Part shown: one piece after another, positions 1-64,000 of the stretch | Numbering within the stretch: position 1 is the stretch's first letter | Layout of the letters: the number at the start of each line of letters is the position of its first letter | Assembly (NCBI GenBank): GCA_947573485.1 | Contig: CANPGB010000013.1 | Location: 1-64,000 of the forward strand | Length of the DNA stretch: 64,000 nt | Source of the DNA: an uncultured Porphyromonadaceae bacterium | GTDB taxonomy: Bacteria > Bacteroidota > Bacteroidia > Bacteroidales > Muribaculaceae | Reading direction: 5' to 3' | Made by a program: the position numbers and the translations under genes | The notes under the pieces: generated by a model | What the model was told of the DNA's origin: nothing | Seen by the model: only the letters and a program-made list of their open reading frames with translations | Databases searched by the model: none

Positions 1-24
1 CGCTTGCAGCTCCGCTTGCAGCTC
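1..24 (-). repeat. 12-base tandem repeat in the HsdS spacer
   Basis: Two perfect copies of a 12-base unit (1-12 and 13-24), followed by a partial third (25-30), encode AELQ repeats in the helical spacer of HsdS. The window begins inside the array, so the true copy number is unknown. Unit length and position match the known TAEL repeats of type I enzymes. Confidence 0.75.
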
Positions 25-489
25 CGCTGCATATTCCGCGAAGCGGTCGAGAATTTTTACGATTTCTTCTTGCACGGGGAGTGGGGGGACGGGGATGAGG
101 ATTTTATTAATACGAGCAGCCGACAAATGTATTACAGTACCACTATGCAGCTCATTTTCAATATCCTTGAAAATCGGTCCTAAAAGGTGATATAGGAAGC
201 CGTCCAGCACTACTTTGGCGTCTTTCGTAGAAATTTTACACACACGTTGATTTAGCAATGCCTCTCGATCGTTCCATTTTTCAAGATTAAAATTGCCGTC
301 CATTCCAACAAGAATATCACCTCTTTTAATAATGAAGTCTGGCGAATAGCTGCCAGAATAATAAGTTGAAGCTTTTGCAGGTTTTACATCGCGGATTCGA
401 ATGATAGGTATTAAACTATCATCCTCAGAGAATTCTTTAGAATTAAACGGATAGCCATAAAGAATATTGGCAATTGCAACCAATTTCAT
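1..489 (-). CDS. hsdS: Type I restriction enzyme specificity subunit HsdS, 5' part (cut by window edge)
   Basis: A reading frame of 163 codons without a stop runs off the left edge; only the N-terminal target recognition domain and the start of the central spacer are present. The start is an ATG at 489 preceded by AAAGGAG about eight bases upstream. The protein opens with an HsdS-like GYPFNSKEF segment, has RGDILVGMDG in the middle and ends with the typical IPVPPLPVQEEIV motif followed by a helix. The helix runs into the four-residue repeat AELQAELQA, encoded by two exact 12-base copies at 1-24, at the position of the TAEL repeats that set half-site spacing in EcoR124-type enzymes. HsdS directs the methylase and restriction complex to its DNA site. 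hsdM lies upstream on the same strand; hsdR is not in the window. Confidence 0.85.
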   Translation of the reverse strand, partial: MKLVAIANILYGYPFNSKEFSEDDSLIPIIRIRDVKPAKASTYYSGSYSPDFIIKRGDILVGMDGNFNLEKWNDREALLNQRVCKISTKDAKVVLDGFLYHLLGPIFKDIENELHSGTVIHLSAARINKILIPVPPLPVQEEIVKILDRFAEYAAELQAELQA

Positions 490-582
490 ATACGGCACTC
501 CTTTCGGGCAAAGGTTTTGTATAAGGTTTTGAAGTTTACTCATATTTTATTTTTATAGTTTTTTGTTGGGTGAGGGTGGGGG

Positions 583-1359
583 TTACTCTTGCTCGGGGGG
601 CGTTTGTGACCCGGTCGGACAAGTCGGACTTGTCGGACGAGTCTGACTTGTCTGACTTTGTGTGGGCGCTTGACCCTGCTGACGTTGTGTGGGCGTCTCC
701 CCCTGCTGACTTTGTGTGGGCAGCGGGGTGGCTGCCTGGCTCTGCTGACTTTGTGTGGGCGGCGGGGTGGTTGGCCGCGGTGTGTGCCATCTTGGGCTTG
801 TGGTGTAGCCTTGGTGGGCTTCGCGGTATTCTTTTCGTGCGCGGTACATAAGCTCGCGTATGCCTCCTGTCTGCAGGAACTGTTCTTGCTGGGCAATGAG
901 CAGGCGACGGAGGAGGTAGGTAGTCTGGTGAATCAGGCTTATGCAGAGGTTGCAGAACTCTTCGGCGGTGTATTGCTTGGCGTACCGAAGTGGGTTGGCG
1001 TCGAAGGCCGGAGAGCTGAGGTAGCGGCGCAGGCGCAGGGTGCGTGGATTGTTCTTATCCCAAAGCTGGAGGGAGTTGTGTCGGAGATAGTCCTCATAGT
1101 CGAGGAGGAGTTCTTCGAGAGAAGCTTTGGCAACGTTTGTGAGCTTAATTTCGGTTTCTTTTGATGTTACAGAGGCTGCACTTCCCTCGCCGATATTCTG
1201 CACGCCGCTTCGCGCGGCCTGTTCCATTTGGTCGCGCGTGCGGCTCATGTGCGGCACGAATCGGTTGATGAATACCACCGTTAGGTCAAGAATATGCTGC
1301 GCCGATTTAAAAGCTCTGAGATTGCGGTATCCGCAGGCATCGGGAAGGAAGGCACTCAT
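583..1359 (-). CDS. Four-helix bundle protein with a repetitive C-terminal tail
   Basis: 258 residues. Residues about 10-175 match the four-helix bundle family related to 23S rRNA intervening-sequence proteins and Avd (YRNLRAFKSAQHI near the start, then an RTRDQMEQAARSGVQNIGEGSA block). Family members are usually about 120-130 residues; this one has an added 80-residue tail rich in Gln, Pro, Thr and Ser with PTQSQQ-like repeats. The DNA coding for the end of the tail contains short repeats around the motif GACTTGTC. Its ATG overlaps the hsdM stop (ATGA), so the two are probably translationally coupled, and hsdS follows after 93 bases. Such proteins occur inside type I loci of Bacteroidetes, but I know of no established role in restriction. 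Confidence 0.75.
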   Translation of the reverse strand: MSAFLPDACGYRNLRAFKSAQHILDLTVVFINRFVPHMSRTRDQMEQAARSGVQNIGEGSAASVTSKETEIKLTNVAKASLEELLLDYEDYLRHNSLQLWDKNNPRTLRLRRYLSSPAFDANPLRYAKQYTAEEFCNLCISLIHQTTYLLRRLLIAQQEQFLQTGGIRELMYRARKEYREAHQGYTTSPRWHTPRPTTPPPTQSQQSQAATPLPTQSQQGETPTQRQQGQAPTQSQTSQTRPTSPTCPTGSQTPPEQE

Positions 1360-2915
1360 GCCTCGAGCTCGCGGATTATGGCGTCGATTTCGGCACGGAG
1401 TTGGTTCTCACGCTCCACGATACGTGCAATGCGGGCGTTAAGCTCGCGGATGTCGGTCTTGGGGCGAGTGTCTTCGGGTTCGACGTAGGAGCTCACCGAA
1501 AGGTTGTAGCTGTTTTCGGCGATTCGGGCGTTGTCGACCACTGCCGAGAAGTGTTTTATGGCGGTGCGGTTGGCGTACTCCTGCACTATTGCCTCGATGT
1601 TTTCGGGCGAGAGTTTATTTTTATTACCCTCGTGCACAAAGAGTTGCGAGGCGTCGATAAATAGGGTCTTGTTCTCTTTCTTTGACTTACGGAGCACTAT
1701 GATGCAGGTTGCGATAGTTACGCCGAAGAAGAGGTTGGCGGGGAGTTGTATAACGGTGTCGACGTAGTTGTTGTCGATGAGATACTGCCTTATTTTCTGC
1801 TCCTTGCCACCACGGTAGAGTACTCCGGGAAACTCTACGATAGCCGCCGTGCCTTCGGTAGAGAGCCATGCGAGCATGTGCATGGTGAAGGCGAGGTCGC
1901 TCTTGCTCTTTGGAGCGAGCACTCCGGCAGGCGCGAAGCGGGGGTCGTTGATAAGCAGGGGGTTGTCGTCGCCGACCCACTTGGTGGAGTATGGCGGGTT
2001 GCTCACTATGGCATCGAAGGGCTCGGTGTCGTCGTGGTATGGTTCAAGAAGTGTATCGCCGTTGTGAATGTCGAAGTGGTTGTAGTTTATGTTGTGCAGA
2101 AACATGTTTATACGGCATAGGTTGTAGGTGGTAATGTTGAGTTCCTGACCGAAGAAACCTTGCTTGACATTTTCGGGTCCGAGAATCTTGGCGAATTTGA
2201 GCAGGAGCGAGCCCGAGCCACAGGCGGGGTCGTACACCTTGTTTACCCAACGTCGGTTATGGCTCACGATTCGCGCCAGGAGCTCGCTCACCTCCTGTGG
2301 AGTGTAGTACTCGCCTCCGCTCTTGCCTGCGTTGGAGGCATACATTGCCATTAGGTACTCGTAGGCGTCGCCGAAGAGGTCAATCCGGTTATCCTGATAC
2401 TCGCCTTTGAGGTCGATGCCGCCAATGTTGTTGAGAATTTTTGTGAGCTGCTCGTTGCGCTTCTCCACCGTACCGCCGAGCTTGTTGGAGTTCACGTCGA
2501 TGTCGGCGAAGAGGCCTTTGAGGTCGTCCTCGCTTGCGGTGCCCACTGCCGACGCCTCGATAGCCTTGAAGATTTCCGAGAGTGTAACGTTGAGGTTGGG
2601 GTCGCTCTTGGCCCGGGCGCGGACGTTGCAGAAGAGCTGCGAGGGCAGAATAAAGAAACCTTTCTCGCCAACGAGGTGGTCTTTTGCAGTAAGGGCATCG
2701 GTGTCGGATAATTTGGCGTAATCGAAACCGATATTTCCGGCCTCATGCTCATTGCGGTTGACATATGAGGTTATATTCTCAGAAATAAAGCGGTAGAACA
2801 AGATTCCGAGGACGTATGCTTTGAAGTCCCAGCCGTCGACAGAGTTACGGAGGTCTTCGGCGGTAGCCCAGATTGCCTTGAAAAGTTCTTGCTTCTGTTG
2901 AGTGCTCGTTGCCAT
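1356..2915 (-). CDS. hsdM: Type I restriction-modification system methyltransferase subunit HsdM
   Basis: 519 residues, a normal HsdM length. The N-terminal HsdM helical domain covers roughly residues 8-160 (LFKAIWATAEDLRN). The SAM-dependent N6-adenine methylase core carries DPACGSG at 229-235 (motif I) and NPPYS at 306-310 (motif IV), the hallmark of amino-methylating enzymes. With two M and one S subunits it would form the modification complex; with HsdR, the restriction complex. It is the first gene of the visible operon (hsdM, four-helix protein, hsdS), with a good promoter at 2953-2983. The hsdR gene, if present, should lie beyond the left edge. Confidence 0.95.
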   Translation of the reverse strand: MATSTQQKQELFKAIWATAEDLRNSVDGWDFKAYVLGILFYRFISENITSYVNRNEHEAGNIGFDYAKLSDTDALTAKDHLVGEKGFFILPSQLFCNVRARAKSDPNLNVTLSEIFKAIEASAVGTASEDDLKGLFADIDVNSNKLGGTVEKRNEQLTKILNNIGGIDLKGEYQDNRIDLFGDAYEYLMAMYASNAGKSGGEYYTPQEVSELLARIVSHNRRWVNKVYDPACGSGSLLLKFAKILGPENVKQGFFGQELNITTYNLCRINMFLHNINYNHFDIHNGDTLLEPYHDDTEPFDAIVSNPPYSTKWVGDDNPLLINDPRFAPAGVLAPKSKSDLAFTMHMLAWLSTEGTAAIVEFPGVLYRGGKEQKIRQYLIDNNYVDTVIQLPANLFFGVTIATCIIVLRKSKKENKTLFIDASQLFVHEGNKNKLSPENIEAIVQEYANRTAIKHFSAVVDNARIAENSYNLSVSSYVEPEDTRPKTDIRELNARIARIVERENQLRAEIDAIIRELEA

Positions 2916-2952
2916 ATGGTATGATTGATTCTGAATCGTTGATGTATTTTCA

Positions 2953-2983
2953 CAAAATTACGAAAATAATCTGAGGAGGGCAA
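2953..2983 (-). promoter_or_regulatory. Bacteroidetes-type promoter of the hsdM operon
   Basis: On the minus strand TTG (2981-2983), a 20-base spacer and TAATTTTG (2953-2960) match the Bacteroidetes sigma-ABfr consensus. The predicted start of transcription lies about 30 bases upstream of the hsdM ATG. Confidence 0.6.
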
Positions 2984-3156
2984 GAGACAGAAAGGATTTG
3001 GCGGATTTTGAGTTGAGGGGGTGTTAAATATATCTTTGCAGCTGTCTACTTATTTTTACGCATGACCCAGAAGTAAGTAGTTGGGATTTAGGATTGTAGG
3101 CTTTAGAATTATCTACTTTTCAGTTACATTGGCTGCAGAAAGCCGCGGGCAGTGAG

Positions 3157-3164
3157 TAAATTTG
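3157..3164 (+). promoter_or_regulatory. Possible -7 box of the GH31 gene
   Basis: TAAATTTG matches the TAnnTTTG box and lies 33 bases before the chosen ATG at 3197. No -33 TTTG stands at the usual distance (the nearest TTG, 3129-3131, is too far), so the promoter is weak or regulated. The box also argues against a start at 3152. Confidence 0.4.
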
Positions 3165-3196
3165 CAGAAAACTCACAACACGCAAATCTGATACAG

Positions 3197-6100
3197 ATGA
3201 ATAAAAAACTGCTTAAATGCGCGCTCGGGCTTGCACTTGCCTTTGTCACGGCAAGCTCCCCTGCTGCCGCCGAAGAGCGGCTGCTCATTGTGGGCGACGC
3301 CACCTGGGGAGGCTGGAGCCTCGACCGTACCTCTGTCATGGTAAAAGAGTCAGAGGATGTTTTCACTTACACGGGTTATCTTACTGCCGATAAGGAATTC
3401 AAGTTTCTGACGGAGGCGCACTGGGATTGCCCCGAATACCGCAATGCCTCGACCGACCCTTATATAAACGGCGCGGGGAAACTGCAGCTCAACGGCGACG
3501 ACCGTAAATTCAAGGTTGCCGAGAGTGCCAATTATACCATAGTATGCGACCTTGGGCAGATGAGCATCAATGTGAGCAAGGCGGCGTATCAAGCCAAACC
3601 GGTGTATCACAATGAGCTGTATATCGTTGGCGACGCCACTGCCGGCGGCTGGACGCTCTCCCGTGCTGTAACGCTCAGCCAGAGCCAGGATTCGCCCTTT
3701 GTGTTCTCGGGCAAGGCGGAGCTGAAGAAGGGTGGTATTTTCAAAATCGCCACCAACCGCCACGCCGACTACAATGAGCAGAAGTTCTACTTCCGCGATG
3801 CCACTGACGCCGGAAAAATAAGCACCGACGGCACCGACGACCGCCAGTGGAGCGTGGAGGCCGACGGCACTTACCTTGTGACCGTTGACCTTGACAAGAT
3901 GACAATAGCCATAGCTCCGACGACCGCCGAACCTGTGGTTGAACGGCGCCTGTGCTGGTACGAGCCTGCCGACGCCGCGCAGACCGACGAGATTACGCTC
4001 TACTTCAATGCCGCGGCGGGCAACCGCGCCCTCGAAGGCTACACGGGCACGGTGTATATATCGTCGGGCATAGTGACGGCCGACAACGATAATCTCTCGG
4101 GCCTTATGCACACCATAGGCAAAGATGAGACTGCGGTGCCCTCGGTGTACACCATGGTGCGCTCCAAGGAGTCGCCCGACATCTACAGCATACGTCTGAC
4201 TCCTGAAAAATATTATGCCCTCGGCGCCGACACCAAAATCAAGATGTTGGGCATGCACTTTACGTCGGCCGATGAGAAAATCAAGGCAGCCGACACCGAC
4301 GGCGGCACTATCTACGTGCCTTTCCGCGCCAATACGGGGGTGATGTGGTACCGCCCCGAGCGCGCCGCTTTTGACAACGAGATTACGCTGCACTTCGATG
4401 CCGCTGCGGGAAATGCGGGGCTCAAGGGCTTCGACGGCAGTGTGTATGTTCACTGCGGTCTTATAACCGACGAGAGCAAGAATAAGGGCGACTGGAAATA
4501 CAGCTCAGGCTGGCTCGACAATGATATACGCTACCGCATGAAACGCTCTACGGTGAACCCCGACCAATATACGCTGACTTTCACGCCCTCGGAGTTCTTC
4601 GGCACCGACGATGCCACGGGCGTGCGCAGCATGGTGTTTGTGGCGCGCAACTCCAATGCCTCGGTCATGGGCAAACTCGCCGACGGCAGCGATATTGCCG
4701 TAGACTTCCTCAACAACGGCAGCGCGGCCGACCGCACTCCCTTGGGTAAGGTCACGGCATGGGAGCGCCGGGGTGTGACGCTCTTTATAGAAAGCGAAAA
4801 CGGCTTCCTTGAACTCACGCCTTACAACGATTGTACGGTGAAGGTATTCAGCCGCATAAAGGGCGACGACACTGCCGAGCGCAAGTCTATAGCCGTATGC
4901 GCCACACCCGACTGCGACTTTAACATTGCCGAGGCTGAGGGCAAGATTATTCTCAGCACGGCCTCACTTACCGTGACAGTAGACAAGGCCGACAGCCGCG
5001 TGAGCTTCGCCGATGCCAACGGTCACACCTTGCTCAGCGAGAAGGGCGGCCTCGACAACAGCGCACGGCCCCGCACGGTGTCGTTCGAGGGTATGGGCGA
5101 CACTGCTTTCTATGGCGCGGGCTACAACGGGCGCCGCATAAACCACAATGGCACCACACTGGTGATGAACAACACCCAGACGGGCGGTTGGGATAACAGC
5201 TGGCAGGCTCCACACAACATCTGCGTGCCCTTCGTGGCCTCGACCTCGGGCTATGGCATACTCTTCGACGACTACTACCGCAACGCCCGCATAATGCCGT
5301 CGGCCGAGGGTACGAGCTACTCGTCGGCGAGCATAACGCCGGTGAGCTACTTCTTTGTAGGCTCGACCGACGGCTCGCAGGCTTCGGTCATGGAGAACTA
5401 CACCTTCCTCACCGGGCGTCAGGAGCTGCCACCTTACTGGGCTTTGGGCTATATGACATCGCGCTACGGCTATAAATCGCAGGCTGAGGCCAAAGAGGTG
5501 ATACAGAAGATAAAAGACGTGAATCTGCCCGTCGACGCGATCGTCTTCGACCTCTACTGGCAGGGCGAGGGCAACAGCGGCATGGGCAACCTTGACTGGT
5601 ATAAGCCAAAATTCCCCGACGCCGCAGCCATGATGGCCGACTTCGACAAGCAGGGCGTCAAAACTATCTGTATCACAGAGCCTTACATCACCTCTTCGAC
5701 CTCGAACTACGAATCGTTCAAGAACAAGGGCTATTTCGCCGACGACAATGTGTCGGGCATGGAGTGGCTCGGAGCACAGTCGGTAGGACTTATCGACGCC
5801 TCGAACCCTGCTGCCATGGACGCCATGTGGGAGTTCTACAAGGCTCGCACTGCCGAGGGCATGGGCGGCTGGTGGCTCGACTTGGGCGAACCCGAGCGCC
5901 ACGATGCCGACAGCCACCACGCCGGGGGCACCGTATCGCAGATTCACAATGAGTTCGGCAACCTCTGGGTTGAACGTGTGTACCGCGGTCTTAAAGAGGA
6001 TTTTGCCGATGTGCGCCCCTTTATCATGCCACGAGCAGCCACAGCCGGCATACAGCGCTACGGCGCTTTCCCCTGGACGGGCGACATCAAACGCTCGTGG

Positions 6101-7384
6101 GGAGGCCTGCAGGCACAGGTGCCCGCCCTTGTGAGCGCAGGCATGTCGGGCATAGGCTACATGGGCAGCGATGTTGGCGGCTTCTCGGCCTCCGGAACAG
6201 ACCCTGAGCTCTACCTCCGGTGGGTTGAAATGGCAGTGTTCTCACCAATGATGCGAACGCACTCTCCCCTCGACCCCGAGCCATACCTCGAATGCTACGC
6301 CGGGGTGCTCCCTGCCGTGCGCAAGTTTATAAACCTGCGTTACAGCTATCTGCCTTATACCTATACCCTTGCATGGGAAAACGCCACCAAGGGCACTCCC
6401 CTCGCCCGCCCCATAAACTTCCACGACAGCGAGGGCACGATGAGCTCCGACGCCGAATGCAGCGACGAGTATCTGTGGGGGCGCGACATCCTCGTGGCAC
6501 CCGTTATGAGTCCGACCACAAGCCGCAGCATAGTGTTCCCGGCAGGAAAGTGGGTAGACCTCAACGACTTGACAAGCACCTACGAGGGCGGCACTTCGAT
6601 AAACTACACCGCAGCAGCCGATTGCCTGCCCCACTTCGGGCGCAAGGGAGCTTTCCTTCCCCGCTTCAGCCAAAGCGAATATGAGAACACACGCGACATA
6701 GACAACAGCCGCCTTACTGTGACCTACCTTGCCGACCTCGACAGCCCTGAAGCTGCACATGGCGTGCTCTTCGATGACGACCATGTGTCGGTATCGAGTC
6801 TCTCGACGGGCGCCTACACCCTCATCACCTTCGAGGGGCGTAACAGCGCCGAGGGCCACGAGATAAGCATCGCGCAGAGCGGAGCTTACAAAGGTATACC
6901 AGAGACCCTCACCCTCTGCTTCGTGATTCCGGACTACACCGCACCCGTAGAGGGAGTACATGACAATAGTGCCTCATATATCCGCTACGACAGCCGCACG
7001 GCTCTCGACAATGCCGAGGGCGCGGGCTGGTACCTCTCCGACGACAAGGTGCTCTATGTAAAGACGGCACATAAGGCTCAGTCGGCCAACACCATAAGCA
7101 TCTCTGGTAGCGCAGGCATAGCCGGAACGGTGAGCACAAGCGGTCTCAGCCTCAATTATGTGGCCGCCACCAAAAGCGCGGCCTACAGCGTGCCCGCGGG
7201 TATGACAGGCTCGCTCGCCGTATACGACATGAGCGGCATAGCCCACAAGCGTGCCGCCGGTCTTACGGGCAGCGGCACATGCAGCCTCGCCCATATGGCT
7301 CCGGGCTTCTACTTGGGGCAGCTCGATGCTATCTCAAACAATGGCAACAAACTTTCGACAACGGTAAAAATGACTGTCAGATAG
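3197..7384 (+). CDS. Secreted multidomain GH31 alpha-glucosidase-like enzyme with SusF-like and starch-binding modules
   Basis: 1395 residues. An upstream in-frame start at 3152 exists, but ATG 3197 puts a clean signal peptide (MNKKLLKCALGLALA, cleavage near residue 25) at the N-terminus. Order as read: two SusE/SusF-like beta modules (about 28-130 and 135-250, each with LIVGDAT or YIVGDAT and GGW), two related carbohydrate-binding-like modules (about 262-390 and 393-530, both with CWYEP or MWYRP then DEITL.F.AAAGN), a GH31 N-terminal beta domain, and the catalytic barrel with the nucleophile Asp near residue 895 in GWWLDLGEPE and a likely acid/base Asp near 961 in WTGDIKRSW. Beta domains follow, then a short tail (AVYDMSG ... 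APGFYLGQ) resembling a T9SS sorting domain. The likely substrate is an alpha-glucan outside the cell; this is family-based inference. No SusC/SusD pair is adjacent. Confidence 0.85.
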   Translation: MNKKLLKCALGLALAFVTASSPAAAEERLLIVGDATWGGWSLDRTSVMVKESEDVFTYTGYLTADKEFKFLTEAHWDCPEYRNASTDPYINGAGKLQLNGDDRKFKVAESANYTIVCDLGQMSINVSKAAYQAKPVYHNELYIVGDATAGGWTLSRAVTLSQSQDSPFVFSGKAELKKGGIFKIATNRHADYNEQKFYFRDATDAGKISTDGTDDRQWSVEADGTYLVTVDLDKMTIAIAPTTAEPVVERRLCWYEPADAAQTDEITLYFNAAAGNRALEGYTGTVYISSGIVTADNDNLSGLMHTIGKDETAVPSVYTMVRSKESPDIYSIRLTPEKYYALGADTKIKMLGMHFTSADEKIKAADTDGGTIYVPFRANTGVMWYRPERAAFDNEITLHFDAAAGNAGLKGFDGSVYVHCGLITDESKNKGDWKYSSGWLDNDIRYRMKRSTVNPDQYTLTFTPSEFFGTDDATGVRSMVFVARNSNASVMGKLADGSDIAVDFLNNGSAADRTPLGKVTAWERRGVTLFIESENGFLELTPYNDCTVKVFSRIKGDDTAERKSIAVCATPDCDFNIAEAEGKIILSTASLTVTVDKADSRVSFADANGHTLLSEKGGLDNSARPRTVSFEGMGDTAFYGAGYNGRRINHNGTTLVMNNTQTGGWDNSWQAPHNICVPFVASTSGYGILFDDYYRNARIMPSAEGTSYSSASITPVSYFFVGSTDGSQASVMENYTFLTGRQELPPYWALGYMTSRYGYKSQAEAKEVIQKIKDVNLPVDAIVFDLYWQGEGNSGMGNLDWYKPKFPDAAAMMADFDKQGVKTICITEPYITSSTSNYESFKNKGYFADDNVSGMEWLGAQSVGLIDASNPAAMDAMWEFYKARTAEGMGGWWLDLGEPERHDADSHHAGGTVSQIHNEFGNLWVERVYRGLKEDFADVRPFIMPRAATAGIQRYGAFPWTGDIKRSWGGLQAQVPALVSAGMSGIGYMGSDVGGFSASGTDPELYLRWVEMAVFSPMMRTHSPLDPEPYLECYAGVLPAVRKFINLRYSYLPYTYTLAWENATKGTPLARPINFHDSEGTMSSDAECSDEYLWGRDILVAPVMSPTTSRSIVFPAGKWVDLNDLTSTYEGGTSINYTAAADCLPHFGRKGAFLPRFSQSEYENTRDIDNSRLTVTYLADLDSPEAAHGVLFDDDHVSVSSLSTGAYTLITFEGRNSAEGHEISIAQSGAYKGIPETLTLCFVIPDYTAPVEGVHDNSASYIRYDSRTALDNAEGAGWYLSDDKVLYVKTAHKAQSANTISISGSAGIAGTVSTSGLSLNYVAATKSAAYSVPAGMTGSLAVYDMSGIAHKRAAGLTGSGTCSLAHMAPGFYLGQLDAISNNGNKLSTTVKMTVR

Positions 7385-7444
7385 AAAACTGCGGCCGGAT
7401 AAAAGATTTTTCCGGATAGTAGATATTGTGTATAAATAGACCTT

Positions 7445-7487
7445 GGAGGCAGGCACCCGCGACGGGCACCTGCCTCCTCTCTTTTTT
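7445..7487 (+). terminator. Rho-independent terminator after the GH31 gene
   Basis: A 9-base-pair stem (GGAGGCAGG at 7445-7453 with CCTGCCTCC at 7469-7477) encloses a further short stem and is followed by TCTCTTTTTT. It lies 60 bases after the GH31 stop and before the ClC gene. Confidence 0.8.
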
Positions 7488-7522
7488 GCAAACCAAAGTG
7501 CGGCGCGGGTGTTTTAATATAA

Positions 7523-8905
7523 ATGGATGCAAGGAACAAGAATATTTCATCACAGGCTACCGACACACCACAGGCCCGCAAGCTGCTTTCCGACAAAGCG
7601 GCGGTTTACTTCTGCGCCGCCCTCCTGGGTTTGGTGGCGGGCTTCGGCGCGTGGGTGCTGAAGACTATGATAAAATATGTGTCGCGGTGGCTAACGGCGG
7701 GCATGGATGCCTCGGGGCCCAACTGGCGGCTGCTCATCCTCCCCGTTGCGGGCATAGTCCTCACGGTGGTGTTCACGCGCCTCATACTGCGCAGACCTAT
7801 AGAACACGGCACCGCGCGTCTCAAAAAGGCCTTGGCGGCGGGTGAGCCCGATCTGCCGTTCTCGCTCACCTACTCTCCCCTGCTCGCCAACACTCTGACG
7901 CTGGGCTTCGGCGGCTCGGCAGGCTCCGAGGGACCTATAGCCTATGCCTCGGCAGCGATAGCGAGCAACCTCGGGAGGCGTTTCGGCATCCGTGGCGAGA
8001 GCCTCGCCCTGATAGTTGCCTGCGGCGCCGGGGCGGGTATCGCCGGAATTTTTACGGCTCCGATTGGCGGCGTGCTTTTTACGGTTGAGGTACTCGGCGT
8101 GCCTCTAACCACCGTAGCCGTCATGGCCTTGGTGATAGCGTGCCTGGTGGCGGGGCTGACGGCATTTGTCCTCGCGGGCTGCGCTTTCGATGCGCCTTTT
8201 ACGGCTGTCAACCAGTTTGAACTGCCCATACTGCCGCACATATTGCTCTTAGGGCTATTCTGCGGCCTCTACGCCATATATTACAATTATACGGGAAAAC
8301 TTACCGCCCGCTATCTCGGCGCCATAGGCAACGTGTGGGTGCGGGCTGTGGTATCGGGGCTCGTTGTGGCAGCTATGCTGTTCTTCTTCCCGACGCTCTA
8401 TGGCGAGGGCTACGACGCCGTGGTAAAGGTTATCAACGACCACCCTGCGGGCTTAGCCGACTACAGCGTGCTCGGGCTCGGGAATCTCGACGGCACGTGG
8501 GTCATGATTCTCTTTGCGGGCGCCCTGCTTTTGTGCAAGGGCATAGCAGCCACCGACAGCAACAGCGGAGGCGGTGTGGCGGGCGAGTATGCCCCTGCCC
8601 TCTTCGCGGGGTGTATGGCGGGGTGGTTCTTCGCCATGCTCATGAATCATGCCATAGGCTCGCATCTCCCCGAAGGCAACTTCGCCGTGATAGGCATGGC
8701 GGCGGTAATGGCAGGCGCGGTTAAGGCGCCGCTGATGTCGATGTTCATAACGGTGGAGATGACCGACGGCTACGATTTTCTGCTGCCCGTGGCCCTCGCG
8801 GCTACGGTGTCGTACTTCGTGGCGCGTATACCCGATTACATAGCCGGGCGCAGAAAAGGCTCAGCGACGGCGGCGCAGGGAGGGGAACATGCGGCGCGCC
8901 CGTAG
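7523..8905 (+). CDS. ClC-family chloride channel or Cl-/H+ antiporter
   Basis: 460 residues, the length of the ClC membrane core, without C-terminal CBS domains. Signature segments: GFGGSAGSEGPIAYASA near residues 130-147, which includes the gating glutamate of the GxEGP motif; GAGAGIAGIFTAPIGGVLFTVEVL near 174-197; and GGGVAGEYAPALFAG near 350-365, corresponding to the GxFxP ion-binding loop (with Tyr for Phe). About ten or more hydrophobic helices are visible. The retained gating Glu suggests anion transport with proton coupling, but channel versus exchanger cannot be decided here. It stands alone after a terminator, and its last 45 bases overlap the convergent EamA gene. Confidence 0.9.
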   Translation: MDARNKNISSQATDTPQARKLLSDKAAVYFCAALLGLVAGFGAWVLKTMIKYVSRWLTAGMDASGPNWRLLILPVAGIVLTVVFTRLILRRPIEHGTARLKKALAAGEPDLPFSLTYSPLLANTLTLGFGGSAGSEGPIAYASAAIASNLGRRFGIRGESLALIVACGAGAGIAGIFTAPIGGVLFTVEVLGVPLTTVAVMALVIACLVAGLTAFVLAGCAFDAPFTAVNQFELPILPHILLLGLFCGLYAIYYNYTGKLTARYLGAIGNVWVRAVVSGLVVAAMLFFFPTLYGEGYDAVVKVINDHPAGLADYSVLGLGNLDGTWVMILFAGALLLCKGIAATDSNSGGGVAGEYAPALFAGCMAGWFFAMLMNHAIGSHLPEGNFAVIGMAAVMAGAVKAPLMSMFITVEMTDGYDFLLPVALAATVSYFVARIPDYIAGRRKGSATAAQGGEHAARP

Positions 8906-9784
8906 CAGCACGGGCTCTACCTTGTCGCCGACAACAACAAGTGTGGTGGATATGATAATGAGCACGCCTCCGGCAATCTCGCGCCCTGTTATCATCTGGC
9001 CGAGCACACTCACACTGAGTATCACCGCCGTAACAGGCTCAAGGGCACCGAAGATAGCCGTAGGCGTAGAGCCTATGCACTGAATTGCCACAGTGGTGCA
9101 AATGAGCGATATTACAGTCGGAATCAAGGCTAACGCGGCGACATCGGCCCACATCCACGGCGCCGAGGGGAGCGTAAATTCACAGCCCAGGAGCATTACG
9201 AAGCCGAAAAGGAGGCTGCCGAAGAGGAGCACGTAGAATAGAAGCACAACTGTAGGTATGGCGTTGATGCGCTTTGATACATTGACCATAACGAGATAGG
9301 CCGCATATGCCGCCGACGACACCATTACGAGCAGGAAGCCGAAAGGGTCGAGGGCGAAGCCGCCGTCGTTGCGGATGAGCAACACGAGTCCGCAGGCCAT
9401 TATGGCGAGGCACACGGCTGTGAGTGGCTTGAAGCGCTCGTGGTAGACAAGGGTCATGATTATGGCCACGATAATGGGATAAACAAAGAGGAGAGTCGAG
9501 GCCACGCCCGAGTTCATGTAATTGTAGCTCTCGAAGAGCGTGAGCGACGATGCCGCCATAAGCAGGCCGAGGATAGCCACGGGCGCTATCTGACGGCGTT
9601 CGAGGCGCAGACTGCGGCCACGGGCGAGGCACATGAGGGCCACAAAGACGAGGCCGAGGAGGTAGCGGAAAACGAGCACGGAGTTGGCGTTCATGCCACC
9701 GGCGTACAGGGGCACGGCAAAAGCGGGAATAGTGCCATAGGTTGCCGCAGCGAGGGCGGCAAGGAGGTATCCTTTGAGTTTCAT
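8861..9784 (-). CDS. EamA/DMT-superfamily transporter
   Basis: 307 residues with about ten hydrophobic segments arranged as two EamA repeats, beginning MKLKGYLLAALAAATYGTIPAFAVPLYAGG. This is the RhaT/YdcZ-type drug/metabolite exporter fold of the inner membrane; the substrate cannot be told from the sequence. It is the last gene of a minus-strand run (DksA-like, lspA, DUF4296 protein, small protein, EamA); its ATG overlaps the preceding stop (ATGA at 9781-9784). The 3' end overlaps the convergent ClC gene by 45 bases, so no terminator separates them. Confidence 0.85.
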   Translation of the reverse strand: MKLKGYLLAALAAATYGTIPAFAVPLYAGGMNANSVLVFRYLLGLVFVALMCLARGRSLRLERRQIAPVAILGLLMAASSLTLFESYNYMNSGVASTLLFVYPIIVAIIMTLVYHERFKPLTAVCLAIMACGLVLLIRNDGGFALDPFGFLLVMVSSAAYAAYLVMVNVSKRINAIPTVVLLFYVLLFGSLLFGFVMLLGCEFTLPSAPWMWADVAALALIPTVISLICTTVAIQCIGSTPTAIFGALEPVTAVILSVSVLGQMITGREIAGGVLIIISTTLVVVGDKVEPVLLRARRMFPSLRRRR

Positions 9785-10002
9785 CGCTTTACAATTATCT
9801 GTGGTTCGCCGTCGGGGTCGGCCGGGCTGACTATTTCAACCGTGCCGTCGACAAAGGCCGTCGAGTAGGTCTCGCCCGCGAATGGTTGCACCGAGGTGTG
9901 CCAGCGTCCCGAACTGTCGCGGTTTATCTCAATAAAAGAAAGGCCGTATTCACGGCCTTCAAAAATAACATGATGAGCGAGAAGTCGCTTAGTCTGATTC
10001 AT
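9781..10002 (-). CDS. Small conserved-looking hypothetical protein (73 aa)
   Basis: The frame is open from 10059, but the ATG at 10002 (MNQTKRLLAHHVIF) is preferred because it overlaps the stop of the upstream DUF4296 gene by 14 bases, a coupled start. The product is a compact, predicted beta-rich cytoplasmic protein (HVIFEGREYGLSFIEI, then GRWHTSVQPFAGET, then TVEIVSPAD). It lacks a signal peptide, membrane helix and recognisable motif. Both overlaps (with the gene before and EamA after) place it firmly in the lspA operon. Function unknown. Confidence 0.65.
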   Translation of the reverse strand: MNQTKRLLAHHVIFEGREYGLSFIEINRDSSGRWHTSVQPFAGETYSTAFVDGTVEIVSPADPDGEPQIIVKR

Positions 10003-10825
10003 TTTCTTCAGTATTTTCCTCCACAACTTCATCGGCGATTTCGACGGGCGGGAGCACACGGCTTATGCGGCGCTGCATGTAGCGGCGCGAGTATGTGGCG
10101 GGGTTCACCCTCTTGCGCACGAGCTCCACGCTGTCGAGCTGCAGCGATGTGCCGTGGCGGTTGTCGGCCGAGAGGAAGCCGTAGACGCGTGTGGCGTCGG
10201 CGAGCGAGTCGGTGAGGAGCGAGAGCTCTTTCCAGCCGTCGCCATTGAACGACTGTGTGAGAAATTCCACAGTGCCGTCGGCATACTCGGCCACAAGGGT
10301 CCAGCGCTGGTCGGCGCCGTTGTTGAAGAATTTAGCGCGCCAAGTGTAGCTGTCGCCGCGCTGCCAGTTGAAGTCGCGTGCGAAGTTGAAGGTTACGGTC
10401 TTGGAGGGGAGGCGGTCGTTGACCACGATATGTGCGGGGCCGTTCCACACGTCCACCGAGTCACCGGCCATGGAGAGTGCTGCCTCGGCTGCCACGCGGT
10501 TGCCCGACTCAATGAGGCGGTGCTCGAGAATTTCAATGGTGCGGTCGTAGACCTCCATATACCGCGTGATATTGCGGCCATACCATGCGAGCGAGGAGTC
10601 GACCTGCTCAGACGTCACGCCGTGGCGGAGGTATACCGACTGTTTGAAAGCCTGTTTGAGCGAATCGGCCTGATAGTCTGAGCGGTTCATCTCGATAACA
10701 GCCTCAGCGGTGTGGACGTCGGCCATGAGCTGCGCCATCTCCTCGGGCTGCACGAGCTCGGAGGGCACCTTGTTGCATGCAAGGCACACCACGAGCGGCA
10801 ATAATATGCTAAGCAGCTTTCTCAT
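9989..10825 (-). CDS. DUF4296 lipoprotein
   Basis: 278 residues. The N-terminus is a lipoprotein signal (MRKLLSILLPLVVCLACN, lipid Cys at about 17). It is followed by the DUF4296 helical domain, recognisable by ELVQPEEMAQLMADVHTAEAVI and a SVYLRHGVTSEQVDSSLAWYGRN segment, with an additional C-terminal region. DUF4296 proteins are Bacteroidetes-specific and uncharacterised, and commonly sit beside lspA, as here: the ATG overlaps the lspA reading frame by 17 bases. The neighbour LspA is the peptidase that would process this very lipoprotein. Confidence 0.85.
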   Translation of the reverse strand: MRKLLSILLPLVVCLACNKVPSELVQPEEMAQLMADVHTAEAVIEMNRSDYQADSLKQAFKQSVYLRHGVTSEQVDSSLAWYGRNITRYMEVYDRTIEILEHRLIESGNRVAAEAALSMAGDSVDVWNGPAHIVVNDRLPSKTVTFNFARDFNWQRGDSYTWRAKFFNNGADQRWTLVAEYADGTVEFLTQSFNGDGWKELSLLTDSLADATRVYGFLSADNRHGTSLQLDSVELVRKRVNPATYSRRYMQRRISRVLPPVEIADEVVEENTEENESD

Positions 10826-11447
10826 CGACAGAAGCCGAATTGATATACTTTGAATAGAAGAGGATTATGGCCAGCATGCCCACGGTGATAGCCGAGTCGG
10901 CGATGTTGAACACCGGGTCGAAGAACGAAAACTCGCGTCCGCCAAGCCAGGGCATCCACTCGGGCCAGGTGAAAGAGAAGAGCGGGAAGTACAGCATATC
11001 AACCACATAGCCGTGGAATATGCCTCCATAGCCCTCGCCCCACGGTACGAAGTGCGCGGTGAGCGGCGGGTAGGGATTGGTGAAAATCTCGCCGTAGCAC
11101 ACGCAATCGACAATATTTCCGAAGGCACCGGCTGCAATGAGGGCCACGCAGGCAACATATCCGGCGGGCACCTTGGCGGCGCGCGTAAGGCGGGTGATAT
11201 ACCACACGAGGAAGCCGACAAGCACTATACGGAAAAGAGTGAGGAAGAGCTTGCTTCCCAACTCAATGCCGAAAGCCATGCCGTTGTTCTGGATAAAACG
11301 GAGGTGGAACCAGGGGAGAATCTCGAGATCCTCGCCGAGGTAGAACGACGTCTTGACCCATATCTTAACCGCCTGGTCGATGACGATAACGGCGGCCACA
11401 ATAATCCACGCCAGCAGAGCGAGCCGGCGGCTGCGTGTCATTTGCAT
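10809..11447 (-). CDS. lspA: Lipoprotein signal peptidase LspA
   Basis: 212 residues with four hydrophobic segments, longer than the E. coli enzyme (164) as is usual in Bacteroidetes. The two catalytic aspartates of the A8 family are visible: Asp114 in GNIVDCV (the usual GNxxDR motif, with Cys in place of Arg) and Asp184 in FNIADS. Asp24 in VIDQAVK and NNGMAFG at 54-60 are other conserved blocks. It cleaves prolipoproteins in the inner membrane after diacylglyceryl transfer. The gene follows the DksA-like gene after three bases and overlaps the DUF4296 lipoprotein gene, indicating one operon. Confidence 0.95.
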   Translation of the reverse strand: MQMTRSRRLALLAWIIVAAVIVIDQAVKIWVKTSFYLGEDLEILPWFHLRFIQNNGMAFGIELGSKLFLTLFRIVLVGFLVWYITRLTRAAKVPAGYVACVALIAAGAFGNIVDCVCYGEIFTNPYPPLTAHFVPWGEGYGGIFHGYVVDMLYFPLFSFTWPEWMPWLGGREFSFFDPVFNIADSAITVGMLAIILFYSKYINSASVDEKAA

Positions 11448-11450
11448 AGT

Positions 11451-11831
11451 TTAATGACGGGGATCGTTCTTGGCCTCCACACAGAGCGTGGCGTGGGGCA
11501 CGGCGCGCAGGCGCTCCTTGGGTATGAGCTTACCTGTAGCACGGCACACGCCGTAGGTTTTATTCTCGATGCGCACGAGAGCCTTGCGCAGATGCCCGAT
11601 GAACTGGCGCTGACGCTCGGCAAGACGTGCCGTAGCCTCTCGCTCGAGGGTGTTGGCGCCCTCTTCGAGGACCTTGAAAGTGGGCGAAGTATCGGCGGTG
11701 TCGTTGCCGTCGTTGTTACGCAGAGAAGCGCACAGCTCATCGTAGAGCGCCTGCGCCGTCTCTATTTTCGAGAGAATGAGCTGACGGAATTCTTCGAGCT
11801 CCTCGTCGGAGTATCGGGGTGTGGTGGTCAT
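11451..11831 (-). CDS. DksA/TraR-family protein with a degenerate zinc finger
   Basis: 126 residues: an N-terminal coiled-coil-like helix pair (residues about 8-90), then the DksA/TraR finger region YGVCRATGKLIPKERLRAVP. Of the four zinc cysteines only Cys96 and Cys117 remain; the partner positions are Thr99 and Ala120. It may therefore fold without zinc, as known for some DksA paralogues. Proteins of this family bind the RNA polymerase secondary channel; whether this one does is inference. It heads the operon with lspA. A GC-rich hairpin at 11866-11897 separates it from ileS. Confidence 0.85.
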   Translation of the reverse strand: MTTTPRYSDEELEEFRQLILSKIETAQALYDELCASLRNNDGNDTADTSPTFKVLEEGANTLEREATARLAERQRQFIGHLRKALVRIENKTYGVCRATGKLIPKERLRAVPHATLCVEAKNDPRH

Positions 11832-11865
11832 AGCGTAATCTATTGTTGGAGAGGGTTTATGAATC

Positions 11866-11897
11866 GGTGCGGGGGCACTCCGGGGCGCCCCCGCACC
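11866..11897 (-). terminator. Strong GC hairpin between ileS and the DksA-like gene
   Basis: GGTGCGGGGGC (11866-11876) pairs perfectly with GCCCCCGCACC (11887-11897) across a 10-base loop, starting five bases after the ileS stop. No U-tract follows on the minus strand, so it may be a pause or 3'-end stabiliser instead of a complete intrinsic terminator. Confidence 0.5.
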
Positions 11898-11902
11898 GTG
11901 AG

Positions 11903-14900
11903 TCAGGCGAGAGTGATGACGGCTCCGAGCTTGATGTCGTCGATGTCGAGAATCTCTACAGCATCGGCATCGGTGACGTCGGCCACGGTCACGGCGTCGG
12001 CAAGCACCTGTGCGGCGATATAGCTGCCGTACTCGGCCACCACGCCTTCAATTTCGGGGCAAGGCACGAAAGTGAGGTTTATGTGGTCGGTGATGTCGTA
12101 GCCGCGCTTCTTGCGGATGTTTTGCACGCGGTTGATAATCTCGCGGGCGAGACCTTCGCGGAAGAGCTCGGGAGTTACGTCGATGTCGAGAGCCACGGTG
12201 AGGGCGCCCTCGTTGGCCACGAGCCAGCCGGGCATATCCTCAGAAATGATCTTGACATCGGCGATGTCGACGCGTGCCGATGTGCCTTCGATGTTGAGGT
12301 CGAGGTACCCGTCGCGCTCAAGGGCGGCGATAGAGGCGCGGTCGAGGCTCTTTATGAGGGCGGCAGCCTGCTTCATGAGCTTGCCGAATTTCGGTCCGAG
12401 TTTCTTGAAGTCGGGGTCGACGCGCTTGACGAATATCTCGTTGTCGGCCGATACAACCTCGAGTTTCTTGACGTTGACCTCGGTGCATACGATAGCCGCG
12501 ATTTCGGCTATCTGTGCGGCGAGCTTGCCGTCGGGGGCGGGCACGAGCATCTTTGCAAGCGGCTGACGCACCTTGAGGTTGGCTTTCTTGCGGAGCGAGA
12601 GCACGAGCGAGGTAAGGCGCTGGGCAATGTCCATGCGCTCTTCGAGGGCGCTGTCGATAGCGGCGCTGTCGGGCTTGGGGAAGTCGGAGAGGTGCACCGA
12701 AGCAGCCTCGGTGCCTGCGGTGAGGTCGCGGTAGAGACGGTCGGCGAAGAAGGGTGCCACAGGAGCGATGAGACGCGCCACGGTGAGGAGGCAGGTGTGG
12801 AGGGTCTGGTAGGCGGCGAGCTTGTCGGCGTCGAGACCGCGACCCCAGAAGCGCTTGCGGTTGAGGCGCACATACCAGTTTGAGAGCTTATCGAGCACAA
12901 ACTCGCTGATAGCACGCACGGCCTTGGTGGGCTCATAGTCGTCGAAGGCCTCGGTAACCTGGCCGATGAGGGTATTGAGCAGCGAGAGAATCCAACGGTC
13001 GAGCTCGGGGCGCTCTGCAAGGGGCACCTGAGCCTCGTCGGCGGTGAAACCGTCGACGTTGGCATACATCGCAAAGAAGTTATAGGTGTTGGAGAGTGTC
13101 GAGAAGAACTTGCGCGAGGTCTCGGCGACACCGTCGGGGTCATATTTGAGGTTATCCCAGGGCGACGAGGTGGCAATCATATACCAGCGCACGGGGTCGG
13201 AACCGAATTTCTCGATTGTGGTGAAGGGGTCAACGGCGTTGCCCTTGCGCTTCGACATTTTCTCGCCGTTCTTGTCGAGCACGAGGCCGTTCGATACCAC
13301 AGCCTTGAAGGCGCAGGAGTCGAAAGCCATGGTGCCTATGGCGTGGAGCGTGAAGAACCAGCCGCGAGTCTGGTCGACACCCTCGGCGATGAAGTCGGCG
13401 GGGAAAAGGTCGCCGCGGTCGAAGGCTTCCTTGTTCTCGAAGGGATAGTGAATCTGGGCATAGGGCATGGAGCCGGAGTCGAACCACACGTCGATGAGGT
13501 CGGTTTCGCGCTTCATGGGTTTGCCCGAGGGCGAAACGAGCACGATGTCGTCGACATAGGGGCGGTGGAGGTCGATGAGCTCGTAATTCTCCTTTGCGTA
13601 GTTGCCGGGCACGAATCCTTTGTCACGCAGGGGGTTGCTCTTCATGACACCGGCGGCCACGGCCTTGTCGATTTCGGCATAGAGGGTGGCGACGCTGTCG
13701 ATGCACAGCTCTTCGTCGCCGCTCTCGGTGCGCCATATAGGCAGCGGAGTGCCCCAGTAACGGCTGCGCGAGAGGTTCCAGTCCTGGAGATTCTCGAGCC
13801 ACTTGCCGAAGCGGCCTGAACCGGTCGAGGCGGGTTTCCACTTGATGTCGTTGTTAAGCTCCATGAGGCGCTCGCGCACGGCGGTAGAACGGATAAACCA
13901 GCTGTCGAGCGGGTAATAGAGCACGGGCTTGTCGGTGCGCCAGCAGTGGGGGTAGTTGTGCACGTGTTTCTCAATCTTGAAGGCTTTGCCTTCGGCCTTG
14001 AGGTCCATGCAGATAGCCACGTCGAGGGTTTCGGTGTCGTCGGTAGCGGCGGGGTCGTAGGCGTTCTTCACATATCGGCCGGCCCAACGGCTGTATTCCT
14101 CGACATTGACCATTTTAGCTACGAACTCGGGGTCGAGGTCCTCGAGGCGGAAGAAGCGGCCTGTGAGGTCGACCATGGGGCGGATGTTGCCGTCGCGGTC
14201 TATCATGTGGAGGGGGGGCACACCGGCGGCACGCGACACACGGAGGTCGTCGGCGCCGAAGGTTCCTGCGATATGCACGATGCCGGTACCGTCGTCGGTA
14301 GTGACATAGTCGCCGGGAATAACGCGGAAGGCGCCTTCGCCGGGATTAACCCAGGGCAGCAGCTGCTCGTAGTGGAGGCCAACGAGGTCGTTGCCGGTGA
14401 GGGTATCGACAATCTCGAAGGGCACAAGCTTGTCGCCCTTGGTGTATTCTTCGAGGGCCACCTCGCGCGCCTTGGGGTTGAAGATGCTGTTAACCAACGC
14501 CTCGGCCACGGTCACGGTGACGGGCTCGCCCGAATAGGGGTTATATGTGCGCACAATGCAGTAGCGGATGTTGGGACCTACGCAGAGGGCGGTGTTCGAG
14601 GGGAGGGTCCAGGGTGTGGTTGTCCATGCCAGGAGGCAAGCCTTGCCCCAGCCCTGCATTGCGGGCAGCGGGTCGGTGAGGGTGAACTGCGCTATGCAGG
14701 TTGTATCTTTTACGTCGCGGTAGCAGCCGGGCTGGTTAAGCTCGTGGGAGCTCAGGCCGGTGCCTGCAGCGGGCGAATAGGGCTGGATAGTATAGCCCTT
14801 GTAGAGGAGATTCTTGTTATAGAGCTGAGCGAGGAGCCACCATACAGTCTCGATATATCGGTTGTCGTAGGTGATATAGGGGTCGGTGGTATCCACCCAA

Positions 14901-15322
14901 TAGCCCATGAGGTTGGTGAGAGTCTCCCACTCGCGGGTATATTTCATCACCTCGCGTCGGCAGGCGGCGTTATACTCGTCAACAGAAATTTTCTTGCCGA
15001 TGTCTTCCTTGGTAATACCTAACGAACGCTCAACGCCGAGCTCCACGGGCAGGCCGTGAGTATCCCAGCCGGCCTTGCGCTTCACGCAGAAGCCCTGCAT
15101 GGTCTTGTAGCGGCAGAAGAGGTCTTTAATGGTTCGCGCCATTACGTGGTGAATACCGGGCATGCCGTTTGCCGAGGGAGGCCCCTCGTAGAAAACGAAA
15201 GAAGGCGCGCCCTCACGGAGGGCCACACTCTGCTCGAAAAGCCCGTCGGCATTCCACTTGGCGAGCATTTCCTTATTGAGGTCGGAAAGGTTTAAACCGT
15301 TGTATTCGTTGAATTTCTTCAT
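11903..15322 (-). CDS. ileS: Isoleucyl-tRNA synthetase
   Basis: 1139 residues, a class I aminoacyl-tRNA synthetase of the long, eukaryote-like type usual in Bacteroidetes. The HIGH motif appears as GMPGIHH at 53-59 (after EGPPSANG) and KMSKR near residue 690 (LDKNGEKMSKRKGNA). The large editing insertion lies between, with the WDTHGLPVE motif near 96. The C-terminal half is the anticodon-binding region, beginning around ELDRWILSLLNTLI. It charges tRNA-Ile with isoleucine in the cytoplasm. It is separated from rpsP upstream by a terminator hairpin (15349-15388). Confidence 0.97.
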   Translation of the reverse strand: MKKFNEYNGLNLSDLNKEMLAKWNADGLFEQSVALREGAPSFVFYEGPPSANGMPGIHHVMARTIKDLFCRYKTMQGFCVKRKAGWDTHGLPVELGVERSLGITKEDIGKKISVDEYNAACRREVMKYTREWETLTNLMGYWVDTTDPYITYDNRYIETVWWLLAQLYNKNLLYKGYTIQPYSPAAGTGLSSHELNQPGCYRDVKDTTCIAQFTLTDPLPAMQGWGKACLLAWTTTPWTLPSNTALCVGPNIRYCIVRTYNPYSGEPVTVTVAEALVNSIFNPKAREVALEEYTKGDKLVPFEIVDTLTGNDLVGLHYEQLLPWVNPGEGAFRVIPGDYVTTDDGTGIVHIAGTFGADDLRVSRAAGVPPLHMIDRDGNIRPMVDLTGRFFRLEDLDPEFVAKMVNVEEYSRWAGRYVKNAYDPAATDDTETLDVAICMDLKAEGKAFKIEKHVHNYPHCWRTDKPVLYYPLDSWFIRSTAVRERLMELNNDIKWKPASTGSGRFGKWLENLQDWNLSRSRYWGTPLPIWRTESGDEELCIDSVATLYAEIDKAVAAGVMKSNPLRDKGFVPGNYAKENYELIDLHRPYVDDIVLVSPSGKPMKRETDLIDVWFDSGSMPYAQIHYPFENKEAFDRGDLFPADFIAEGVDQTRGWFFTLHAIGTMAFDSCAFKAVVSNGLVLDKNGEKMSKRKGNAVDPFTTIEKFGSDPVRWYMIATSSPWDNLKYDPDGVAETSRKFFSTLSNTYNFFAMYANVDGFTADEAQVPLAERPELDRWILSLLNTLIGQVTEAFDDYEPTKAVRAISEFVLDKLSNWYVRLNRKRFWGRGLDADKLAAYQTLHTCLLTVARLIAPVAPFFADRLYRDLTAGTEAASVHLSDFPKPDSAAIDSALEERMDIAQRLTSLVLSLRKKANLKVRQPLAKMLVPAPDGKLAAQIAEIAAIVCTEVNVKKLEVVSADNEIFVKRVDPDFKKLGPKFGKLMKQAAALIKSLDRASIAALERDGYLDLNIEGTSARVDIADVKIISEDMPGWLVANEGALTVALDIDVTPELFREGLAREIINRVQNIRKKRGYDITDHINLTFVPCPEIEGVVAEYGSYIAAQVLADAVTVADVTDADAVEILDIDDIKLGAVITLA

Positions 15323-15348
15323 GGAAGGAAGTCGGTAAAAAATTTGTA

Positions 15349-15388
15349 AAAGGGTGTGTCGGCATTGTATACAGCTGACACACCCTTT
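15349..15388 (-). terminator. Rho-independent terminator after rpsP
   Basis: AAAGGGTGTGTC (15349-15360) and GACACACCCTTT (15377-15388) form a perfect 12-base-pair stem; on the minus strand it is followed by TTTACAAATTTTTT. It lies 27 bases after the rpsP stop and just before ileS. Confidence 0.85.
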
Positions 15389-15415
15389 AGAGTATCGTGA
15401 AGCGCGGAGTCGCTA

Positions 15416-15952
15416 TTATTCTGCGGCAGTAGCTTCGGTTTCTTCGGCAGCGGGTGCTGCTTCAGCTTCGGCAGCAGCCTGAGCGGCAGCGGCTTCAGCC
15501 TTTTTCTTTGCAACGAGTTCGGCCTTAGCCTTGTTTCGTGCAGTTTCTGCTTCAAGACGCTGCTTTGCGTTGAGCTCGCGCTTGTCGGCCATAGCGGTCT
15601 TCTGAGCGTTCACTTTAGCGTCTTTCTTAGCCTTCCAGGCAGCGAAGCGGCGTTCTGCCTCAGCCTGGTCGAATGCGCCTTTCTTCACGCCGCCGAGGAG
15701 GTGGTTCATAAGGAGAACACCCTCGTTGGAGAGAATAGAGCGTACGGTATCGGTGGGTTCAGCACCGACAGTCACCCAATACAAAGCCCGCTCGAAGTTA
15801 AGAGTAATTGTAGCAGGATTAGTGTTCGGATTATAGGAACCTATCCTTTCAATAAATCTACCATCTCGTGGTGCCCTGCTATCGGCGATGACAATAGGAT
15901 AGAACGCATAGTTCTTGCGACCATGACGTTGTAATCTGATTTTTGTTGCCAT
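15416..15952 (-). CDS. rpsP: Ribosomal protein bS16 with an extended C-terminus
   Basis: 178 residues. Residues 1-80 are a typical bS16 ([18 protein letters not shown] ... [19 protein letters not shown]). About 95 extra residues follow: a Lys/Ala/Glu-rich charged helix ending in an Ala/Glu tail ([17 protein letters not shown]). bS16 of E. coli is 82 residues; long charged tails are common in Bacteroidetes. It binds 16S rRNA in the 30S body. It is transcribed from its own strong promoter (15991-16022) and closed by a terminator. Confidence 0.97.
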
Positions 15953-15990
15953 TTAGTTAATTGATATTGGTTTTGTATTGTTTAGCGGCG

Positions 15991-16022
15991 CAAAGGTAGT
16001 GTTTATTTTTCACACCACCAAA
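15991..16022 (-). promoter_or_regulatory. rpsP: Strong rpsP promoter
   Basis: Minus strand TTTG (16019-16022), a 20-base spacer and TACCTTTG (15991-15998). A 5' leader of about 30 bases precedes the ATG at 15952. Confidence 0.75.
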
Positions 16023-16033
16023 TTTTATCGGTT

Positions 16034-17725
16034 TTATTTCTCAATAGCCTCTTTGATTGAGTCGACTATGTAGCGCACGTCGTCGTCGGTGACCCAGGGG
16101 CCGGCGGGGAGGCAGATGCCCACCTTGAAGAGCTCTTCGCTCACACCGTTGACATAGGCGGGGGCGTTTTTGTATACCGGTTGGCGGTGCATGGGCTTCC
16201 AGAGGGGGCGTGCCTCGATGTTGGCCTTGTCGAGAAAGACGCGCAGCGCCTCCACGTTGTCATTTGGCTGGCAGTCGGTGGTGGCAGTCGAGGCGGCATG
16301 GATTACGCCTGCGGCACCGCCCACAGCGCCGGTGATAATGGTCTTGTAGGCGTTCTCCTGCCCCTTGATGCGGAGCTCGGGGTCGAGGGTGGCGGTGCAG
16401 AGCCAGAAGTTGGAGTCGAAGACCCCACCCCGGCCCTCCCCGCAGGGGAGGGTGACGAGTTGGTATTTGATTTTTTCTAAAACGCTATCGGGATTGTGCA
16501 GAACATTTTCGTTGGTAAACCGAAGGACCTTGAAGCCCTTGCTCTTAAGGAATTCGGTACGTTCCTCATCAGAGGCTTTTTGCATCGGTTCGTTGTGGTA
16601 TCCGCCGTCAATCTCTACCACGAGCCCGCTCTCCAGATCGACGAAATCGACAATGAAGTCGCCGATAATATGCTGACGCCGGAATTTTGCGCCAAGAGCT
16701 TTGTCGCGCAGCAGAGACCACATCACACTTTCCGCTTCTGTAGGATTTTGCCTCATTCGCAAGGCATTCTCCTTAAGCAACTCATAATTTGCACTCACAG
16801 GTATATCGCGGCGTAACATAGCCCCCTCCCCCTGCGGGGAGGGCTGGGGAGGGGTCGGGTTGGTGTGCATGGTGATACCCTCGACGTCTTTAAGCAGCTC
16901 ACAGTAAAGCTCCTGCACATGCTTGTGGTGGGCGATGTGCTCGTCGATAATTGTCATCTGCCCGCGGCCTATGCCTGCGCAGATGTTGCTCATGCGGTAG
17001 TTGTAGCCTATGGCCTCGTGTTGGTAGTAGGGGTACGACTCGCGGGCCTGAGTGGCATACCACATTATGGTGTTCTTGTCGTCGGCGTTGTCGCAGATGA
17101 GGGCACCGCCGCCCGAGGTGGTGATCATCTTGTTGCCGTTGAACGAGAGCACGCCGTACTTGCCGAAAGTGCCGAGCACCTGCCCGCGGTAGCGCGAGCC
17201 GAGGCCTTCGGCGGCGTCTTCGATTACAGGGATGCCGTAGCGGTCGGCGATCTCCATGATGCCGTCGATGCGGTAAGGCATGCCGTAGAGTGCCACGGGG
17301 ATGATAGCTTTGGGGGTGCGGCCGGTCTTGGCGATGCGGTCTTTGATGGCCTCCTCGAGCAGGTCGGGGTCCATGTTCCACGACTCGCGCTCAGAGTCAA
17401 CGAACACGGGTGTGGCGCCGAGGTAGGTAATGGGGTGGCTCGAGGCGCAGAAAGTGAACGACTGCACGAGCACCTCGTCGCCCGCACCCACACCGCAGGC
17501 TATGAGTGCCAAATGGACGGCGGCAGTGCCTGCGCTGAGGGCCACGACCTTCTTGTCGAGATGCCCTTCGGGCTTGATTTCGTTGACGAAGTCCTCAAGG
17601 TCTTTCTCGAAGCCGTTGACGTTGGGGCCGAGGGGCACTACCCAGTTCTGGTCGAAAGCCTCTTTTATAAAATCTTGTTCCTTGCCGCTCATGTGAGCCA
17701 GGCAAAGCAGTATTCGGTCTCTCAT
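16034..17725 (-). CDS. DegT/DnrJ/EryC1 sugar aminotransferase interrupted in frame by a DUF559 nuclease-like domain
   Basis: 563 residues. Residues 1-289 and about 436-563 form a complete DegT-type PLP aminotransferase of nucleotide-sugar biosynthesis (NWVVPLGPNVNGFEKDL at the start, the PLP lysine at 199 in SFNGNKMITTSGGG, C-terminal RPLWKPMHRQPVY). Between them lie about 146 foreign residues: TPPQPSPQGEGAM, then a DUF559 domain (PTEAESVMWSLLRD near 328-340; acidic PD-(D/E)XK-like residues Asp360, Glu371 and Asp373 in DFVDLESGLVVEIDGGYH), then LPCGEGRGGVF. The borders are palindromic inverted repeats in the DNA (16421-16452 and 16822-16859). There is no stop or frameshift, so one long protein is predicted; whether the aminotransferase still works is unknown. 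It is the last gene of the capsule locus. Confidence 0.85.
   Translation of the reverse strand: MRDRILLCLAHMSGKEQDFIKEAFDQNWVVPLGPNVNGFEKDLEDFVNEIKPEGHLDKKVVALSAGTAAVHLALIACGVGAGDEVLVQSFTFCASSHPITYLGATPVFVDSERESWNMDPDLLEEAIKDRIAKTGRTPKAIIPVALYGMPYRIDGIMEIADRYGIPVIEDAAEGLGSRYRGQVLGTFGKYGVLSFNGNKMITTSGGGALICDNADDKNTIMWYATQARESYPYYQHEAIGYNYRMSNICAGIGRGQMTIIDEHIAHHKHVQELYCELLKDVEGITMHTNPTPPQPSPQGEGAMLRRDIPVSANYELLKENALRMRQNPTEAESVMWSLLRDKALGAKFRRQHIIGDFIVDFVDLESGLVVEIDGGYHNEPMQKASDEERTEFLKSKGFKVLRFTNENVLHNPDSVLEKIKYQLVTLPCGEGRGGVFDSNFWLCTATLDPELRIKGQENAYKTIITGAVGGAAGVIHAASTATTDCQPNDNVEALRVFLDKANIEARPLWKPMHRQPVYKNAPAYVNGVSEELFKVGICLPAGPWVTDDDVRYIVDSIKEAIEK
16421..16859 (-). mobile_element. DUF559 insertion element with palindromic inverted ends
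   Basis: The ends match in inverted orientation: GACCCCACCCC...CCCTCCCCGCAGGGGAGGG at the left and, read from the right on the other strand, GACCCCTCCCC...CCCTCCCCGCAGGGGGAGGG. Each end also contains a hairpin (CCCTCCCC with GGGGAGGG, loop of 3 or 4 bases). Between them lies an ORF that can start at an internal ATG (MLRRDIPVSANYELL) and encodes the DUF559 domain. No transposase is present. The reading frame of the host gene is kept. Confidence 0.7.
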
Positions 17726-17770
17726 AATTTAATGATTGATTTATGATGAGTGAGATATATGCGTCAGTGG

Positions 17771-17792
17771 CGCCGACGGGGATGCGTCGGCG
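17771..17792. other. Hairpin upstream of the DegT gene
   Basis: CGCCGACG and CGTCGGCG pair perfectly around a 6-base loop. It lies between the HEPN remnant and the DegT ATG. No T-run follows on either strand, so it is not a clear terminator; it may be an RNA processing or pause structure. Confidence 0.4.
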
Positions 17793-17826
17793 GCAGAGAT
17801 TTGGCTTTATAAATAAGATGATTGTT

Positions 17827-17904
17827 TCAGCCGATTAAAGCTGCGAGTTTTTTCAGGAGATAATAAACAACAAGCGCCGATTTTTCTTCATCGGTCAACC
17901 CCAT
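17827..17904 (-). pseudogene. 25-codon HEPN-like remnant downstream of the nucleotidyltransferase
   Basis: An ATG at 17904, overlapping the end of the nucleotidyltransferase gene by 10 bases, opens a frame that reads MGLTDEEKSALVVYYLLKK and stops after 25 codons. The sequence resembles the N-terminal helix of HEPN proteins, which pair with MNT nucleotidyltransferases, and the overlap is typical of that pair. A full HEPN protein has about 120-140 residues; the catalytic RxxxxxH part is absent and nothing in the next 100 bases continues it. It is read as a truncated partner; the short length makes the match tentative. Confidence 0.45.
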
Positions 17905-18218
17905 AATTGCACGCTATCGCTTACCACATTTTTATAAAATGGGGTAAAATTACGTTGCTGCCACTCTTCTTCGGTGTAAATCACCGGATTAATGTCAATG
18001 CCAAGTTCTGCACCGATTTTATAAAGAGAGAAGGCTATATCACCTCTATCAGCCAAAGACAGACGCCCGCTGCGCCTGAAAAGCACCAACAGATCCCAAT
18101 CGGAACGCGGCGAGCTATCGCCACGCGCCTGCGACCCGAAAAGGGCTACAGAAACGTCGCGCGGCAAAAAAGAGGCAAAGAGCTCTTTCAGTCTGGCAAT
18201 TATCTCTATCTTTGACAT
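17895..18218 (-). CDS. MNT-type nucleotidyltransferase domain protein
   Basis: 107 residues, a minimal nucleotidyltransferase. The active-site motif GSQARGDSSPRSDWDLLVLF (residues about 28-47) has the GSxARG and DxD-like acidic pair of the pol-beta superfamily. Such proteins act as antitoxins (MntA) that AMPylate a HEPN toxin, or are orphan. Here the HEPN partner seems truncated to 25 codons, so the antitoxin may be left alone. It lies in the capsule locus between the ATP-grasp and DegT genes on the same strand, with 110 bases before it holding no other gene. Confidence 0.85.
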   Translation of the reverse strand: MSKIEIIARLKELFASFLPRDVSVALFGSQARGDSSPRSDWDLLVLFRRSGRLSLADRGDIAFSLYKIGAELGIDINPVIYTEEEWQQRNFTPFYKNVVSDSVQLWG

Positions 18219-18328
18219 TTGTGCAAAGTTAACGTTTAATTTCTGAACGCCAAAATTTGTACAAAAGTTTTTGCTCCAAACTTGTATTGATGCCGACTTA
18301 TAGTACTAAAAATGGCCTTCAGCCGCCG

Positions 18329-19333
18329 CTACACCTCCACCAGATAGTCGCACTTGGCAAAAGTGTGACCGTAGGCGGGGATTAGCATTGAGTCGTCGAT
18401 GTCGTTGCCCTTGAGCCACTCTATTATCGCTTTGGGGAAATTGACACCGGCCTCGTAGCTGAACGGGAAGCCGCCGCCGAAGCGTGGGTTGAGTTCGAGC
18501 ACATAGTATTTGCCGTCTTTCTCAAACACGTCGACGTCGAGGTTGCCGATGTGGTGCAGGTTCTCGCCCAATTTCTTGCCAATGGCGCGGATTTCGGCGT
18601 TATCGACGGTCTGTGCCTTGTCGGTTTCGCCGGCGCGCATTGCAAGCTTCTTCTTGACGGATACGCCTCGGTTGCGTCCGGTGAGGTCGTTCATCACGTC
18701 CATGCCATATTCCTGACCCTCGATTTTCTGCTGTATGAGTATGTATTCCTCGCCGGTTGAGGCGGTGGCGAGAATCGATTTCTTCACCTTTTTAAGCAGC
18801 ATGGCGTAAACCTCGTCGAGTTCTTCGAGATTGTTTACAAACTCAATGCCAATCGAACCCGAACCCCAGCGGGGTTTGAGGACGAGGGGAAAGGCGATCC
18901 TGCCGTCGGCAATGGCTGTTTTGGCTTCAGCGAGATTGATATATGTGGCCGGAGTGTTGAGGCCGAGGCTCTCTACATAGCGTGCGGTGCGGTATTTATC
19001 GAAGCAAATATCGATGACCTCGGTGGGCGACACAATGGGCAGTATACCCTCGGCGGCGAAGCGCCCGCTATTGGCGGCGAGAATCGGCAGCTCGAGGTCG
19101 TTGAGGCAGATGATTGCAGCAACGTCGTTGCGGCGGCAAATGTCGAGCACGCGGTCGATATAATCGGGGGCATATACGGCTGGCACCTGTTCTTTTACAT
19201 CGGCAGCCGAGAGTGCCGGAGCCGACAGCTGCATGTCGGCACCTATTATCCTGCCCTCGTCGCCGAGCTGCTCTTTGAAATATTTGAGCAGGTAGGTGCG
19301 GCGGCCTGCGCAGGTGAAGAGGATGTTTGGCAT
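18329..19333 (-). CDS. ATP-grasp ligase of the capsule locus
   Basis: 334 residues. N-terminal Rossmann-like pre-ATP-grasp region (NILFTCAGRRTYLLKYFKEQ), then the ATP-grasp fold with FPLVLKPRWGSGSIGIEFV near residues 150-168, and the metal-binding end YYVLELNPRFGGGFPFS near 275-292. It belongs to the carbamoyl-phosphate-synthase-like carboxylate-amine ligases often found in polysaccharide loci, where they are thought to attach an amino acid or similar group to an aminosugar; the substrate is not known. It follows the PLP-enzyme gene after one base, so the two probably work together. Confidence 0.85.
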   Translation of the reverse strand: MPNILFTCAGRRTYLLKYFKEQLGDEGRIIGADMQLSAPALSAADVKEQVPAVYAPDYIDRVLDICRRNDVAAIICLNDLELPILAANSGRFAAEGILPIVSPTEVIDICFDKYRTARYVESLGLNTPATYINLAEAKTAIADGRIAFPLVLKPRWGSGSIGIEFVNNLEELDEVYAMLLKKVKKSILATASTGEEYILIQQKIEGQEYGMDVMNDLTGRNRGVSVKKKLAMRAGETDKAQTVDNAEIRAIGKKLGENLHHIGNLDVDVFEKDGKYYVLELNPRFGGGFPFSYEAGVNFPKAIIEWLKGNDIDDSMLIPAYGHTFAKCDYLVEV

Positions 19334-19334
19334 A

Positions 19335-20156
19335 TTATTTCATTAAATTCATCAACCCGCCTGTGTGCCAAAAGAGCACCTTGGCGGAGATATTATTCTT
19401 TTTTATATAGTCCATCATTCCATAGAATGCTTTGCCCGAATATGTAGTATCAAACATCAGCCCGGTTTTTCGCATCACATTATCGAGATATTCGTCCATT
19501 TCGGGTGTATGGCACTCATAACCACCACAAAGATAATCGGTATTGAAATCAATTGTGCCCCGATAATCTTTATCAGAACCGAGATGATGCGCGAGCATGT
19601 TCGCAAATTCTTCAATCACTTCAGTGCCTCGCTCTTTGCGTCGCGCAACTGAAATGCCGATTAATTTCACATCGTTCCAGCCAACAAGGTCGAGGCCGAC
19701 GGCTATACCTGCCTGCGTTGAGCCGGTACCTGAGGCATGGAAAATATACTCAGGTTTATATCCGATTTTGTCACACTCGGCTTTAAGCGATTTTACCGCA
19801 TCGACAAATGCCAAACCTCCCGGAAAATCATGGCCACCACCGTGAATATACATCGGATTCAGACCTTCATTTTTCAATCGTTGCATGGCGGCGTCCATAG
19901 CCGGGCCAATCTGTTCAGCCTCAACAAATTCGACAGAAGCTCCGCTTTTTCTCACAAGAAGAGCGTTGCCTTTCTCTGCCTCAAATCGCTCACGGGTGCC
20001 GTGGTATACCAGGTGGCACTTCCAACCGTTTCGGGCGCACATAAGTGCAATGGCTCGATTATGATTGCTCTGAATGCCACCTGTCGTGACGCAGGAATCA
20101 CAACCGGCAGCCTTCATTGCAGCCTCGTAATATGTTGATTTACGGGATTTTATACC
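19335..20156 (-). CDS. PLP-dependent D-cysteine desulfhydrase/ACC deaminase-like enzyme, N-terminus out of frame
   Basis: The frame holds about 270 residues of a fold-type II PLP enzyme: IKSRKSTYYEAAMKAAGCD with the PLP lysine, TTGGIQSNHNRA, then HASGTGSTQAGIAVGL and a C-terminal TTYSGKAFYGMMDYI. The first in-frame ATG (20117) lies after the PLP lysine, so it cannot be the real start. The missing N-terminus (FSVVRDDLYPQSGG) is present, but in the frame of the preceding GNAT gene. A G8 tract (C8 on the plus strand, 20155-20162) is where the frame changes: one extra G would give DDLYPQSGGGIKSRK and join the two into a single 478-codon frame. The gene is therefore off, phase-variable, read by slippage, or a sequencing error. 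Confidence 0.75.
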   Translation of the reverse strand, partial: GIKSRKSTYYEAAMKAAGCDSCVTTGGIQSNHNRAIALMCARNGWKCHLVYHGTRERFEAEKGNALLVRKSGASVEFVEAEQIGPAMDAAMQRLKNEGLNPMYIHGGGHDFPGGLAFVDAVKSLKAECDKIGYKPEYIFHASGTGSTQAGIAVGLDLVGWNDVKLIGISVARRKERGTEVIEEFANMLAHHLGSDKDYRGTIDFNTDYLCGGYECHTPEMDEYLDNVMRKTGLMFDTTYSGKAFYGMMDYIKKNNISAKVLFWHTGGLMNLMK

Positions 20157-20767
20157 CCCCCCGATTGTGGATACAGGTCGTCTCGGACAACCGAAAAGTC
20201 GAAACCGTCGATGCTATGTCGTTCCACAATCAGAGAGTTACAGCCTTTTATGGTCATTTCAACATCCGATGATGAAAATTCTCCGGCGAGCAATCCATAA
20301 TAAAGTCTGTCGTCATACTTTTCATCATCAATCATTTCATCGCGATGAACACCTTCAAGTTTGAAGCCTACTTTCTCGTATGTCTTACGAGCACCAAAAT
20401 TTGTATTGTTTGTATAGAGATAGATTTTGTGCAACTTGAGAATATCAAATCCATACTTGCAAAGTAGCTTAGTTGCCATTGTCCCTATGCCTTCCCTCTG
20501 ACGCGAAGGATTGACGAATATGTAGAATTCAGCTTTCCTTGTCGAGTAATCAATGGAAGTCAACCCTCCCATGGCAACCAGTTTCCCAGCTTCATCCTCA
20601 AAAGCCATATCGCAACGGGTTGATATGTTTTTATTCTTTTCAAACCAGGCAACAGTATTCTCCAAGGAGATTGGAGGAGTAAAATGCATTGTACGGAATA
20701 TCATCGGATTATTCATCCATGCCACCCGCTCTCCCAAATCACTCTTTTCTAATTTGCGTATTATCAT
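20150..20767 (-). CDS. GNAT-family N-acetyltransferase, probably fused to or overlapping the PLP enzyme
   Basis: 205 residues. Residues 1-165 are a RimJ/RimL-like GNAT domain (MIIRKLEKSDLGERVAWMNNP; acetyl-CoA loop SRQREGIGTMATKLL near 108-122; NFGARKTYEKVGF near 145-157). The last 40 residues (MTIKGCNSLIVERHSIDG, then FSVVRDDLYPQSGGV) are not GNAT sequence but the N-terminus of the next enzyme, cut by a stop just after the G8 tract. The ATG overlaps the stop of the initiating sugar transferase gene (ATGA). In capsule loci such enzymes usually acetylate an aminosugar nucleotide; the acceptor is unknown. Confidence 0.8.
   Translation of the reverse strand: MIIRKLEKSDLGERVAWMNNPMIFRTMHFTPPISLENTVAWFEKNKNISTRCDMAFEDEAGKLVAMGGLTSIDYSTRKAEFYIFVNPSRQREGIGTMATKLLCKYGFDILKLHKIYLYTNNTNFGARKTYEKVGFKLEGVHRDEMIDDEKYDDRLYYGLLAGEFSSSDVEMTIKGCNSLIVERHSIDGFDFSVVRDDLYPQSGGV
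20155..20162 (-). repeat. G8 homopolymer at the GNAT/PLP-enzyme frame junction
   Basis: Eight Gs on the coding strand (TCGGGGGGGG). With 8 the GNAT frame ends in GGV-stop; with 9 (or 6) it would run on into the PLP enzyme. Confidence 0.7.
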
Positions 20768-21384
20768 TTCGCGCCCCTCCTTTCCACGTCGAGGAATACT
20801 CCTGAAGGAGCAACCTCTATGTCTTTTCGGCTGAAAACGTTCTTCACTGTCGTGAACAGAATCTTCAAATCATTGATGAAAGTGATGTCTTCTACATACA
20901 CGGCATCATATTCCAACTTCTGATCCCACGAGAGGTTGTTACGGCCATTAACCTGCGCCAATCCGGTGATGCCCGGACGCACATTGTGCCGGGTCTGTTC
21001 ACGCTCCGTGTAATAAGGCAGATACTGCGGCAGCAGCGGTCGGGGACCAATCAACGACATATCACCTTTGAATACATTCCACAGCTGAGGCAGTTCGTCG
21101 ATAGATGTCTTGCGGATAAAAGCGCCCACTTTAGTAAGGCGTTCAGCATTAGGAAGTAAATTACCGGCAGCATCACGCTCGTCTGTCATAGACTTGAATT
21201 TGACAACCTTGAAAATCTTGCCACCTTTGCCCGGGCGCTCCTGGTGAAAGAAAGCTCCCGCGCCTTTGTTGGCATAATGAAGCCATACGGTAATAGCGGC
21301 CAACGGAACAGAGAGCACAAGCAGGGCGCAGCCTGAGGCGGTGATATCGATGGCGCGTTTGAAGAAGTTCTTATATAGTCTCAT
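20764..21384 (-). CDS. PglC-like initiating phospho-sugar transferase
   Basis: 206 residues, the size of the small PglC-type monotopic phosphoglycosyl transferase. One N-terminal hydrophobic segment (ASGCALLVLSVPLAAITVWL), then FHQERPGKGGKIFKVVKFKSM, the catalytic Asp-Glu dyad in KTSIDELPQLWNVFKGDMSLIGPRP, and VRPGITGLAQVNGRN. It transfers a phospho-sugar from a nucleotide sugar to undecaprenyl phosphate at the inner membrane and so starts the repeat unit. It lies upstream of the GNAT, PLP, ATP-grasp and aminotransferase genes, which may make or modify the first sugar. Confidence 0.93.
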   Translation of the reverse strand: MRLYKNFFKRAIDITASGCALLVLSVPLAAITVWLHYANKGAGAFFHQERPGKGGKIFKVVKFKSMTDERDAAGNLLPNAERLTKVGAFIRKTSIDELPQLWNVFKGDMSLIGPRPLLPQYLPYYTEREQTRHNVRPGITGLAQVNGRNNLSWDQKLEYDAVYVEDITFINDLKILFTTVKNVFSRKDIEVAPSGVFLDVERRGAK

Positions 21385-21392
21385 ATCCGGAT

Positions 21393-22742
21393 TTATTTCT
21401 GATTCTTAGCGGCTCGCATTTTGTTGACAATGTACCTTCTTTTGCCGGAAGCCAAGACAGGAATCTCATCGCAGTATTCAATAGTGATTGAAGCATCTTG
21501 CCCGACTATCGCTTTATAGGTGTTGATCAGCTCGCCCTCATCTACAGGGTTATCGGTGTTAATGCGCAAGGTATAGATGCCACTGTCCTCCTGTATGAAC
21601 TGAAACTGCTTGATAAACGGATATTTCCACATATTGTTGGTTACTGCATGAGGAGAAATGGCATTACCCTTGCAGTCGAAAATCATATCGACTTTGCGGC
21701 CGCCAAATTGCCCGATAGCCCTTCTTTTAACTCCGTTTACAGTCACTTCCTGCCAAGCGCCGACATCGCCTGTGTCATAGCGGACCATGGGCATGGCATA
21801 GTTATAAAGGTCTGTAAGGACGACCCGTCCGATTTGTCCCATTTCAGCGGGCTCATCAGAATCGAGTTTGAGAATCTCAATATAATAGTTGGCCCGGTTG
21901 TGAATGAAAACATTATTCTCCTTATCATCCTGGGCTAAAAAGCCGTTCTCCTCATTGGAATATCGGGATACTACTTTGCAGCCGAACGCCTTAGCCATCG
22001 ACTCACGCGTAATATCCTGCAACATTTCGGATCCTGAGATGATACCTAAAACCTTACACTGCCGTGCTTCATCGGTACCGTGTTTCTCAAAATATTTCCT
22101 GAAAGCGTCAAGTGTGGAAGCATAGCTGAGAATATATGTGCCTCCATTTGCCGACAGACGCTTTATCTCTGACAACTTGGAACGAATACCCTCGTCTGTA
22201 AGATCCTTGCAGTCAATCAGAAATATATTATGAAGCAACTGTTTAAGCGAAGACTTTGATATGTTTTTCACGACCGATCTGAAATAGATTAGCCGCTGAC
22301 CAACTTTATAGCCTAACTTGCCGGTATAAAATAAAACCTCAGCATTGACATGACGTTTCTTTTCGGCGTCCTGCCAGCAAGTAAACGGTGTGCCTGTCGA
22401 ACCACTTGTTGACATCGAAACCAGATTCTGGCGGTCGTACTTGTCAGACATGTATACCTCGCCACCGTTTTTTAGCATGGACTTGTTGACTACCGGCCAT
22501 TTATTGATTGGCTTAGCACTGTCGAGAAGGCATCCAAGCTCCGAATATGCCGGTACGGTTTCTACACAATGTCGGAGCAATTTAATAAGCTGTTCATCGT
22601 GATATGCCTCAATATCACGATCGCTCATACCATGCTCGCCCTCAATACGGTTAAGAATATCAAGAGCGGCCGCAACCTTACCTCCGTGCAGTTTATCCCT
22701 AAGCCAGAACGCTGAGTTTCTGAAATGTTCGCTTATGGTCAT
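21393..22742 (-). CDS. CapK-like, phenylacetate-CoA ligase family protein
   Basis: 449 residues. It has the adenylate-forming fold with the phosphate-binding loop STSGSTGTPFTCWQDAE (near residues 114-130), and VRYDTGDVG in the middle, typical of CapK-type members of the phenylacetate-CoA ligase family found in capsule loci. Its role in polysaccharide synthesis is not established; activation of a carboxylic acid for attachment to a sugar is a reasonable guess. It sits 6 bases from the HEPN-like gene upstream and 8 bases from the sugar transferase downstream. Confidence 0.85.
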   Translation of the reverse strand: MTISEHFRNSAFWLRDKLHGGKVAAALDILNRIEGEHGMSDRDIEAYHDEQLIKLLRHCVETVPAYSELGCLLDSAKPINKWPVVNKSMLKNGGEVYMSDKYDRQNLVSMSTSGSTGTPFTCWQDAEKKRHVNAEVLFYTGKLGYKVGQRLIYFRSVVKNISKSSLKQLLHNIFLIDCKDLTDEGIRSKLSEIKRLSANGGTYILSYASTLDAFRKYFEKHGTDEARQCKVLGIISGSEMLQDITRESMAKAFGCKVVSRYSNEENGFLAQDDKENNVFIHNRANYYIEILKLDSDEPAEMGQIGRVVLTDLYNYAMPMVRYDTGDVGAWQEVTVNGVKRRAIGQFGGRKVDMIFDCKGNAISPHAVTNNMWKYPFIKQFQFIQEDSGIYTLRINTDNPVDEGELINTYKAIVGQDASITIEYCDEIPVLASGKRRYIVNKMRAAKNQK

Positions 22743-22748
22743 TATAAC

Positions 22749-24026
22749 TTATTTTATGAAATCGTATTGCGAAAAGTCAAAGGCCTCGTTAGTTTTCTTG
22801 ATGGCTTTGACTAAATTATGCAGCTGATTTTTAACAGCGAAAGAGTATCTTATCTGGCCGTTATCTCTTATCGCGTCAAGAATCTTTGTAAAATGATTGG
22901 TATCAAAATCTCCTAAATACGGCCGAATAAATGAATTGTAATTATTACCGGCCTCGTCAAAAGAATCACTTCGGGCGAATAGTTGAATAGGGATGTATAA
23001 TGCCTCAGATCTTCCAATCCGCTGAGATAAAAAGTGAATTATATATGCAACCTCACTGTCAGGAGTAACCTCTTTAAGCAAAGCGTTGTAGCATGCCTTC
23101 ATATCATCGTGCAAAAAGAAACAGATCTGCTTCATAAGAGGCAGGGAGTTCATTGTTGCATTAAACGATATCTTAAAAGCGTCTCCAAGAGAATGATATA
23201 CCTTGGGGTGCAGATTGGCAAATTTTACAAAATGGTAGAGAATCTCAAAATTGGAGGTGTCAATCTGCCTGGAAAGCTTTTCGCGCTCAGCAACGATAAG
23301 GGCATTTGCCTCAGCCTCATTTCTTGTGTAGAGCAGATTAAGAAGATGCAGATTGATACCCCTGCTTTTTGAATACTCGGCATCATTGAGTTTAAAGACA
23401 AACTTCCATAATTTGCCAAACAGCCTTACTTCAATTTCAGGATTATTTATTTTTGTCAAATATTGGGCAAGTATGTATCGCTCCGCTTCGACGGGCCGCC
23501 TCATGTGGCGACGCTGTTTGCTCAGGTCGGCCAAGATAGTGGTCAGCAATTCTTTCTCTAAAAGAGCCGGACGCGTGAGAATTTCTGAAAGCGCGTTGAT
23601 GATATGTGCGTGAACAGTAGTCCTTGCTGGCCGGTGCAATTCGGCGTTGTTTTTCAGAACCGGATGCGCGCACAAATGGCGGTCTTTCTGCAAGGCCTCG
23701 ATATGAGCAGCCTCAATAGGCGTGATAAGCCTGCTTTTGGCGAGCAACTCCTCTCTTATCTTGTTCTCCCACACAGGAGAGCTTGGCGACGCCGTCTGCA
23801 ATCGTTCTACTTCATCAAGGATGTCCGACGCAACATTATCGGAATAAACCTCTTTGAGATGTTGCAACTTATAGATTAAATCGCACATCACCACACTATA
23901 CAGCATTACCACTGCCGAGCGGTAATTACCCGAATAGTAGCTGCTCAGCACTTCATCCATATACTCGCGCGAGCGGGCGTCTTGAATCCTGTCGAGGAGG
24001 TTTTCAATCGAGTAGTCGGGAATCAT
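22749..24026 (-). CDS. Large helical protein with an N-terminal HEPN-like domain
   Basis: 425 residues, helical throughout, no signal peptide or membrane helix. The first 130 residues resemble HEPN/abortive-infection proteins: SSYYSGNYRSAVVMLYSVVMCDLIYKL, a WENKI segment, and RHLCAHPV at 116-123, which fits the RX4-6H catalytic motif of HEPN RNases. The remaining 300 residues are an unrecognised helical region. It is co-directional with the capsule genes and spaced 14 and 6 bases from its neighbours, so it is transcribed with them. It does not resemble any sugar enzyme. A defence RNase or regulator carried in the capsule operon is the working idea; the motif match is by eye. Confidence 0.65.
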   Translation of the reverse strand: MIPDYSIENLLDRIQDARSREYMDEVLSSYYSGNYRSAVVMLYSVVMCDLIYKLQHLKEVYSDNVASDILDEVERLQTASPSSPVWENKIREELLAKSRLITPIEAAHIEALQKDRHLCAHPVLKNNAELHRPARTTVHAHIINALSEILTRPALLEKELLTTILADLSKQRRHMRRPVEAERYILAQYLTKINNPEIEVRLFGKLWKFVFKLNDAEYSKSRGINLHLLNLLYTRNEAEANALIVAEREKLSRQIDTSNFEILYHFVKFANLHPKVYHSLGDAFKISFNATMNSLPLMKQICFFLHDDMKACYNALLKEVTPDSEVAYIIHFLSQRIGRSEALYIPIQLFARSDSFDEAGNNYNSFIRPYLGDFDTNHFTKILDAIRDNGQIRYSFAVKNQLHNLVKAIKKTNEAFDFSQYDFIK

Positions 24027-24040
24027 AAGAAGCAGTTTAC

Positions 24041-25246
24041 TCAGCGACCCTTCTCAATTATATCTGCCACCTTATCAACGGTATAATTGTCGAGGAGGAA
24101 GCGTCTGCCGCGAGTTCCCATCTCTGTGACAAGAGCAGTGTCAGATGAAAGGCGGTCGAGGTTTGCCATAAAAGCGTCAAGGTCGCCGCTCCGTGCCCAT
24201 AATCCGAAGCCATTGGTTTGGGCAATGCGACCCATGTCGGAGTTGGTGTCGGTGGCAAGCAGCACGGGCATCGAGTTCTCGAGGTAGCTTAGCAGGCGCG
24301 ATGGATAGTTGGGAATGGTAAAACGGGCATCCAGGAAAATCAGACCTACTTGGCAAGCGCGCACGAGCTTGTCGTATTCATCTTTAGGCAAGGCCGACAG
24401 CAAAGTGGCATGCGCAGGTTTGTGTTCTGCAAACCACCTTTCAATTTTCGGAAATTCGGTGCCGCTGCCTACTATTATGATGTGGCTGTCCGGGCGGCTT
24501 TCATGTGCCTCCACAACATTCAGCAGGAAGTCGACTCCCTGAGGCTTACCTAAGTTTCCACCATAGATAAAGAGGGTTTTATCGGCAGGAATACCGAGCC
24601 CTCCAAGGAGCGTGCGGCGCTCGGCATCGCTTACAGCAGGCACATCAAGAGGCTTTATAGCATTCGGGCAAAGCTCTACTTTAGAGGCATCTACTGCCGT
24701 ATTGTTCTTAATGACATACTCGCAGTTTGCGGGCGACATGCAACCGATGCGGTCGGAAATCGCATAGAGCCGCTCTTCTTTACGGCGGAAAAGGCGGTGA
24801 ATCACACTACCCTCCTTCATCATGCCGAGGTCTACGGCGTTCTGAGGGAAGATATCCTTGAGCATGAGGTAGCTGCGGCAGCCGCAACGCTTCTTCACGC
24901 GCTCTATCACCTTATTGAAGGTGATTGGGGGCGTGGAGTAAAGCACGAGGTCGAAGTTCACGTCAGGCCATTGGCGGCGTATGGCGCGGTCGAACTGGCT
25001 CTCGAGAAGCAGAGTGCCTATACCTTTTTCTATCAGATTGGTTTTCTGAATGTTGAGAGTGCGTACCTTGAGAATCTCAACGCCGTCTTCTTCGATAAGG
25101 TGTGTGGGCTTTCCGAAGCGGCGCTCGGTGGGCGAGGCTATGTAGATCTTATGCCCGCGATGCCGGAGCTCGGTCATAAGGTCGGTATATATCCCCCTAT
25201 CCTTCAGGGTATTGATTCGACTTAATGTCAGAAATAGAATATTCAT
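24041..25246 (-). CDS. GT4 glycosyltransferase, WbuB-like
   Basis: 401 residues. GT4/GT-B fold: N-terminal MNILFLTLSRINTLKDRGIYTDLMTELRHRGH, C-terminal nucleotide-sugar region with FIYGGNLGKPQGVDFLL and NYPSRLLSYLENSMPVLLATDTNSD. It resembles the WbuB type, which in E. coli loci lies directly after the three FucNAc genes (fnlA, fnlB, fnlC), exactly the position it holds here after capG. It is therefore a candidate for transfer of N-acetyl-L-fucosamine to the lipid-linked acceptor; this specificity is inferred from context. Confidence 0.85.
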   Translation of the reverse strand: MNILFLTLSRINTLKDRGIYTDLMTELRHRGHKIYIASPTERRFGKPTHLIEEDGVEILKVRTLNIQKTNLIEKGIGTLLLESQFDRAIRRQWPDVNFDLVLYSTPPITFNKVIERVKKRCGCRSYLMLKDIFPQNAVDLGMMKEGSVIHRLFRRKEERLYAISDRIGCMSPANCEYVIKNNTAVDASKVELCPNAIKPLDVPAVSDAERRTLLGGLGIPADKTLFIYGGNLGKPQGVDFLLNVVEAHESRPDSHIIIVGSGTEFPKIERWFAEHKPAHATLLSALPKDEYDKLVRACQVGLIFLDARFTIPNYPSRLLSYLENSMPVLLATDTNSDMGRIAQTNGFGLWARSGDLDAFMANLDRLSSDTALVTEMGTRGRRFLLDNYTVDKVADIIEKGR

Positions 25247-25252
25247 TCTTTA

Positions 25253-26413
25253 TCAGAATTTTCGCCACACCATTTTATTGACCACGCCTGTGTAGCTCTG
25301 GATGAGCTTGACGATTTTGGTGGATACGCACTCGTCGGTGTAATTGGGCACGGGAAGGCCGAGGGCGCCGTTGCGGTTCATTTCTACGGCAACGTCAACG
25401 GCCTGCAGGAGTGAGGCTTCGTCGATGCCGGCGAGGATGAAGTCGCCTTTGTCGAGGGCTTCGGGGCGCTCGGTGGAGGTGCGGATGCACACGGCGGCTA
25501 TGGGGCGCCCTATCGAGAGGAAGAAGCTCGATTCTTCGGGGAGTGTGCCGGAGTCGCTCACGACGGCGAAGGAGTTCATCTGCAGGTTGTTGTAGTCGTG
25601 GAAGCCGAGGGGCTCATGGGTGCGCACAAGGGGGTGGAGCTTGAAGCCGCTGGCTTCGAGGCGCTTGCGCGAGCGGGGGTGGCAGCTGTAGAGAATGGGC
25701 ATGTTGTATTTCTCGGCCATGGCGTTGATGGCGTTGAAGAGCGAGAGGAAGTTGCGCTCGGTGTCGATATTCTCTTCGCGGTGGGCCGACAGGAGGATGT
25801 AGCGACCTTTTTCGAGGCCGAGGCGGCTGAGGACGTCGGAGGCCTCGATGTCGGGCAGGTTGTTGTGGAGTACTTCGGCCATGGGCGAGCCGCTGACGTA
25901 GGTGCGCTGGGGTGCTACGCCGCTGGCGTTGAGGTAGCGGCGGGCGTGCTCGCTGTAGCAGATGTTGACGTCGGAGATGATGTCGACGATGCGGCGGTTG
26001 GTCTCTTCGGGCAGGCATTCGTCGAAGCAGCGGTTGCCGGCTTCCATGTGGAAAATGGGGATGTGGAGGCGCTTGGCACCGATGACGCTCAGGCACGAGT
26101 TGGTGTCGCCGAGCACGAGCACGGCGTCGGGACGGGTCTCGACCATGAGCTGATACGAGGCTGCGATGATGTTGCCCATGGTCTCGCCGAGGTCTTTGCC
26201 TACGGCGTTGAGGTATACCTCGGGGTCGGCGAGCTTGAGGTCTTTGAAGAAGACGCCGTTGAGGTTGTAGTCGTAGTTCTGACCGGTGTGGGCGAGGAGG
26301 ACATCGAAGTATTCGCGGCAGCGGTTGATGACGGCGGCCAGGCGTATGATTTCGGGACGGGTGCCGACGATGATCAGCAGTTTCAATTTCCCGTTATTTT
26401 TGAACTGGGACAT
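25253..26413 (-). CDS. capG: UDP-N-acetylglucosamine 2-epimerase family, CapG/FnlC type
   Basis: 386 residues from ATG 26413 (MSQFKNNGKLKLLIIVGTRPEII). The frame is open to 26578 but that extension is coded by an intergenic repeat (TDRKTKIDKKSK) and is unlikely to be real. Conserved blocks: GTRPEIIRLAAVI, HTGQNYDYNLNG, HMEAGNRCFDECLPEETNRRIVD, LLSAHREENIDTE, VSDSGTLPEESSFF. It belongs to the non-hydrolysing 2-epimerases; in the CapE/CapF/CapG pathway this enzyme makes UDP-N-acetyl-L-fucosamine in the last step. The match of all three adjacent genes to that pathway supports CapG over a plain WecB. Confidence 0.9.
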   Translation of the reverse strand: MSQFKNNGKLKLLIIVGTRPEIIRLAAVINRCREYFDVLLAHTGQNYDYNLNGVFFKDLKLADPEVYLNAVGKDLGETMGNIIAASYQLMVETRPDAVLVLGDTNSCLSVIGAKRLHIPIFHMEAGNRCFDECLPEETNRRIVDIISDVNICYSEHARRYLNASGVAPQRTYVSGSPMAEVLHNNLPDIEASDVLSRLGLEKGRYILLSAHREENIDTERNFLSLFNAINAMAEKYNMPILYSCHPRSRKRLEASGFKLHPLVRTHEPLGFHDYNNLQMNSFAVVSDSGTLPEESSFFLSIGRPIAAVCIRTSTERPEALDKGDFILAGIDEASLLQAVDVAVEMNRNGALGLPVPNYTDECVSTKIVKLIQSYTGVVNKMVWRKF

Positions 26414-26514
26414 AAAGACAAAAATTTCAAATAAACATAAATTTGAGATGACAGATAGATATAGACGTGTAGTCCTGTTGGCTATAGTAATGGCCTCGTT
26501 TTTTGACTTTTTGT

Positions 26515-27732
26515 CTATTTTTGTCTTTCTGTCTGTACTTTTTCGAAGAACGTGTCGGGGTGGCCGGGGTCGAAGCACTCGTTGCAGTACATTACGGTTA
26601 CGAGGTCGTCGGTCTCCGAGAGGTTGATGATGTTATGGGTGTAGCCGGGGAGCATGTGCACGGCTTCGATTTTGTCGCCGCTGACCTCGAACTCGATGAT
26701 TTCGTCGGAGCCGATGCGGCGTTGCTGTATCTTGCCGTGGCCGGCCACGACGATGAAGAACTCCCACTTTGTGTTGTGCCAGTGTTCGCCTTTGGTGATA
26801 CCGGGCTTGGAGATGTTGATGCTCACCTGCCCTACGTTGGCACTTTTGACCAGCTCGGTGAAGGAGCCGCGGGCGTCGATGTTCATCTTCAGAGGGAAGG
26901 CGACCTTCTCCTTGGGCAGGTAGCTGAGGTAGGTGCTGTAGAGGGCTTTGGCGAAGGAACCTTCGGGAATTTCGGGGATGACGAGCGTACGGGGCTGGGC
27001 CTTGAACTGCTCGAGCAGCTCTACAATCTGACCGAGGGTCACTTTGTGGGTATGCGGTGCCGCACAGTAGCGTCCATCAGTCGTAAGAACAGTGTCAACT
27101 CCATCAAACTCGCAGTGGTGCTCCTTACCTTGCAGGGCGGCAATCATCTCATCTACAAGGTCGTCGATGTAGAGGAGCTCGAGCTCTACCGAGGGGTCGT
27201 TGACCTGGATAGGCAGGTCGTTGGCAATGTTGTTGCAGAAGGTAGCTACGGCCGAGTTGTAGTTCGGGCGGCACCATTTGCCGAAGAGGTTGGGGAAGCG
27301 GTATACCAGCACCTTAGCGCCGGTTTCTTTGGAGTAATTGAAGAAAAGCTCCTCGCCGGCCTTCTTGCTCTCGCCGTAGGGGTGCCCGGCATAGCGGCCG
27401 ATGAGGGTTGCCTGGATGGAGCTCGAGAGCATCACCGGGCAGCGGTTGCCATGCTTTTTGAGTGTATCGAGGAGCTGCGAGGCAAAGCCGAAGTTGCCTT
27501 TGCGGAAGTCGTCGGGATTCTCGGGGCGGTTGACTCCGGCGAGGTTGAACACGAAGTCGGCCTCGCGGCAGTAGCGGTCGAGCTCGCCGGGCGTGGAGTC
27601 GATGTCGTATTCAAAGATCTCGTCAATGGCGAGGTCATCGAAGCGGCGGTCTTTACCCTCTTTTATGGCGTTGAGTTGGGCGCAGAGGTTTCGGCCAACG
27701 AAGCCTTTGGCGCCGGTAACTAAAATTCTCAT
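26515..27732 (-). CDS. capF: Capsule biosynthesis bifunctional reductase CapF/FnlB
   Basis: 405 residues from ATG 27732 (MRILVTGAKGFVGRNLC); the eight extra residues from 27756 come from a repeat. Rossmann SDR domain to about residue 265, then a C-terminal cupin (NISKPGITKGEHWHNTKWEFFIVVAGHGKI), the CapF architecture. In S. aureus, CapF epimerises and reduces the 4-keto product of CapE to UDP-N-acetyl-6-deoxy-talosamine. Its last residues (QTERQK) are coded by the same T-rich repeat that recurs in this region. It lies 101 bases before capG; the repeat cluster and GxxExxY gene separate it from capE. Confidence 0.92.
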   Translation of the reverse strand: MRILVTGAKGFVGRNLCAQLNAIKEGKDRRFDDLAIDEIFEYDIDSTPGELDRYCREADFVFNLAGVNRPENPDDFRKGNFGFASQLLDTLKKHGNRCPVMLSSSIQATLIGRYAGHPYGESKKAGEELFFNYSKETGAKVLVYRFPNLFGKWCRPNYNSAVATFCNNIANDLPIQVNDPSVELELLYIDDLVDEMIAALQGKEHHCEFDGVDTVLTTDGRYCAAPHTHKVTLGQIVELLEQFKAQPRTLVIPEIPEGSFAKALYSTYLSYLPKEKVAFPLKMNIDARGSFTELVKSANVGQVSINISKPGITKGEHWHNTKWEFFIVVAGHGKIQQRRIGSDEIIEFEVSGDKIEAVHMLPGYTHNIINLSETDDLVTVMYCNECFDPGHPDTFFEKVQTERQK

Positions 27733-28140
27733 AGACAGAAAGACATAAATAGACAAAAAAACATAAAGGGATGAAGAGAGCTAATTGGGAGACAGAAAGA
27801 GACAGAAAGAGACAGAAAGGCAGAAAGGGACAGAAATCATTCAACACAAAAATCTATGCAGTGATATATTCTGTTATTTTTGTCTTTATGTCTATTTCTT
27901 ACAAGTCATAAGAGGACAGAAGGGCAGAAAGAGGCAAAAATCATTCAACACAAAAATCTATGCTGCAATATTTTCTGTTACTTTTGTTTATTTTTGTCTT
28001 TATGTCTATTTTTGCAAGTAATAAGAGGACAGTAAGAGACAGAAAGACATAAAGGGACAGAAATCATTCAACACAAAAATCTATGCTGCAATATTTTCTG
28101 TTATTTTTGTTTATTTTTGTCTTTATGTCTATTTTTGCAC
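27733..28140. repeat. Three diverged ~105-125 base repeats between capF and the GxxExxY gene
   Basis: The core ATCATTCAACACAAAAATC recurs at 27836, 27940 and 28063. Each copy begins with GACAGAAAGA-type sequence and ends with TTTTTGTCTTTATGTCTAT, which are roughly inverted relatives. Related T-rich pieces occur at 26498-26535 (3' end of capF) and 28555-28584 (3' end of capE). Most of the 438-base gap between genes consists of this array; the last 30 bases are the GxxExxY leader. Confidence 0.75.
28106..28137 (+). promoter_or_regulatory. Promoter inside the third repeat copy, driving the GxxExxY gene
   Basis: TTTG (28106-28109), a 20-base spacer and TATTTTTG (28130-28137) match the Bacteroidetes consensus, 33 bases before the ATG at 28171. 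The second copy carries nearly the same sequence. Confidence 0.6.
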
Positions 28141-28170
28141 AAAAGTATCTCAATTAAAAATCCCACCTAA

Positions 28171-28545
28171 ATGAATACCGAAGAAATAATCCACACTATT
28201 GTACAATGTATTTACAATGTACGAGGCGTCCTTAAGCAAGGTTTCCTTGAATCGGTCTATCAACGGGCATTGCTGGTCGAACTTGCAGATTATGGTCTCG
28301 CCGCCGAATCAGAGAAAGTTGTGCCCGTTTTTTACAAAGGAAAGGCAGTGGGCTCTTTCAGACCGGATATCATCGTTGAAAATCAGGTCGTGATAGAAAT
28401 AAAAGCTGTTGACTCGCTCAACGTATCTCATGAGCTACAACTCGTGAATTACCTCACTGCCACGGGAATTGAAAATGGTATCCTCGTAAATTTTGGCGAG
28501 AGTTTCAAAGTAATGCGCAAATTCAAAACCTATCGCAAACAGTAG
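28171..28545 (+). CDS. GxxExxY family protein
   Basis: 124 residues, typical length. The signature GFLESVYQRAL (residues about 24-34) gives the family its name; later segments FRPDIIVENQVVIEIKAVDSL and HELQLVNYLTATGIENGILVNFGE show the acidic D...E-x-K pattern of a PD-(D/E)XK nuclease-like fold. Function is not established. It is the only gene on the plus strand within the capsule locus, has its own promoter in the upstream repeat, and ends against the convergent capE gene 35 bases away. This looks like an inserted cargo unit. Confidence 0.88.
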   Translation: MNTEEIIHTIVQCIYNVRGVLKQGFLESVYQRALLVELADYGLAAESEKVVPVFYKGKAVGSFRPDIIVENQVVIEIKAVDSLNVSHELQLVNYLTATGIENGILVNFGESFKVMRKFKTYRKQ

Positions 28546-28580
28546 AATTTTTTGCTTTTCTGCTTTTTTTGTCTTTCTGT

Positions 28581-29630
28581 CTACTGCACGAAGTTCCCCT
28601 CGCCGCTGAGCTCTTTCTGAATATACTCCAGAGCGGCGATTTTCTCTTTTGTCTCGGCCACGTTGAGCTGGCGGGTGTTGTTGGAGTTGAACTCGGTGAG
28701 AGTGTTGCGCGTCTCATCGCCCTCTTTGAAGAACTTGTCGTAGTTGAGGCCGCGGTTGTCGGCGGGAACACGGTAGAAATTGCCGAGGTCCTCGGCCTTG
28801 GCGCACTCCTCGTTGGTGAGAAGCGTTTCGTACATCTTCTCGCCGTGGCGGATGCCAATCACCTTGATATCCTCTTTCTTGCCGCCGAAGAGCTCGCATA
28901 CGGCCTCGGCCTGGGTGCCGATGGTGCATGCGGGGGCTTTCTGCACGAGGATGTCGCCGTTCTCACCGTGTTCGAAAGCGAAGAGCACGAGGTCGACGGC
29001 CTCTTCGAGGCTCATTATAAAGCGTGTCATCGAAGGCTCGGTGAGAGTGATGGGGTTGCCGCTGCGTATCTGCTCAATCCACAGGGGGATTACGGAGCCG
29101 CGCGAACACATCACATTGCCGTAACGGGTGCAGCAAATCTTGGTCTTGCCCGAGTAACGGCTCTTGGCAACGGCAACCTTCTCCTCGATAGCCTTGGTTA
29201 TGCCCATGGCGTTGATAGGATAGGCGGCCTTGTCGGTCGAGAGGCAGATTACCGATTCGACCCCGGCTTCGATAGCGGCGGTGAGTATATTGTCGGTACC
29301 GATTACATTGGTGCGCACGGCCTCCATGGGGAAGAACTCGCACGAGGGCACCTGCTTGAGGGCGGCCGCGTGGAAAATGTAGTTGACACCGTGCATGGCA
29401 TTGCGGCACGACTGCAGGTCGCGCACATCGCCGATATAGAATTTTATTTTGTGAGCGACTTCGGGGAAACGCACCTGATACTCATGGCGCATATCGTCCT
29501 GTTTCTTCTCGTCGCGGCTGAAAATACGTATTTCGCGGATATCGGTGTTGAGGAAGCGTCGCAACACTGCGTTGCCGAAGCTACCGGTGCCACCTGTTAT
29601 GAGGAGCACCTTGTCGTTGAATAATGACAT
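28581..29630 (-). CDS. capE: UDP-GlcNAc 4,6-dehydratase/5-epimerase, CapE/FnlA type
   Basis: 349 residues. SDR fold with the NAD loop LITGGTGSFGNAVLRRFL (residues about 7-24), RDEKKQDDMRHEYQ, and the modified catalytic segment STDKAAYPINAMGITKAIEEK, in which the usual Tyr is replaced by Met as in FlaA1/CapE-type enzymes. It converts UDP-GlcNAc to a 4-keto-6-deoxy intermediate with C5 inversion, the first step to UDP-N-acetyl-L-fucosamine. It is the first of the capE, capF, capG set, with the GxxExxY island lying between capE and capF. Confidence 0.93.
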   Translation of the reverse strand: MSLFNDKVLLITGGTGSFGNAVLRRFLNTDIREIRIFSRDEKKQDDMRHEYQVRFPEVAHKIKFYIGDVRDLQSCRNAMHGVNYIFHAAALKQVPSCEFFPMEAVRTNVIGTDNILTAAIEAGVESVICLSTDKAAYPINAMGITKAIEEKVAVAKSRYSGKTKICCTRYGNVMCSRGSVIPLWIEQIRSGNPITLTEPSMTRFIMSLEEAVDLVLFAFEHGENGDILVQKAPACTIGTQAEAVCELFGGKKEDIKVIGIRHGEKMYETLLTNEECAKAEDLGNFYRVPADNRGLNYDKFFKEGDETRNTLTEFNSNNTRQLNVAETKEKIAALEYIQKELSGEGNFVQ

Positions 29631-29633
29631 ATA

Positions 29634-30824
29634 TTAGCGGTTATGTTGTTGTTTCAATAATGAATCGTAGAGGTCGATATACTTGCCAAACTGCACATCT
29701 TTGTCGAAGCAGCTTACCGCGCGGCTGCGGCATGCCTCTGCCGTAAAGTCAGCGGGGTTGCAAATCACCCGGTTGACGGCCTCGGCCAGCGCCCCGACAT
29801 TGCCTTTCTCCACAACTATGCCCGTGCTGCCGTCGACAGCCTCAGGAGAGCCTCCTGTTCGGTAGGTGACCACCGGGGTGCCGCAGGCCAGTGCCTCGAG
29901 GTTGACGGTGGGGAAAGAATCGTTGTGAGTCGGGTTTACAAAGACCGAAGCACGGCGATATAGCCCGGCAAGCTCTTCGGCGCTCGATGTGCGTGTAATG
30001 CCGCGGATTCCCTCAGGCAACGATGCGATTTGCTTCTCAGTGAGCCCGACAAGCGTCATGGTCACATCGGCAGGCAGCAGCTGGCGTAACTTCACGAAAT
30101 CGCCGAGCCCTTTATACGCAGGCCATACGTTCGAAACGCCAAGAATCATCTTCTCTTTTTCAGCTTTATTGCCGGGAGTAAAAACACCATTGACATCAAT
30201 GCCATTGTTTATTACCGAGAACGCTGCGCCGCTTTCGCCCAGAAACGATTGTCGTGCATAATCTTCAAGCCACCTGCTTACAGCTACCACGTGAAGCCTG
30301 CTGCCGAGAGCCGAGAGTAACTCACGGCGAGTAGAATAATTGAGGGCAGAGCGACGATGACCATGCGCGCACATTTCGCAACCGTTATTACGCCACTCAA
30401 AGCATCGTGCACCCTCAAAGTGCGCGCAGCCACCTGTAAATGCCCAACAGTCGTGAAAGGTCCACACGACGGGGATTTCAGTTTCTGCCAGATAGTTGAA
30501 GAGCAGCGGATAGTTAAGCCAATGGTCGTGGATGTTGTGAAGCTGGATAACATCAGGATTCAGTTCACGTATAGCCTTGATAAGCCTGCGGGTGGGAGCC
30601 GCGCTCCCGAGGCCCTCGCGGTCGAACAAACGGCACTGCGCATAGTGCAGATAGGTGCCTGATTTCGAGCCTGCGAAAATCAGCTTTGAGCGGGAGGGAT
30701 TCACCATACGCCCATAGGCGATAGCTGACTCCCAGCCGCGATTCAAGGCGGCTACTCCAATCCCCTCAGCAATCTTTCCGGTCGAGCCCCAATTGGCTGT
30801 CGCGTTGAGTTGTAGAAGTTTCAC
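29634..30824 (-). CDS. GT4 family glycosyltransferase
   Basis: 396 residues. GT-B fold: N-terminal MKLLQLNATANWGSTGKIAEGIG, a WTFHDCWAFTGGCAHFEG motif near 120-138 as in WcaC-like colanic acid transferases, a cysteine cluster (CFEWRNNGCEMCAHG), and a C-terminal FVNPTHNDSFPTVNLEALACGTPVVTYRTGGSPE donor-binding region. It adds one sugar to the repeat unit at the cytoplasmic face of the membrane; donor and acceptor are unknown. The start overlaps the end of the upstream polymerase frame by 59 bases. Confidence 0.9.
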   Translation of the reverse strand: MKLLQLNATANWGSTGKIAEGIGVAALNRGWESAIAYGRMVNPSRSKLIFAGSKSGTYLHYAQCRLFDREGLGSAAPTRRLIKAIRELNPDVIQLHNIHDHWLNYPLLFNYLAETEIPVVWTFHDCWAFTGGCAHFEGARCFEWRNNGCEMCAHGHRRSALNYSTRRELLSALGSRLHVVAVSRWLEDYARQSFLGESGAAFSVINNGIDVNGVFTPGNKAEKEKMILGVSNVWPAYKGLGDFVKLRQLLPADVTMTLVGLTEKQIASLPEGIRGITRTSSAEELAGLYRRASVFVNPTHNDSFPTVNLEALACGTPVVTYRTGGSPEAVDGSTGIVVEKGNVGALAEAVNRVICNPADFTAEACRSRAVSCFDKDVQFGKYIDLYDSLLKQQHNR

Positions 30825-32184
30825 TTAATCTATTACTTTTTCTAAGGGAGTAAGGCTTAGTATATAAGCGAGAAAAGAGTAAAAAAACTATTAGTTCTGA
30901 AAAGAATGAAAAACAAGACGTCAGTGGCGATCGCACGAAAAAGAATACAAAGGGATATAAAACACCAGCTAACGCAATGTTAAGGTTTCGTGAATCTCCA
31001 CGGAGAGTAACCTTGACAAATTCATCTGCCCACCTTAGAGCAAAGCCTAAAAGGAAAGCAAATATTAAGGCAAATCGGCCAAAGTCAGCTCGAAGCTCAC
31101 CCATAAAGCCCGATGCCGTGCTAAAACCTTCGCCCTTGTCTCCATAATACTCTCTGATCAACCAATGGTCAAGCATCGTTGGTTTTGATGGCCATAGAGC
31201 ACGTGGAATCCAATAATATAAAACAAAACCCGATTCTTTTCCGTAATGAAGATTATGTGTTGAAAAATAATGGTCTGCTAATTCCGCCATAAAAACGACG
31301 CCTTCAGGACTCATATTTGCTGCAACTTTAGCAGGGAAATCCAAGCCGTCATTTGAAGATTGCTCACGTTCAAGATAGTCTGAGACCGTTATATCCGCAC
31401 TTCGCCGTGAAAATTTTACAAAGTCGGCCAACGAACTAAGTAGAAATACTGCTAAACAAACAGACAATACTCTCTTGAAATTCAAATGTTCAAGGGTGAT
31501 AAAACCACAGGTGATAAGATAAGGGAGCATTGTAAACAGCATCTTATACCGAGAACCTAAAGAAATCAGTATTAGAAAAACAGGTAGTACAATTAAAAAT
31601 CCTACCAAAGGTTTTCTCTTGGTCTTGAAATACAAGCCTATGAACGCTGGCACGATAGTGCCAACACCGCCCATAAAGGTTCCCAAAAAAGAACCATTAC
31701 CCATACTCGAACCGCCTCCATAACCGATATCCTCTCTTGACGCGGCCACACCCGGAAGTCGATAGGCTATAAAAGCAAGAATTAGAATGACGGCAAAAAT
31801 AATGAAGGGCTTTCCTTTGATTATTTCTCTTCCTGTTGATATTTTAAACTTTGGTCTCTTTCTAAGTAAGTAACCTAACAGTAGAAAATTATTTGAGGCC
31901 AAATAAAAAATTATGGCAACTAAATAGGATTGCGCATAATTCTCTCTTACAATCTCTATCATTTCTGATAAAATAATAAAGACGAAACCGCATAACCATG
32001 TCTGCAAGAGATTGAATCGCTTCGTATTTATAAAATCTATAACAATTATAGCTAAATATAAATACAAGTGCATATCGACTATTTCCTTTAACCATTGAGG
32101 ATTGCCAAATACAACAAAAAATGAAATAAAGGAAACAATCAATAAAAAACCTATAAGACAAGAATTGAGCGATGGATTTTTCAT
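30766..32184 (-). CDS. wzy: O-antigen/capsule polymerase-like membrane protein (Wzy candidate)
   Basis: 472 residues with about 11-12 hydrophobic helices and a larger loop (residues about 250-330) with YFSTHNLHYGKESGFVLYYWIPRALWPSKP, which resembles the oligosaccharide repeat-unit polymerase family. It is the only multi-pass protein in the locus apart from the flippase, which supports the Wzy assignment. Wzy joins lipid-linked repeat units in the periplasm. The last 19 residues overlap the next glycosyltransferase in another frame. The gene is AT-rich compared with the housekeeping genes, as are its upstream neighbours. Confidence 0.75.
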   Translation of the reverse strand: MKNPSLNSCLIGFLLIVSFISFFVVFGNPQWLKEIVDMHLYLYLAIIVIDFINTKRFNLLQTWLCGFVFIILSEMIEIVRENYAQSYLVAIIFYLASNNFLLLGYLLRKRPKFKISTGREIIKGKPFIIFAVILILAFIAYRLPGVAASREDIGYGGGSSMGNGSFLGTFMGGVGTIVPAFIGLYFKTKRKPLVGFLIVLPVFLILISLGSRYKMLFTMLPYLITCGFITLEHLNFKRVLSVCLAVFLLSSLADFVKFSRRSADITVSDYLEREQSSNDGLDFPAKVAANMSPEGVVFMAELADHYFSTHNLHYGKESGFVLYYWIPRALWPSKPTMLDHWLIREYYGDKGEGFSTASGFMGELRADFGRFALIFAFLLGFALRWADEFVKVTLRGDSRNLNIALAGVLYPFVFFFVRSPLTSCFSFFSELIVFLLFSRLYTKPYSLRKSNRLSETSTTQRDSQLGLDRKDC

Positions 32185-33290
32185 TTACCGAGAGCTGCAG
32201 AAATTTGATTAACCTGAAATTGCGGCGTCCATTCCTTTTTGATAGTTTGTACGCAATTCGATATGAGTTCTTCTGTTTTTATTGAGTGAGCGTCAAGCCA
32301 GTGCTTGATTGTATCGGCCAAAGAGGCAACATCTCCGTATTCAAAAAAATCGCCAGTTGAGCCTGGAATAATAGCTTCAAATTCCGGCATCTGTTCACTA
32401 AATTTATTATGGGTAATAACCGGTGTGCCAAAAGATAATGAATGAATGGCTGTCAAACCGACATTTCCGGGAGATACACAAATATCAGCATTATATAAAT
32501 ATTCGCCATTCTTTGCATCATCGTGACACTCTCCAACAAACCAAACAGAATCAGTTAGATTCAATTCTTTAACAGTCTTCTCTAAGATTGCTCGCTGCGA
32601 ACCATCTCCAACCAATGTCAGATTTATGAATATTTCTTGCCTTCTCAACAAAACCATAGCTTCGAGAATCATATTCAATTTCTTAACAGCTGTCAATCTA
32701 CCTATAAACACAATATTGTGAAAAGAATTTGAGAAGTGACGAGCGTAGATATCGGATTTCCGAATATCTTTCATTATTAACTCAAATTCTAATTGATTCA
32801 ATGAGTTATGTATTACAGTAAGATTGGTATTGTTAAAACCCTCTTTAAGCATCAGCTGTTTCGCATAATTGCCGTACAGCCAAACGCCGGATGCCATTTT
32901 GAAGAAAACTTTCTTGATGATTCTCTTGAAGATATTCTCATCGCCATACCAACCGTGTGTCCATAAATAAACCTTTTTCTTTCTATTTAGTAGACCACGA
33001 TAAAGCAGGACAAACCACAGACTAAGGTCGGTCAAGTTACCTGTAAAGACAAATATATCATTTGATCTTACAAACAATGGCACAATATTGCTCCATCGGA
33101 AAAATTTTAATATACGTGTTGTTTTTATATAGGTTACAGACTTAAGACATTTCGTGTCAAGACCTTTTATATCACTATTATTCTCACAAAAAAACCATTT
33201 ACAGTCAAAGGTTGAATCCAATAAAGTAAAAAGGCCTTTGCGATATAACGGGGCTATGTTTAAAACCAAGTTAATACTTCGATTATTCAT
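32181..33290 (-). CDS. GT4 family glycosyltransferase
   Basis: 369 residues. GT-B fold with N-terminal SINLVLNIAPLYRKGLFTLLDSTF, an IVFIGRLTAVKKLNMILEAM segment near 195-214, LTLVGDGSQRAILEKTV, and the C-terminal YNADICVSPGNVGLTAIHSLSFGTPVITHN donor-binding loop. It is coupled to its neighbours by 4-base overlaps on both sides (33287-33290 and 32181-32184). It is AT-rich. The specificity cannot be read from the sequence. Confidence 0.88.
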   Translation of the reverse strand: MNNRSINLVLNIAPLYRKGLFTLLDSTFDCKWFFCENNSDIKGLDTKCLKSVTYIKTTRILKFFRWSNIVPLFVRSNDIFVFTGNLTDLSLWFVLLYRGLLNRKKKVYLWTHGWYGDENIFKRIIKKVFFKMASGVWLYGNYAKQLMLKEGFNNTNLTVIHNSLNQLEFELIMKDIRKSDIYARHFSNSFHNIVFIGRLTAVKKLNMILEAMVLLRRQEIFINLTLVGDGSQRAILEKTVKELNLTDSVWFVGECHDDAKNGEYLYNADICVSPGNVGLTAIHSLSFGTPVITHNKFSEQMPEFEAIIPGSTGDFFEYGDVASLADTIKHWLDAHSIKTEELISNCVQTIKKEWTPQFQVNQISAALGK

Positions 33291-34201
33291 GCTTGTGCAC
33301 TATTTTGAAAGGCCTTATTAAATTGGTTTATAACATTTTGAATTTGTTCATCGTTCCTCCCTTTCCCAATATTTACCGAACACAATGTTTCTTTAGGCGA
33401 ATTTTTGGTTGGGAAGATTAATCCCGAGCGAACTTTTTCGATACGCACTCCAGCCTCTTGACACATTGCATTAAGCCAAATATCATCAGCTGAAGGACAC
33501 AATGCAAGAGCTTGACTTCCGTTAGTGGTACATTCTGGTAAAAGAGACGGACAGAGTAAAGTCCCTCCACCTGAACCAAAAAACAAATCTTTACCAATAT
33601 AATTATGACTTAGATTTTCCCATTCCGAATATGGTAATATTTTACCCGTCTGACTCCACTTCATTTTACACCCATAACTACATCTCACCGTTGTCCCATC
33701 ATAACTGTCAAGCAGGGTTTCAATAGTATTTGACGGATAAATAATATCATCATCTACCAAAACAACATAATCATTCGGGTATCTTTGGAATGCATAAATA
33801 TACTTTTTGTGAGATTTTAAATCATCATCGACAAACTTAATTTCAAGTCCTTTATTTATTCTGTTTTGTAGTTTTTTGGGCAATGACTCAACTCCGGCAA
33901 ATTGCTCTTTAGACAACCACAAAATTATTCGATCCGGAATTACAGTTTGAGCTAAAATAGAATCAATAGTTCTCCACACCTCATCTATCCGCGCAGGAAA
34001 ACTTGTTAGAGATACAATAATACGAGGCCCTTTCGACTTACTACTGTCGATGTGTTTTGGATTAACCAAAAATGGATAAAGAACACGAGTAAACGCCACT
34101 AAGAAATGACGCCACAAAGAATCTCCTTTAAACGTCTTGATCCATTTGGGCCAAAAAATGGTGTTTGAGTAACTCTTTAATATGATATCAATTTTATTCA
34201 T
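33287..34201 (-). CDS. Glycosyltransferase with a DDD motif
   Basis: 304 residues. A GT-A-like protein: IIVSLTSFPARIDEVWRTIDSILAQTVIPDRIILWLS near 60-97, a possible metal-binding DYVVLVDDDIIYP near 143-155, and a late CPSADDIWLNAMCQEAGV. Proteins of this kind are common in Bacteroidetes polysaccharide loci and are annotated as glycosyltransferases by similarity. It overlaps the following GT4 gene by four bases. The 90 bases upstream (34202-34291) are AT-rich and hold no recognisable gene. Confidence 0.78.
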   Translation of the reverse strand: MNKIDIILKSYSNTIFWPKWIKTFKGDSLWRHFLVAFTRVLYPFLVNPKHIDSSKSKGPRIIVSLTSFPARIDEVWRTIDSILAQTVIPDRIILWLSKEQFAGVESLPKKLQNRINKGLEIKFVDDDLKSHKKYIYAFQRYPNDYVVLVDDDIIYPSNTIETLLDSYDGTTVRCSYGCKMKWSQTGKILPYSEWENLSHNYIGKDLFFGSGGGTLLCPSLLPECTTNGSQALALCPSADDIWLNAMCQEAGVRIEKVRSGLIFPTKNSPKETLCSVNIGKGRNDEQIQNVINQFNKAFQNSAQA

Positions 34202-34291
34202 TGACTTGAGAACTCCAACTTTAAAAATAATGGGGAATTATTAGACCAAATCCCATTGAATATGATAACTAAGAGTATGATTAATATCGTT

Positions 34292-35421
34292 CTATCGTGC
34301 TTCAACAATTTCCGCAAAGAATCTCCTCACAGCGACCTCCGGATTAAATAGCTGACATTCCTCTTTTCGGTCGAAGTCTTCGTACTGCTCACAGCATTTA
34401 ATCATTGCCTCAAAGATATCGTCGGCATTGTGTCTACAGACAAACACGCCCGAAGTTTTGGAGAAGAGGTTGCGCGTCGGCGAATTAGCTCCCGTCTCGC
34501 AGATTATGGGTCGGGAAATGCGGAGATAGTTGGTTATCTTTGACGAAAGAAAAATGTCATTGTCGCAGTTGGCATCTACATCAATAAGGGCAGTAGCAGC
34601 CGCGTAATGCGGCGTAAGGTCTTTGGTGAAACCTACAATGGTCACATTGTTTTTTATTTCGTCGCTTACCGAATTGATGATATTTACATTGGTGCCAACA
34701 AATCGCAGCTCGGCATTGGGGTGAAGGACTAGAAATCGTCTGAACGCCTCAAAAATATATTTTGGTGTACGAAGACCATAAAGTGAGCCAGTGTAGAGAA
34801 ATACCGGTTCTGAGGGTTCTGTCTTCGCACCTATTGTCATAGCTTCGTCAGAAGAAGGAGTATAAAGCGTTGTGGTATGAGCGCAGCTCGATGAGATATA
34901 ATTGCGCTGGTACTCAAGCATCCAGGGATTCGAAGAAGCAAAGAGTGATAGTTCCTTGGTATATCGGCGCATAAAGAGGTCGATACCACGTGAAGAGCCT
35001 CCCCACCACGCCGGAGTCGGGACTGCATCGACAAAATAAGTTGCGTGCGGCACCCCCAATTTCAGTCTTAGTTTCTGACCAACTACCAACGGGATGGTGT
35101 TGTGGCTGGAACACAAAGAATGTAGTCAAAATCTTCTACTTTCTCTCTAAAAGTAGTCTTGGCAACGAAATCTGTGTAAGATATGCCAAAACAAGCCAAC
35201 ATCAAGCGGTTGGCGTGATAGTTGAGGCGCGGATTGATGAAGACGGGCTCCTTCAATACCGTGAGTTTGGTCACAGCCTTCAGTGCATCGGGCTTATGAG
35301 GATTGTAGTTATAGGTAATCACCGATACGTCGGCTAAATGTGAAAGCTCTCTAATCATCGTTTCAAAAACACGACCGGGAGCGGTCTTTCCAATATGCTG
35401 GGTGATAACCAATAGTTTCAT
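34292..35421 (-). pseudogene. GT4 glycosyltransferase broken by a frameshift
   Basis: Two overlapping frames make one GT-B protein of about 376 residues. The 5' frame (35421 to 35083) starts MKLLVITQHIGKTAPGRVFETMIREL and ends DYILCVPATTPSRW-stop. The 3' frame (open from 35116) continues IPLVVGQKLRLKLGVPHATYFVDAVPTPAWWGG through VFLYTGSLYGLRTPKYIFEAF to the stop at 34292. Reading shifts between about 35090 and 35100, where one base appears to be missing; there is no homopolymer at the site. As given the gene is inactive unless the two halves assemble, or the shift is a sequencing error. Confidence 0.75.
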
Positions 35422-35427
35422 ATTCCT

Positions 35428-36375
35428 TTATGATGGTGGCGACGCATTCATCTTCCCCAAGATTCCGTGCCACAAACCTTTAAGCGTGGCAAAATCTGCC
35501 GGGCAGCTTCGCTTTCTAAGCCTCAATATGTGACTTATGAAAACGATTGATGTATACGTGTACGAGATAAAAAATTCGATAAAAGCCGCAAGTCTGCCGA
35601 AATGCTTCCTTGTCAAATAGATTTTGTTGCGCGATGAGTAATATTGAGCTGACAGAGGTCGTCCTTTCCTTCCTGGAGCGTTCTCGTGTTGATGCCATGC
35701 AAATGCCCGTAATGTTGCGACCTCGCAGTAGCCAAACTTTTTGAGTCGGATAGCAAAATCGCGCTCGTCTTGATACATATACAAGGTTTCATCTTGTAGT
35801 CCAACTTTTTCCCAAGCTTCACGACGGACAATGATTGCGCCTGCCGGTATAAATGTAACTTGCTGTGTTTCAGCATAATCCCCCCCCGATTTTAAAGCAT
35901 CAATTTCATCAAATTTCACTCCACAATACAAGGGGCGACCAAAAGCGGTCTTTCCATATAGATTCCAGCCAAAAGTCTCGATTATATCGGAGTCTTTCTT
36001 AAAAAGGACAGGACCAACGACGCCGATATTGTCTTTCGAGAACAAGAGGTCAGCCATTATATCAATAGCGCCAGGCGCGAATTTCACATCGTTGGTAATC
36101 TGCATTACGGCATCTACATCAGTGTTGGATAGTATGTACTTGATACCAACATTATATGCAGCCAAGAGGTTGGTGCTGTCACAATCTAAAATAACCGAAT
36201 CTGTAAAAACATTGCGCAGAAAAGCCGTATCCTCTGGCGCTCCATTATTGATAATGACGTGACATGTAAGCGAAGCCTTATACTGATTATAATACTTTAG
36301 CCAATTTTCTACACGGAAGTGCTCCTTGCAGAAAACAGTCATCGCTGCAATTTTATGTTTCTTCACTTCGCCCAT
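35428..36375 (-). CDS. GT2 family glycosyltransferase with an in-frame G8 tract
   Basis: 315 residues. GT-A fold: KIAAMTVFCKEHFRVENWLKYYNQY, then NNGAPEDTAFL, the DxD region VDAVMQITNDVKFAPGAIDIM, and VTFIPAGAIIVRREAWEKVGLQDETLYMYQDERDFAIRLKKFG, typical of rhamnosyltransferase-like GT2 enzymes. Residues LKSGGDYAE are coded by TCGGGGGGGGAT with eight Gs at 35880-35887, the same tract as at the PLP-enzyme junction, but here in frame. The start overlaps the flippase gene end by 13 bases. Confidence 0.88.
   Translation of the reverse strand: MGEVKKHKIAAMTVFCKEHFRVENWLKYYNQYKASLTCHVIINNGAPEDTAFLRNVFTDSVILDCDSTNLLAAYNVGIKYILSNTDVDAVMQITNDVKFAPGAIDIMADLLFSKDNIGVVGPVLFKKDSDIIETFGWNLYGKTAFGRPLYCGVKFDEIDALKSGGDYAETQQVTFIPAGAIIVRREAWEKVGLQDETLYMYQDERDFAIRLKKFGYCEVATLRAFAWHQHENAPGRKGRPLSAQYYSSRNKIYLTRKHFGRLAAFIEFFISYTYTSIVFISHILRLRKRSCPADFATLKGLWHGILGKMNASPPS
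35880..35887 (-). repeat. G8 homopolymer inside the GT2 gene
   Basis: Eight consecutive Cs on the plus strand; a gain or loss of one base would truncate the glycosyltransferase. Confidence 0.6.
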
Positions 36376-37721
36376 ATTCCTGTGGCTTTACCTGAAATTA
36401 GCTTATTGAGTTGGATGCGTCCCGAAATAGCTTGTACAAGATAAGCTAACCCCGGGCTTACAACAATGCCCACAACACCAAACTGACGACAACACCACGT
36501 CATCAGTGGGAACGAAATCAACGCAAAGACAAGGTATATGTAAAACTGCAGCCTGATTGTGCCTATTCCGTTAATCATGTGCATATAGATGCCTCCAGCC
36601 ACCTGCGCGAGAATATAGAGCATCACAACAAATGACAGATAGAGCGATATCGACACTGATTTGCCAATCCAAATGCGATAGGCAAACCCTGAACAAGCGA
36701 GCATAACAATGCAAATGCACGCGGAGAGCAAGATGACAAGCTCCATTTTGGAGAGAGCCGATTTCATCCAAGCGTAGTCTTTTTTGGAGTAGGCATCGGT
36801 GAAAGCAGCCCACATTGGCCCGGCTATGATGACGCATACCATATAGACCACGCTGAAATATTTATAAGCTATGTTATACTGTGTGACAGCAATAGCACCA
36901 CATTCGCGCGATATGACGATGTTCATCAGCTGGAAAACGGCTATCAGGCAGAGATATATAACAAAGAATTTGAAGCCCATTCCCAAAAGTCCTGGCATAA
37001 GAGCGCTGCGCACCAACTTCAACGACGGAGCATAACACCGATATCGCGTAAAAGCAAACATCACCACAGAGCTTACCGCCATAGTAAGGAATGGTATTCC
37101 GGCAAAGAATACGGCGAGATTTAGTAACGAGCCCCGGGTAGTTTTGGTGAGCACGAAGATAACCACGAGCGAGAGCACTTGCCCGATGCAATGAATCACA
37201 CTCGCAATGGCCGGACGCTGATCTGCCTCAAGCAGTTTGACGAATATATTGGCTATCATATTCATACAGAAGAAGAACGAAAGAATCATAAAAATCTTGG
37301 TGAGTTCTTCTTTGTAACTCTGATTTACATTGAGCACCGACGGCCAGTCGATGAAATTGTTGATGCAAAATATCACACAGACAAGCACCAACATTATACT
37401 CCCTATAAGAGCATATGTGGTACTTACATATTGACGAGCAAGCTTAATGTCGTCCTGCGCTTTTGCCTGCGCAAACTTATTCTTGAACCCGTTCGCAAGC
37501 CCGAGGTCGAAGAACGTAGCCCAGCTTACTATCGACGATATTGTGAGCCATATGCCATATCGGGTGCTGTCGACATATGATATAGTCAACGGAACTACCA
37601 TCAACGATGTTAGAATACTGGCGGCCTTGAGCACCATCGATGCCGCTATATTCTTGGCAGCTAGACGGGAGCGCTCAGACGAGCCTTTCCAGCGTTTTCT
37701 TATTTTATCGAAATTTGGCAT
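36363..37721 (-). CDS. wzx: Wzx-type flippase
   Basis: 452 residues from ATG 37721 (MPNFDKIRKRWKGSSERSRLAAKNIAAS); the frame is open further, to 38189, but that part is antisense-frame shadow of the Ugd gene. About 12-14 hydrophobic helices, an N-terminal SLMVVPLTISYVDSTRYGIWLTISSIVSW as in polysaccharide-transport MATE-like proteins. It would flip lipid-linked repeat units across the inner membrane for Wzy. It begins two bases after the ugd stop and overlaps the GT2 gene at the other end. Confidence 0.88.
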   Translation of the reverse strand: MPNFDKIRKRWKGSSERSRLAAKNIAASMVLKAASILTSLMVVPLTISYVDSTRYGIWLTISSIVSWATFFDLGLANGFKNKFAQAKAQDDIKLARQYVSTTYALIGSIMLVLVCVIFCINNFIDWPSVLNVNQSYKEELTKIFMILSFFFCMNMIANIFVKLLEADQRPAIASVIHCIGQVLSLVVIFVLTKTTRGSLLNLAVFFAGIPFLTMAVSSVVMFAFTRYRCYAPSLKLVRSALMPGLLGMGFKFFVIYLCLIAVFQLMNIVISRECGAIAVTQYNIAYKYFSVVYMVCVIIAGPMWAAFTDAYSKKDYAWMKSALSKMELVILLSACICIVMLACSGFAYRIWIGKSVSISLYLSFVVMLYILAQVAGGIYMHMINGIGTIRLQFYIYLVFALISFPLMTWCCRQFGVVGIVVSPGLAYLVQAISGRIQLNKLISGKATGIWAK

Positions 37722-37723
37722 TC

Positions 37724-39043
37724 TCAGTCGCACTTGAAAATATCGCGGGTGTAGACCTTGGCCTCGACATCGGCGAGGTCGGGACTCATGCGGTTTGCGA
37801 GGATTGCGCGGCTTTGGGCTTTGAATTCGTTGAGATCGTTTACCACAAGGCTGCCGAAGAAGGTGGTGCCATTTTCGAGTGTGGGTTCGTAGATAATAAC
37901 TTTGGCGCCTTTGGCCTTGATGCGCTTCATCACGCCCTGGATAGAGGATTGGCGGAAGTTGTCGGAGTTTGATTTCATGGTGAGGCGGTAAACACCGATA
38001 ACGCATTCGCTCTCGGGAGCGTTGCCGTAGGTGTTGGCCTCGGTGTAGCCATAATAGCCTGCCATGCGGAGCACCTGGTCGGCTATGAAATCTTTGCGGG
38101 TGCGGTTGCTTTCGACGATTGCCGACATCATGTTCTGAGGTACGTCGGCATAGTTGGCAAGGAGCTGTTTGGTGTCTTTGGGCAGGCAATAGCCTCCGTA
38201 GCCGAAAGAGGGGTTGTTGTAGTGCGTGCCTATGCGGGGGTCGAGGCCGATGCCTTCGATAATGGCTCGGGAGTCGAGGCCTTTGACTTCGGCATATGTG
38301 TCGAGCTCGTTGAAGTAGCTTACGCGCAGGGCGAGATAGGTGTTTGCAAAGAGTTTAACAGCCTCGGCTTCTTTCATGCCCATAAAAAGGGTGGGGATAT
38401 TCTCTTTGATGGCTCCCTGTTGCAGGAGAGAGGCAAAGGTTTCAGCGGCTTCCCGGAGTTTAGCTATATCGGTGAGTTGCAGAATCGCATCGTTTTCCTC
38501 ATTGAACTCGGGTGCGTCAATTATCTTGGGATAGCCTACGATTATGCGCGAGGGGTAAAGATTATCGTAAAGGGCTTTGCTCTCGCGGAGGAACTCGGGA
38601 GAGAAGAGCAGGTTGAGTTTGCGAGCACCGCTTCGTGCATAACGCAAATAGAGACTGCGGCAATAGCCAACGGGGATTGTTGACTTGATTACCATGACTG
38701 CGTCGGGATTTACGCTGAGCACAAGGTCGATAACATCTTCAATACAATGGGTATCGAAATAGTTTTTTACGGGGTCGTAGTTTGTGGGGGCCGCAATAAC
38801 CACAAAGTCGGCGGTGCGGTAAGCTTCAGCACCGTCGAGGGTTGCCGTAAGGTTGAGTTCCTTTTCCTTGAGGTATTTCTCGATATATTCGTCTTGAATC
38901 GGAGAACGCCGGCTGTTGATCAGCTGAACCTTTTCGGGAATCACATCTACAGCAGTAACTTGGTTATGCTGAGCCAAAAGTGTGGCTATGCTGAGCCCGA
39001 CGTAGCCTGTACCGGCTACGGCAATCTTATATTGTCGCATCAC
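37724..39043 (-). CDS. ugd: UDP-glucose/nucleotide-sugar 6-dehydrogenase
   Basis: 439 residues. N-terminal NAD loop [31 protein letters not shown] near 85-95, [11 protein letters not shown], the central [18 protein letters not shown] helix, and the catalytic cysteine in [15 protein letters not shown] near residue 265. The C-terminal Rossmann domain follows. It oxidises UDP-glucose (or a similar UDP-sugar) to the uronic acid with two NAD+, giving an acidic residue for the capsule. It is the second gene of the locus, 30 bases after the antiterminator fusion. Confidence 0.92.
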
Positions 39044-39073
39044 AAAAAAAAGATTTTTTGGAGGTGGGTGTTA

Positions 39074-40549
39074 TCAGTTTGTGCGTCGCACCATGCGGGA
39101 GTCGACGGAGAGGCGCCATTCCACGCCGCGGTTGTCGAAGAAGAGGAGGCGGCAGATAGTGGCGCCGTCGGCGGCGGTGGTGGAGCCGACGGTGGCGGTG
39201 ACTCCGGCGAAGCCGCCGCCTATGATCTGCACGCGGTCGCCTTCGGCCAGGGGGAGGGAACCTGCGGGGTATATGTCCATGCCGGGTGTGAAGATGCCTA
39301 TGGTGCGCTGGAAGGCTGCCATGGCGGCGTCGCTGATGACGGCGTATGGTGTGCCGGGGCCGCCCACGGTGTAGCACCAGGCGAGGTCGCCTATGTGGCG
39401 GAAGAGGGCGGGGATGTCGGTGAGGCGGTTTTTGAAGAAGAGGATGTCGTGGATAACGGGGCGGTCGTCGAAGACTATTTTTTTGCCTACGCGCCTGGCA
39501 ATTTCTTCGCAGGGGTAGTAGAGCTGCGGTGCGGCAATACCTTGCGGGAGGGTGGCGAGACGGTCGGCTATCTGTGCGTAGCTTGTGCTTCGCCGCAGGC
39601 GCATGGCGTGCCACTGCTCGGGGTTGTCGGCGATGAGGGCGGCGGTGCCGCGCAGGAGCATTTTGCGGTCGAGGGGGCTTGCGCCGACAATGGGAGCAAG
39701 GGCGAAAGCGGGGTTATCGGCGGGGCGGCTGCCGAGCACGGCCACTATGCCTGCGGGGGCGGCTCCGATGTGGAGGGCTGCTGTAGCCCAGAGGTTGGCT
39801 ATGGTGTCGGAGAGGGGGAGCGTCGACTCTACTCCTTTGACTGCGAGGAGGCTGCGGGAGGCGCTGTCGACTTTCGCGTCGAGTTGGCGCGGGGTCAGCG
39901 AGGCCTGGTCGAGGGGGAAGATGTATTTGCGGTTTGCCGATGAGTGGCGCCGGGCTATGGCTGCGGCTTCGGGGGTGAGTTCGGCGGCGGGGTCGTCTTT
40001 GTGCATCCGTGCGGCTTCGCATGGCGATATTCCGCCGGAGTAGATGCAGAAGAGTAGGAGGTCGGCGTAGAGAGCCATTGAGCCGCGCAGTGTGTGGGCG
40101 TTGCGCGCCAATGCGCAGAGTGCGTTGAAGTTGCTTATGCGCCGCTTGTGGTCGAAGTCGAGGGCGGCTATCGAGCCGAGGGCGCGCTTTGCTTGTGCGA
40201 AAGCTTCGGTGGCGGGTGCCCTGCCCTGCTTCACTGCCGCGCCATAGAGTGCCGAGAGTGCCGCCAGGTAGTGCCCGGCCACTTTGTAGCTGTAGCCGTC
40301 GGCGAAGAGCGCCGAGAGCCAAGCGAGGAGCATGGGGGCGTCGATATCGGCGAGTGCCACGCCGCGTCCGGCGTCGAAGGCCTCGAAGGTGTCGATAGCC
40401 TTGCGGTAGTTTCCGGCTGTGGAGGGCGCTTTGAGGTCGGCCTCCGACCGGAAAAATGCGAGGGCATCGAGTGTGCCAAGTTGTGCCGTATCAGCGGCTT
40501 GAGGCATCAGCAATTTTTTAACGGGGCGTTGATTTGAGAGAATCCTCAT
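39074..40549 (-). CDS. Degenerate tyrosine-recombinase domain fused to a NusG/UpxY-like antiterminator
   Basis: 491 residues. Residues about 25-125 match the SAM-like core-binding domain of Bacteroidetes integrases (STAGNYRKAIDTFEAF, SYKVAGHYLAALSALYGAAVKQG). Residues about 135-320 follow the catalytic domain outline (ALYADLLLFCIYSGGISPCEAARM, later IANLWATAALHIGAAPAGIVAVLG), but the catalytic Arg after GG is Ser, the HxxR box is missing and no nucleophile Tyr context is seen. Residues about 343-420 are an UpxY-type NusG N-domain (YYPCEEIARRVGKKIVF, DILFFKNRLTDI) and 436-455 a KOW motif (EGDRVQIIGGGFAGVTATV). It is the first gene of the capsule locus, the position of UpxY regulators, so it probably promotes elongation through the long operon. 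The integrase-like part may bind DNA. A second ATG (residue 15) is possible. Confidence 0.8.
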   Translation of the reverse strand: MRILSNQRPVKKLLMPQAADTAQLGTLDALAFFRSEADLKAPSTAGNYRKAIDTFEAFDAGRGVALADIDAPMLLAWLSALFADGYSYKVAGHYLAALSALYGAAVKQGRAPATEAFAQAKRALGSIAALDFDHKRRISNFNALCALARNAHTLRGSMALYADLLLFCIYSGGISPCEAARMHKDDPAAELTPEAAAIARRHSSANRKYIFPLDQASLTPRQLDAKVDSASRSLLAVKGVESTLPLSDTIANLWATAALHIGAAPAGIVAVLGSRPADNPAFALAPIVGASPLDRKMLLRGTAALIADNPEQWHAMRLRRSTSYAQIADRLATLPQGIAAPQLYYPCEEIARRVGKKIVFDDRPVIHDILFFKNRLTDIPALFRHIGDLAWCYTVGGPGTPYAVISDAAMAAFQRTIGIFTPGMDIYPAGSLPLAEGDRVQIIGGGFAGVTATVGSTTAADGATICRLLFFDNRGVEWRLSVDSRMVRRTN

Positions 40550-40629
40550 CGTCCTGCCGCATTTGATATAAGTATGTGGCAGTGACGGTTTTGCAGTGAT
40601 AAAGACTCCTGCTTTGTCATTGAGGATTC
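40540..40629 (-). promoter_or_regulatory. Possible start-codon-masking hairpin in the capsule leader
   Basis: GAATCCTCA in the leader (40621-40629 on the plus strand as TGAGGATTC) can pair over nine bases with TGAGGATTC at 40540-40548, which includes the UG of the AUG at 40547-40549 of the fusion gene. Confidence 0.45.
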
Positions 40630-40666
40630 AACTTTGGGCAGAGGGAAACGACCCGGGAGAGGGGTG

Positions 40667-40678
40667 GCCGTTTTCGGC
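40667..40678 (-). promoter_or_regulatory. Small hairpin at the 5' end of the capsule transcript
   Basis: GCCG-AAAA-CGGC on the minus strand lies at the predicted transcription start. A hairpin early in the nascent RNA or non-template strand is the kind of signal used by RfaH/UpxY-type factors; a functional role is inferred. Confidence 0.35.
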
Positions 40679-40680
40679 TG

Positions 40681-40711
40681 CAAAGTTACACATTTCTTCT
40701 GAAACGGCAAA
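40681..40711 (-). promoter_or_regulatory. Promoter of the capsule locus
   Basis: Minus strand TTTG (40708-40711), a 19-base spacer and TAACTTTG (40681-40688), a near-perfect Bacteroidetes promoter. Transcription from here gives a leader of about 125 bases before the antiterminator fusion gene. No long flanking inverted repeats of the kind bordering invertible capsule promoters were seen nearby. Confidence 0.75.
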
Positions 40712-40738
40712 ATAGTTATTACCCCGCGTTATTCGCTG

Positions 40739-42805
40739 TCACTTGGCTGAGTGGTAATAAGTGCCTGAGTACACGGTGACTGCCGGACCTGTCATGAGTA
40801 TGTGGCCTGTGGCTTTGTCGATGTCGATGTTGAGGTTACCACCTATAAGCCGCACGGTGAGAGGCCATGAGGCGCGACCTGTGGCTACGGCTGCGGCAGC
40901 GGCGGCACAAGCACCTGTACCGCAGGCCATTGTCTCGCCTGCACCGCGCTCCCATGCGCGCATCGAGAGTGAGTCGGGGCTGTCGACGCGCACAAATTCT
41001 ATGTTGGCTTTCTCGGGCCACATGGCGTGGTTTTCGAGTTCGGGGCCGAGCGAGGCCACGATGTCGCCGTCGAAGTTGTCGACGAAAACCACGCCGTGGG
41101 GGTTACCCATTGATACGGCGGTTAGGCGTACCTCACCCTGCGATGTTGCCACGGGCTCTTCGAGCATGCGGTCGCCGTTGAAGCTGACGGGCACGGCTTC
41201 GGGGCGCATCTGCGGCGCTCCCATGTCGACGGTCACGGTGTCGGTGAGGCCGTCGATTCCGGCGTGAATCTCCACGGTCTTGAGGCCGCTGAGGGTTTCG
41301 ATAGTGAGGCTTGTCTTGGCCACTATCTTATTGTCGTAGATATATTTGGCCACGCATCGTATGCCGTTGCCGCACATCTGCGCCTCCGAGCCGTCGGCGT
41401 TGAAAATGCGCATGCGGCAGTCGGCCTTGTCGCTTGGCAGTATGGCGATTATACCGTCGGAGCCTATGCCCGTGTGGCGGCGGCTCATCTCAAGGGCGAG
41501 AGCGGGCAGGTTTTCGAGGTCGCGGTGCATGCAGTCGACGTAAACGAAGTCGTTGCCGAGGCCGTGCATTTTTACGAATGGTATGTTGCTGACGGCAGCG
41601 GCGGGTGCATGCGAGCGACCGTCAGTGAGCGACTTGACGGCGTCGCGCAGGCGCGCAAGGCCCATGTCGAGTATGGCGCGTGGCACGCCAACGTTCATGC
41701 GCATGAAGCCTGTGCCTTCGGCTCCGAAGGTGCTTCCTTCGCTGAGGGCGAGACGGGCGCGCTCTACAAGGAGCTTCATCAACTGCGGCTGCGGGAGGCC
41801 GAGCTTGCGGAAATCGAGCCATACGGCAAAGGACGCCTGCGGGCGGCAAAGGTCTATCTCGGGGACTTCGGCGCTGAGGTAGCCTATAGTATGGTCGACG
41901 TTTGCCTGAAGATATTCGAGGACTTGGTCGAGCCACTCCTCGCCATGCTCATAGGCGGCTTGTGTGGCCACCATGGCGGCTATAGGCGGGGTGTTGAACT
42001 CGCTTGCCGTAAGCCACTCGAAGAAGGGTTTACGCAGTGCGGGCGACTTAACGACGGTCCATGCGCTGACAATACCGGGTATGTTGAAGGTCTTGGAGGG
42101 CGCGCCGAGGGTTACGGTAACCTCGGCTGCTTCGGGCGACACTGTGCAGGTGGGTATGTGGCGGCAGCCTCCGAGCATCATGTCGGCATAAATCTCATCG
42201 GAAATGAGAATCATGCCATGCTCCTTGCATATGGCTGCCACGCGGCGCAGGGTGTCGGCATCCCACTGTATACCTACGGGGTTGTGCGGGTTGCACACAA
42301 AAATCATTGCGGGTTTCTCGGCCTCGATAACGCTAAGGAGGTTGTCGAAATCCATTTCGTAGGAGCCGTCGGGCTTGCGCCGGAGTGGATTGTTGGCCAC
42401 GCGCCTGCCGTTACCCTCTATCACAGAGTGAAATGAGTGGTATACGGGTGGCTGTATTACTATGGTATCGCCGGGCTTGGTAAAGAAGTTGATGCAGAGG
42501 CTCAAGCCTTTTTTAAGGCCGGGCAGAAAAGTTATCTCGTCGGTGTCGACCGCCCAGCCATGACGCCGGGCGAGCCAGTCGGTAATGCTCTTCCAGAATT
42601 GTGCGGGCGGCGTTGTATAGCCGAGCACGGCATGGTTCAGACGGTCTCTCAGAGCTTCGATAATCGAAGGGCAAGCCTGAAAGTCCATGTCGGCAATCCA
42701 GAAAGGGAGCAGGTCGTGACGGCCGAATTTGGCGTCCATTTCCTCGAATTTAGTGGCGCAGGTGTCGTGGCGATCTACCACGCAATCGAAATTGTACTTT
42801 GTCAT
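40739..42805 (-). CDS. dapF: Fusion of a PatB/MalY-type aminotransferase and diaminopimelate epimerase DapF
   Basis: 688 residues from ATG 42805. Residues about 1-390 are a fold-type I PLP enzyme of the MalY/PatB class (MTKYNFDCVVDRHDTCATKF, LPFWIADMDF, VCNPHNPVGI, the PLP Lys in TLGAPSKTFNIPG). After a short linker, residues about 406-688 are DapF (PFVKMHGLGNDFVYVD) with both catalytic cysteines visible in MCGNGIRC and ACGTGACAAAA. DapF interconverts LL- and meso-diaminopimelate for lysine and cell wall synthesis. The aminotransferase half could act as a cystathionine beta-lyase or supply an aminotransferase step next to DapF; which is not decided by sequence. An upstream start at 42841 is unlikely because the promoter lies between. 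Confidence 0.9.
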   Translation of the reverse strand: MTKYNFDCVVDRHDTCATKFEEMDAKFGRHDLLPFWIADMDFQACPSIIEALRDRLNHAVLGYTTPPAQFWKSITDWLARRHGWAVDTDEITFLPGLKKGLSLCINFFTKPGDTIVIQPPVYHSFHSVIEGNGRRVANNPLRRKPDGSYEMDFDNLLSVIEAEKPAMIFVCNPHNPVGIQWDADTLRRVAAICKEHGMILISDEIYADMMLGGCRHIPTCTVSPEAAEVTVTLGAPSKTFNIPGIVSAWTVVKSPALRKPFFEWLTASEFNTPPIAAMVATQAAYEHGEEWLDQVLEYLQANVDHTIGYLSAEVPEIDLCRPQASFAVWLDFRKLGLPQPQLMKLLVERARLALSEGSTFGAEGTGFMRMNVGVPRAILDMGLARLRDAVKSLTDGRSHAPAAAVSNIPFVKMHGLGNDFVYVDCMHRDLENLPALALEMSRRHTGIGSDGIIAILPSDKADCRMRIFNADGSEAQMCGNGIRCVAKYIYDNKIVAKTSLTIETLSGLKTVEIHAGIDGLTDTVTVDMGAPQMRPEAVPVSFNGDRMLEEPVATSQGEVRLTAVSMGNPHGVVFVDNFDGDIVASLGPELENHAMWPEKANIEFVRVDSPDSLSMRAWERGAGETMACGTGACAAAAAAVATGRASWPLTVRLIGGNLNIDIDKATGHILMTGPAVTVYSGTYYHSAK

Positions 42806-42811
42806 AGCAAG

Positions 42812-42842
42812 CAAAAGTAAGCATTTTATGACATATAACAAA
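42812..42842 (-). promoter_or_regulatory. Promoter of the PatB-DapF gene, predicting a nearly leaderless mRNA
   Basis: Minus strand TTTG (42839-42842), a 19-base spacer and TACTTTTG (42812-42819). Only six bases separate the -7 box from the ATG at 42805, so transcription should begin at or beside the start codon. Confidence 0.65.
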
Positions 42843-42880
42843 TAGCGCGCCGAAAAAAGTGAGTCGGCGCGCTATTTTTT
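42841..42880. terminator. Terminator hairpin after the peroxiredoxin gene
   Basis: AATAGCGCGCCGA (42841-42853) and TCGGCGCGCTATT (42864-42876) form a perfect 13-base-pair stem with a 10-base loop. The T-run (42875-42880) is on the plus strand; on the minus strand the stem follows the peroxiredoxin stop by 82 bases. It overlaps the -33 box of the next promoter by two bases. Confidence 0.7.
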
Positions 42881-42961
42881 GTGATGACGGTGAAACCTCG
42901 GGCTTCCGCCCTCGCACGACACCAAAACAATGAGAGCGCAGGCGTTAAGGGAGCTGGCGGG

Positions 42962-43414
42962 TTATTTTAGGAGGGCGAGTATCTGGTTGGCGGCGTCTTT
43001 AGTGTCGACCTTATTAATAATGTGTGTTATGCGGTGGTCGGCGTCGGTGATGAAGGTTGTGCGCACAGTGCCCATGTATTCGCGACCGGCCATTTTCTTC
43101 TTCTGCCAGACCCCGAAGGCCTGGTTGACTTCGGTTGTGGTGTCGGAAAGGAGTGTGAAGGGGAGAGAGTATTTTTCGGCGAAGCGAGTGTGGCTCGCGG
43201 GGGAGTCTTTGCTTATGCCAATAATTTCGTAGCCCATTTTTCGGAGGGTGTCGTAGCCGTCGCGGAGCGAGCAGGCTTCGGCGGTGCAGCCGGGGGTGCT
43301 GTCTTTGGGGTAGAAGTATATTATGAGGGGCTTTCCGGCGAAGTCTGAAGCCTGCACGGGCTTGCCCTGGGCGTCGGTGCCGAGGTATTGGGGTATGGTA
43401 TCTCCTTCTTTCAT
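42962..43414 (-). CDS. bcp: Thioredoxin-dependent peroxiredoxin, Bcp/PrxQ type
   Basis: 150 residues from ATG 43414 (MKEGDTIPQYLGTDAQGKPV); a longer frame to 43459 would overlap the kinase gene. The peroxidatic cysteine lies in YFYPKDSTPGCTAEACSLRD, with the second Cys five residues on, the atypical 2-Cys PrxQ pattern. VRTTFITDADHRITHII is the typical C-terminal part. It reduces peroxides with thioredoxin in the cytoplasm. It follows the BadF-type kinase gene by ten bases and is the last gene of the S41 operon. Confidence 0.92.
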   Translation of the reverse strand: MKEGDTIPQYLGTDAQGKPVQASDFAGKPLIIYFYPKDSTPGCTAEACSLRDGYDTLRKMGYEIIGISKDSPASHTRFAEKYSLPFTLLSDTTTEVNQAFGVWQKKKMAGREYMGTVRTTFITDADHRITHIINKVDTKDAANQILALLK

Positions 43415-43424
43415 AGTCAGTGTG

Positions 43425-44270
43425 TTATTCGAGCCCAGGACCGGCGTGATATTCGACAATGCCGGGCATTGAGTATCGTGTAATTTTTTCTATTCTCGCT
43501 CCGAAATCGGCAGCCGCGCGCCTGAGAATTTCTTCGTAACGGCAGCATACCGAGCCAACGAAGCTAATTGGCTGGTCGTGATAATCGTAGGCCGCGATAT
43601 TGCGGTCGAAGAAGGCTTTGAATGCGCCGTAGATAAGCTCGCGGCAATATTCGTAAGAGAGGTTCTCGCCCAGGAACTCGGAGTATTTCGAGAGGCTGCG
43701 CGAAGGTAGCGCGTTGGTATAAACGGTGTCGAGAAGAACGTTTGGCGTAACGGCGTATTTCTCGAAGAAGGCCTGAGTGAGCTCGCGGGGGGCAATGCCT
43801 TTGAGCATGTCGGCAATCATGCGTTTGCCAAGGAAAGCGCCGGAGCCTTCATCGCCGAGCACGTAGCCGAGGGCGGGTACGTTCTTTACTATGTCGTGGC
43901 CGTCGTAGAGGCATGAGTTGGAGCCGGTTCCGAGGATGCAGGCGAGGCCGGGCTTACGCACGAGTAGGCCTCGGGCGGCGCCGAGGAGGTCACTCTTGAC
44001 AGTGACGGGTGTTTTGAACTGAGCCACGAGCGACGACTCCATAATCTTGCATTTCTCGGTGTTGGCACATCCGGCACCGTAGAAGTAAACGTGCTCCCAG
44101 CGACGCTTGAAAAAAGCTTCAGGGAGCTCCAGGCGTATTGAGTGCGATATTTCGCGCCGCGACTGGAAGTAAGGGTTCAAGCCGGTGGTGAAGGCGTGCT
44201 CAACCACCGTGGCCCCGTCGACGAGAGCCCACTCAGTGCGCGTGCTGCTGCTTTCGGCGAGAATCTTCAT
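43425..44270 (-). CDS. BadF/BadG-type ATPase, N-acetylglucosamine kinase-like
   Basis: 281 residues of the ASKHA sugar-kinase/actin fold: N-terminal phosphate-1 loop ILAESSSTRTEWALVDG, FYGAGCANTEKC, the phosphate-2 motif CILGTGSNSCLYDG near 108-121, and GYVLGDEGSGAFLGKRM near 131-147. The Bacteroidetes members of this family are annotated as N-acetylglucosamine or related sugar kinases; the substrate is not certain. It follows the S41 peptidase gene by five bases and precedes bcp. Confidence 0.85.
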   Translation of the reverse strand: MKILAESSSTRTEWALVDGATVVEHAFTTGLNPYFQSRREISHSIRLELPEAFFKRRWEHVYFYGAGCANTEKCKIMESSLVAQFKTPVTVKSDLLGAARGLLVRKPGLACILGTGSNSCLYDGHDIVKNVPALGYVLGDEGSGAFLGKRMIADMLKGIAPRELTQAFFEKYAVTPNVLLDTVYTNALPSRSLSKYSEFLGENLSYEYCRELIYGAFKAFFDRNIAAYDYHDQPISFVGSVCCRYEEILRRAAADFGARIEKITRYSMPGIVEYHAGPGLE

Positions 44271-44275
44271 AGTGT

Positions 44276-47200
44276 TTATTTCTTGCTGTCGATTTGCTTG
44301 AGGAGTTCTTCAACGGCGGTCTTGAGCTGAGTATCGATGCCCTTGACCACGGTTTCGGGGTCGTTAGCCACTTTCACGTCGGGCTCGAGCTGCTGATTTT
44401 CGAGTACAGAGCCATCGGCGAGGCGGTATCCTACCACGGGTATGCCGTAGACGAGGGTGGGGTCTTGCATCGTTACCCAGTTGACCGATGTCATGGTGCC
44501 TGCCACGGGCATGCCAACGAGCTTGCCGAGGCCGCGGTGCGAGTATACCCAGGGAGTGCCATGGGCGTTGGAGTAGCAAGCTTCGCTCATGAGCATGATC
44601 GAGGGCTTGTTCCAGCGGCGCGAGGGCATGTCGCATGTGCGCTCGCCACGTATTTCCTGAGTGAAGTATTTTTGACCGCTGAGGAGCACTTCGATGTCTT
44701 CGTGGAGTCGGCCTCCACCGTTCCAGCGGATGTCGATTACGACGCCTTCGCGGTCGTTGTACTTGCCGAGGAGGTCGGAATAGGCCTTGCGGAACGAGGC
44801 ATCGTCCATAGAAGAGAGGTGCACGTAGCCGAGGCGGCCGTTTGAGAGGCTGTCGACGTCGTGAGCGCGCTGTTTAACCCAACGGTCGTGGAGGAGGCGC
44901 GTCTGCATGCCCGAGGCAATGGGTCGGAGCACAATGTTGCGGACAGTGCCGTCGGGGTCTTTGACGGTGAGCTTGGTGCGTTTGCCCGAGGCGTCGGTGA
45001 GGAGGCGGTCGACGGGCATCTCTGTGGTCACGTCTTCATCGTTGATTTTCTCAATGATTGTGCCGGGGAGAACCGTAGGTCGTGCCATAGCGAGGGGGCC
45101 GCCGGCGAGGACTTCGGCCACGCGTGCGCCTTTGCCTGTGTAGGTGAGGTCGAAGAGCGCGCCGAGGGCAGCGGTGCGGTCGGGGGCGGCGGCGTCCATG
45201 CCGGAGCCGGAGAAGCGGCCTCCTGTGTGGCTCACGTTGAGCTCACCGAGCCACTCGCTCACGAGTTCGGCAAAGTCGTAGTTGTTGTTGATATGGGGGA
45301 GGAAGCGGCGGTAGTCGGCGCTCATCGAGGGCCAGTCGACGCCGTGCATGTCGGCGGTATAGAAACGCTCGGCTTCCTCACGCTCGATGTTATCGAACAT
45401 ATATCGGCGCTCGGCATCGTGGTCGAGGGTCTTGCGGGCGGTGAAGCTTATGGGCTTAATGCTTGAGCCGAATTTATTGAGCGAGCGGCCGAAGAGGAAG
45501 AGCTGCTTGCCGTCGGCCGAGGCATCGAAGAATCCGCCTTCGCCGCGACGCTTGGGAGCCGAGAGCTCGTCTTCCACGAGGTCGTATGTCCAGAGGTATA
45601 CACCGCCGTCGTCGGCCGACGATATGAAGTGGAGCTCCTTGCCGTCGGCAGTAACGATTTCGTCCATAAGGTCGAGCGACATGGGTGTGATTCTCACCTG
45701 ACGGTCAGAGAGGCCTGCGAGCTCGACGTCGATAGGCTCAACGGCGTCTTTGTCGGCGTCCTTTTTATCTTTCTTGGCGTCTTTGTCGTCGGCTTTCTTC
45801 GCCTTTTTCTCCTCGGCGAGTTTTTTGTCGAGGATTTCGCGCTCTTCTTTGGAGAGACGTGCGCGGTCGTAGGCGTCCTGATTCATGTATACGAATATAA
45901 CGTCGGTCATCGAGCCCCACGAAGCGTGGTTTCGCATGCCGTAGCGCTCCGATATGAAGGCGATAGCGTTGCCGTCCATAATCCACTTGGGGTCGGAGTC
46001 GAAATAACCGCTGTTGGTGATGTTTGTCATCGAGCCGTCGGCCACATTTATAATGGCGATGTCGGTGTAGGGGTCATGGTGCTTGTCGACCACCTCAAGG
46101 GCTATCCAGCGCGAGTCGGGCGACCAGCGGTAGTTGAAACCACCTGAGCGCGAGCGGTTTGTGGAGCCGTCGGTAAGCTGACGCACCTTCTTGCTCTTGA
46201 GGTCCATTACGCAAAGCTTGGTGCGGTCGAGTATGAAGCCGAGCTGCTTGCCGTCGGGCGATACTTCGGGCACGGTGCGCTCGTGACCGTCGGCTTTGAA
46301 AACTGGTTCCTCGTGTATTACGGTCGCGTGGGCGAAGTCGGGTTCATCGGCCGACTTATCGAAGGTAGCGCGATAGATGTTGTATTTACCGTCGCGCTCC
46401 GACACATAGTAAAGCGTTGTATCATTGCCCCACGAGAGGTGTTTCTCGGCCTCGGGGGTGTTGCTTATCTGCTTTGTGGTAGCGTAGTCAGTTGAAGTTA
46501 CATATACGTCGCCACGCCAGGTGAAGGCCACCTGCTTGCCATCGGGCGAGGCGGCGGCCGAGCTCACGCCGCGCGAGCTTGCAATTTTCTCGATATCCTC
46601 GGGATAGTCGGCATTGATAGTAACCTTGACTTTAGCGGGTTTGGCACCGGGAGCGAGTGTGTATAGCTCGCCGTCGTAGCCGAAGGCAAGTGTTCCGTTG
46701 TTGGCGCGGCTGAGGAAGCGCACGGGGTGCTTCTTGAACGAGGTTACGGGCTTTGCGGCAGCGGGGTCGCCCTTGGGAGCAGCCCAAATGTTGAGCGATT
46801 TCTGCGGAGCGCGCTCGCTTATGAAGAAGATTTCTGACTCGCTCTCAACGGGGTCGAGGTCTTCGCCGGGATTTACCACGACTTTCTCATGTTTGCCGGT
46901 GGCGGGTGTATATCGCCAGATGTCGCGGGTTACCGACGAGGTGTGGTGCTTGCGCCAGGTATCCTCGAAGCCTTTGACGTCCTGATAGAGGAAGCTTTTG
47001 CCGTCGGGAGCCCATGCTATAGAGCGTGCGGGAGTAGCGAGAATCTGCACGGGAGCTCCTCCTGCAACGGGCACGCTGTAAACCTCACTCATGCGGCCCG
47101 AGGGATAGAGGGCACTCGAGGCAGGGTCCTGGATAGCTGCCGAGAAAAGCACGGCTTTACCGTCGGGGCTGAAGGCCTCGGGGGTCTCGGAGGCGGAGTT

Positions 47201-47521
47201 GAAGGTGAGGCGCTTCCATGTGGCGGCAGGTGCGCCTGCTGGAACGGTGAAAATATCGAAGTTGCCGTAGCGGTCAGAAGCGAAGGCAATGGTCTTGCCA
47301 TCGGGGCTCCATATTGGCGATGTTTCGTAGGAGGGCTGCGAGGTGATGCGTGTAGCCTCGCCACCCTTGGCGGGAACGGTGTAAATGTCGCCTTTGTAAG
47401 TGAAGGCTATGGTGGTGCCGTCGGGCGAAATCTTGGCGTCGCGGAGCCACAGAGGGGCTTCGGCTGCGCTGAGGCCGAGAGCCGCCGCTCCGAGAATCGT
47501 TACGGTAATTATCTTTTTCAT
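44276..47521 (-). CDS. Tricorn-like S41 peptidase with beta-propeller repeats and PDZ domain
   Basis: 1081 residues from ATG 47521 (MKKIITVTILGAAALGLSAAEA, a signal peptide); an in-frame TTG two codons earlier is less likely. The N-terminal two thirds hold PD40/WD40-like propeller repeats (DAKISPDGTTIAF, SPIWSPDGKTIAFASD and others), with a Lys/Asp-rich stretch near 560-590. A PDZ domain lies near 750-830. The S41 core follows with RLGYVHLSSM, VIDIRWNGGGRLHED and the nucleophile Ser in SEACYSNAHG; the position after Ser is Asn, where many relatives have Asp. The protein is likely periplasmic or exported and degrades peptides. It heads an operon with the BadF-type kinase and bcp. Confidence 0.92.
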   Translation of the reverse strand: MKKIITVTILGAAALGLSAAEAPLWLRDAKISPDGTTIAFTYKGDIYTVPAKGGEATRITSQPSYETSPIWSPDGKTIAFASDRYGNFDIFTVPAGAPAATWKRLTFNSASETPEAFSPDGKAVLFSAAIQDPASSALYPSGRMSEVYSVPVAGGAPVQILATPARSIAWAPDGKSFLYQDVKGFEDTWRKHHTSSVTRDIWRYTPATGKHEKVVVNPGEDLDPVESESEIFFISERAPQKSLNIWAAPKGDPAAAKPVTSFKKHPVRFLSRANNGTLAFGYDGELYTLAPGAKPAKVKVTINADYPEDIEKIASSRGVSSAAASPDGKQVAFTWRGDVYVTSTDYATTKQISNTPEAEKHLSWGNDTTLYYVSERDGKYNIYRATFDKSADEPDFAHATVIHEEPVFKADGHERTVPEVSPDGKQLGFILDRTKLCVMDLKSKKVRQLTDGSTNRSRSGGFNYRWSPDSRWIALEVVDKHHDPYTDIAIINVADGSMTNITNSGYFDSDPKWIMDGNAIAFISERYGMRNHASWGSMTDVIFVYMNQDAYDRARLSKEEREILDKKLAEEKKAKKADDKDAKKDKKDADKDAVEPIDVELAGLSDRQVRITPMSLDLMDEIVTADGKELHFISSADDGGVYLWTYDLVEDELSAPKRRGEGGFFDASADGKQLFLFGRSLNKFGSSIKPISFTARKTLDHDAERRYMFDNIEREEAERFYTADMHGVDWPSMSADYRRFLPHINNNYDFAELVSEWLGELNVSHTGGRFSGSGMDAAAPDRTAALGALFDLTYTGKGARVAEVLAGGPLAMARPTVLPGTIIEKINDEDVTTEMPVDRLLTDASGKRTKLTVKDPDGTVRNIVLRPIASGMQTRLLHDRWVKQRAHDVDSLSNGRLGYVHLSSMDDASFRKAYSDLLGKYNDREGVVIDIRWNGGGRLHEDIEVLLSGQKYFTQEIRGERTCDMPSRRWNKPSIMLMSEACYSNAHGTPWVYSHRGLGKLVGMPVAGTMTSVNWVTMQDPTLVYGIPVVGYRLADGSVLENQQLEPDVKVANDPETVVKGIDTQLKTAVEELLKQIDSKK

Positions 47522-47560
47522 TGACAAGTGTGTATTTCTGATGACTGTGTATAGTCAGCG

Positions 47561-47592
47561 CAAAAATACACAAAATTTCCGAGCGGGGCAAA
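47561..47592 (-). promoter_or_regulatory. Promoter of the S41 peptidase operon
   Basis: Minus strand TTTG (47589-47592), a 20-base spacer and TATTTTTG (47561-47568), about 40 bases before the ATG at 47521. It lies just after the stop of the GNAT gene. Confidence 0.65.
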
Positions 47593-47595
47593 TTC

Positions 47596-48093
47596 TCACA
47601 CGAGGAGTTTCTGCAGCAGCACGGCGTCGCGATAGCTTTCGCCGTGCCGAATCCACGAGCGCAGGTGGCCACACTGCTTGAAACCTGCGCGTGCGAAGAG
47701 CGCGCGCGAGGGGGCGTTGTCGTAAGCCACAAGGGCGGCGAGCTGGTGCATGCCGAGCTCCCGGGCGGCGTAGTTGCACAGTTCTTCGAGGGCTGCAGTG
47801 GCAATGCCACGGCGCCTGAATTCGGGGGCTATGGCAATGCCGACGAATCCGCGACGGTCGCGTGGGTTGAAGTCGGCGATGTCGACTGTTCCTGCCGGGC
47901 GGCCGCTCTCGGGGTCGAGGATTATGAGGCGGAGCTGTTTCTCGGCGAAGATGTCGGCGGTGTAGTTGTTGGCGTAGTCCCAGAGCATGCGTCGGCTGGC
48001 GGGAGCGGTACCGAAGCCTGCGGAGGCTACTTCGCGGTCGTTCTCAAGGAGGAAGAGAAAGTCGGTGTCGGAGGGTTCTATGGGGCGGAACAT
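47596..48093 (-). CDS. GNAT-family N-acetyltransferase
   Basis: 165 residues with the complete GNAT fold: MFRPIEPSDTDFLFLLENDREVASAG, FVGIAIAPEFRRRGIATAALEELCNYA (the acetyl-CoA loop RRRGIA near 94-99), and APSRALFARAGFKQCGHLRSWI. It is most like diamine/protein acetyltransferases of the RimJ/SpeG group; the substrate is unknown. Downstream is the S41 promoter; upstream is the tandem repeat stretch (48105-48356), then recR. Confidence 0.88.
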   Translation of the reverse strand: MFRPIEPSDTDFLFLLENDREVASAGFGTAPASRRMLWDYANNYTADIFAEKQLRLIILDPESGRPAGTVDIADFNPRDRRGFVGIAIAPEFRRRGIATAALEELCNYAARELGMHQLAALVAYDNAPSRALFARAGFKQCGHLRSWIRHGESYRDAVLLQKLLV

Positions 48094-48104
48094 TTTTTTC
48101 GGTT

Positions 48105-48356
48105 AGGAGTTAGGAGTTAGGGGTGAGGAGTGAGGGGTGAGGAGTTAGGGGTGAGAGGTGAGAACCGGGTACCGTACCTCCGGCACGGTCTTCTCTTTAT
48201 CAGTTCACGACCACGGGCGGCGAGCGCCCGCGGTTAACGAGCTATTACCCACTCCGGGGGATGCGTGGCCTGTGGTTCCGGAGTTAGGAGTTGGGGGTGA
48301 GGAGTGAGGAGTGAGGAGTGAGGAGTGAGGAGTGAGGAGTGAGGAGTGAGGAGTTG
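48105..48356. repeat. Two arrays of G-rich 7-8 base repeats around a hairpin-rich core
   Basis: This 270-base gap between the GNAT gene and recR holds no gene. At 48105-48165 lie mixed units GTTAGGA and GGTGAGGA; at 48283-48356 the unit GTGAGGAG repeats about eight times without change. Between them is a GC-rich piece with palindromes, such as GGGCG near 48213 pairing with CGCCC. Octamer arrays of this kind are prone to slippage. The arrays are strongly purine-rich on the plus strand. Confidence 0.7.
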
Positions 48357-48363
48357 AGGGGCC

Positions 48364-48984
48364 TCAGATCTCAAAAGGTGTGCGGGCGAGGATTGAGCGG
48401 GCGAGGGTTGCTTCGTCGGTGTACGATATTTCGTTGCCCACCGATACTCCGCGGGCGAGCTGTGTAATCTTGATTCCGGGGCGGGTGCGTGAGAGGAGGC
48501 GGTAGAGGTAGAAGTTGGTGGTGTCGGCTTCGACGGTGGCGCCTGTGGCGAGGATAACTTCGTCAACGTTGCCTGAGCTTACGCGCTCGGCAAGGGAGGC
48601 AATCTCGAGCGCGTCGGGGCCTATGCCGTCGACGGGCGATATGAGGCCGCCGAGCACGTGGTAGAGGCCGAAGTACTGGCGTGTGGCTTCGATGCTCATA
48701 ACGTCGCGGACGCTCTCAACGACGCACACCGTGGTAGCCTGCGCGCGTTTCGGCGAGGAGCATATGGGGCACAGCTCGGTCTCGCTTATGTTGTGGCACA
48801 GACGGCAGTAGCGTATGCCGCTGCGCAGGCCTGATATTGCCGAGGCAAGGCTTTGGGCTTCGTCGGCGGGGCGGCGCAGGAGGTGGAGGGCGAAGCGTAG
48901 GGCTGTCTTGCGCCCTACGCCGGGGAGGCGCGAGAGGGCAGTCACGGCATTTTCAAGAAGAATTGAAGAATATTCCTGTTCCAT
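48364..48984 (-). CDS. recR: Recombination mediator protein RecR
   Basis: 206 residues, normal length. Helix-hairpin-helix at the N-terminus (ALSRLPGVGRKTALRFALHLL), the C4 zinc finger CRLCHNISETELCPIC near 57-72, the Toprim motif TVCVVESVRDVMSIE near 80-95, and the Walker-like C-terminal LARGVSVGNEISYTD. With RecO (and RecF) it loads RecA at gapped DNA. It is transcribed divergently from the region leading to the small HTH gene. Confidence 0.97.
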   Translation of the reverse strand: MEQEYSSILLENAVTALSRLPGVGRKTALRFALHLLRRPADEAQSLASAISGLRSGIRYCRLCHNISETELCPICSSPKRAQATTVCVVESVRDVMSIEATRQYFGLYHVLGGLISPVDGIGPDALEIASLAERVSSGNVDEVILATGATVEADTTNFYLYRLLSRTRPGIKITQLARGVSVGNEISYTDEATLARSILARTPFEI

Positions 48985-48988
48985 ATTG

Positions 48989-49019
48989 CGAAGTTAACGA
49001 TTTTTGCCGTCACAGACAA
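48989..49019 (-). promoter_or_regulatory. recR: Possible recR promoter close to the start codon
   Basis: Minus strand TTG (49017-49019), a 20-base spacer and TAACTTCG (48989-48996), which differs from TAnnTTTG by one base. Only four bases separate it from the ATG at 48984. Confidence 0.4.
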
Positions 49020-49029
49020 GGGCAGTGCT

Positions 49030-49060
49030 TTTGCGAGTAAAAAAAATTTAAGTAATTTTG
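49030..49060 (+). promoter_or_regulatory. Strong plus-strand promoter upstream of the small HTH gene
   Basis: TTTG (49030-49033), a 19-base spacer and TAATTTTG (49053-49060). The transcript would begin near 49067 and have a leader of about 255 bases before the ATG at 49322. A hairpin, GCGGAAAA (49063-49070) with TTTTCCGC (49077-49084), lies at its very start. Confidence 0.6.
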
Positions 49061-49148
49061 CGGCGGAAAACTTCAATTTTCCGCGACATATTATAAATAA
49101 CAGCGTTTTTAGCTTTCTTCCCGGTAGAATCGCCAAATTTTAACTCGA

Positions 49149-49258
49149 ATGGAGAGAAGCAGTCAAAAGCGCTCATGCGCTTCGTGTCTATTGCGCGTAC
49201 CCCCGTCGCGGGGGTACGCTCATGATAGCGAAAGGCGTGGGTTGACTGTACTCTCCAT
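49149..49258. repeat. 110-base imperfect palindrome with 19-base ends
   Basis: The ends AATGGAGAG-AAGCAGTCAA (from 49149) and, inverted, AATGGAGAG-TACAGTCAA (to 49258) match at nearly every base. The centre is a perfect hairpin, GCGTACCCCC (49195-49204) with GGGGGTACGC (49210-49219). It lies in the 337-base gap between recR and the HTH gene. It may be a MITE-like insertion, or a structured leader RNA. Confidence 0.65.
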
Positions 49259-49321
49259 TGAGGTGTTTGGCGATACCTACCGGGAGATGCAAGACTTACC
49301 CACGCCTATTTTATTACAGCT

Positions 49322-49558
49322 ATGATGAAACCCATAGGCATGCTCATCAAGGAAGAGCTTCAGGCCCAGGAGCGCAGCGTTGCCTGGTTTGCGCGCAAGA
49401 TTCATCTTGACCGCTCGAACGTGTACCGCCTCTTCCAGAAGAACTCTATCGACACCGACCTTCTCAGGCGCGTGTCGCAGATATTGGGGCGCGACTTCTT
49501 CGCGGTGTACTCCGAGACCCTCTCTGAGGAGGGCGGGCTCCGCGCCGGAGAGCGCTGA
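49322..49558 (+). CDS. Small HTH DNA-binding protein
   Basis: 78 residues, essentially one XRE-like helix-turn-helix: MKPIGMLIKEELQAQERSVAWFARKIHLDRSNVYRLF, with the recognition helix around DRSNVYRLFQK, and IDTDLLRRVSQILGRDFFAVYS. Small proteins of this type are frequent in Bacteroidetes. A neighbouring start, the second Met, is equally possible. The 255-base leader carries a large palindrome, so it may regulate itself or respond to RNA structure. The gene it regulates is unknown. Confidence 0.8.
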   Translation: MMKPIGMLIKEELQAQERSVAWFARKIHLDRSNVYRLFQKNSIDTDLLRRVSQILGRDFFAVYSETLSEEGGLRAGER

Positions 49559-49890
49559 CGGCAGCCCCCTGCCGAGGGCTTGCAAAGGCAGCCGGCCCGG
49601 CAGTGTGCGATATTCGCCACAGATGCGCGGCGCATGCCGCAACGGCACACCGGGGCTCCGCGAGGCGCCGGCGTATGCCACTCATAACCAAAAGATTGCC
49701 CCTTGCGACCATTGCAACACAAGTGTGGCATTTGCGCTACAACAATATGCCTGCTGTGCGGCGGGGTTGTAGTAACTTTGCAGTGCTGAAATATCGAAAA
49801 TGAAGCATCAATACTTAAACATTATTTAAATAATCGATTTTTATCACTGACAAAACAATCAATCCACATTAATAATTTAACTCATCAAGT
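49559..49890 (+). other. Non-coding gap before the collagen-like lipoprotein gene
   Basis: 332 bases without a supported gene. The first part is GC-rich with short palindromes (CGGCAG and CTGCCG near 49559-49575). A -7-like box TAACTTTG occurs at 49772-49779, without a clear -33 box, giving a leader of about 105 bases for the gene at 49891. The last 80 bases are AT-rich. Confidence 0.5.
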
Positions 49891-52884
49891 ATGAACAAAG
49901 GTTTATTAAGAGCGGCACTTCTCTCTGTGGTGTGCGCTTCAATGCCGGCGGCGATGACATCGTGCAAGGATTATGACGATGACATCAACAACCTGCAGTC
50001 CCAGATTGACGCACTCCGTGTCGATGTGGACAAACTTGTAGGTCTCATTGAGAGCGGCAAAGTAATCACCGACGTGAAGACCACAAGCAATGGTGTGGTG
50101 TTCACCCTCAGCGACGGCAAGGATTACACCATTACCAACGGCAAGGACGGCGCTAACGGCACCAATGGCACTGCATGGACTATCGGTACCGACGGCTACT
50201 GGTATAAAGACGGCGCCAAGACCGATTACCGCGCTATCGGCGAGCAGGGCGCAGTGGGTCCCCAGGGTCCCAAAGGCGACAAGGGCGAAACCGGTGCTAC
50301 AGGTGCTACAGGCGCCCAGGGTCCTGCCGGAGCAACCGGCCCCCAGGGTCCCCAGGGTCCTGCCGGCAACGACGGCCAGAACGGCGAATACTACGTGCCC
50401 AATGCCGAGACCGGTTACTTCGACATCTACCGCGACGGCAAGAAAATCGGTACTTCCGACATCATGTGGCGCGCAACTGCCGAGGACGGCAGCGTGACAG
50501 CAGCCTTCACCGGCAACAAGCTCACTCTCGCGTGGAAGAACGAGAAGGGTGAGGTGCAGACCGTAGAGGTGCAGTCGGGTGCCCAGATCGGCACTATCGC
50601 GTTCATCCCCTCGGTGCTCTCGGGTATCGGCGGCTATGCAACAACCGACCAGCCTTTCTACTACATCAACAGCTACCTGAGCGAAAGCAAGTACAACACT
50701 TCGACCAAGGAATTTATTCCTCAGACCGAGTGGAACAAGTCGAGCATCGTAGCTCTTGAATACCGCGTAAGCCCCGAAAACGCTTACATCGCCACCGGCG
50801 AGAAGAGCGCCGCCATGGCAGCCTTCCTCGGCCGCGAGGTTACATCGCGCGCTTATGCCGAAGGTGACATCTACAACAACTGCGTGATGGGTGTGAACTC
50901 GTTCGACCCGACTACTGCCAACGGCACCGGCCTTCTGCCTGTAACAGCTTTCTACAACAAGCTCTACAAGTCGAAGACTCAGGACGATATCGTGGCTTTC
51001 CGCCTCATCAACGGCCAGTCGACCTTCACTTCGGATTACATCGCCCCCGATGCCAAGGCTATCACTCCCGTGATTGTCAACCCGAAGGATAACGCCCGCG
51101 TTTACGCAGCCCGTACGAAGGCTATCGTAAGCAACGGCGAGACCGACGCTTTCGTCAAGGAGTTCATGCCTCTCACCGCAAACTATGACATCCCCCTTAA
51201 TTATAAGGAGTCGATCAACCTTCTCGACTATGTAGCCCTCTACAGCACCGCCCTCAAGGAGTATCTTGGTGAGGATAGCAAAATCAAGTTCGAGGACATC
51301 ACCTACAAATTCTCGATGCCCAAAGAATACAACGCCACCGACACCCAGAAGACCAACCAGCAGTGGTTTGCCACCGCTCCCGAAGGCGAGGCAGGCACAA
51401 TCTCGGTGAACAGCACCAACGTTCCCGACCTCACTCCTGCAATCGACCGCACCCCCGTTTACCGCGTTGACGCCTTCATGGCCGACAACATGGGCAACGG
51501 CACTCAGCTTGTAGCTTCGGCTTACATCAAGGTGAAGATTGTGCGCGAGACACCCAAACCTCAGGAGCCCGCCGATGACATCGAAAATGTTATCACCAAC
51601 ACCGTGCCTCAGATTGACTACCACAAGCTCACCGCAAGCCAGACCAAGGTTGCCGAAATGAGCTGGCAGGATGTGAACAACAAGATCTACGGCGCCGCAG
51701 GCCTCACAGCCCTCACCTTCTGGAACAACTACGGCGGCACCAGCGACAACTACACCGTAGAAATCAGCAGCTGGAAGAACGGCAAGGAAGTTCTCATCAA
51801 CAAGGACAACACCACCGCTACAGCAGGCACCACCTTCACCCTTGCACAGGACGGTCTCTTCTGCAACATCAAGCTCGACAAGGCTGCTACCCAGACCTCT
51901 AACATCCGCTTCGACGTGAACAACAAGGTTCACACCGAAAACTACTACGATGCCTTCGACATCACCGTAAACGGCCAGACCGTGAAAGCTGCGAAGTACA
52001 CCGTGAAGATCACTATCCCCGTTGACAAGTCGTACTCGACCACCCGCGGCGACATCATCCTCACCCAGGACTTCTATGTATACGAAATCTGCCCCGAATA
52101 CGCATACAACCCGCTGTACTACAACAAGGACCTCCAGGCTCTTGAAGTAATCGGCCGCGTGGTAGGCACCGGCGCAACCGCCAAGTGGGAGATGAGCGCC
52201 AACATCGGCCAGCTCTTCGAAAACCAGGGCACAACCGCCGCTCCTGTTGAAATCTTCAGCTACTTCAACAAGGGTAACAACGCCACCGCAATCACCTTCA
52301 CCAAGCTCTCGCCTGCCAACACCGAGGTAACTTTCAGCAACAACACTATCGCTCTTGCCAAGGCTATCAAGGATCAGGTAACCGCTACAATGAAGTACAC
52401 CCTCACCCTCCAGAACGGTGAGACCTGCGAGAAAGAATTCAAGGTTGTATTCACCAACCCCTTCACCTCGCAGCAGCTCAAGGGTGTAAGCTTCAACGGC
52501 AACACTATCGGCCTCACCCAGGTTGAAACCGCCGACCAGGTTAAGGTAATCGACACCAACAACGACGCAATCTACGCATGGTCTACCACTGCCAAGGATC
52601 TCGCCCTCTCGCAGCTCGCCAAGGACGGTTACAAGCTCAAAGAAAGCGACGTGACTGTAACCTACGCCTTCCTCGAAGACGCAGCTTACAAGACCTTCAA
52701 GACCAACATGGACCCCGCTTCCACCCTCTCTGTCAACGGCGAAGGCCAGATCTCGTACGACAACAAGGGCGGTGCCAAGCTCCAGGATCCCTACACTCTC
52801 ACCGTTATCGCTTCTGTGAAGTTCGGCAACGTGTCGATTGTAGACTGCAAGATTCCCGTACTCGTTAGAACTACCGCAGAGTAA
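49891..52884 (+). CDS. Large surface lipoprotein with collagen-like repeats (PL29-N/DUF4988-like)
   Basis: 997 residues. A lipoprotein signal ends at Cys25 (AAMTSCKDYDDD). A short coiled coil follows (INNLQSQIDALRVDVDKLVGLIESG), then NGVVFTLSDGKDYTITNGKDG as in the PL29-N/DUF4988 type of Bacteroidetes surface proteins. Residues about 115-165 are collagen-like Gly-X-Y triplets (GPQGPKGDKGETGATG and so on) before GQNGEYYVPNAETGYFDIYRDGKKIG. The remaining 800 residues are beta-rich repeats without recognised enzyme motifs. Codon use is strongly biased and uniform, suggesting high expression. It is followed directly by a strong terminator. Likely an outer-membrane-anchored surface protein; enzymatic activity is not supported. 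Confidence 0.8.
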   Translation: MNKGLLRAALLSVVCASMPAAMTSCKDYDDDINNLQSQIDALRVDVDKLVGLIESGKVITDVKTTSNGVVFTLSDGKDYTITNGKDGANGTNGTAWTIGTDGYWYKDGAKTDYRAIGEQGAVGPQGPKGDKGETGATGATGAQGPAGATGPQGPQGPAGNDGQNGEYYVPNAETGYFDIYRDGKKIGTSDIMWRATAEDGSVTAAFTGNKLTLAWKNEKGEVQTVEVQSGAQIGTIAFIPSVLSGIGGYATTDQPFYYINSYLSESKYNTSTKEFIPQTEWNKSSIVALEYRVSPENAYIATGEKSAAMAAFLGREVTSRAYAEGDIYNNCVMGVNSFDPTTANGTGLLPVTAFYNKLYKSKTQDDIVAFRLINGQSTFTSDYIAPDAKAITPVIVNPKDNARVYAARTKAIVSNGETDAFVKEFMPLTANYDIPLNYKESINLLDYVALYSTALKEYLGEDSKIKFEDITYKFSMPKEYNATDTQKTNQQWFATAPEGEAGTISVNSTNVPDLTPAIDRTPVYRVDAFMADNMGNGTQLVASAYIKVKIVRETPKPQEPADDIENVITNTVPQIDYHKLTASQTKVAEMSWQDVNNKIYGAAGLTALTFWNNYGGTSDNYTVEISSWKNGKEVLINKDNTTATAGTTFTLAQDGLFCNIKLDKAATQTSNIRFDVNNKVHTENYYDAFDITVNGQTVKAAKYTVKITIPVDKSYSTTRGDIILTQDFYVYEICPEYAYNPLYYNKDLQALEVIGRVVGTGATAKWEMSANIGQLFENQGTTAAPVEIFSYFNKGNNATAITFTKLSPANTEVTFSNNTIALAKAIKDQVTATMKYTLTLQNGETCEKEFKVVFTNPFTSQQLKGVSFNGNTIGLTQVETADQVKVIDTNNDAIYAWSTTAKDLALSQLAKDGYKLKESDVTVTYAFLEDAAYKTFKTNMDPASTLSVNGEGQISYDNKGGAKLQDPYTLTVIASVKFGNVSIVDCKIPVLVRTTAE

Positions 52885-52946
52885 CAATCACTGAATTACC
52901 GGTATGATTGATGCAACACGAAAAGTGATATAGACTCAATCTCGCG

Positions 52947-52984
52947 GAGCGGCTGTGATGTGAATCACAGCCGCTCTTTTTCTT
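52947..52984 (+). terminator. Rho-independent terminator after the collagen-like lipoprotein gene
   Basis: GAGCGGCTGTGAT (52947-52959) and ATCACAGCCGCTC (52964-52976) form a perfect 13-base-pair stem with loop GTGA, followed by TTTTTCTTTT. Confidence 0.92.
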
Positions 52985-53046
52985 TTATGAACCAAAATAG
53001 CGGGGCCGATGTTATATATGAGTAACACAACTAAACGTTTCTGACT

Positions 53047-53112
53047 ATGGCACACATGCTCAAACATCTCATGCAGCGCTATTTCGAGATTACATCGCAT
53101 CTCTACGAATAA
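53047..53112 (+). CDS. Possible 21-codon small ORF
   Basis: An ATG-to-TAA frame reads MAHMLKHLMQRYFEITSHLYE, amphipathic in appearance. It lies in the 468-base gap between the lipoprotein terminator and the efflux promoter. Just beyond it a GC hairpin with a T7 run (about 53163-53187) looks like a weak terminator, so the piece 52985-53187 could be a small transcription unit. Evidence is only the ORF and the hairpin. Confidence 0.25.
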   Translation: MAHMLKHLMQRYFEITSHLYE

Positions 53113-53252
53113 GCCGCCGCTCTACTCTCTCTCCGACAACAACACACAGTAATAACCCCTACCGCCCGCAAAGTTGCGAGCGTTTTTTTGTGCCTTTTTG
53201 GCTTGATTGTTGGCCTATACCACTAAAATATTAGCCCAAGAGTTGAGGATAC

Positions 53253-53283
53253 TTGCCAAAACCAACCCTTATATCTAACTTTG
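53253..53283 (+). promoter_or_regulatory. Promoter of the efflux operon
   Basis: TTG (53253-53255), a 20-base spacer and TAACTTTG (53276-53283), giving a leader of about 60 bases before the ATG at 53353. Confidence 0.65.
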
Positions 53284-53352
53284 CGGCTCGATAAACCGAT
53301 TACTATTACATAAAAAGATTATTCTACATCTATTATCCGTTTCAAGTCCATT

Positions 53353-54789
53353 ATGGTATTTGCACATCCTCGCCGGCGCCTTGCCGCGGCTCTGCTTCTT
53401 GCGGCCGCCGTCTGCCCCGGCATCCAAGCCGACGAGATACCCTCGCTAAGCCTTGAGGAATGCCTCAGGATAGCGCTCAACGAGAATCCTACAGTTAAGG
53501 TCGCCGATATGGAGGTGACCCGCGTCGACTACTCCAAGAAAGAGACTATCGGGCAGCTGCTGCCTACGATTGATTTTGGCGCCAACTACAACCGCATGGT
53601 GGCCAAGCAGGTGATGTATATGAACATGGATGACTTCGGCGGCTTCGGCGGCGGCGAAGGCACCACTCCCGGCGGAGCCGGCGACGCCGAGGCAGCCTCG
53701 CGCGCATCATCGAACAAGGATTCGGGGCTCAAAGTGGGTCTCGACAACTCTTACTCGCTCGGCTTCAACGCCACTTTGCCTCTGATAGCTCCGCAGCTGT
53801 GGAAGAGCATAGGTGTGAGCGACAGCCAGATTCTCCGCAGCGTGGAGGCAGCGCGTCAGAGCCGTCAGAACCTCGTAAACCAGGTAAAGAGCGCCTACTA
53901 TACCCTGCTTCTTGCCGAGGATTCGCGCCGCGTGATTCAGGAGAGCTACGACATGGCTGCCCTCACGCACGACATCTACTCCAAGCAGTACGCCGCCGGT
54001 GCGGCCTCGGACTACGATGTGCTGCGCACTTCGGTAGCCATGAAGAACATCGAGCCCGAGCTCTTGCAGGCCGACATCGCCATAAAGCAGGCATTGCTGC
54101 AGCTGCAGATTCTGATGGGCGTAGATGCCACGTTCGGCTTCACTGCCTCGGCACGCCTCGCCGACTACGAGGAGAGCATGTACGAGGAAACCATTGCCAA
54201 CATCAACCCCGACTACAGCGGTAACGCCGACCTGCGCCTGCTCGACCTCGACGCCAAGATGCTCGACCAGACCCTCAAGATACAGAAACTTTCGTTCGCC
54301 CCCACTCTGGCCTTCGTAGCCAACTACAACTGGACGTCGATGAGCAACGGCTCGCCCTTCAAGAATTTCCGCTGGAACCCCTACTCTACCGTGGGTCTCT
54401 CGCTGTCGTTCCCCATTTTCCAGGGCGGACAGCGCTACAGCCGCGTTAAGCAGGCCGCTATCCAGGCCGAGGAGATACGCCTCCAGCGCGAGAACCTTGA
54501 GCGCAGCGTGGCCATGCAGGTGACCTTGGCTGTAGACAATATCAAAATCAACGTGAAGCAGATAGCATCGTGCAGCGAGAGCGTGCGCCAGGCCGACCGC
54601 GCGCACACTATCATGGAGAAGAGTTTCGGCATTGGTGCAGCAAGCTACCTCGACCTGCGCGACTCCGAGCTTGCCCTCACCCGCGCACGCCTGGCCTACT
54701 ATCAGGCTATCTACAACTATCTTGTGGCCAACAGCGAGCTTGAACTGCTCTTAGGCAATGCACCTATCGAAAAATATACTACGAAATAA
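53353..54789 (+). CDS. TolC-family outer membrane efflux protein
   Basis: 478 residues. N-terminal signal peptide (AAALLLAAAVCPGIQA), then LSLEECLRIALNENPTVKVADMEV, the usual TolC opening, and two long helical repeats of the outer membrane factor family; GLSLSFPIFQGGQRYSRVKQAA near 352-373 marks the second repeat. A Gly/Thr-rich insertion (FGGFGGGEGTTPGGAGD) near 96-112 is unusual. It forms the trimeric exit duct for the adaptor and RND pump coded just downstream in the same operon. Confidence 0.92.
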   Translation: MVFAHPRRRLAAALLLAAAVCPGIQADEIPSLSLEECLRIALNENPTVKVADMEVTRVDYSKKETIGQLLPTIDFGANYNRMVAKQVMYMNMDDFGGFGGGEGTTPGGAGDAEAASRASSNKDSGLKVGLDNSYSLGFNATLPLIAPQLWKSIGVSDSQILRSVEAARQSRQNLVNQVKSAYYTLLLAEDSRRVIQESYDMAALTHDIYSKQYAAGAASDYDVLRTSVAMKNIEPELLQADIAIKQALLQLQILMGVDATFGFTASARLADYEESMYEETIANINPDYSGNADLRLLDLDAKMLDQTLKIQKLSFAPTLAFVANYNWTSMSNGSPFKNFRWNPYSTVGLSLSFPIFQGGQRYSRVKQAAIQAEEIRLQRENLERSVAMQVTLAVDNIKINVKQIASCSESVRQADRAHTIMEKSFGIGAASYLDLRDSELALTRARLAYYQAIYNYLVANSELELLLGNAPIEKYTTK

Positions 54790-54804
54790 CACCACATCAC
54801 AGCG

Positions 54805-55812
54805 ATGAAAACCGCATATCATTTTATAGCAATGGCCGCCCTGCTCACCGCCTGCGGCCCTAAGGAACAGACGGCAGAAACAGTAGAGGAACTCCCGATA
54901 GTGACCGTGGGGGTGGCCTCGCGAACCGAAGTGCCGCAGAAGCGCAGCTACACCGCCAATGTAGAGGCCGACAACCTCAACAACATCTCTCCGGCAACCC
55001 CTAACCGCATCAAGCGCATCCATGCCGAGGTAGGCGACCACGTGCGTGCCGGTCAGGAGCTCGTGATTCTCGACAGCTCGAACATCGACCAGCTGCGCAT
55101 CAACATGGAGCAGATAGAGCGTGAGTACAAGCGCGCCGTGCAGCTCCTCGAAATAGGCGCGGGCACACAGCAGGCCGTCGACCAGCTCAAGGCTCAGCTC
55201 GACGCCGCCCGCTCGCAGTATGCCAACGTGCTGGAGAACACCGTGCTGCGCTCACCGATAAACGGTGTGGTGACTGCCCGCAACTACGACCCCGGCGACA
55301 TGACCGGCAACCTGCCCGTGCTCACCGTGGGTCAGCTTGCGCCTATTGTGAAGGTTATAATAAACATCAGCGAGAACGACCTCTCGACCGTAAGTCAGGG
55401 CATGCCTGTGGAGGTGACTTTCGACGCTTTCCCCGACCGGACTTTCTCGGGCAAGGTGCAGCGCATATACCCCACCGTCGACACCGCCACCCGCACTTTT
55501 GCCGTCGAGGTCCAGATTGCCAACGGCAAGGAAGAAATCAAGCCGGGTATGTTTGCCCGGGTGGCTATCGACCTGGGCGCACAGCAGAACGTTGTTGTGC
55601 CTGACCGCGCCGTGGTGAAACAGACAGGCTCGGGCAACAAGTATGTGTATGTTCTCAACGGCAATCGTGTGAGCTACAAGCACGTAGAGCTCGGCCAGCG
55701 CCTTGGCGACTCCTACGAGCTTCTGTCGGGCATAGAGGACGGCGATACCGTGGTGATTACCGGCCAGACCCGCCTTGCCGACGGCGTTGAAGTGGAAGTG
55801 ATTGAAAACTAA
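54805..55812 (+). CDS. RND efflux periplasmic adaptor (HlyD family)
   Basis: 335 residues. Lipoprotein signal with Cys at about 15 (AALLTACGPKEQ). Barrel-sandwich halves RIKRIHAEVGDHVRAGQELVILDSS and NTVLRSPINGVVTARNYDPGDMTG flank a short alpha hairpin; the beta-barrel and membrane-proximal regions follow (VTFDAFPDRTFSGKVQRIYPTVD, GMFARVAIDLG). It links the inner-membrane pump to TolC. It starts 15 bases after the TolC-like gene and ends 24 bases before the pump. Confidence 0.93.
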   Translation: MKTAYHFIAMAALLTACGPKEQTAETVEELPIVTVGVASRTEVPQKRSYTANVEADNLNNISPATPNRIKRIHAEVGDHVRAGQELVILDSSNIDQLRINMEQIEREYKRAVQLLEIGAGTQQAVDQLKAQLDAARSQYANVLENTVLRSPINGVVTARNYDPGDMTGNLPVLTVGQLAPIVKVIINISENDLSTVSQGMPVEVTFDAFPDRTFSGKVQRIYPTVDTATRTFAVEVQIANGKEEIKPGMFARVAIDLGAQQNVVVPDRAVVKQTGSGNKYVYVLNGNRVSYKHVELGQRLGDSYELLSGIEDGDTVVITGQTRLADGVEVEVIEN

Positions 55813-55836
55813 GTAATAACTCCAAACTGATATATA

Positions 55837-58800
55837 ATGAGTCTCTACGGCAGCGCGGTAAAACGCCCTATCATGACCACCCTGTGCTTTGTGGCGGTGG
55901 TTATCTTGGGCCTTTTCTCGCTCAATAAACTACCTATCGACCTCTACCCGGATATCGAGACCAACACCATTATGGTGATGACCACGTACACGGGCGCGAG
56001 CGCGCAGGATATAGAACAGAATGTGACACGCCCGCTCGAGAACGTGCTCAACTCTGTCAACGACCTGAAACACATCACATCGAAGTCGCGCGAGAATATC
56101 TCGGTGATAACACTCGAATTTGAGTACGGCGAGGATATCGACGTGCTCACCAACGACGTGCGCGACAAACTCGACATGGTGTCGTCGATGCTCCCCGACG
56201 ACGCCGAGAACCCGATTATCTTCAAGTTCTCTACCGACATGATTCCTATCCTGCTTCTGTCGGTAAACGCCTCGGAGAGTATGCCCGGCCTCTACAAGAT
56301 TCTCGATGAGGCCGTTGCCAACCCTCTGGCTCGCATCAACGGTGTGGGTTCGGTGTCGATTTCGGGTGCGCCCAAGCGTGAGATACACGTTTATGTTGAC
56401 CCCAACCGCCTTGAGGCATACAACCTTACCGTAGAGCAGATTGCCTCTATAGTGGCGGCAGAGAACCGCAATATTCCCGGCGGCTCGTTCGACATCGGCT
56501 CCGACACCTACTCACTGCGTGTGCAGGGCGAGTTCACGTCGTCGGACCAGCTTGCCGACATCGTTGTCGGCACTGCCGAGAACCGCACAATTTACCTGCG
56601 CGACGTTGCCCGCATCGACGACTCGCTCGAAGAGCGCACCCAGGAGACTTTCAACAACGGTGTGCAGGGTGCCATGATTGTGATACAGAAGCAGTCGGGT
56701 GCCAACTCGGTGCAGATTTCCGACAAGGTGCTCGAGATGCTGCCCTCGCTGCAGAAGCGTCTGCCCTCCGATGTCAAGCTCGGCATTATCGTGGACACGT
56801 CCGACAATATCCGCAACACTATCGACTCTCTGGTAGAGACGGTGCTCTACGCCCTTCTCTTCGTTATAATCGTGGTGTTCTTCTTCCTTGGCCGCTGGCG
56901 CGCCACGCTCATCATCACTATCACGATACCTATCTCGCTCATCGCCTCCTTCATCTACCTCTTCGCCACGGGTAACACGCTGAACATCGTGTCGCTGTCG
57001 GCGCTCTCCATTTCAATCGGTATGGTGGTTGACGATGCCATTGTGGTGCTCGAGAACGTGACCACGCACATAGAGCGCGGCTCCGACCCGAAACAGGCGG
57101 CAGTACACGGCACAAACGAGGTGGCCGTATCGGTAATAGCCTCTACCCTGACTCTTATAGCGGTATTCTTCCCTCTCACCCTCGTCACGGGCATGACGGG
57201 CGTGCTCTTCCGTCAGCTTGGCTGGATGGTGACTATCATGATGATAATCTCCACTATCTGCGCCCTCTCGCTCACGCCTATGCTTTGCTCGCTGCTACTG
57301 CGCCGCGTAAACCACCACGGACGCCTCTACACGCTGCTTTTCACCCCCATTAACCGCGGCCTCGATGCTTTCGACCGCGGCTACGGACGCCTGCTGCACT
57401 GGGTAGTAAGCCACAAGCTCATCACTTTCGTAGTATGTATGGCCACTTTTGTGGGTTCGCTCTTCCTCATGAAGCAGGTGGGCACCGAGTTCTTCCCCAC
57501 CGCCGACGACGGCCGCATGCGTGTGAGCCTTGAGATGCCTATAGGCACGCGCGTCGAGCTCTCGAAAGAAAGCACACGCCGCCTCTCCGAGCTGTGGAAA
57601 GAGAAATATCCCGAAATCAAGATTTTGAACTACACCACCGGCACGGCATCGAGCGACAACACCTTCGCGTCGCTCAGCGACAACGGCCCGCACATCATTT
57701 CGATGAACATCACCCTCTCTGACCCCGGCGACCGCGAGCGCACCGTGACCGAAATCGCAGCCCTTATGCGCGAGGACCTCAAGCAGTTCCCCGAGTTCAA
57801 GAAAGCCCAGGTATCGGTAGGCGGTATGGGCGGCAGCATGGGCGGCCAGGCAACCATCGACTACGAAATCTACGGCTACGACTTTGCCGAGACCGACTCT
57901 GTGGCACGCATGCTCAGCAACGAGCTGCGCCGCATACCCGGCACTGCCGACGTGATAATATCGCGCGCCGACTACCAACCCGAGTATCAGGTTGACTTCG
58001 ACCGCGAGAAGCTTGCCATCTACGGTCTCAACCTCTCGACAGCTGCCACCTATCTGCGCAACCGCATCAACGGCTCGCTTGCCTCGCAGTTCCGCGAAGA
58101 CGGTGAGGAATACGACATCAAGGTGATGTATGCCCCCGAAAACCGCACCTCGCTTGCCGACATCGAGAACATACTCATCTACAACAACGCCGGCAAGGCA
58201 GTGCGCGTGCGCGACGTGGGCACCGTGGTTGAGCGCTTCACCCCGCCTACTATCGAGCGAAAGGACCGCGAGCGCATCGTGACGGTATCTACCGTGGTGC
58301 AGGATGTGCCCATGAGCCAGGTTGTTGAGGCCTCGCAGAAAGCCATCGACAACATGGAGATACCCCAGGGCATAAACATCGAGCTCGCAGGCTCGTACGA
58401 AGACCAACAGGACTCGTTCCGCGACCTCCTCACTCTCGCGGTGCTTATCATAATACTTGTGTACATTGTTATGGCGGCACAGTTCGAGAGCTATACCTAC
58501 CCCGGCATTATCATGACCTCGCTGCTCTTCGCCTTCTCGGGCGTGTTCATCATACTGTGGCTCACAGGGCACACGCTTAATGTGATGAGTATGATCGGTG
58601 CCATTATGCTTATCGGTATCGTGGTGAAGAACGGTATCGTGCTCATCGACTACATATCGCTCAACCGCGAGCGAGGGATGTCGATACGCCGCGCCGTTAT
58701 CGACGGCGGCGAGTCGCGTCTGCGCCCCGTGGTCATGACGACCCTCACCACTATCTTAGGCATGGTGCCTATGGCAGTGGGCAGCGGCCAGGGTGCCGAG

Positions 58801-58968
58801 ATGTGGCGACCCATGGGTACGGCGGTTATCGGTGGCCTCACCTTCTCTACAATCCTCACCCTGCTCTTCGTGCCGGTGCTCTACTGTGTGTTTGCATCGC
58901 GCGGAATCAAGAACCAACGCCGCAAGCACGCACGTATGCTTGCAGCAGCTAAAAGCAATGTAAAGTAA
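55837..58968 (+). CDS. RND multidrug efflux permease (AcrB/MexB-type, HAE1-like)
   Basis: 1043 residues, the full length of the family, with two sets of six transmembrane helices and two large periplasmic loops. SVNDLKHITSKSRENISVITLEF is in the first porter domain; the proton-relay acidic pair of helix 4 is visible in SIGMVVDDAIVVLENV; the C-terminal half has MIGAIMLIGIVVKNGIVLIDYI. The substrates are not readable; the type exports hydrophobic drugs and related compounds using the proton gradient. It is the third gene of the efflux operon. Confidence 0.95.
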   Translation: MSLYGSAVKRPIMTTLCFVAVVILGLFSLNKLPIDLYPDIETNTIMVMTTYTGASAQDIEQNVTRPLENVLNSVNDLKHITSKSRENISVITLEFEYGEDIDVLTNDVRDKLDMVSSMLPDDAENPIIFKFSTDMIPILLLSVNASESMPGLYKILDEAVANPLARINGVGSVSISGAPKREIHVYVDPNRLEAYNLTVEQIASIVAAENRNIPGGSFDIGSDTYSLRVQGEFTSSDQLADIVVGTAENRTIYLRDVARIDDSLEERTQETFNNGVQGAMIVIQKQSGANSVQISDKVLEMLPSLQKRLPSDVKLGIIVDTSDNIRNTIDSLVETVLYALLFVIIVVFFFLGRWRATLIITITIPISLIASFIYLFATGNTLNIVSLSALSISIGMVVDDAIVVLENVTTHIERGSDPKQAAVHGTNEVAVSVIASTLTLIAVFFPLTLVTGMTGVLFRQLGWMVTIMMIISTICALSLTPMLCSLLLRRVNHHGRLYTLLFTPINRGLDAFDRGYGRLLHWVVSHKLITFVVCMATFVGSLFLMKQVGTEFFPTADDGRMRVSLEMPIGTRVELSKESTRRLSELWKEKYPEIKILNYTTGTASSDNTFASLSDNGPHIISMNITLSDPGDRERTVTEIAALMREDLKQFPEFKKAQVSVGGMGGSMGGQATIDYEIYGYDFAETDSVARMLSNELRRIPGTADVIISRADYQPEYQVDFDREKLAIYGLNLSTAATYLRNRINGSLASQFREDGEEYDIKVMYAPENRTSLADIENILIYNNAGKAVRVRDVGTVVERFTPPTIERKDRERIVTVSTVVQDVPMSQVVEASQKAIDNMEIPQGINIELAGSYEDQQDSFRDLLTLAVLIIILVYIVMAAQFESYTYPGIIMTSLLFAFSGVFIILWLTGHTLNVMSMIGAIMLIGIVVKNGIVLIDYISLNRERGMSIRRAVIDGGESRLRPVVMTTLTTILGMVPMAVGSGQGAEMWRPMGTAVIGGLTFSTILTLLFVPVLYCVFASRGIKNQRRKHARMLAAAKSNVK

Positions 58969-58969
58969 T

Positions 58970-59263
58970 ATGAAATCGATATTCATAGCCTTCGACCAGG
59001 CTCACTACGAACGTATAGTAGAAATGCTCGAGCGCTGCAACTGCCGCGGCTTCACGGCGTGGCACGAGGTGACAGGGCGCGGCAGCGTCGACGGCGAGCC
59101 CCACTACGGCTCGCACGCATGGCCCTCGATGGCCTCGGCAATAATAACCGTGGTTGAGGACCACCGCGTGGATACGGTGCTCGCGCGCCTGCGCAGCTTC
59201 AACGACGAGCGCCCCAAGCTCGGCCTCCGCGCCTTTGTGTGGAACGTGGAGCAGACTATCTGA
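58970..59263 (+). CDS. PG0541-like transporter-associated protein
   Basis: 97 residues, small cytoplasmic alpha/beta protein: MKSIFIAFDQAHYERIVEMLERCNCRGFTAWHEVTGRGSVDGEPHYGSHAWPSM. It resembles the small, PII-like PG0541 family found directly after RND pump genes in Bacteroidetes, which supports this call. The frame begins one base after the pump stop, so it is almost certainly co-translated with it. A regulatory or sensing role for the pump is plausible but unproven. Confidence 0.8.
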   Translation: MKSIFIAFDQAHYERIVEMLERCNCRGFTAWHEVTGRGSVDGEPHYGSHAWPSMASAIITVVEDHRVDTVLARLRSFNDERPKLGLRAFVWNVEQTI

Positions 59264-59324
59264 AACGACTCCCGGCAAGAGCGGCTTAACATATATTATT
59301 GAGCCGCGCAGCTTTTTCTGAGAT

Positions 59325-59378
59325 AAAAATCGTAAATTTGCCCAAATTTTTACCCATGACGGCAAATTTACGATTTTT
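59325..59378. repeat. Perfect 18-base inverted repeat around the TPR gene start
   Basis: AAAAATCGTAAATTTGCC (59325-59342) and its exact reverse complement (59361-59378) are 18 bases apart. The left arm contains the -7-like box TAAATTTG (59333-59340); the start codon (59356) lies in the loop and the right arm in the first codons. The same arrangement gives a second, opposite-facing -7-like box. Confidence 0.75.
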
Positions 59379-61431
59379 CTTACTGGCACTCCTCATAGCT
59401 GCAGGCGCAGGCCGGAGCGTGGCGCAGGTTAACACCGACCAGGTGATGCGCATCGGTCAAAACGCCCTCTACTTCGAGGATTACATGCTCTCCATACAAT
59501 ATTTCAACCAGGCAATCCAGGCAAAACCCTATCTTGCCCAGCCTTACTTCCTGCGCTCCATAGCCAAGCTCAACCTCGAGGACTACCGCGGCGCCGAAGA
59601 AGACGCCTCCAAGGCTCTCGAACTCAACCCCTTCCTCTCCGATGCCTGGGAGGTGCGAGGCGTTGCGCGGCAGAACCAGGGGCGTAACCGTGCCGCCGTG
59701 GCCGACTACGACGAGGCTCTTAAACTGCTGCCACGCAACCGCTCGCTGATGTTCAACAAGGCACTCGCCCTCAACGACATACACGACTACGACGGCGCTG
59801 CCGCGACTTTTGCCGAAATCATACGCTACTACCCCGGCTTTGCCAACGCCTATCTGGGCCGTGCGCGCACATCAATGGCTCTCAACGACACTGCAAGCGC
59901 AATCGCCGACATCGACAAGGCCCTGGCAATGAACCCTAACACGCTCAACGGCTACATTATGCGCGCCGACATAGCCATAAACACCAAGGGCGACTACAAG
60001 CAGGCGCTCGCCGACATCGACAAGGCTATAAAACTCCAGCCACGTATGGCAGGCCTCTATATCAACCGCGCTTTCCTACGCTATAAACTTGACTCCTACA
60101 GCGGCGCCATGGCCGACTACGACTATGCCTTGACGCTCGACCCTCTGAACTCGGTGGCGCTCTTCAACCGCGCCCTGCTGCTCTCTGAGGTGAACGCCAA
60201 CGACCTCGCCCTCGAAGACTTCAACCGCGTGCTCCGCCTCGACCCCGACGATTACCGCGCCCTGTATAACCGCGCCCTGATACACCGTGCAAAGGGCAAC
60301 TACGATGCCGCTGCCGCCGACATCACACGCGTGGCCGAGCATTACCCCGACTTCCCCGGAGCCTTCTACCTGCGCGGCGCCATATACCGCGACCAGGGCA
60401 AGCTCGCCAAGGCCGAGGCAGACTTCAAGAAAGGTGAGGCGCTCGCCAAGGCACTCACGCCCGAGGTTGCCGAGAAATATAACCGAGAGATTGCAGCATC
60501 GCAGCCCGATATGGAGGGCGGAGGCGAAAGCCCGTCGGGAACACCTGCCACCGACAATGTGCCGCAGGCTTCGGAAGTCGAGGTATCGCGCCGCTTCGCC
60601 CAGCTCCTCACCGTAGACGACAACGCCGACTTCCGCGAGGAATACAATAACACGGCTATCCGAGGCCGCATCCAGGACCGCAACCTCAATGTGGAGACGG
60701 AGCCTATGATGATGCTTTCGTTCTACTCTTCGCCCACCGAGCTGCGCCGCAACACCTATTACATACGCGAGGTCGACGACCTCAACGCCACACGCATGCT
60801 GCGCTTCGCGCTTGTTGTTACCAACAAGGTGCCCACGCTCGACGAGAGCACCGTGGCGCGGCACTTCCAGTCGATAGAGTATTACAACTCTTACCTCGCC
60901 ACCCACCCCGGGCGCCCTGTCGATTTCATAGGCCGAGCCCTCGACTTCCTCACGGTGCGCGACTACGCCAATGCCGAGAAAGATGCCGACCGCGCCATAG
61001 AGCTTACCCCCGACCTTGCTCTCGCCTACCTTGTGCGCGCGCAGGCACGCTACGGGTCGTATCTGCTCGGAGCCGACGCAGCCAATACCAACGGCAACAA
61101 GCCCGACGCCCTCGCCCGGGCGTCGTTCAACGCCAAGGCTATGGCCGACATCATAGCCGACTACGACCGTGTGCTCGAACTCTCGCCCCACATGGCAGTG
61201 GCATGGTTCAACAAAGGCACGCTCCTGCTCGAAAGCGAGGACTACAACGGCGCCTCGCAAGCTTTCACCCGCGCCATAGAACTCAAACCCGACTTCGGCG
61301 AGGCATACTACAACCGCGGCTACATAGCCCTCCGCGCCGGTCGCCAGGCCGAAGGCGTGGCCGACCTCGGCAAAGCCGGAGAGCTGGGCATAGTCCCCGC
61401 CTACAACCTAATCAAGAGAATGTCAAGGTAA
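59356..61431 (+). CDS. Exported TPR-repeat protein
   Basis: 691 residues from ATG 59356 (MTANLRFFLLALLIAAGAGRSVAQ, a signal peptide); a longer frame from 59299 is disfavoured because it crosses the promoter-like box. More than ten TPR units follow (NQAIQAKPYLAQPYFLRSIAKL, DYDEALKLLPRNRSLMF and others), with a gap near 400-540 that holds a conserved-looking non-TPR part (SFYSSPTELRRNTYYIREVDDL). TPRs scaffold protein complexes in the periplasm or at the outer membrane. No catalytic domain is visible; partners unknown. It lies downstream of the efflux operon but seems to have its own control. Confidence 0.88.
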   Translation: MTANLRFFLLALLIAAGAGRSVAQVNTDQVMRIGQNALYFEDYMLSIQYFNQAIQAKPYLAQPYFLRSIAKLNLEDYRGAEEDASKALELNPFLSDAWEVRGVARQNQGRNRAAVADYDEALKLLPRNRSLMFNKALALNDIHDYDGAAATFAEIIRYYPGFANAYLGRARTSMALNDTASAIADIDKALAMNPNTLNGYIMRADIAINTKGDYKQALADIDKAIKLQPRMAGLYINRAFLRYKLDSYSGAMADYDYALTLDPLNSVALFNRALLLSEVNANDLALEDFNRVLRLDPDDYRALYNRALIHRAKGNYDAAAADITRVAEHYPDFPGAFYLRGAIYRDQGKLAKAEADFKKGEALAKALTPEVAEKYNREIAASQPDMEGGGESPSGTPATDNVPQASEVEVSRRFAQLLTVDDNADFREEYNNTAIRGRIQDRNLNVETEPMMMLSFYSSPTELRRNTYYIREVDDLNATRMLRFALVVTNKVPTLDESTVARHFQSIEYYNSYLATHPGRPVDFIGRALDFLTVRDYANAEKDADRAIELTPDLALAYLVRAQARYGSYLLGADAANTNGNKPDALARASFNAKAMADIIADYDRVLELSPHMAVAWFNKGTLLLESEDYNGASQAFTRAIELKPDFGEAYYNRGYIALRAGRQAEGVADLGKAGELGIVPAYNLIKRMSR

Positions 61432-61432
61432 A

Positions 61433-61515
61433 TTGGAGGATAGGCCTCCGGCCTGCTTGTTGGAGGGTAAGCCTCCGGCTTGCCATTATTGAAAGATACG
61501 CCTCCGGCCTGCCAA
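61433..61515. repeat. Three tandem 22-base hairpin units after the TPR gene
   Basis: Three units of the form GGAGGATAGGCCTCCGGC(CT)TGC (from 61433, about 61461 and about 61494), each with GGAGG and CCTCC able to pair; the third is worn at its 5' end. They start directly after the stop codon. They look like REP-type intergenic palindromes or mRNA-stabilising hairpins. Confidence 0.65.
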
Positions 61516-61536
61516 AAAATACCATAAACACAGTCA

Positions 61537-61570
61537 AGGGGGCCACGCCAACCGGCGCAGCCCCCTTGGG
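61537..61570. terminator. Terminator hairpin between the convergent TPR and OmpA genes
   Basis: CAAGGGGGC (61537-61545) and GCCCCCTTG (61562-61570) form a 9-base-pair stem with an inner GCC-GGC stem. It can serve both directions; the T-run on the minus strand is imperfect (a TTTTTT comes only about 25 bases on). Confidence 0.6.
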
Positions 61571-61590
61571 TATAGTGTGGAAATTAATCC

Positions 61591-62793
61591 TTATTCAGCA
61601 ACGTTGAAGATTACGATACGGTTCCAGTTGTTGACGTCGTAAGGCTGAACGTCGGAGCCCTGGGCGGAGATAGAGAGGCGGTCGGGGTTGATGCCGTATT
61701 TGTTTACGAGAGCATCGCTGACGGCCTGGGCGCGGCGCTGAGAGAGGCCCATGTTGTAGCTCGAGGTGCCGGTGTCTTTATCGGCGTAGCCTACGATAGC
61801 GACAGTCTGCTCGGGATTTTCTTTCATCCACTGAGCGATGTTGAATACGTTGACCATTTCGATGTCGGTGATCTTGGCTGAGTTGAGGCCGAAGCGAACG
61901 GTTGCCATGAGAGGAGCGGCTTCAACTACAGTAGCTTCTGCTTCTACCACTTCGGGGCAGGGGAGCTGAGCTTCTGCGGCAGCGAGGGCGGCGGCAGTGG
62001 TAGCGAGAGCACCGCGGAGGTCGTTGACCTGACCGTTGAGGTTATTGATGTATCCGAGGTAGTCGCAGGGGTTGTACTGCTGGTAGTCGCGGCCACCGAA
62101 AGTTACAGCGAAGCCACCGTTAACGGTAACGTTGATGTCGACGGGACGGCCGTAGGCGATGTTGTTGAAGTTTTCGCCATAGAATCCGGCACGAGCTTCA
62201 GCGAAGAAGTCGACGTACTTGCAGAGGCGGAAGCGGAGCTGAAGACCTCCTGATACGGGGAGTGCCCAAGTATTGTGTTTGGGGCCGTTTTTGCCCATGA
62301 TTTCTCCTGCGGGTTCATAGTCCCAGCCATACATACCGCCGAGGCCGATGAAGGGGATAATCGAGAATACGCGGTGGCTGTTGACACCTCCAAGGGAGTT
62401 GAACATATCCCACATGAAGTCGACGTTGGCATTTACGTATTTGAAGCGTTTCATGCCTTTGTCTTCAAAGTGGAGCGAGCCGCCGTTGAAAGAGAGACGC
62501 CAACCCATATAGGGCGAGAACCATTTGCCGAAGCCGAGGTTGTAGTTTGCTGTGAAGTGGCTTTCGCGGTCACCGGCCTTGTTTGTGCCGTCGACGAAAG
62601 GAACAGCGACGCCTGCGCCGAACTGGATGAACCAGTTATTGGACTTATCGACGTAGTAATGTGTCTTGCAGGGCACTTCGGTGAGTACTGCGGTCTCTTC
62701 GACTACTACAGTTTCTTCCTGAGCATTTGCCTGAAATGCGGGCACGAGGAGTGCGCAGCAAGCAGCAGTGGTGAATAAGGATTTCGTTTTCAT
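61591..62793 (-). CDS. OmpA-family outer membrane protein
   Basis: 400 residues. Signal peptide to about residue 24 (PAFQANA). Residues about 45-265 are an OmpA-like beta-barrel (NNWFIQFGAGVAVPFVDGTN, WKLSF-type strands). A helical linker of Ala-rich sequence (NDLRGALATTAAALAAAEAQ) leads to the C-terminal peptidoglycan-binding OmpA domain: VRFGLNSAKI, AIVGYADKDTGTSSYNMGLSQRRAQAVSDALVNKYG near 325-365. It anchors the outer membrane to the wall. It has a long untranslated leader; no consensus promoter was found in it. Confidence 0.92.
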   Translation of the reverse strand: MKTKSLFTTAACCALLVPAFQANAQEETVVVEETAVLTEVPCKTHYYVDKSNNWFIQFGAGVAVPFVDGTNKAGDRESHFTANYNLGFGKWFSPYMGWRLSFNGGSLHFEDKGMKRFKYVNANVDFMWDMFNSLGGVNSHRVFSIIPFIGLGGMYGWDYEPAGEIMGKNGPKHNTWALPVSGGLQLRFRLCKYVDFFAEARAGFYGENFNNIAYGRPVDINVTVNGGFAVTFGGRDYQQYNPCDYLGYINNLNGQVNDLRGALATTAAALAAAEAQLPCPEVVEAEATVVEAAPLMATVRFGLNSAKITDIEMVNVFNIAQWMKENPEQTVAIVGYADKDTGTSSYNMGLSQRRAQAVSDALVNKYGINPDRLSISAQGSDVQPYDVNNWNRIVIFNVAE

Positions 62794-62983
62794 ACTTGAA
62801 GGGGTAGTTTTGTTAGACTTTGAATTTGCTGAATATTGAAGTTTTTTGTGGGACCGGCGGCGGGTGAATCGTGTTAAGCCCGGCGTCGTTTTGTCCCGGT
62901 TTGATTTTAAAACACGATGTTTTTAATCTTTGTTCAGTTTTGAGTTAAAAAAAGTCGCAAAAAAAGCAATAAAGCAAATAAAA

Positions 62984-63008
62984 AAGCCTGCCGGGCGGGG
63001 GCAGGCTT
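62984..63008 (-). terminator. Terminator after the DUF4421 gene
   Basis: AAGCCTGCC (62984-62992) pairs with GGCAGGCTT (63000-63008) in a 9-base-pair stem; on the minus strand it is followed by TTTTTTATT. It lies 27 bases after the DUF4421 stop. The gap 62794-63035 otherwise holds only the OmpA leader. Confidence 0.82.
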
Positions 63009-63035
63009 GATGTCATAATGCTATGATTCAGATTA

Positions 63036-64000
63036 TTACCATATATTGAATCGGAAGCCGAAAACTGCTTCGCCGCTGAGCACGCCTCCGGCATAAGTTG
63101 TGTTGCGGTCGTTGACTATGGCGACGTCGAATTTGCCCACGGCGCCGAAGAACCAGCGTCCGCTGTTCCAAACGACAGAGAGTTTGAGGCGGTTGTACAT
63201 CGAGAACGACACTTTTTCGTCGACCGACTGCACATATCCCTTGCGCACGCCTATAATCGGCGATTCGCTGACGCCGAACACCCATTTGGGGGCGAAAACC
63301 CAGTTGTAGCCGTACCCGACCCTGATGGCGTAGTTGTGGGTGTCTACGCGGTAGTGATCATCGGGCCAATAGGTCGGGAGCTGCGCTTTGAGTTCATCGG
63401 GAAGCTTTGAGAAGTCGAAGTCGAGATTCTGTGTGTAGATCGAGAATCCGGTGTAGAACGAGCCGTGGCTGCGTTTCTGAATACGGCTGAAGTTGAAAGA
63501 GGCGGCCTCCGAGTATTGCTTATGGGTGAAGAAGTAGTATGCGTCGATTCCCCATGTAGTGTTGTTGATGCCGTCGAAGGGAATATCGAGCTTGTTATGG
63601 CGGTCGCCGAAGCGCTTGATTGTAGTTCCTACGTCGTTTTTAATCATATATGCCTCGGCAGCGAAGAGCATGCAGTTGAAGCCGAAGCGAAGGCGCTGTC
63701 GCGAGCGGTCGACACCCGTGAAGAGCTTGCTGAGGTTTACGTCGTAGCCTGCCGATACGGCGAGGTATGTGAGGTATACGCCGACCGAAGTCGAGGGGTC
63801 GCTGCGCATGAATATGTTCTTGTTCTCGGGGAGGAGGAAGTTATATCCGTCGAGCCAGCTGTCGGTGGTGAGCTTGGCGCTGAACTTATAGGGAGTTGCC
63901 TGCACGTATGTGGTGTCGTAGCCGTTGAAGAATTTATCGCCCCAGCGGTAGGTGTTGACCACAAAGCGCGGAAACTTGCCCATTGCCGCGATAGAATCGA
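63036..64000 (-). CDS. DUF4421 protein, 3' part (cut by window edge)
   Basis: At least 321 codons; an ATG at 63983 exists, but the frame stays open to the edge (DSIAAMGKFPRFVVNTYRWG), and the family normally has a signal peptide further upstream. DUF4421 is a Bacteroidetes family of predicted outer-membrane beta-barrel proteins: alternating aromatic strands such as YYFFTHKQYSEAASFNF, SFYTGFSIYTQNLDFDF and a C-terminal FGFRFNIW that ends in an aromatic residue, as barrels do. Function unknown. A terminator follows. Confidence 0.75.
   Translation of the reverse strand, partial: DSIAAMGKFPRFVVNTYRWGDKFFNGYDTTYVQATPYKFSAKLTTDSWLDGYNFLLPENKNIFMRSDPSTSVGVYLTYLAVSAGYDVNLSKLFTGVDRSRQRLRFGFNCMLFAAEAYMIKNDVGTTIKRFGDRHNKLDIPFDGINNTTWGIDAYYFFTHKQYSEAASFNFSRIQKRSHGSFYTGFSIYTQNLDFDFSKLPDELKAQLPTYWPDDHYRVDTHNYAIRVGYGYNWVFAPKWVFGVSESPIIGVRKGYVQSVDEKVSFSMYNRLKLSVVWNSGRWFFGAVGKFDVAIVNDRNTTYAGGVLSGEAVFGFRFNIW

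Follow-up and report, generated by a model that had tools for sequence, protein, structure and literature searches.

A capsule-locus UpxY-type protein with a putative domesticated, non-catalytic tyrosine recombinase half in Muribaculaceae

The window, by which we mean the whole stretch of 64,000 nucleotides analysed here, contains a fused gene (39074..40507, minus strand, as are all features given below) that joins a pseudo-tyrosine-recombinase part to a UpxY-type NGN/KOW part and codes for 477 amino acids when counted from Met15. The ATG-started reading frame is longer (39074-40549, 491 codons, within a stop-to-stop frame of 517). Because the listed ATG at 40549 sits within a leader hairpin and many relatives have their start at the position corresponding to Met15, this methionine (window position 40507) is probably the true start. 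Residue numbers of the window protein are nevertheless counted along the 491-aa translation. The core-binding (SAM-like) domain comprises residues 27-139 (40133..40471), as delimited by the alignment with integrases and by the profile PF02899 (Phage_int_SAM_1), which matches residues 41-109 with an E-value of 5.1e-5 and exceeds the Pfam cut-off. It is followed by a degenerate catalytic domain (residues 140-283, 39701..40132), delimited by the integrase alignment; the Pfam search gave no match to PF00589 (Phage_integrase) at E<=1 and no arm-binding domain in this protein. The UpxY-type NGN domain together with the KOW motif occupies residues 313-454 (39188..39613, the same interval that a search of the own genome gives), where the NCBIfam profile for UpxY (NF033644) matches with an E-value of 1.8e-11 and 44.3 bits, the family cut-off being 100. 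The KOW motif itself (PF00467; residues 436-454, 39188..39244) reaches 14.5 bits and stays under its cut-off, and among the NCBIfam profiles none of the RfaH family matches at E<=0.1. With 477-491 aa the window protein compares with open frames of 172-245 aa in most of the listed stand-alone UpxY rows. In a profile comparison the N-terminal part aligns locally with Bacteroidales integrases (probability 99.4, E 2e-21); the integrase profile was built from eight sequences from the loci of relatives, two of which (L024 and L050) are the same gene. The fusion of a recombinase-derived N-terminal part to a UpxY-type NGN/KOW part, proposed in the preliminary description, is therefore borne out by PF02899, NF033644 and this profile comparison.

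The fused gene is the first gene of a capsule cluster and is followed by genes on the same strand, and the Pfam matches of the downstream genes support the capsule context proposed earlier. After a gap of 30 nucleotides comes a UDP-glucose/GDP-mannose dehydrogenase (37724..39043; PF03721, PF00984 and PF03720), then a MatE-like flippase (36363..37720), whose match to PF01554 has an E-value of 6.5e-5 and 23.1 bits against a cut-off of 24.9. The start given for the flippase is approximate, as a longer ORF overlaps the preceding gene. The rest of the cluster examined (16034..36375) encodes, according to Pfam, glycosyltransferases, Polysacc_synt_2 proteins, epimerases, a UDP-GlcNAc 2-epimerase and an initiating sugar transferase, as well as a PLP enzyme, an ATP-grasp protein and a DegT aminotransferase; several ORFs match nothing. 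The about 24 kb examined are presumably transcribed as one unit. In 55 of 68 fusion-family loci the next ORF is co-directional, and among the 100 downstream proteins scanned (of 101 picked) polysaccharide flippases and family-2 glycosyltransferases lead the Pfam groups with eight each, ahead of NAD-dependent epimerases with seven.

This position bears on the question whether the fusion could act in trans on several loci, in the manner of RfaH, instead of being a UpxY protein specific to its own locus. Such a function would suit a sub-clade (L061 and others) that has no co-directional next gene and lies among rhamnogalacturonan-degradation genes where annotated. It would also suit the window's own genome, in which the other clear UpxY-like gene is broken by an in-frame stop. 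However, the co-directional next genes at most loci and the own leader element of many members speak against it, and we regard a trans-acting regulator as highly improbable. UpxZ is missing from the window's genome, and just one of 247 genomes of the same family, presumably the Muribaculaceae, has it.

The catalytic residues differ between the fusions and the integrases. In the window protein Arg I of the recombinases is replaced by Gly172, Arg II and His II by Ala251 and Asn252, His III by Ser274 and the nucleophilic Tyr by Ala283, while the beta-hairpin bearing the catalytic Lys is deleted, so that none of the six catalytic residues is left. For the residue count the N-terminal part was aligned alone, using 72 non-identical fusions and 18 integrases, after the fusions L070, L079 and L087 (too short) and four integrase pieces had been dropped. 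None of the R-K-R-H-H-Y set is kept in 44 fusions, one residue in 25 and two in three, whereas 17 of the 18 integrase controls have six out of six and the remaining one (L096, from the window's own genome) has five. At the alignment position of the catalytic Lys, 69 of the 72 fusions have a gap. The loss of the active site had been described before and is borne out, except that in the window protein Arg I has given way to Gly and not, as was stated, to Ser; across the 72 sequences the active-site residues were not found at their aligned places. A Trp beside the lost His is present in all 72 fusions, and for this reason the recombinase scaffold appears to persist. Judging from these alignments, the recombinase half is best read as a non-catalytic, domesticated tyrosine recombinase.

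The N-terminal part could be only an evolutionary leftover, a stable spacer after gene fusion with no specific function, and in favour of this three relatives (L079, L087 and L086) have lost part or all of it. However, in the three closest of 11 pairs dN/dS is 0.20-0.26 for the core-binding part, 0.02-0.14 for the catalytic part and 0.01-0.21 for NGN/KOW. Because these values are well below 1, the N-terminal half is under purifying selection and not simply decaying. For the other eight pairs dN/dS was often uncomputable, as synonymous sites are saturated; the computable values of the core-binding part range from 0.12 to 0.34, plus 0.58 for the pair L056/L057. The leftover reading is further opposed by family-specific conserved columns in the fusions, which include Y209, F211, L213, Q215 and W254, and by the locus L084, where both halves are retained after fission. 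We therefore consider a mere spacer quite improbable.

Of the 247 genomes of the family, 67 give a match at E<=1e-5, and 46 hold a fusion row, defined as an open frame of at least 420 aa with the match starting at or before residue 275 and ending at or after 440. The fusion is thus neither a chance event nor an assembly accident, and the search in relatives, which the preliminary description had proposed, shows that it is not unique to this assembly. In three of these genomes (G094, G213 and G167, with the loci L015, L016 and L028) the fusion row carries one TAA within the aligned stretch; at each of these loci the stop-free frame still spans the family model, beginning no later than position 9 and reaching at least 478. 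An alignment-based search of the genome contigs gave 43 loci, one of them in Duncaniella muris DSM 103720, while the same contigs searched with the single window protein as query gave no match. A second, divergent class also exists. Its member L203 (452 aa) matches the first class over residues 10-450 with a probability of 99.7 in a profile comparison, and at least 11 rows in the same 247 genomes match both halves, not counting a first-class row in G102. This class adds at least five genomes (G028, G158, G179, G186 and G196) to the 46. Outside the Muribaculaceae, an order-wide profile search of 393 genomes, in which up to four candidates per genome were scored, gave no fusion among the listed matches, just integrases and UpxY proteins standing by themselves, and tblastn against phage and plasmid collections gave no match to the fusion.

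In a tree calculated for the UpxY part (103 rows, without the incomplete L029 and L070 and without second-class members other than L044), 70 of 71 fusions cluster in one clade (99/91) together with L079, L087, L084 and L086. L079 and L087 are without the catalytic part, L086 is without the whole N-terminal domain, and in the split pair L084 both halves are kept as overlapping genes. L084 groups with L117 (99/96) and L086 belongs to a clade of four (100/98). As both branch from within the fusion clade, the fission in the former and the loss in the latter are secondary; the losses in L079, L087 and L086 also suggest that the N-terminal domain is dispensable in places. The sister of the fusion clade (98/91) consists of six UpxY proteins (L074-L078 and L088); C-terminal extensions are seen in L074-L078. 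The odd fusion L044 forms a long branch outside the main clade; a topology that unites it with the other fusions in one clade is not rejected (p 0.293). A single main fusion with later fission and loss would be the simplest account of this tree, and most simply recombinase and UpxY were joined once, within one gut family.

Upstream of the fused gene a promoter with the sequence TTTG-N19-TAACTTTG can be read (40681..40711), which we take to be of the Bacteroidetes type. It is not among the predicted sigma-70-type sites, a prediction that does not cover promoters of the Bacteroidetes type. Between promoter and gene lies a UpxY-type leader hairpin followed by GACGATGAGGATT (40536..40595), assigned from a match to the leader model R1, from the leader fold (z -3.3) and from covariation in the family. 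In a set of ordinary UpxY genes of the Muribaculaceae the leader hairpin has the form ACTGCTT...AAGCAGGA and is followed by GAAGAATTGTC, while the fusion leaders have mostly a longer hairpin followed by GGGTCGGGAAGAATTGT.

R1 was built from 12 ordinary UpxY leaders in which the element was recognised by eye among 40, with L148 omitted as shorter. Its top match in the 64-kb window (40586-40536) lies directly before the fusion, with 13.9 bits and an E-value of 0.37, the runner-up having 12.7 bits and an E-value of 0.88. Taken alone this match is weak; its position before the fusion speaks for a leader of the UpxY type. The leader of the other UpxY gene of the window's genome is detected by the same model with 25.4 bits (E 2.4e-4). 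Over 56 fusion-family loci R1 gives seven matches at E<=10, three of them at leaders (L028, L025 and L001), and at the ordinary UpxY loci two matches (L146 and L147) are antisense to the gene. A position weight matrix of the fusion leaders passes the 1% shuffle threshold in 34 of 54 distinct fusion leaders (35 of 55 rows) versus seven of 38 ordinary ones, the matrix having been trained on the same fusion leaders that it scores. The upstream comparisons hold the window locus twice (L001 and WIN), hence 55 rows stand for 54 loci here and 50 rows for 49 loci in the comparison of inverted repeats below.

In the hairpin of 23 aligned fusion leaders, changes on both sides are found in 14 of 17 pairs. 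The covariation score of 0.343 compares with 0.226 +/- 0.019 in shuffles, none of 500 being as high, and with at most 0.199 when the structure is slid. It is carried by the inner stem, while the outer stem pairs poorly and is often unpaired. The structure tested is the fold of one leader (L024), and the 23 segments were taken from 32, omitting L009, L016, L021, L039, L046, L048, L049, L056 and L057. R2, the model of the fusion leader, was run on 49 loci (630 kb) and gave eight matches at E<=5 in seven loci (L116, L122, L084, L018 on both strands, L020, L115 and L123); three have E-values of 0.1-0.4 and one of 0.8. All eight lie just upstream of fusion-family genes absent from the training set, with the gene start deduced in the case of L084 and of L044, the gene within L018, and the other 42 loci gave none. 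In the split pair L084 the element is upstream of the inferred start of the first gene. Among the 13 R2 matches listed for 14 whole genomes, five are training leaders, seven are weaker matches and one is a new place. The latter (G117:C1:49451-49504, 34.1 bits) immediately precedes L203, the second-class fusion introduced above, which is the first gene of another capsule cluster; it had been missed by the first protein search and was found through the leader model. At two of the weaker matches, L199 and L204, no fusion-family gene is found among the ORFs listed there.

To judge whether the recombinase half still contacts DNA, its charge is informative. The mean net charge of the core-binding domain is -0.2 +/- 3.4 in the fusions versus +8.0 +/- 2.8 in the integrases, and that of the catalytic domain +2.6 +/- 3.1 versus +9.2 +/- 2.6 (rank-sum p 1.4e-9 and 4.3e-9, respectively, for sequences that are not independent). 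At 18 positions at least 14 of the 18 integrases have K or R; just three of these positions are K or R in more than half of the 72 fusions. The UpxY part is not acidic, with means of +4.0 in the 72 fusions and +5.3 in 22 stand-alone proteins. DNA binding by the recombinase half appears doubtful in the window's class on this basis. It may remain conceivable for the divergent fusion L044, because its core-binding domain is still basic with a net charge of +9.

The preliminary description had suggested that the antiterminator could be guided to a particular DNA site by its recombinase part. Spelled out, the recombinase part would bind a duplex site near the promoter and deliver the NGN domain to the operon. 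In favour of such a tether, Pfam still recognises the core-binding domain in the window and some other members, the core-binding part evolves faster than NGN/KOW in 11 of 11 pairs, as a specificity domain might, and L044 has kept its charge. Furthermore, UpxY reportedly bridges to the DNA duplex upstream (an excerpt of PMC12691694, citing Saba 2024), a contact that the N-terminal half could serve. However, members of the window's class no longer have the basic surface, and no fusion-specific recombinase-type site was found. Inverted repeats of at least 14 bp are present upstream of 16 of 49 distinct fusion-family loci, and they are common to ordinary UpxY loci as well (15 of 38); in the 1 kb upstream of the window gene our scan revealed no promoter-flanking inverted repeat. 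The earlier suggestion is thus weakened and not supported, and we consider a DNA-tethered antiterminator rather unlikely.

Three candidate sites were rejected. The palindrome ATCTCTTnnnAAGAGAT as a fusion-specific operator matches at 13-14 of 14 positions in 17 of 52 fusion and 11 of 40 ordinary leaders, and it proved to be one arm of promoter-flanking inverted repeats; the window's genome has a single near-match to it. The imperfect repeat AAACGGCC..GGGTCGTTT just past the window promoter has no second copy in the 1 kb scanned upstream. A GACATA box upstream of the leader hairpin is too weak, the best 7-mer occurring in 15 of 32 leaders compared with maxima of 9-13 in 20 shuffled sets, and it is not visible at the corresponding place in the window, which also weighs against the tether.

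Repeats of the ATCTCTTnnnAAGAGAT type that flank the promoter, recognised by eye, occur at 13 of 49 distinct fusion-family loci versus 14 of 38 ordinary loci and presumably invert the promoter. They could mean that the dead domain associates with active integrases or sits on their repeats, and in this way locks or biases promoter inversion and couples the ON state to elongation. Agreeing with this, an active-type integrase gene is found within about 1 kb upstream at two fusion-family loci (L024 and L026), as it is at four of 38 ordinary loci, and the sister UpxY members L076 and L078 sit behind an integrase gene. Most fusion-family loci examined, including the window, have however neither repeat nor integrase within about 1 kb, and the charge at repeat-bearing loci is not higher (p 0.15 for the core-binding and 0.46 for the catalytic domain), which makes an anti-recombinase function very improbable. 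A third fusion row with an upstream integrase-like gene is L018, where this gene is the divergent fused paralog L044. One could also imagine that the pseudo-recombinase senses the DNA state of promoter inversion or a bound active recombinase, so that the NGN domain would act only in a given promoter state. We give this idea little credence. If true, DNA inversion and transcript elongation would be coupled in one protein, representing a new class of elongation regulators.

With middling confidence we prefer to see the fusion as an antiterminator of the UpxY class that serves specifically the capsule genes of its own locus and whose N-terminal half is a domesticated, non-catalytic recombinase. 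We infer the antitermination job by analogy, because the fusion has the module, the gene position and the leader type of UpxY. RNA polymerase would initiate at the promoter, which lies about 180 nt ahead of the fused gene, and transcribe the leader hairpin and the purine-rich element directly before the start codon. At this leader the NGN domain would load onto the polymerase and, together with KOW, carry it through the capsule cluster, of which about 24 kb were examined. The recombinase-derived domain, its scaffold kept, would gate the NGN domain or bind a protein. By exclusion, a regulatory protein-interaction or gating module for NGN is the most likely role of this half, and in the window's class it is the likelier one because the basic charge is lost. 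Counted against the preferred explanation are the UpxY score of 44 against 100 bits, the weakness of the R1 match in the window and the R2 leaders found in just seven of 49 loci. The sub-clade of L061, which shows no such leader where examined and is placed among pectin-degradation genes, and the members that have lost part or all of the N-terminal domain weigh against it too.

Capsule switching in gut Bacteroidales works at two layers, in that recombinases invert promoters and UpxY proteins act in antitermination (excerpt of PMC12632263), and UpxY proteins prevent premature termination in the 5' leaders upstream of their own genes (excerpt of PMC7819879). The two kinds of protein involved, recombinase and antiterminator, are one protein here, a natural case of a DNA-rearranging enzyme that has apparently been turned into part of an RNA polymerase regulator and has remained under selection after losing catalysis. 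Given how rare UpxZ is in this family, the fusions are a candidate for keeping capsule loci exclusive. As the named strain D. muris DSM 103720 carries a fusion, such ideas are testable there. In the open-licence literature we found no description of such a fusion of NusG/UpxY with a recombinase.

Among known systems, RfaH and LoaP are NusG paralogs that work at a leader element of long operons, as the excerpts of PMC7819879 and PMC12691694 describe them. Their leader elements differ from the one described here, and a recombinase domain is not mentioned for them in these excerpts. The capsule antiterminators UpxY of Bacteroides (NF033644) resemble the fusion in the NGN/KOW module, in being the first capsule gene and in the hairpin leader. 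Unlike them, the fusion begins with about 300 additional residues derived from a recombinase, stays below the cut-off of the UpxY family and lacks a UpxZ partner in the window's genome. With the tyrosine integrases of Bacteroidales (Arm-DNA-bind_5/SAM_5/Phage_integrase, e.g. L076) the window protein shares the outline of core-binding and catalytic domains, but it is without the six catalytic residues, the Lys hairpin and the basic surface, and is joined to a NusG paralog. We know of no eukaryotic domesticated tyrosine recombinase that is joined to an RNA polymerase elongation factor. The eukaryotic examples, Crypton-derived genes (PMC3212892) and ALOG (PMC3537659), are, as far as the excerpts of these two papers go, nevertheless alike in that a recombinase-derived domain has been reused by its host, in the case of ALOG as a regulator.

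Inverted copies of the palindromic site ATCTCTTnnnAAGAGAT lie on both sides of many capsule promoters in the family (inferred to be Muribaculaceae), at roughly 110 to 480 nt upstream of the gene, for example at L002, L013, L016, L020, L024, L036, L145-L147 and L169, among other loci. In total, 27 loci of the fusion family and of ordinary UpxY genes were assigned by eye to this repeat type, and for 21 of them no integrase gene was found within about 1 kb, as if a single recombinase served many of these loci. In the window's own genome a second capsule locus (contig C2, L114:9079-11260) combines an integrase gene, inverted repeats and an UpxY gene, followed by dTDP-rhamnose genes. Here, the promoter segment, roughly 240 bp long, lies between 29-bp inverted repeats, read by eye; the frame of the UpxY gene is broken by an in-frame stop, and the first catalytic Arg of the integrase is replaced by Met.

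Long near-perfect palindromes are also present at the promoters of L049 and L057, directly upstream of the -7 box, and could possibly be operator or recombination sites. Both rank among the top three fusions by open-frame length, at 561 aa (L049) and 627 aa (L057); the remaining one is L056 with 720 aa.

In the tree, the sister group of the fusions consists of the UpxY-like proteins of L074-L078 and L088, whose open frames range from 301 to 413 aa; the proteins of L074-L078 carry an extra stretch of at least 150 aa on the C-terminal side of NGN/KOW. Within the fusions, one sub-clade (L061, L062, L065, L067-L070, L072 and L073) has no co-directional next gene, the annotated neighbours, those of L067 and L068, serve the degradation of pectin (rhamnogalacturonan), and the capsule-type leader element, a hairpin, is absent from the leaders examined. 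Taken together, these three features suggest that the members of this sub-clade are RfaH-like regulators acting in trans.

Two further multi-domain ORFs lie on the minus strand of the window. A DegT-type sugar aminotransferase (16034-17725) contains an endonuclease-like DUF559 domain at residues 317-422, and because the DegT matches are reported as two stretches, it looks as if DUF559 had been inserted into the enzyme. Directly upstream of the capsule locus, a 700-aa ORF (40739-42841) comprising a PLP aminotransferase followed by a diaminopimelate epimerase is an apparent gene fusion.

UpxY matches above the cut-off of the UpxY family occur in 152 of the 247 family genomes and an UpxZ match in only one of the 247, UpxZ being the cross-locus inhibitor of Bacteroides.
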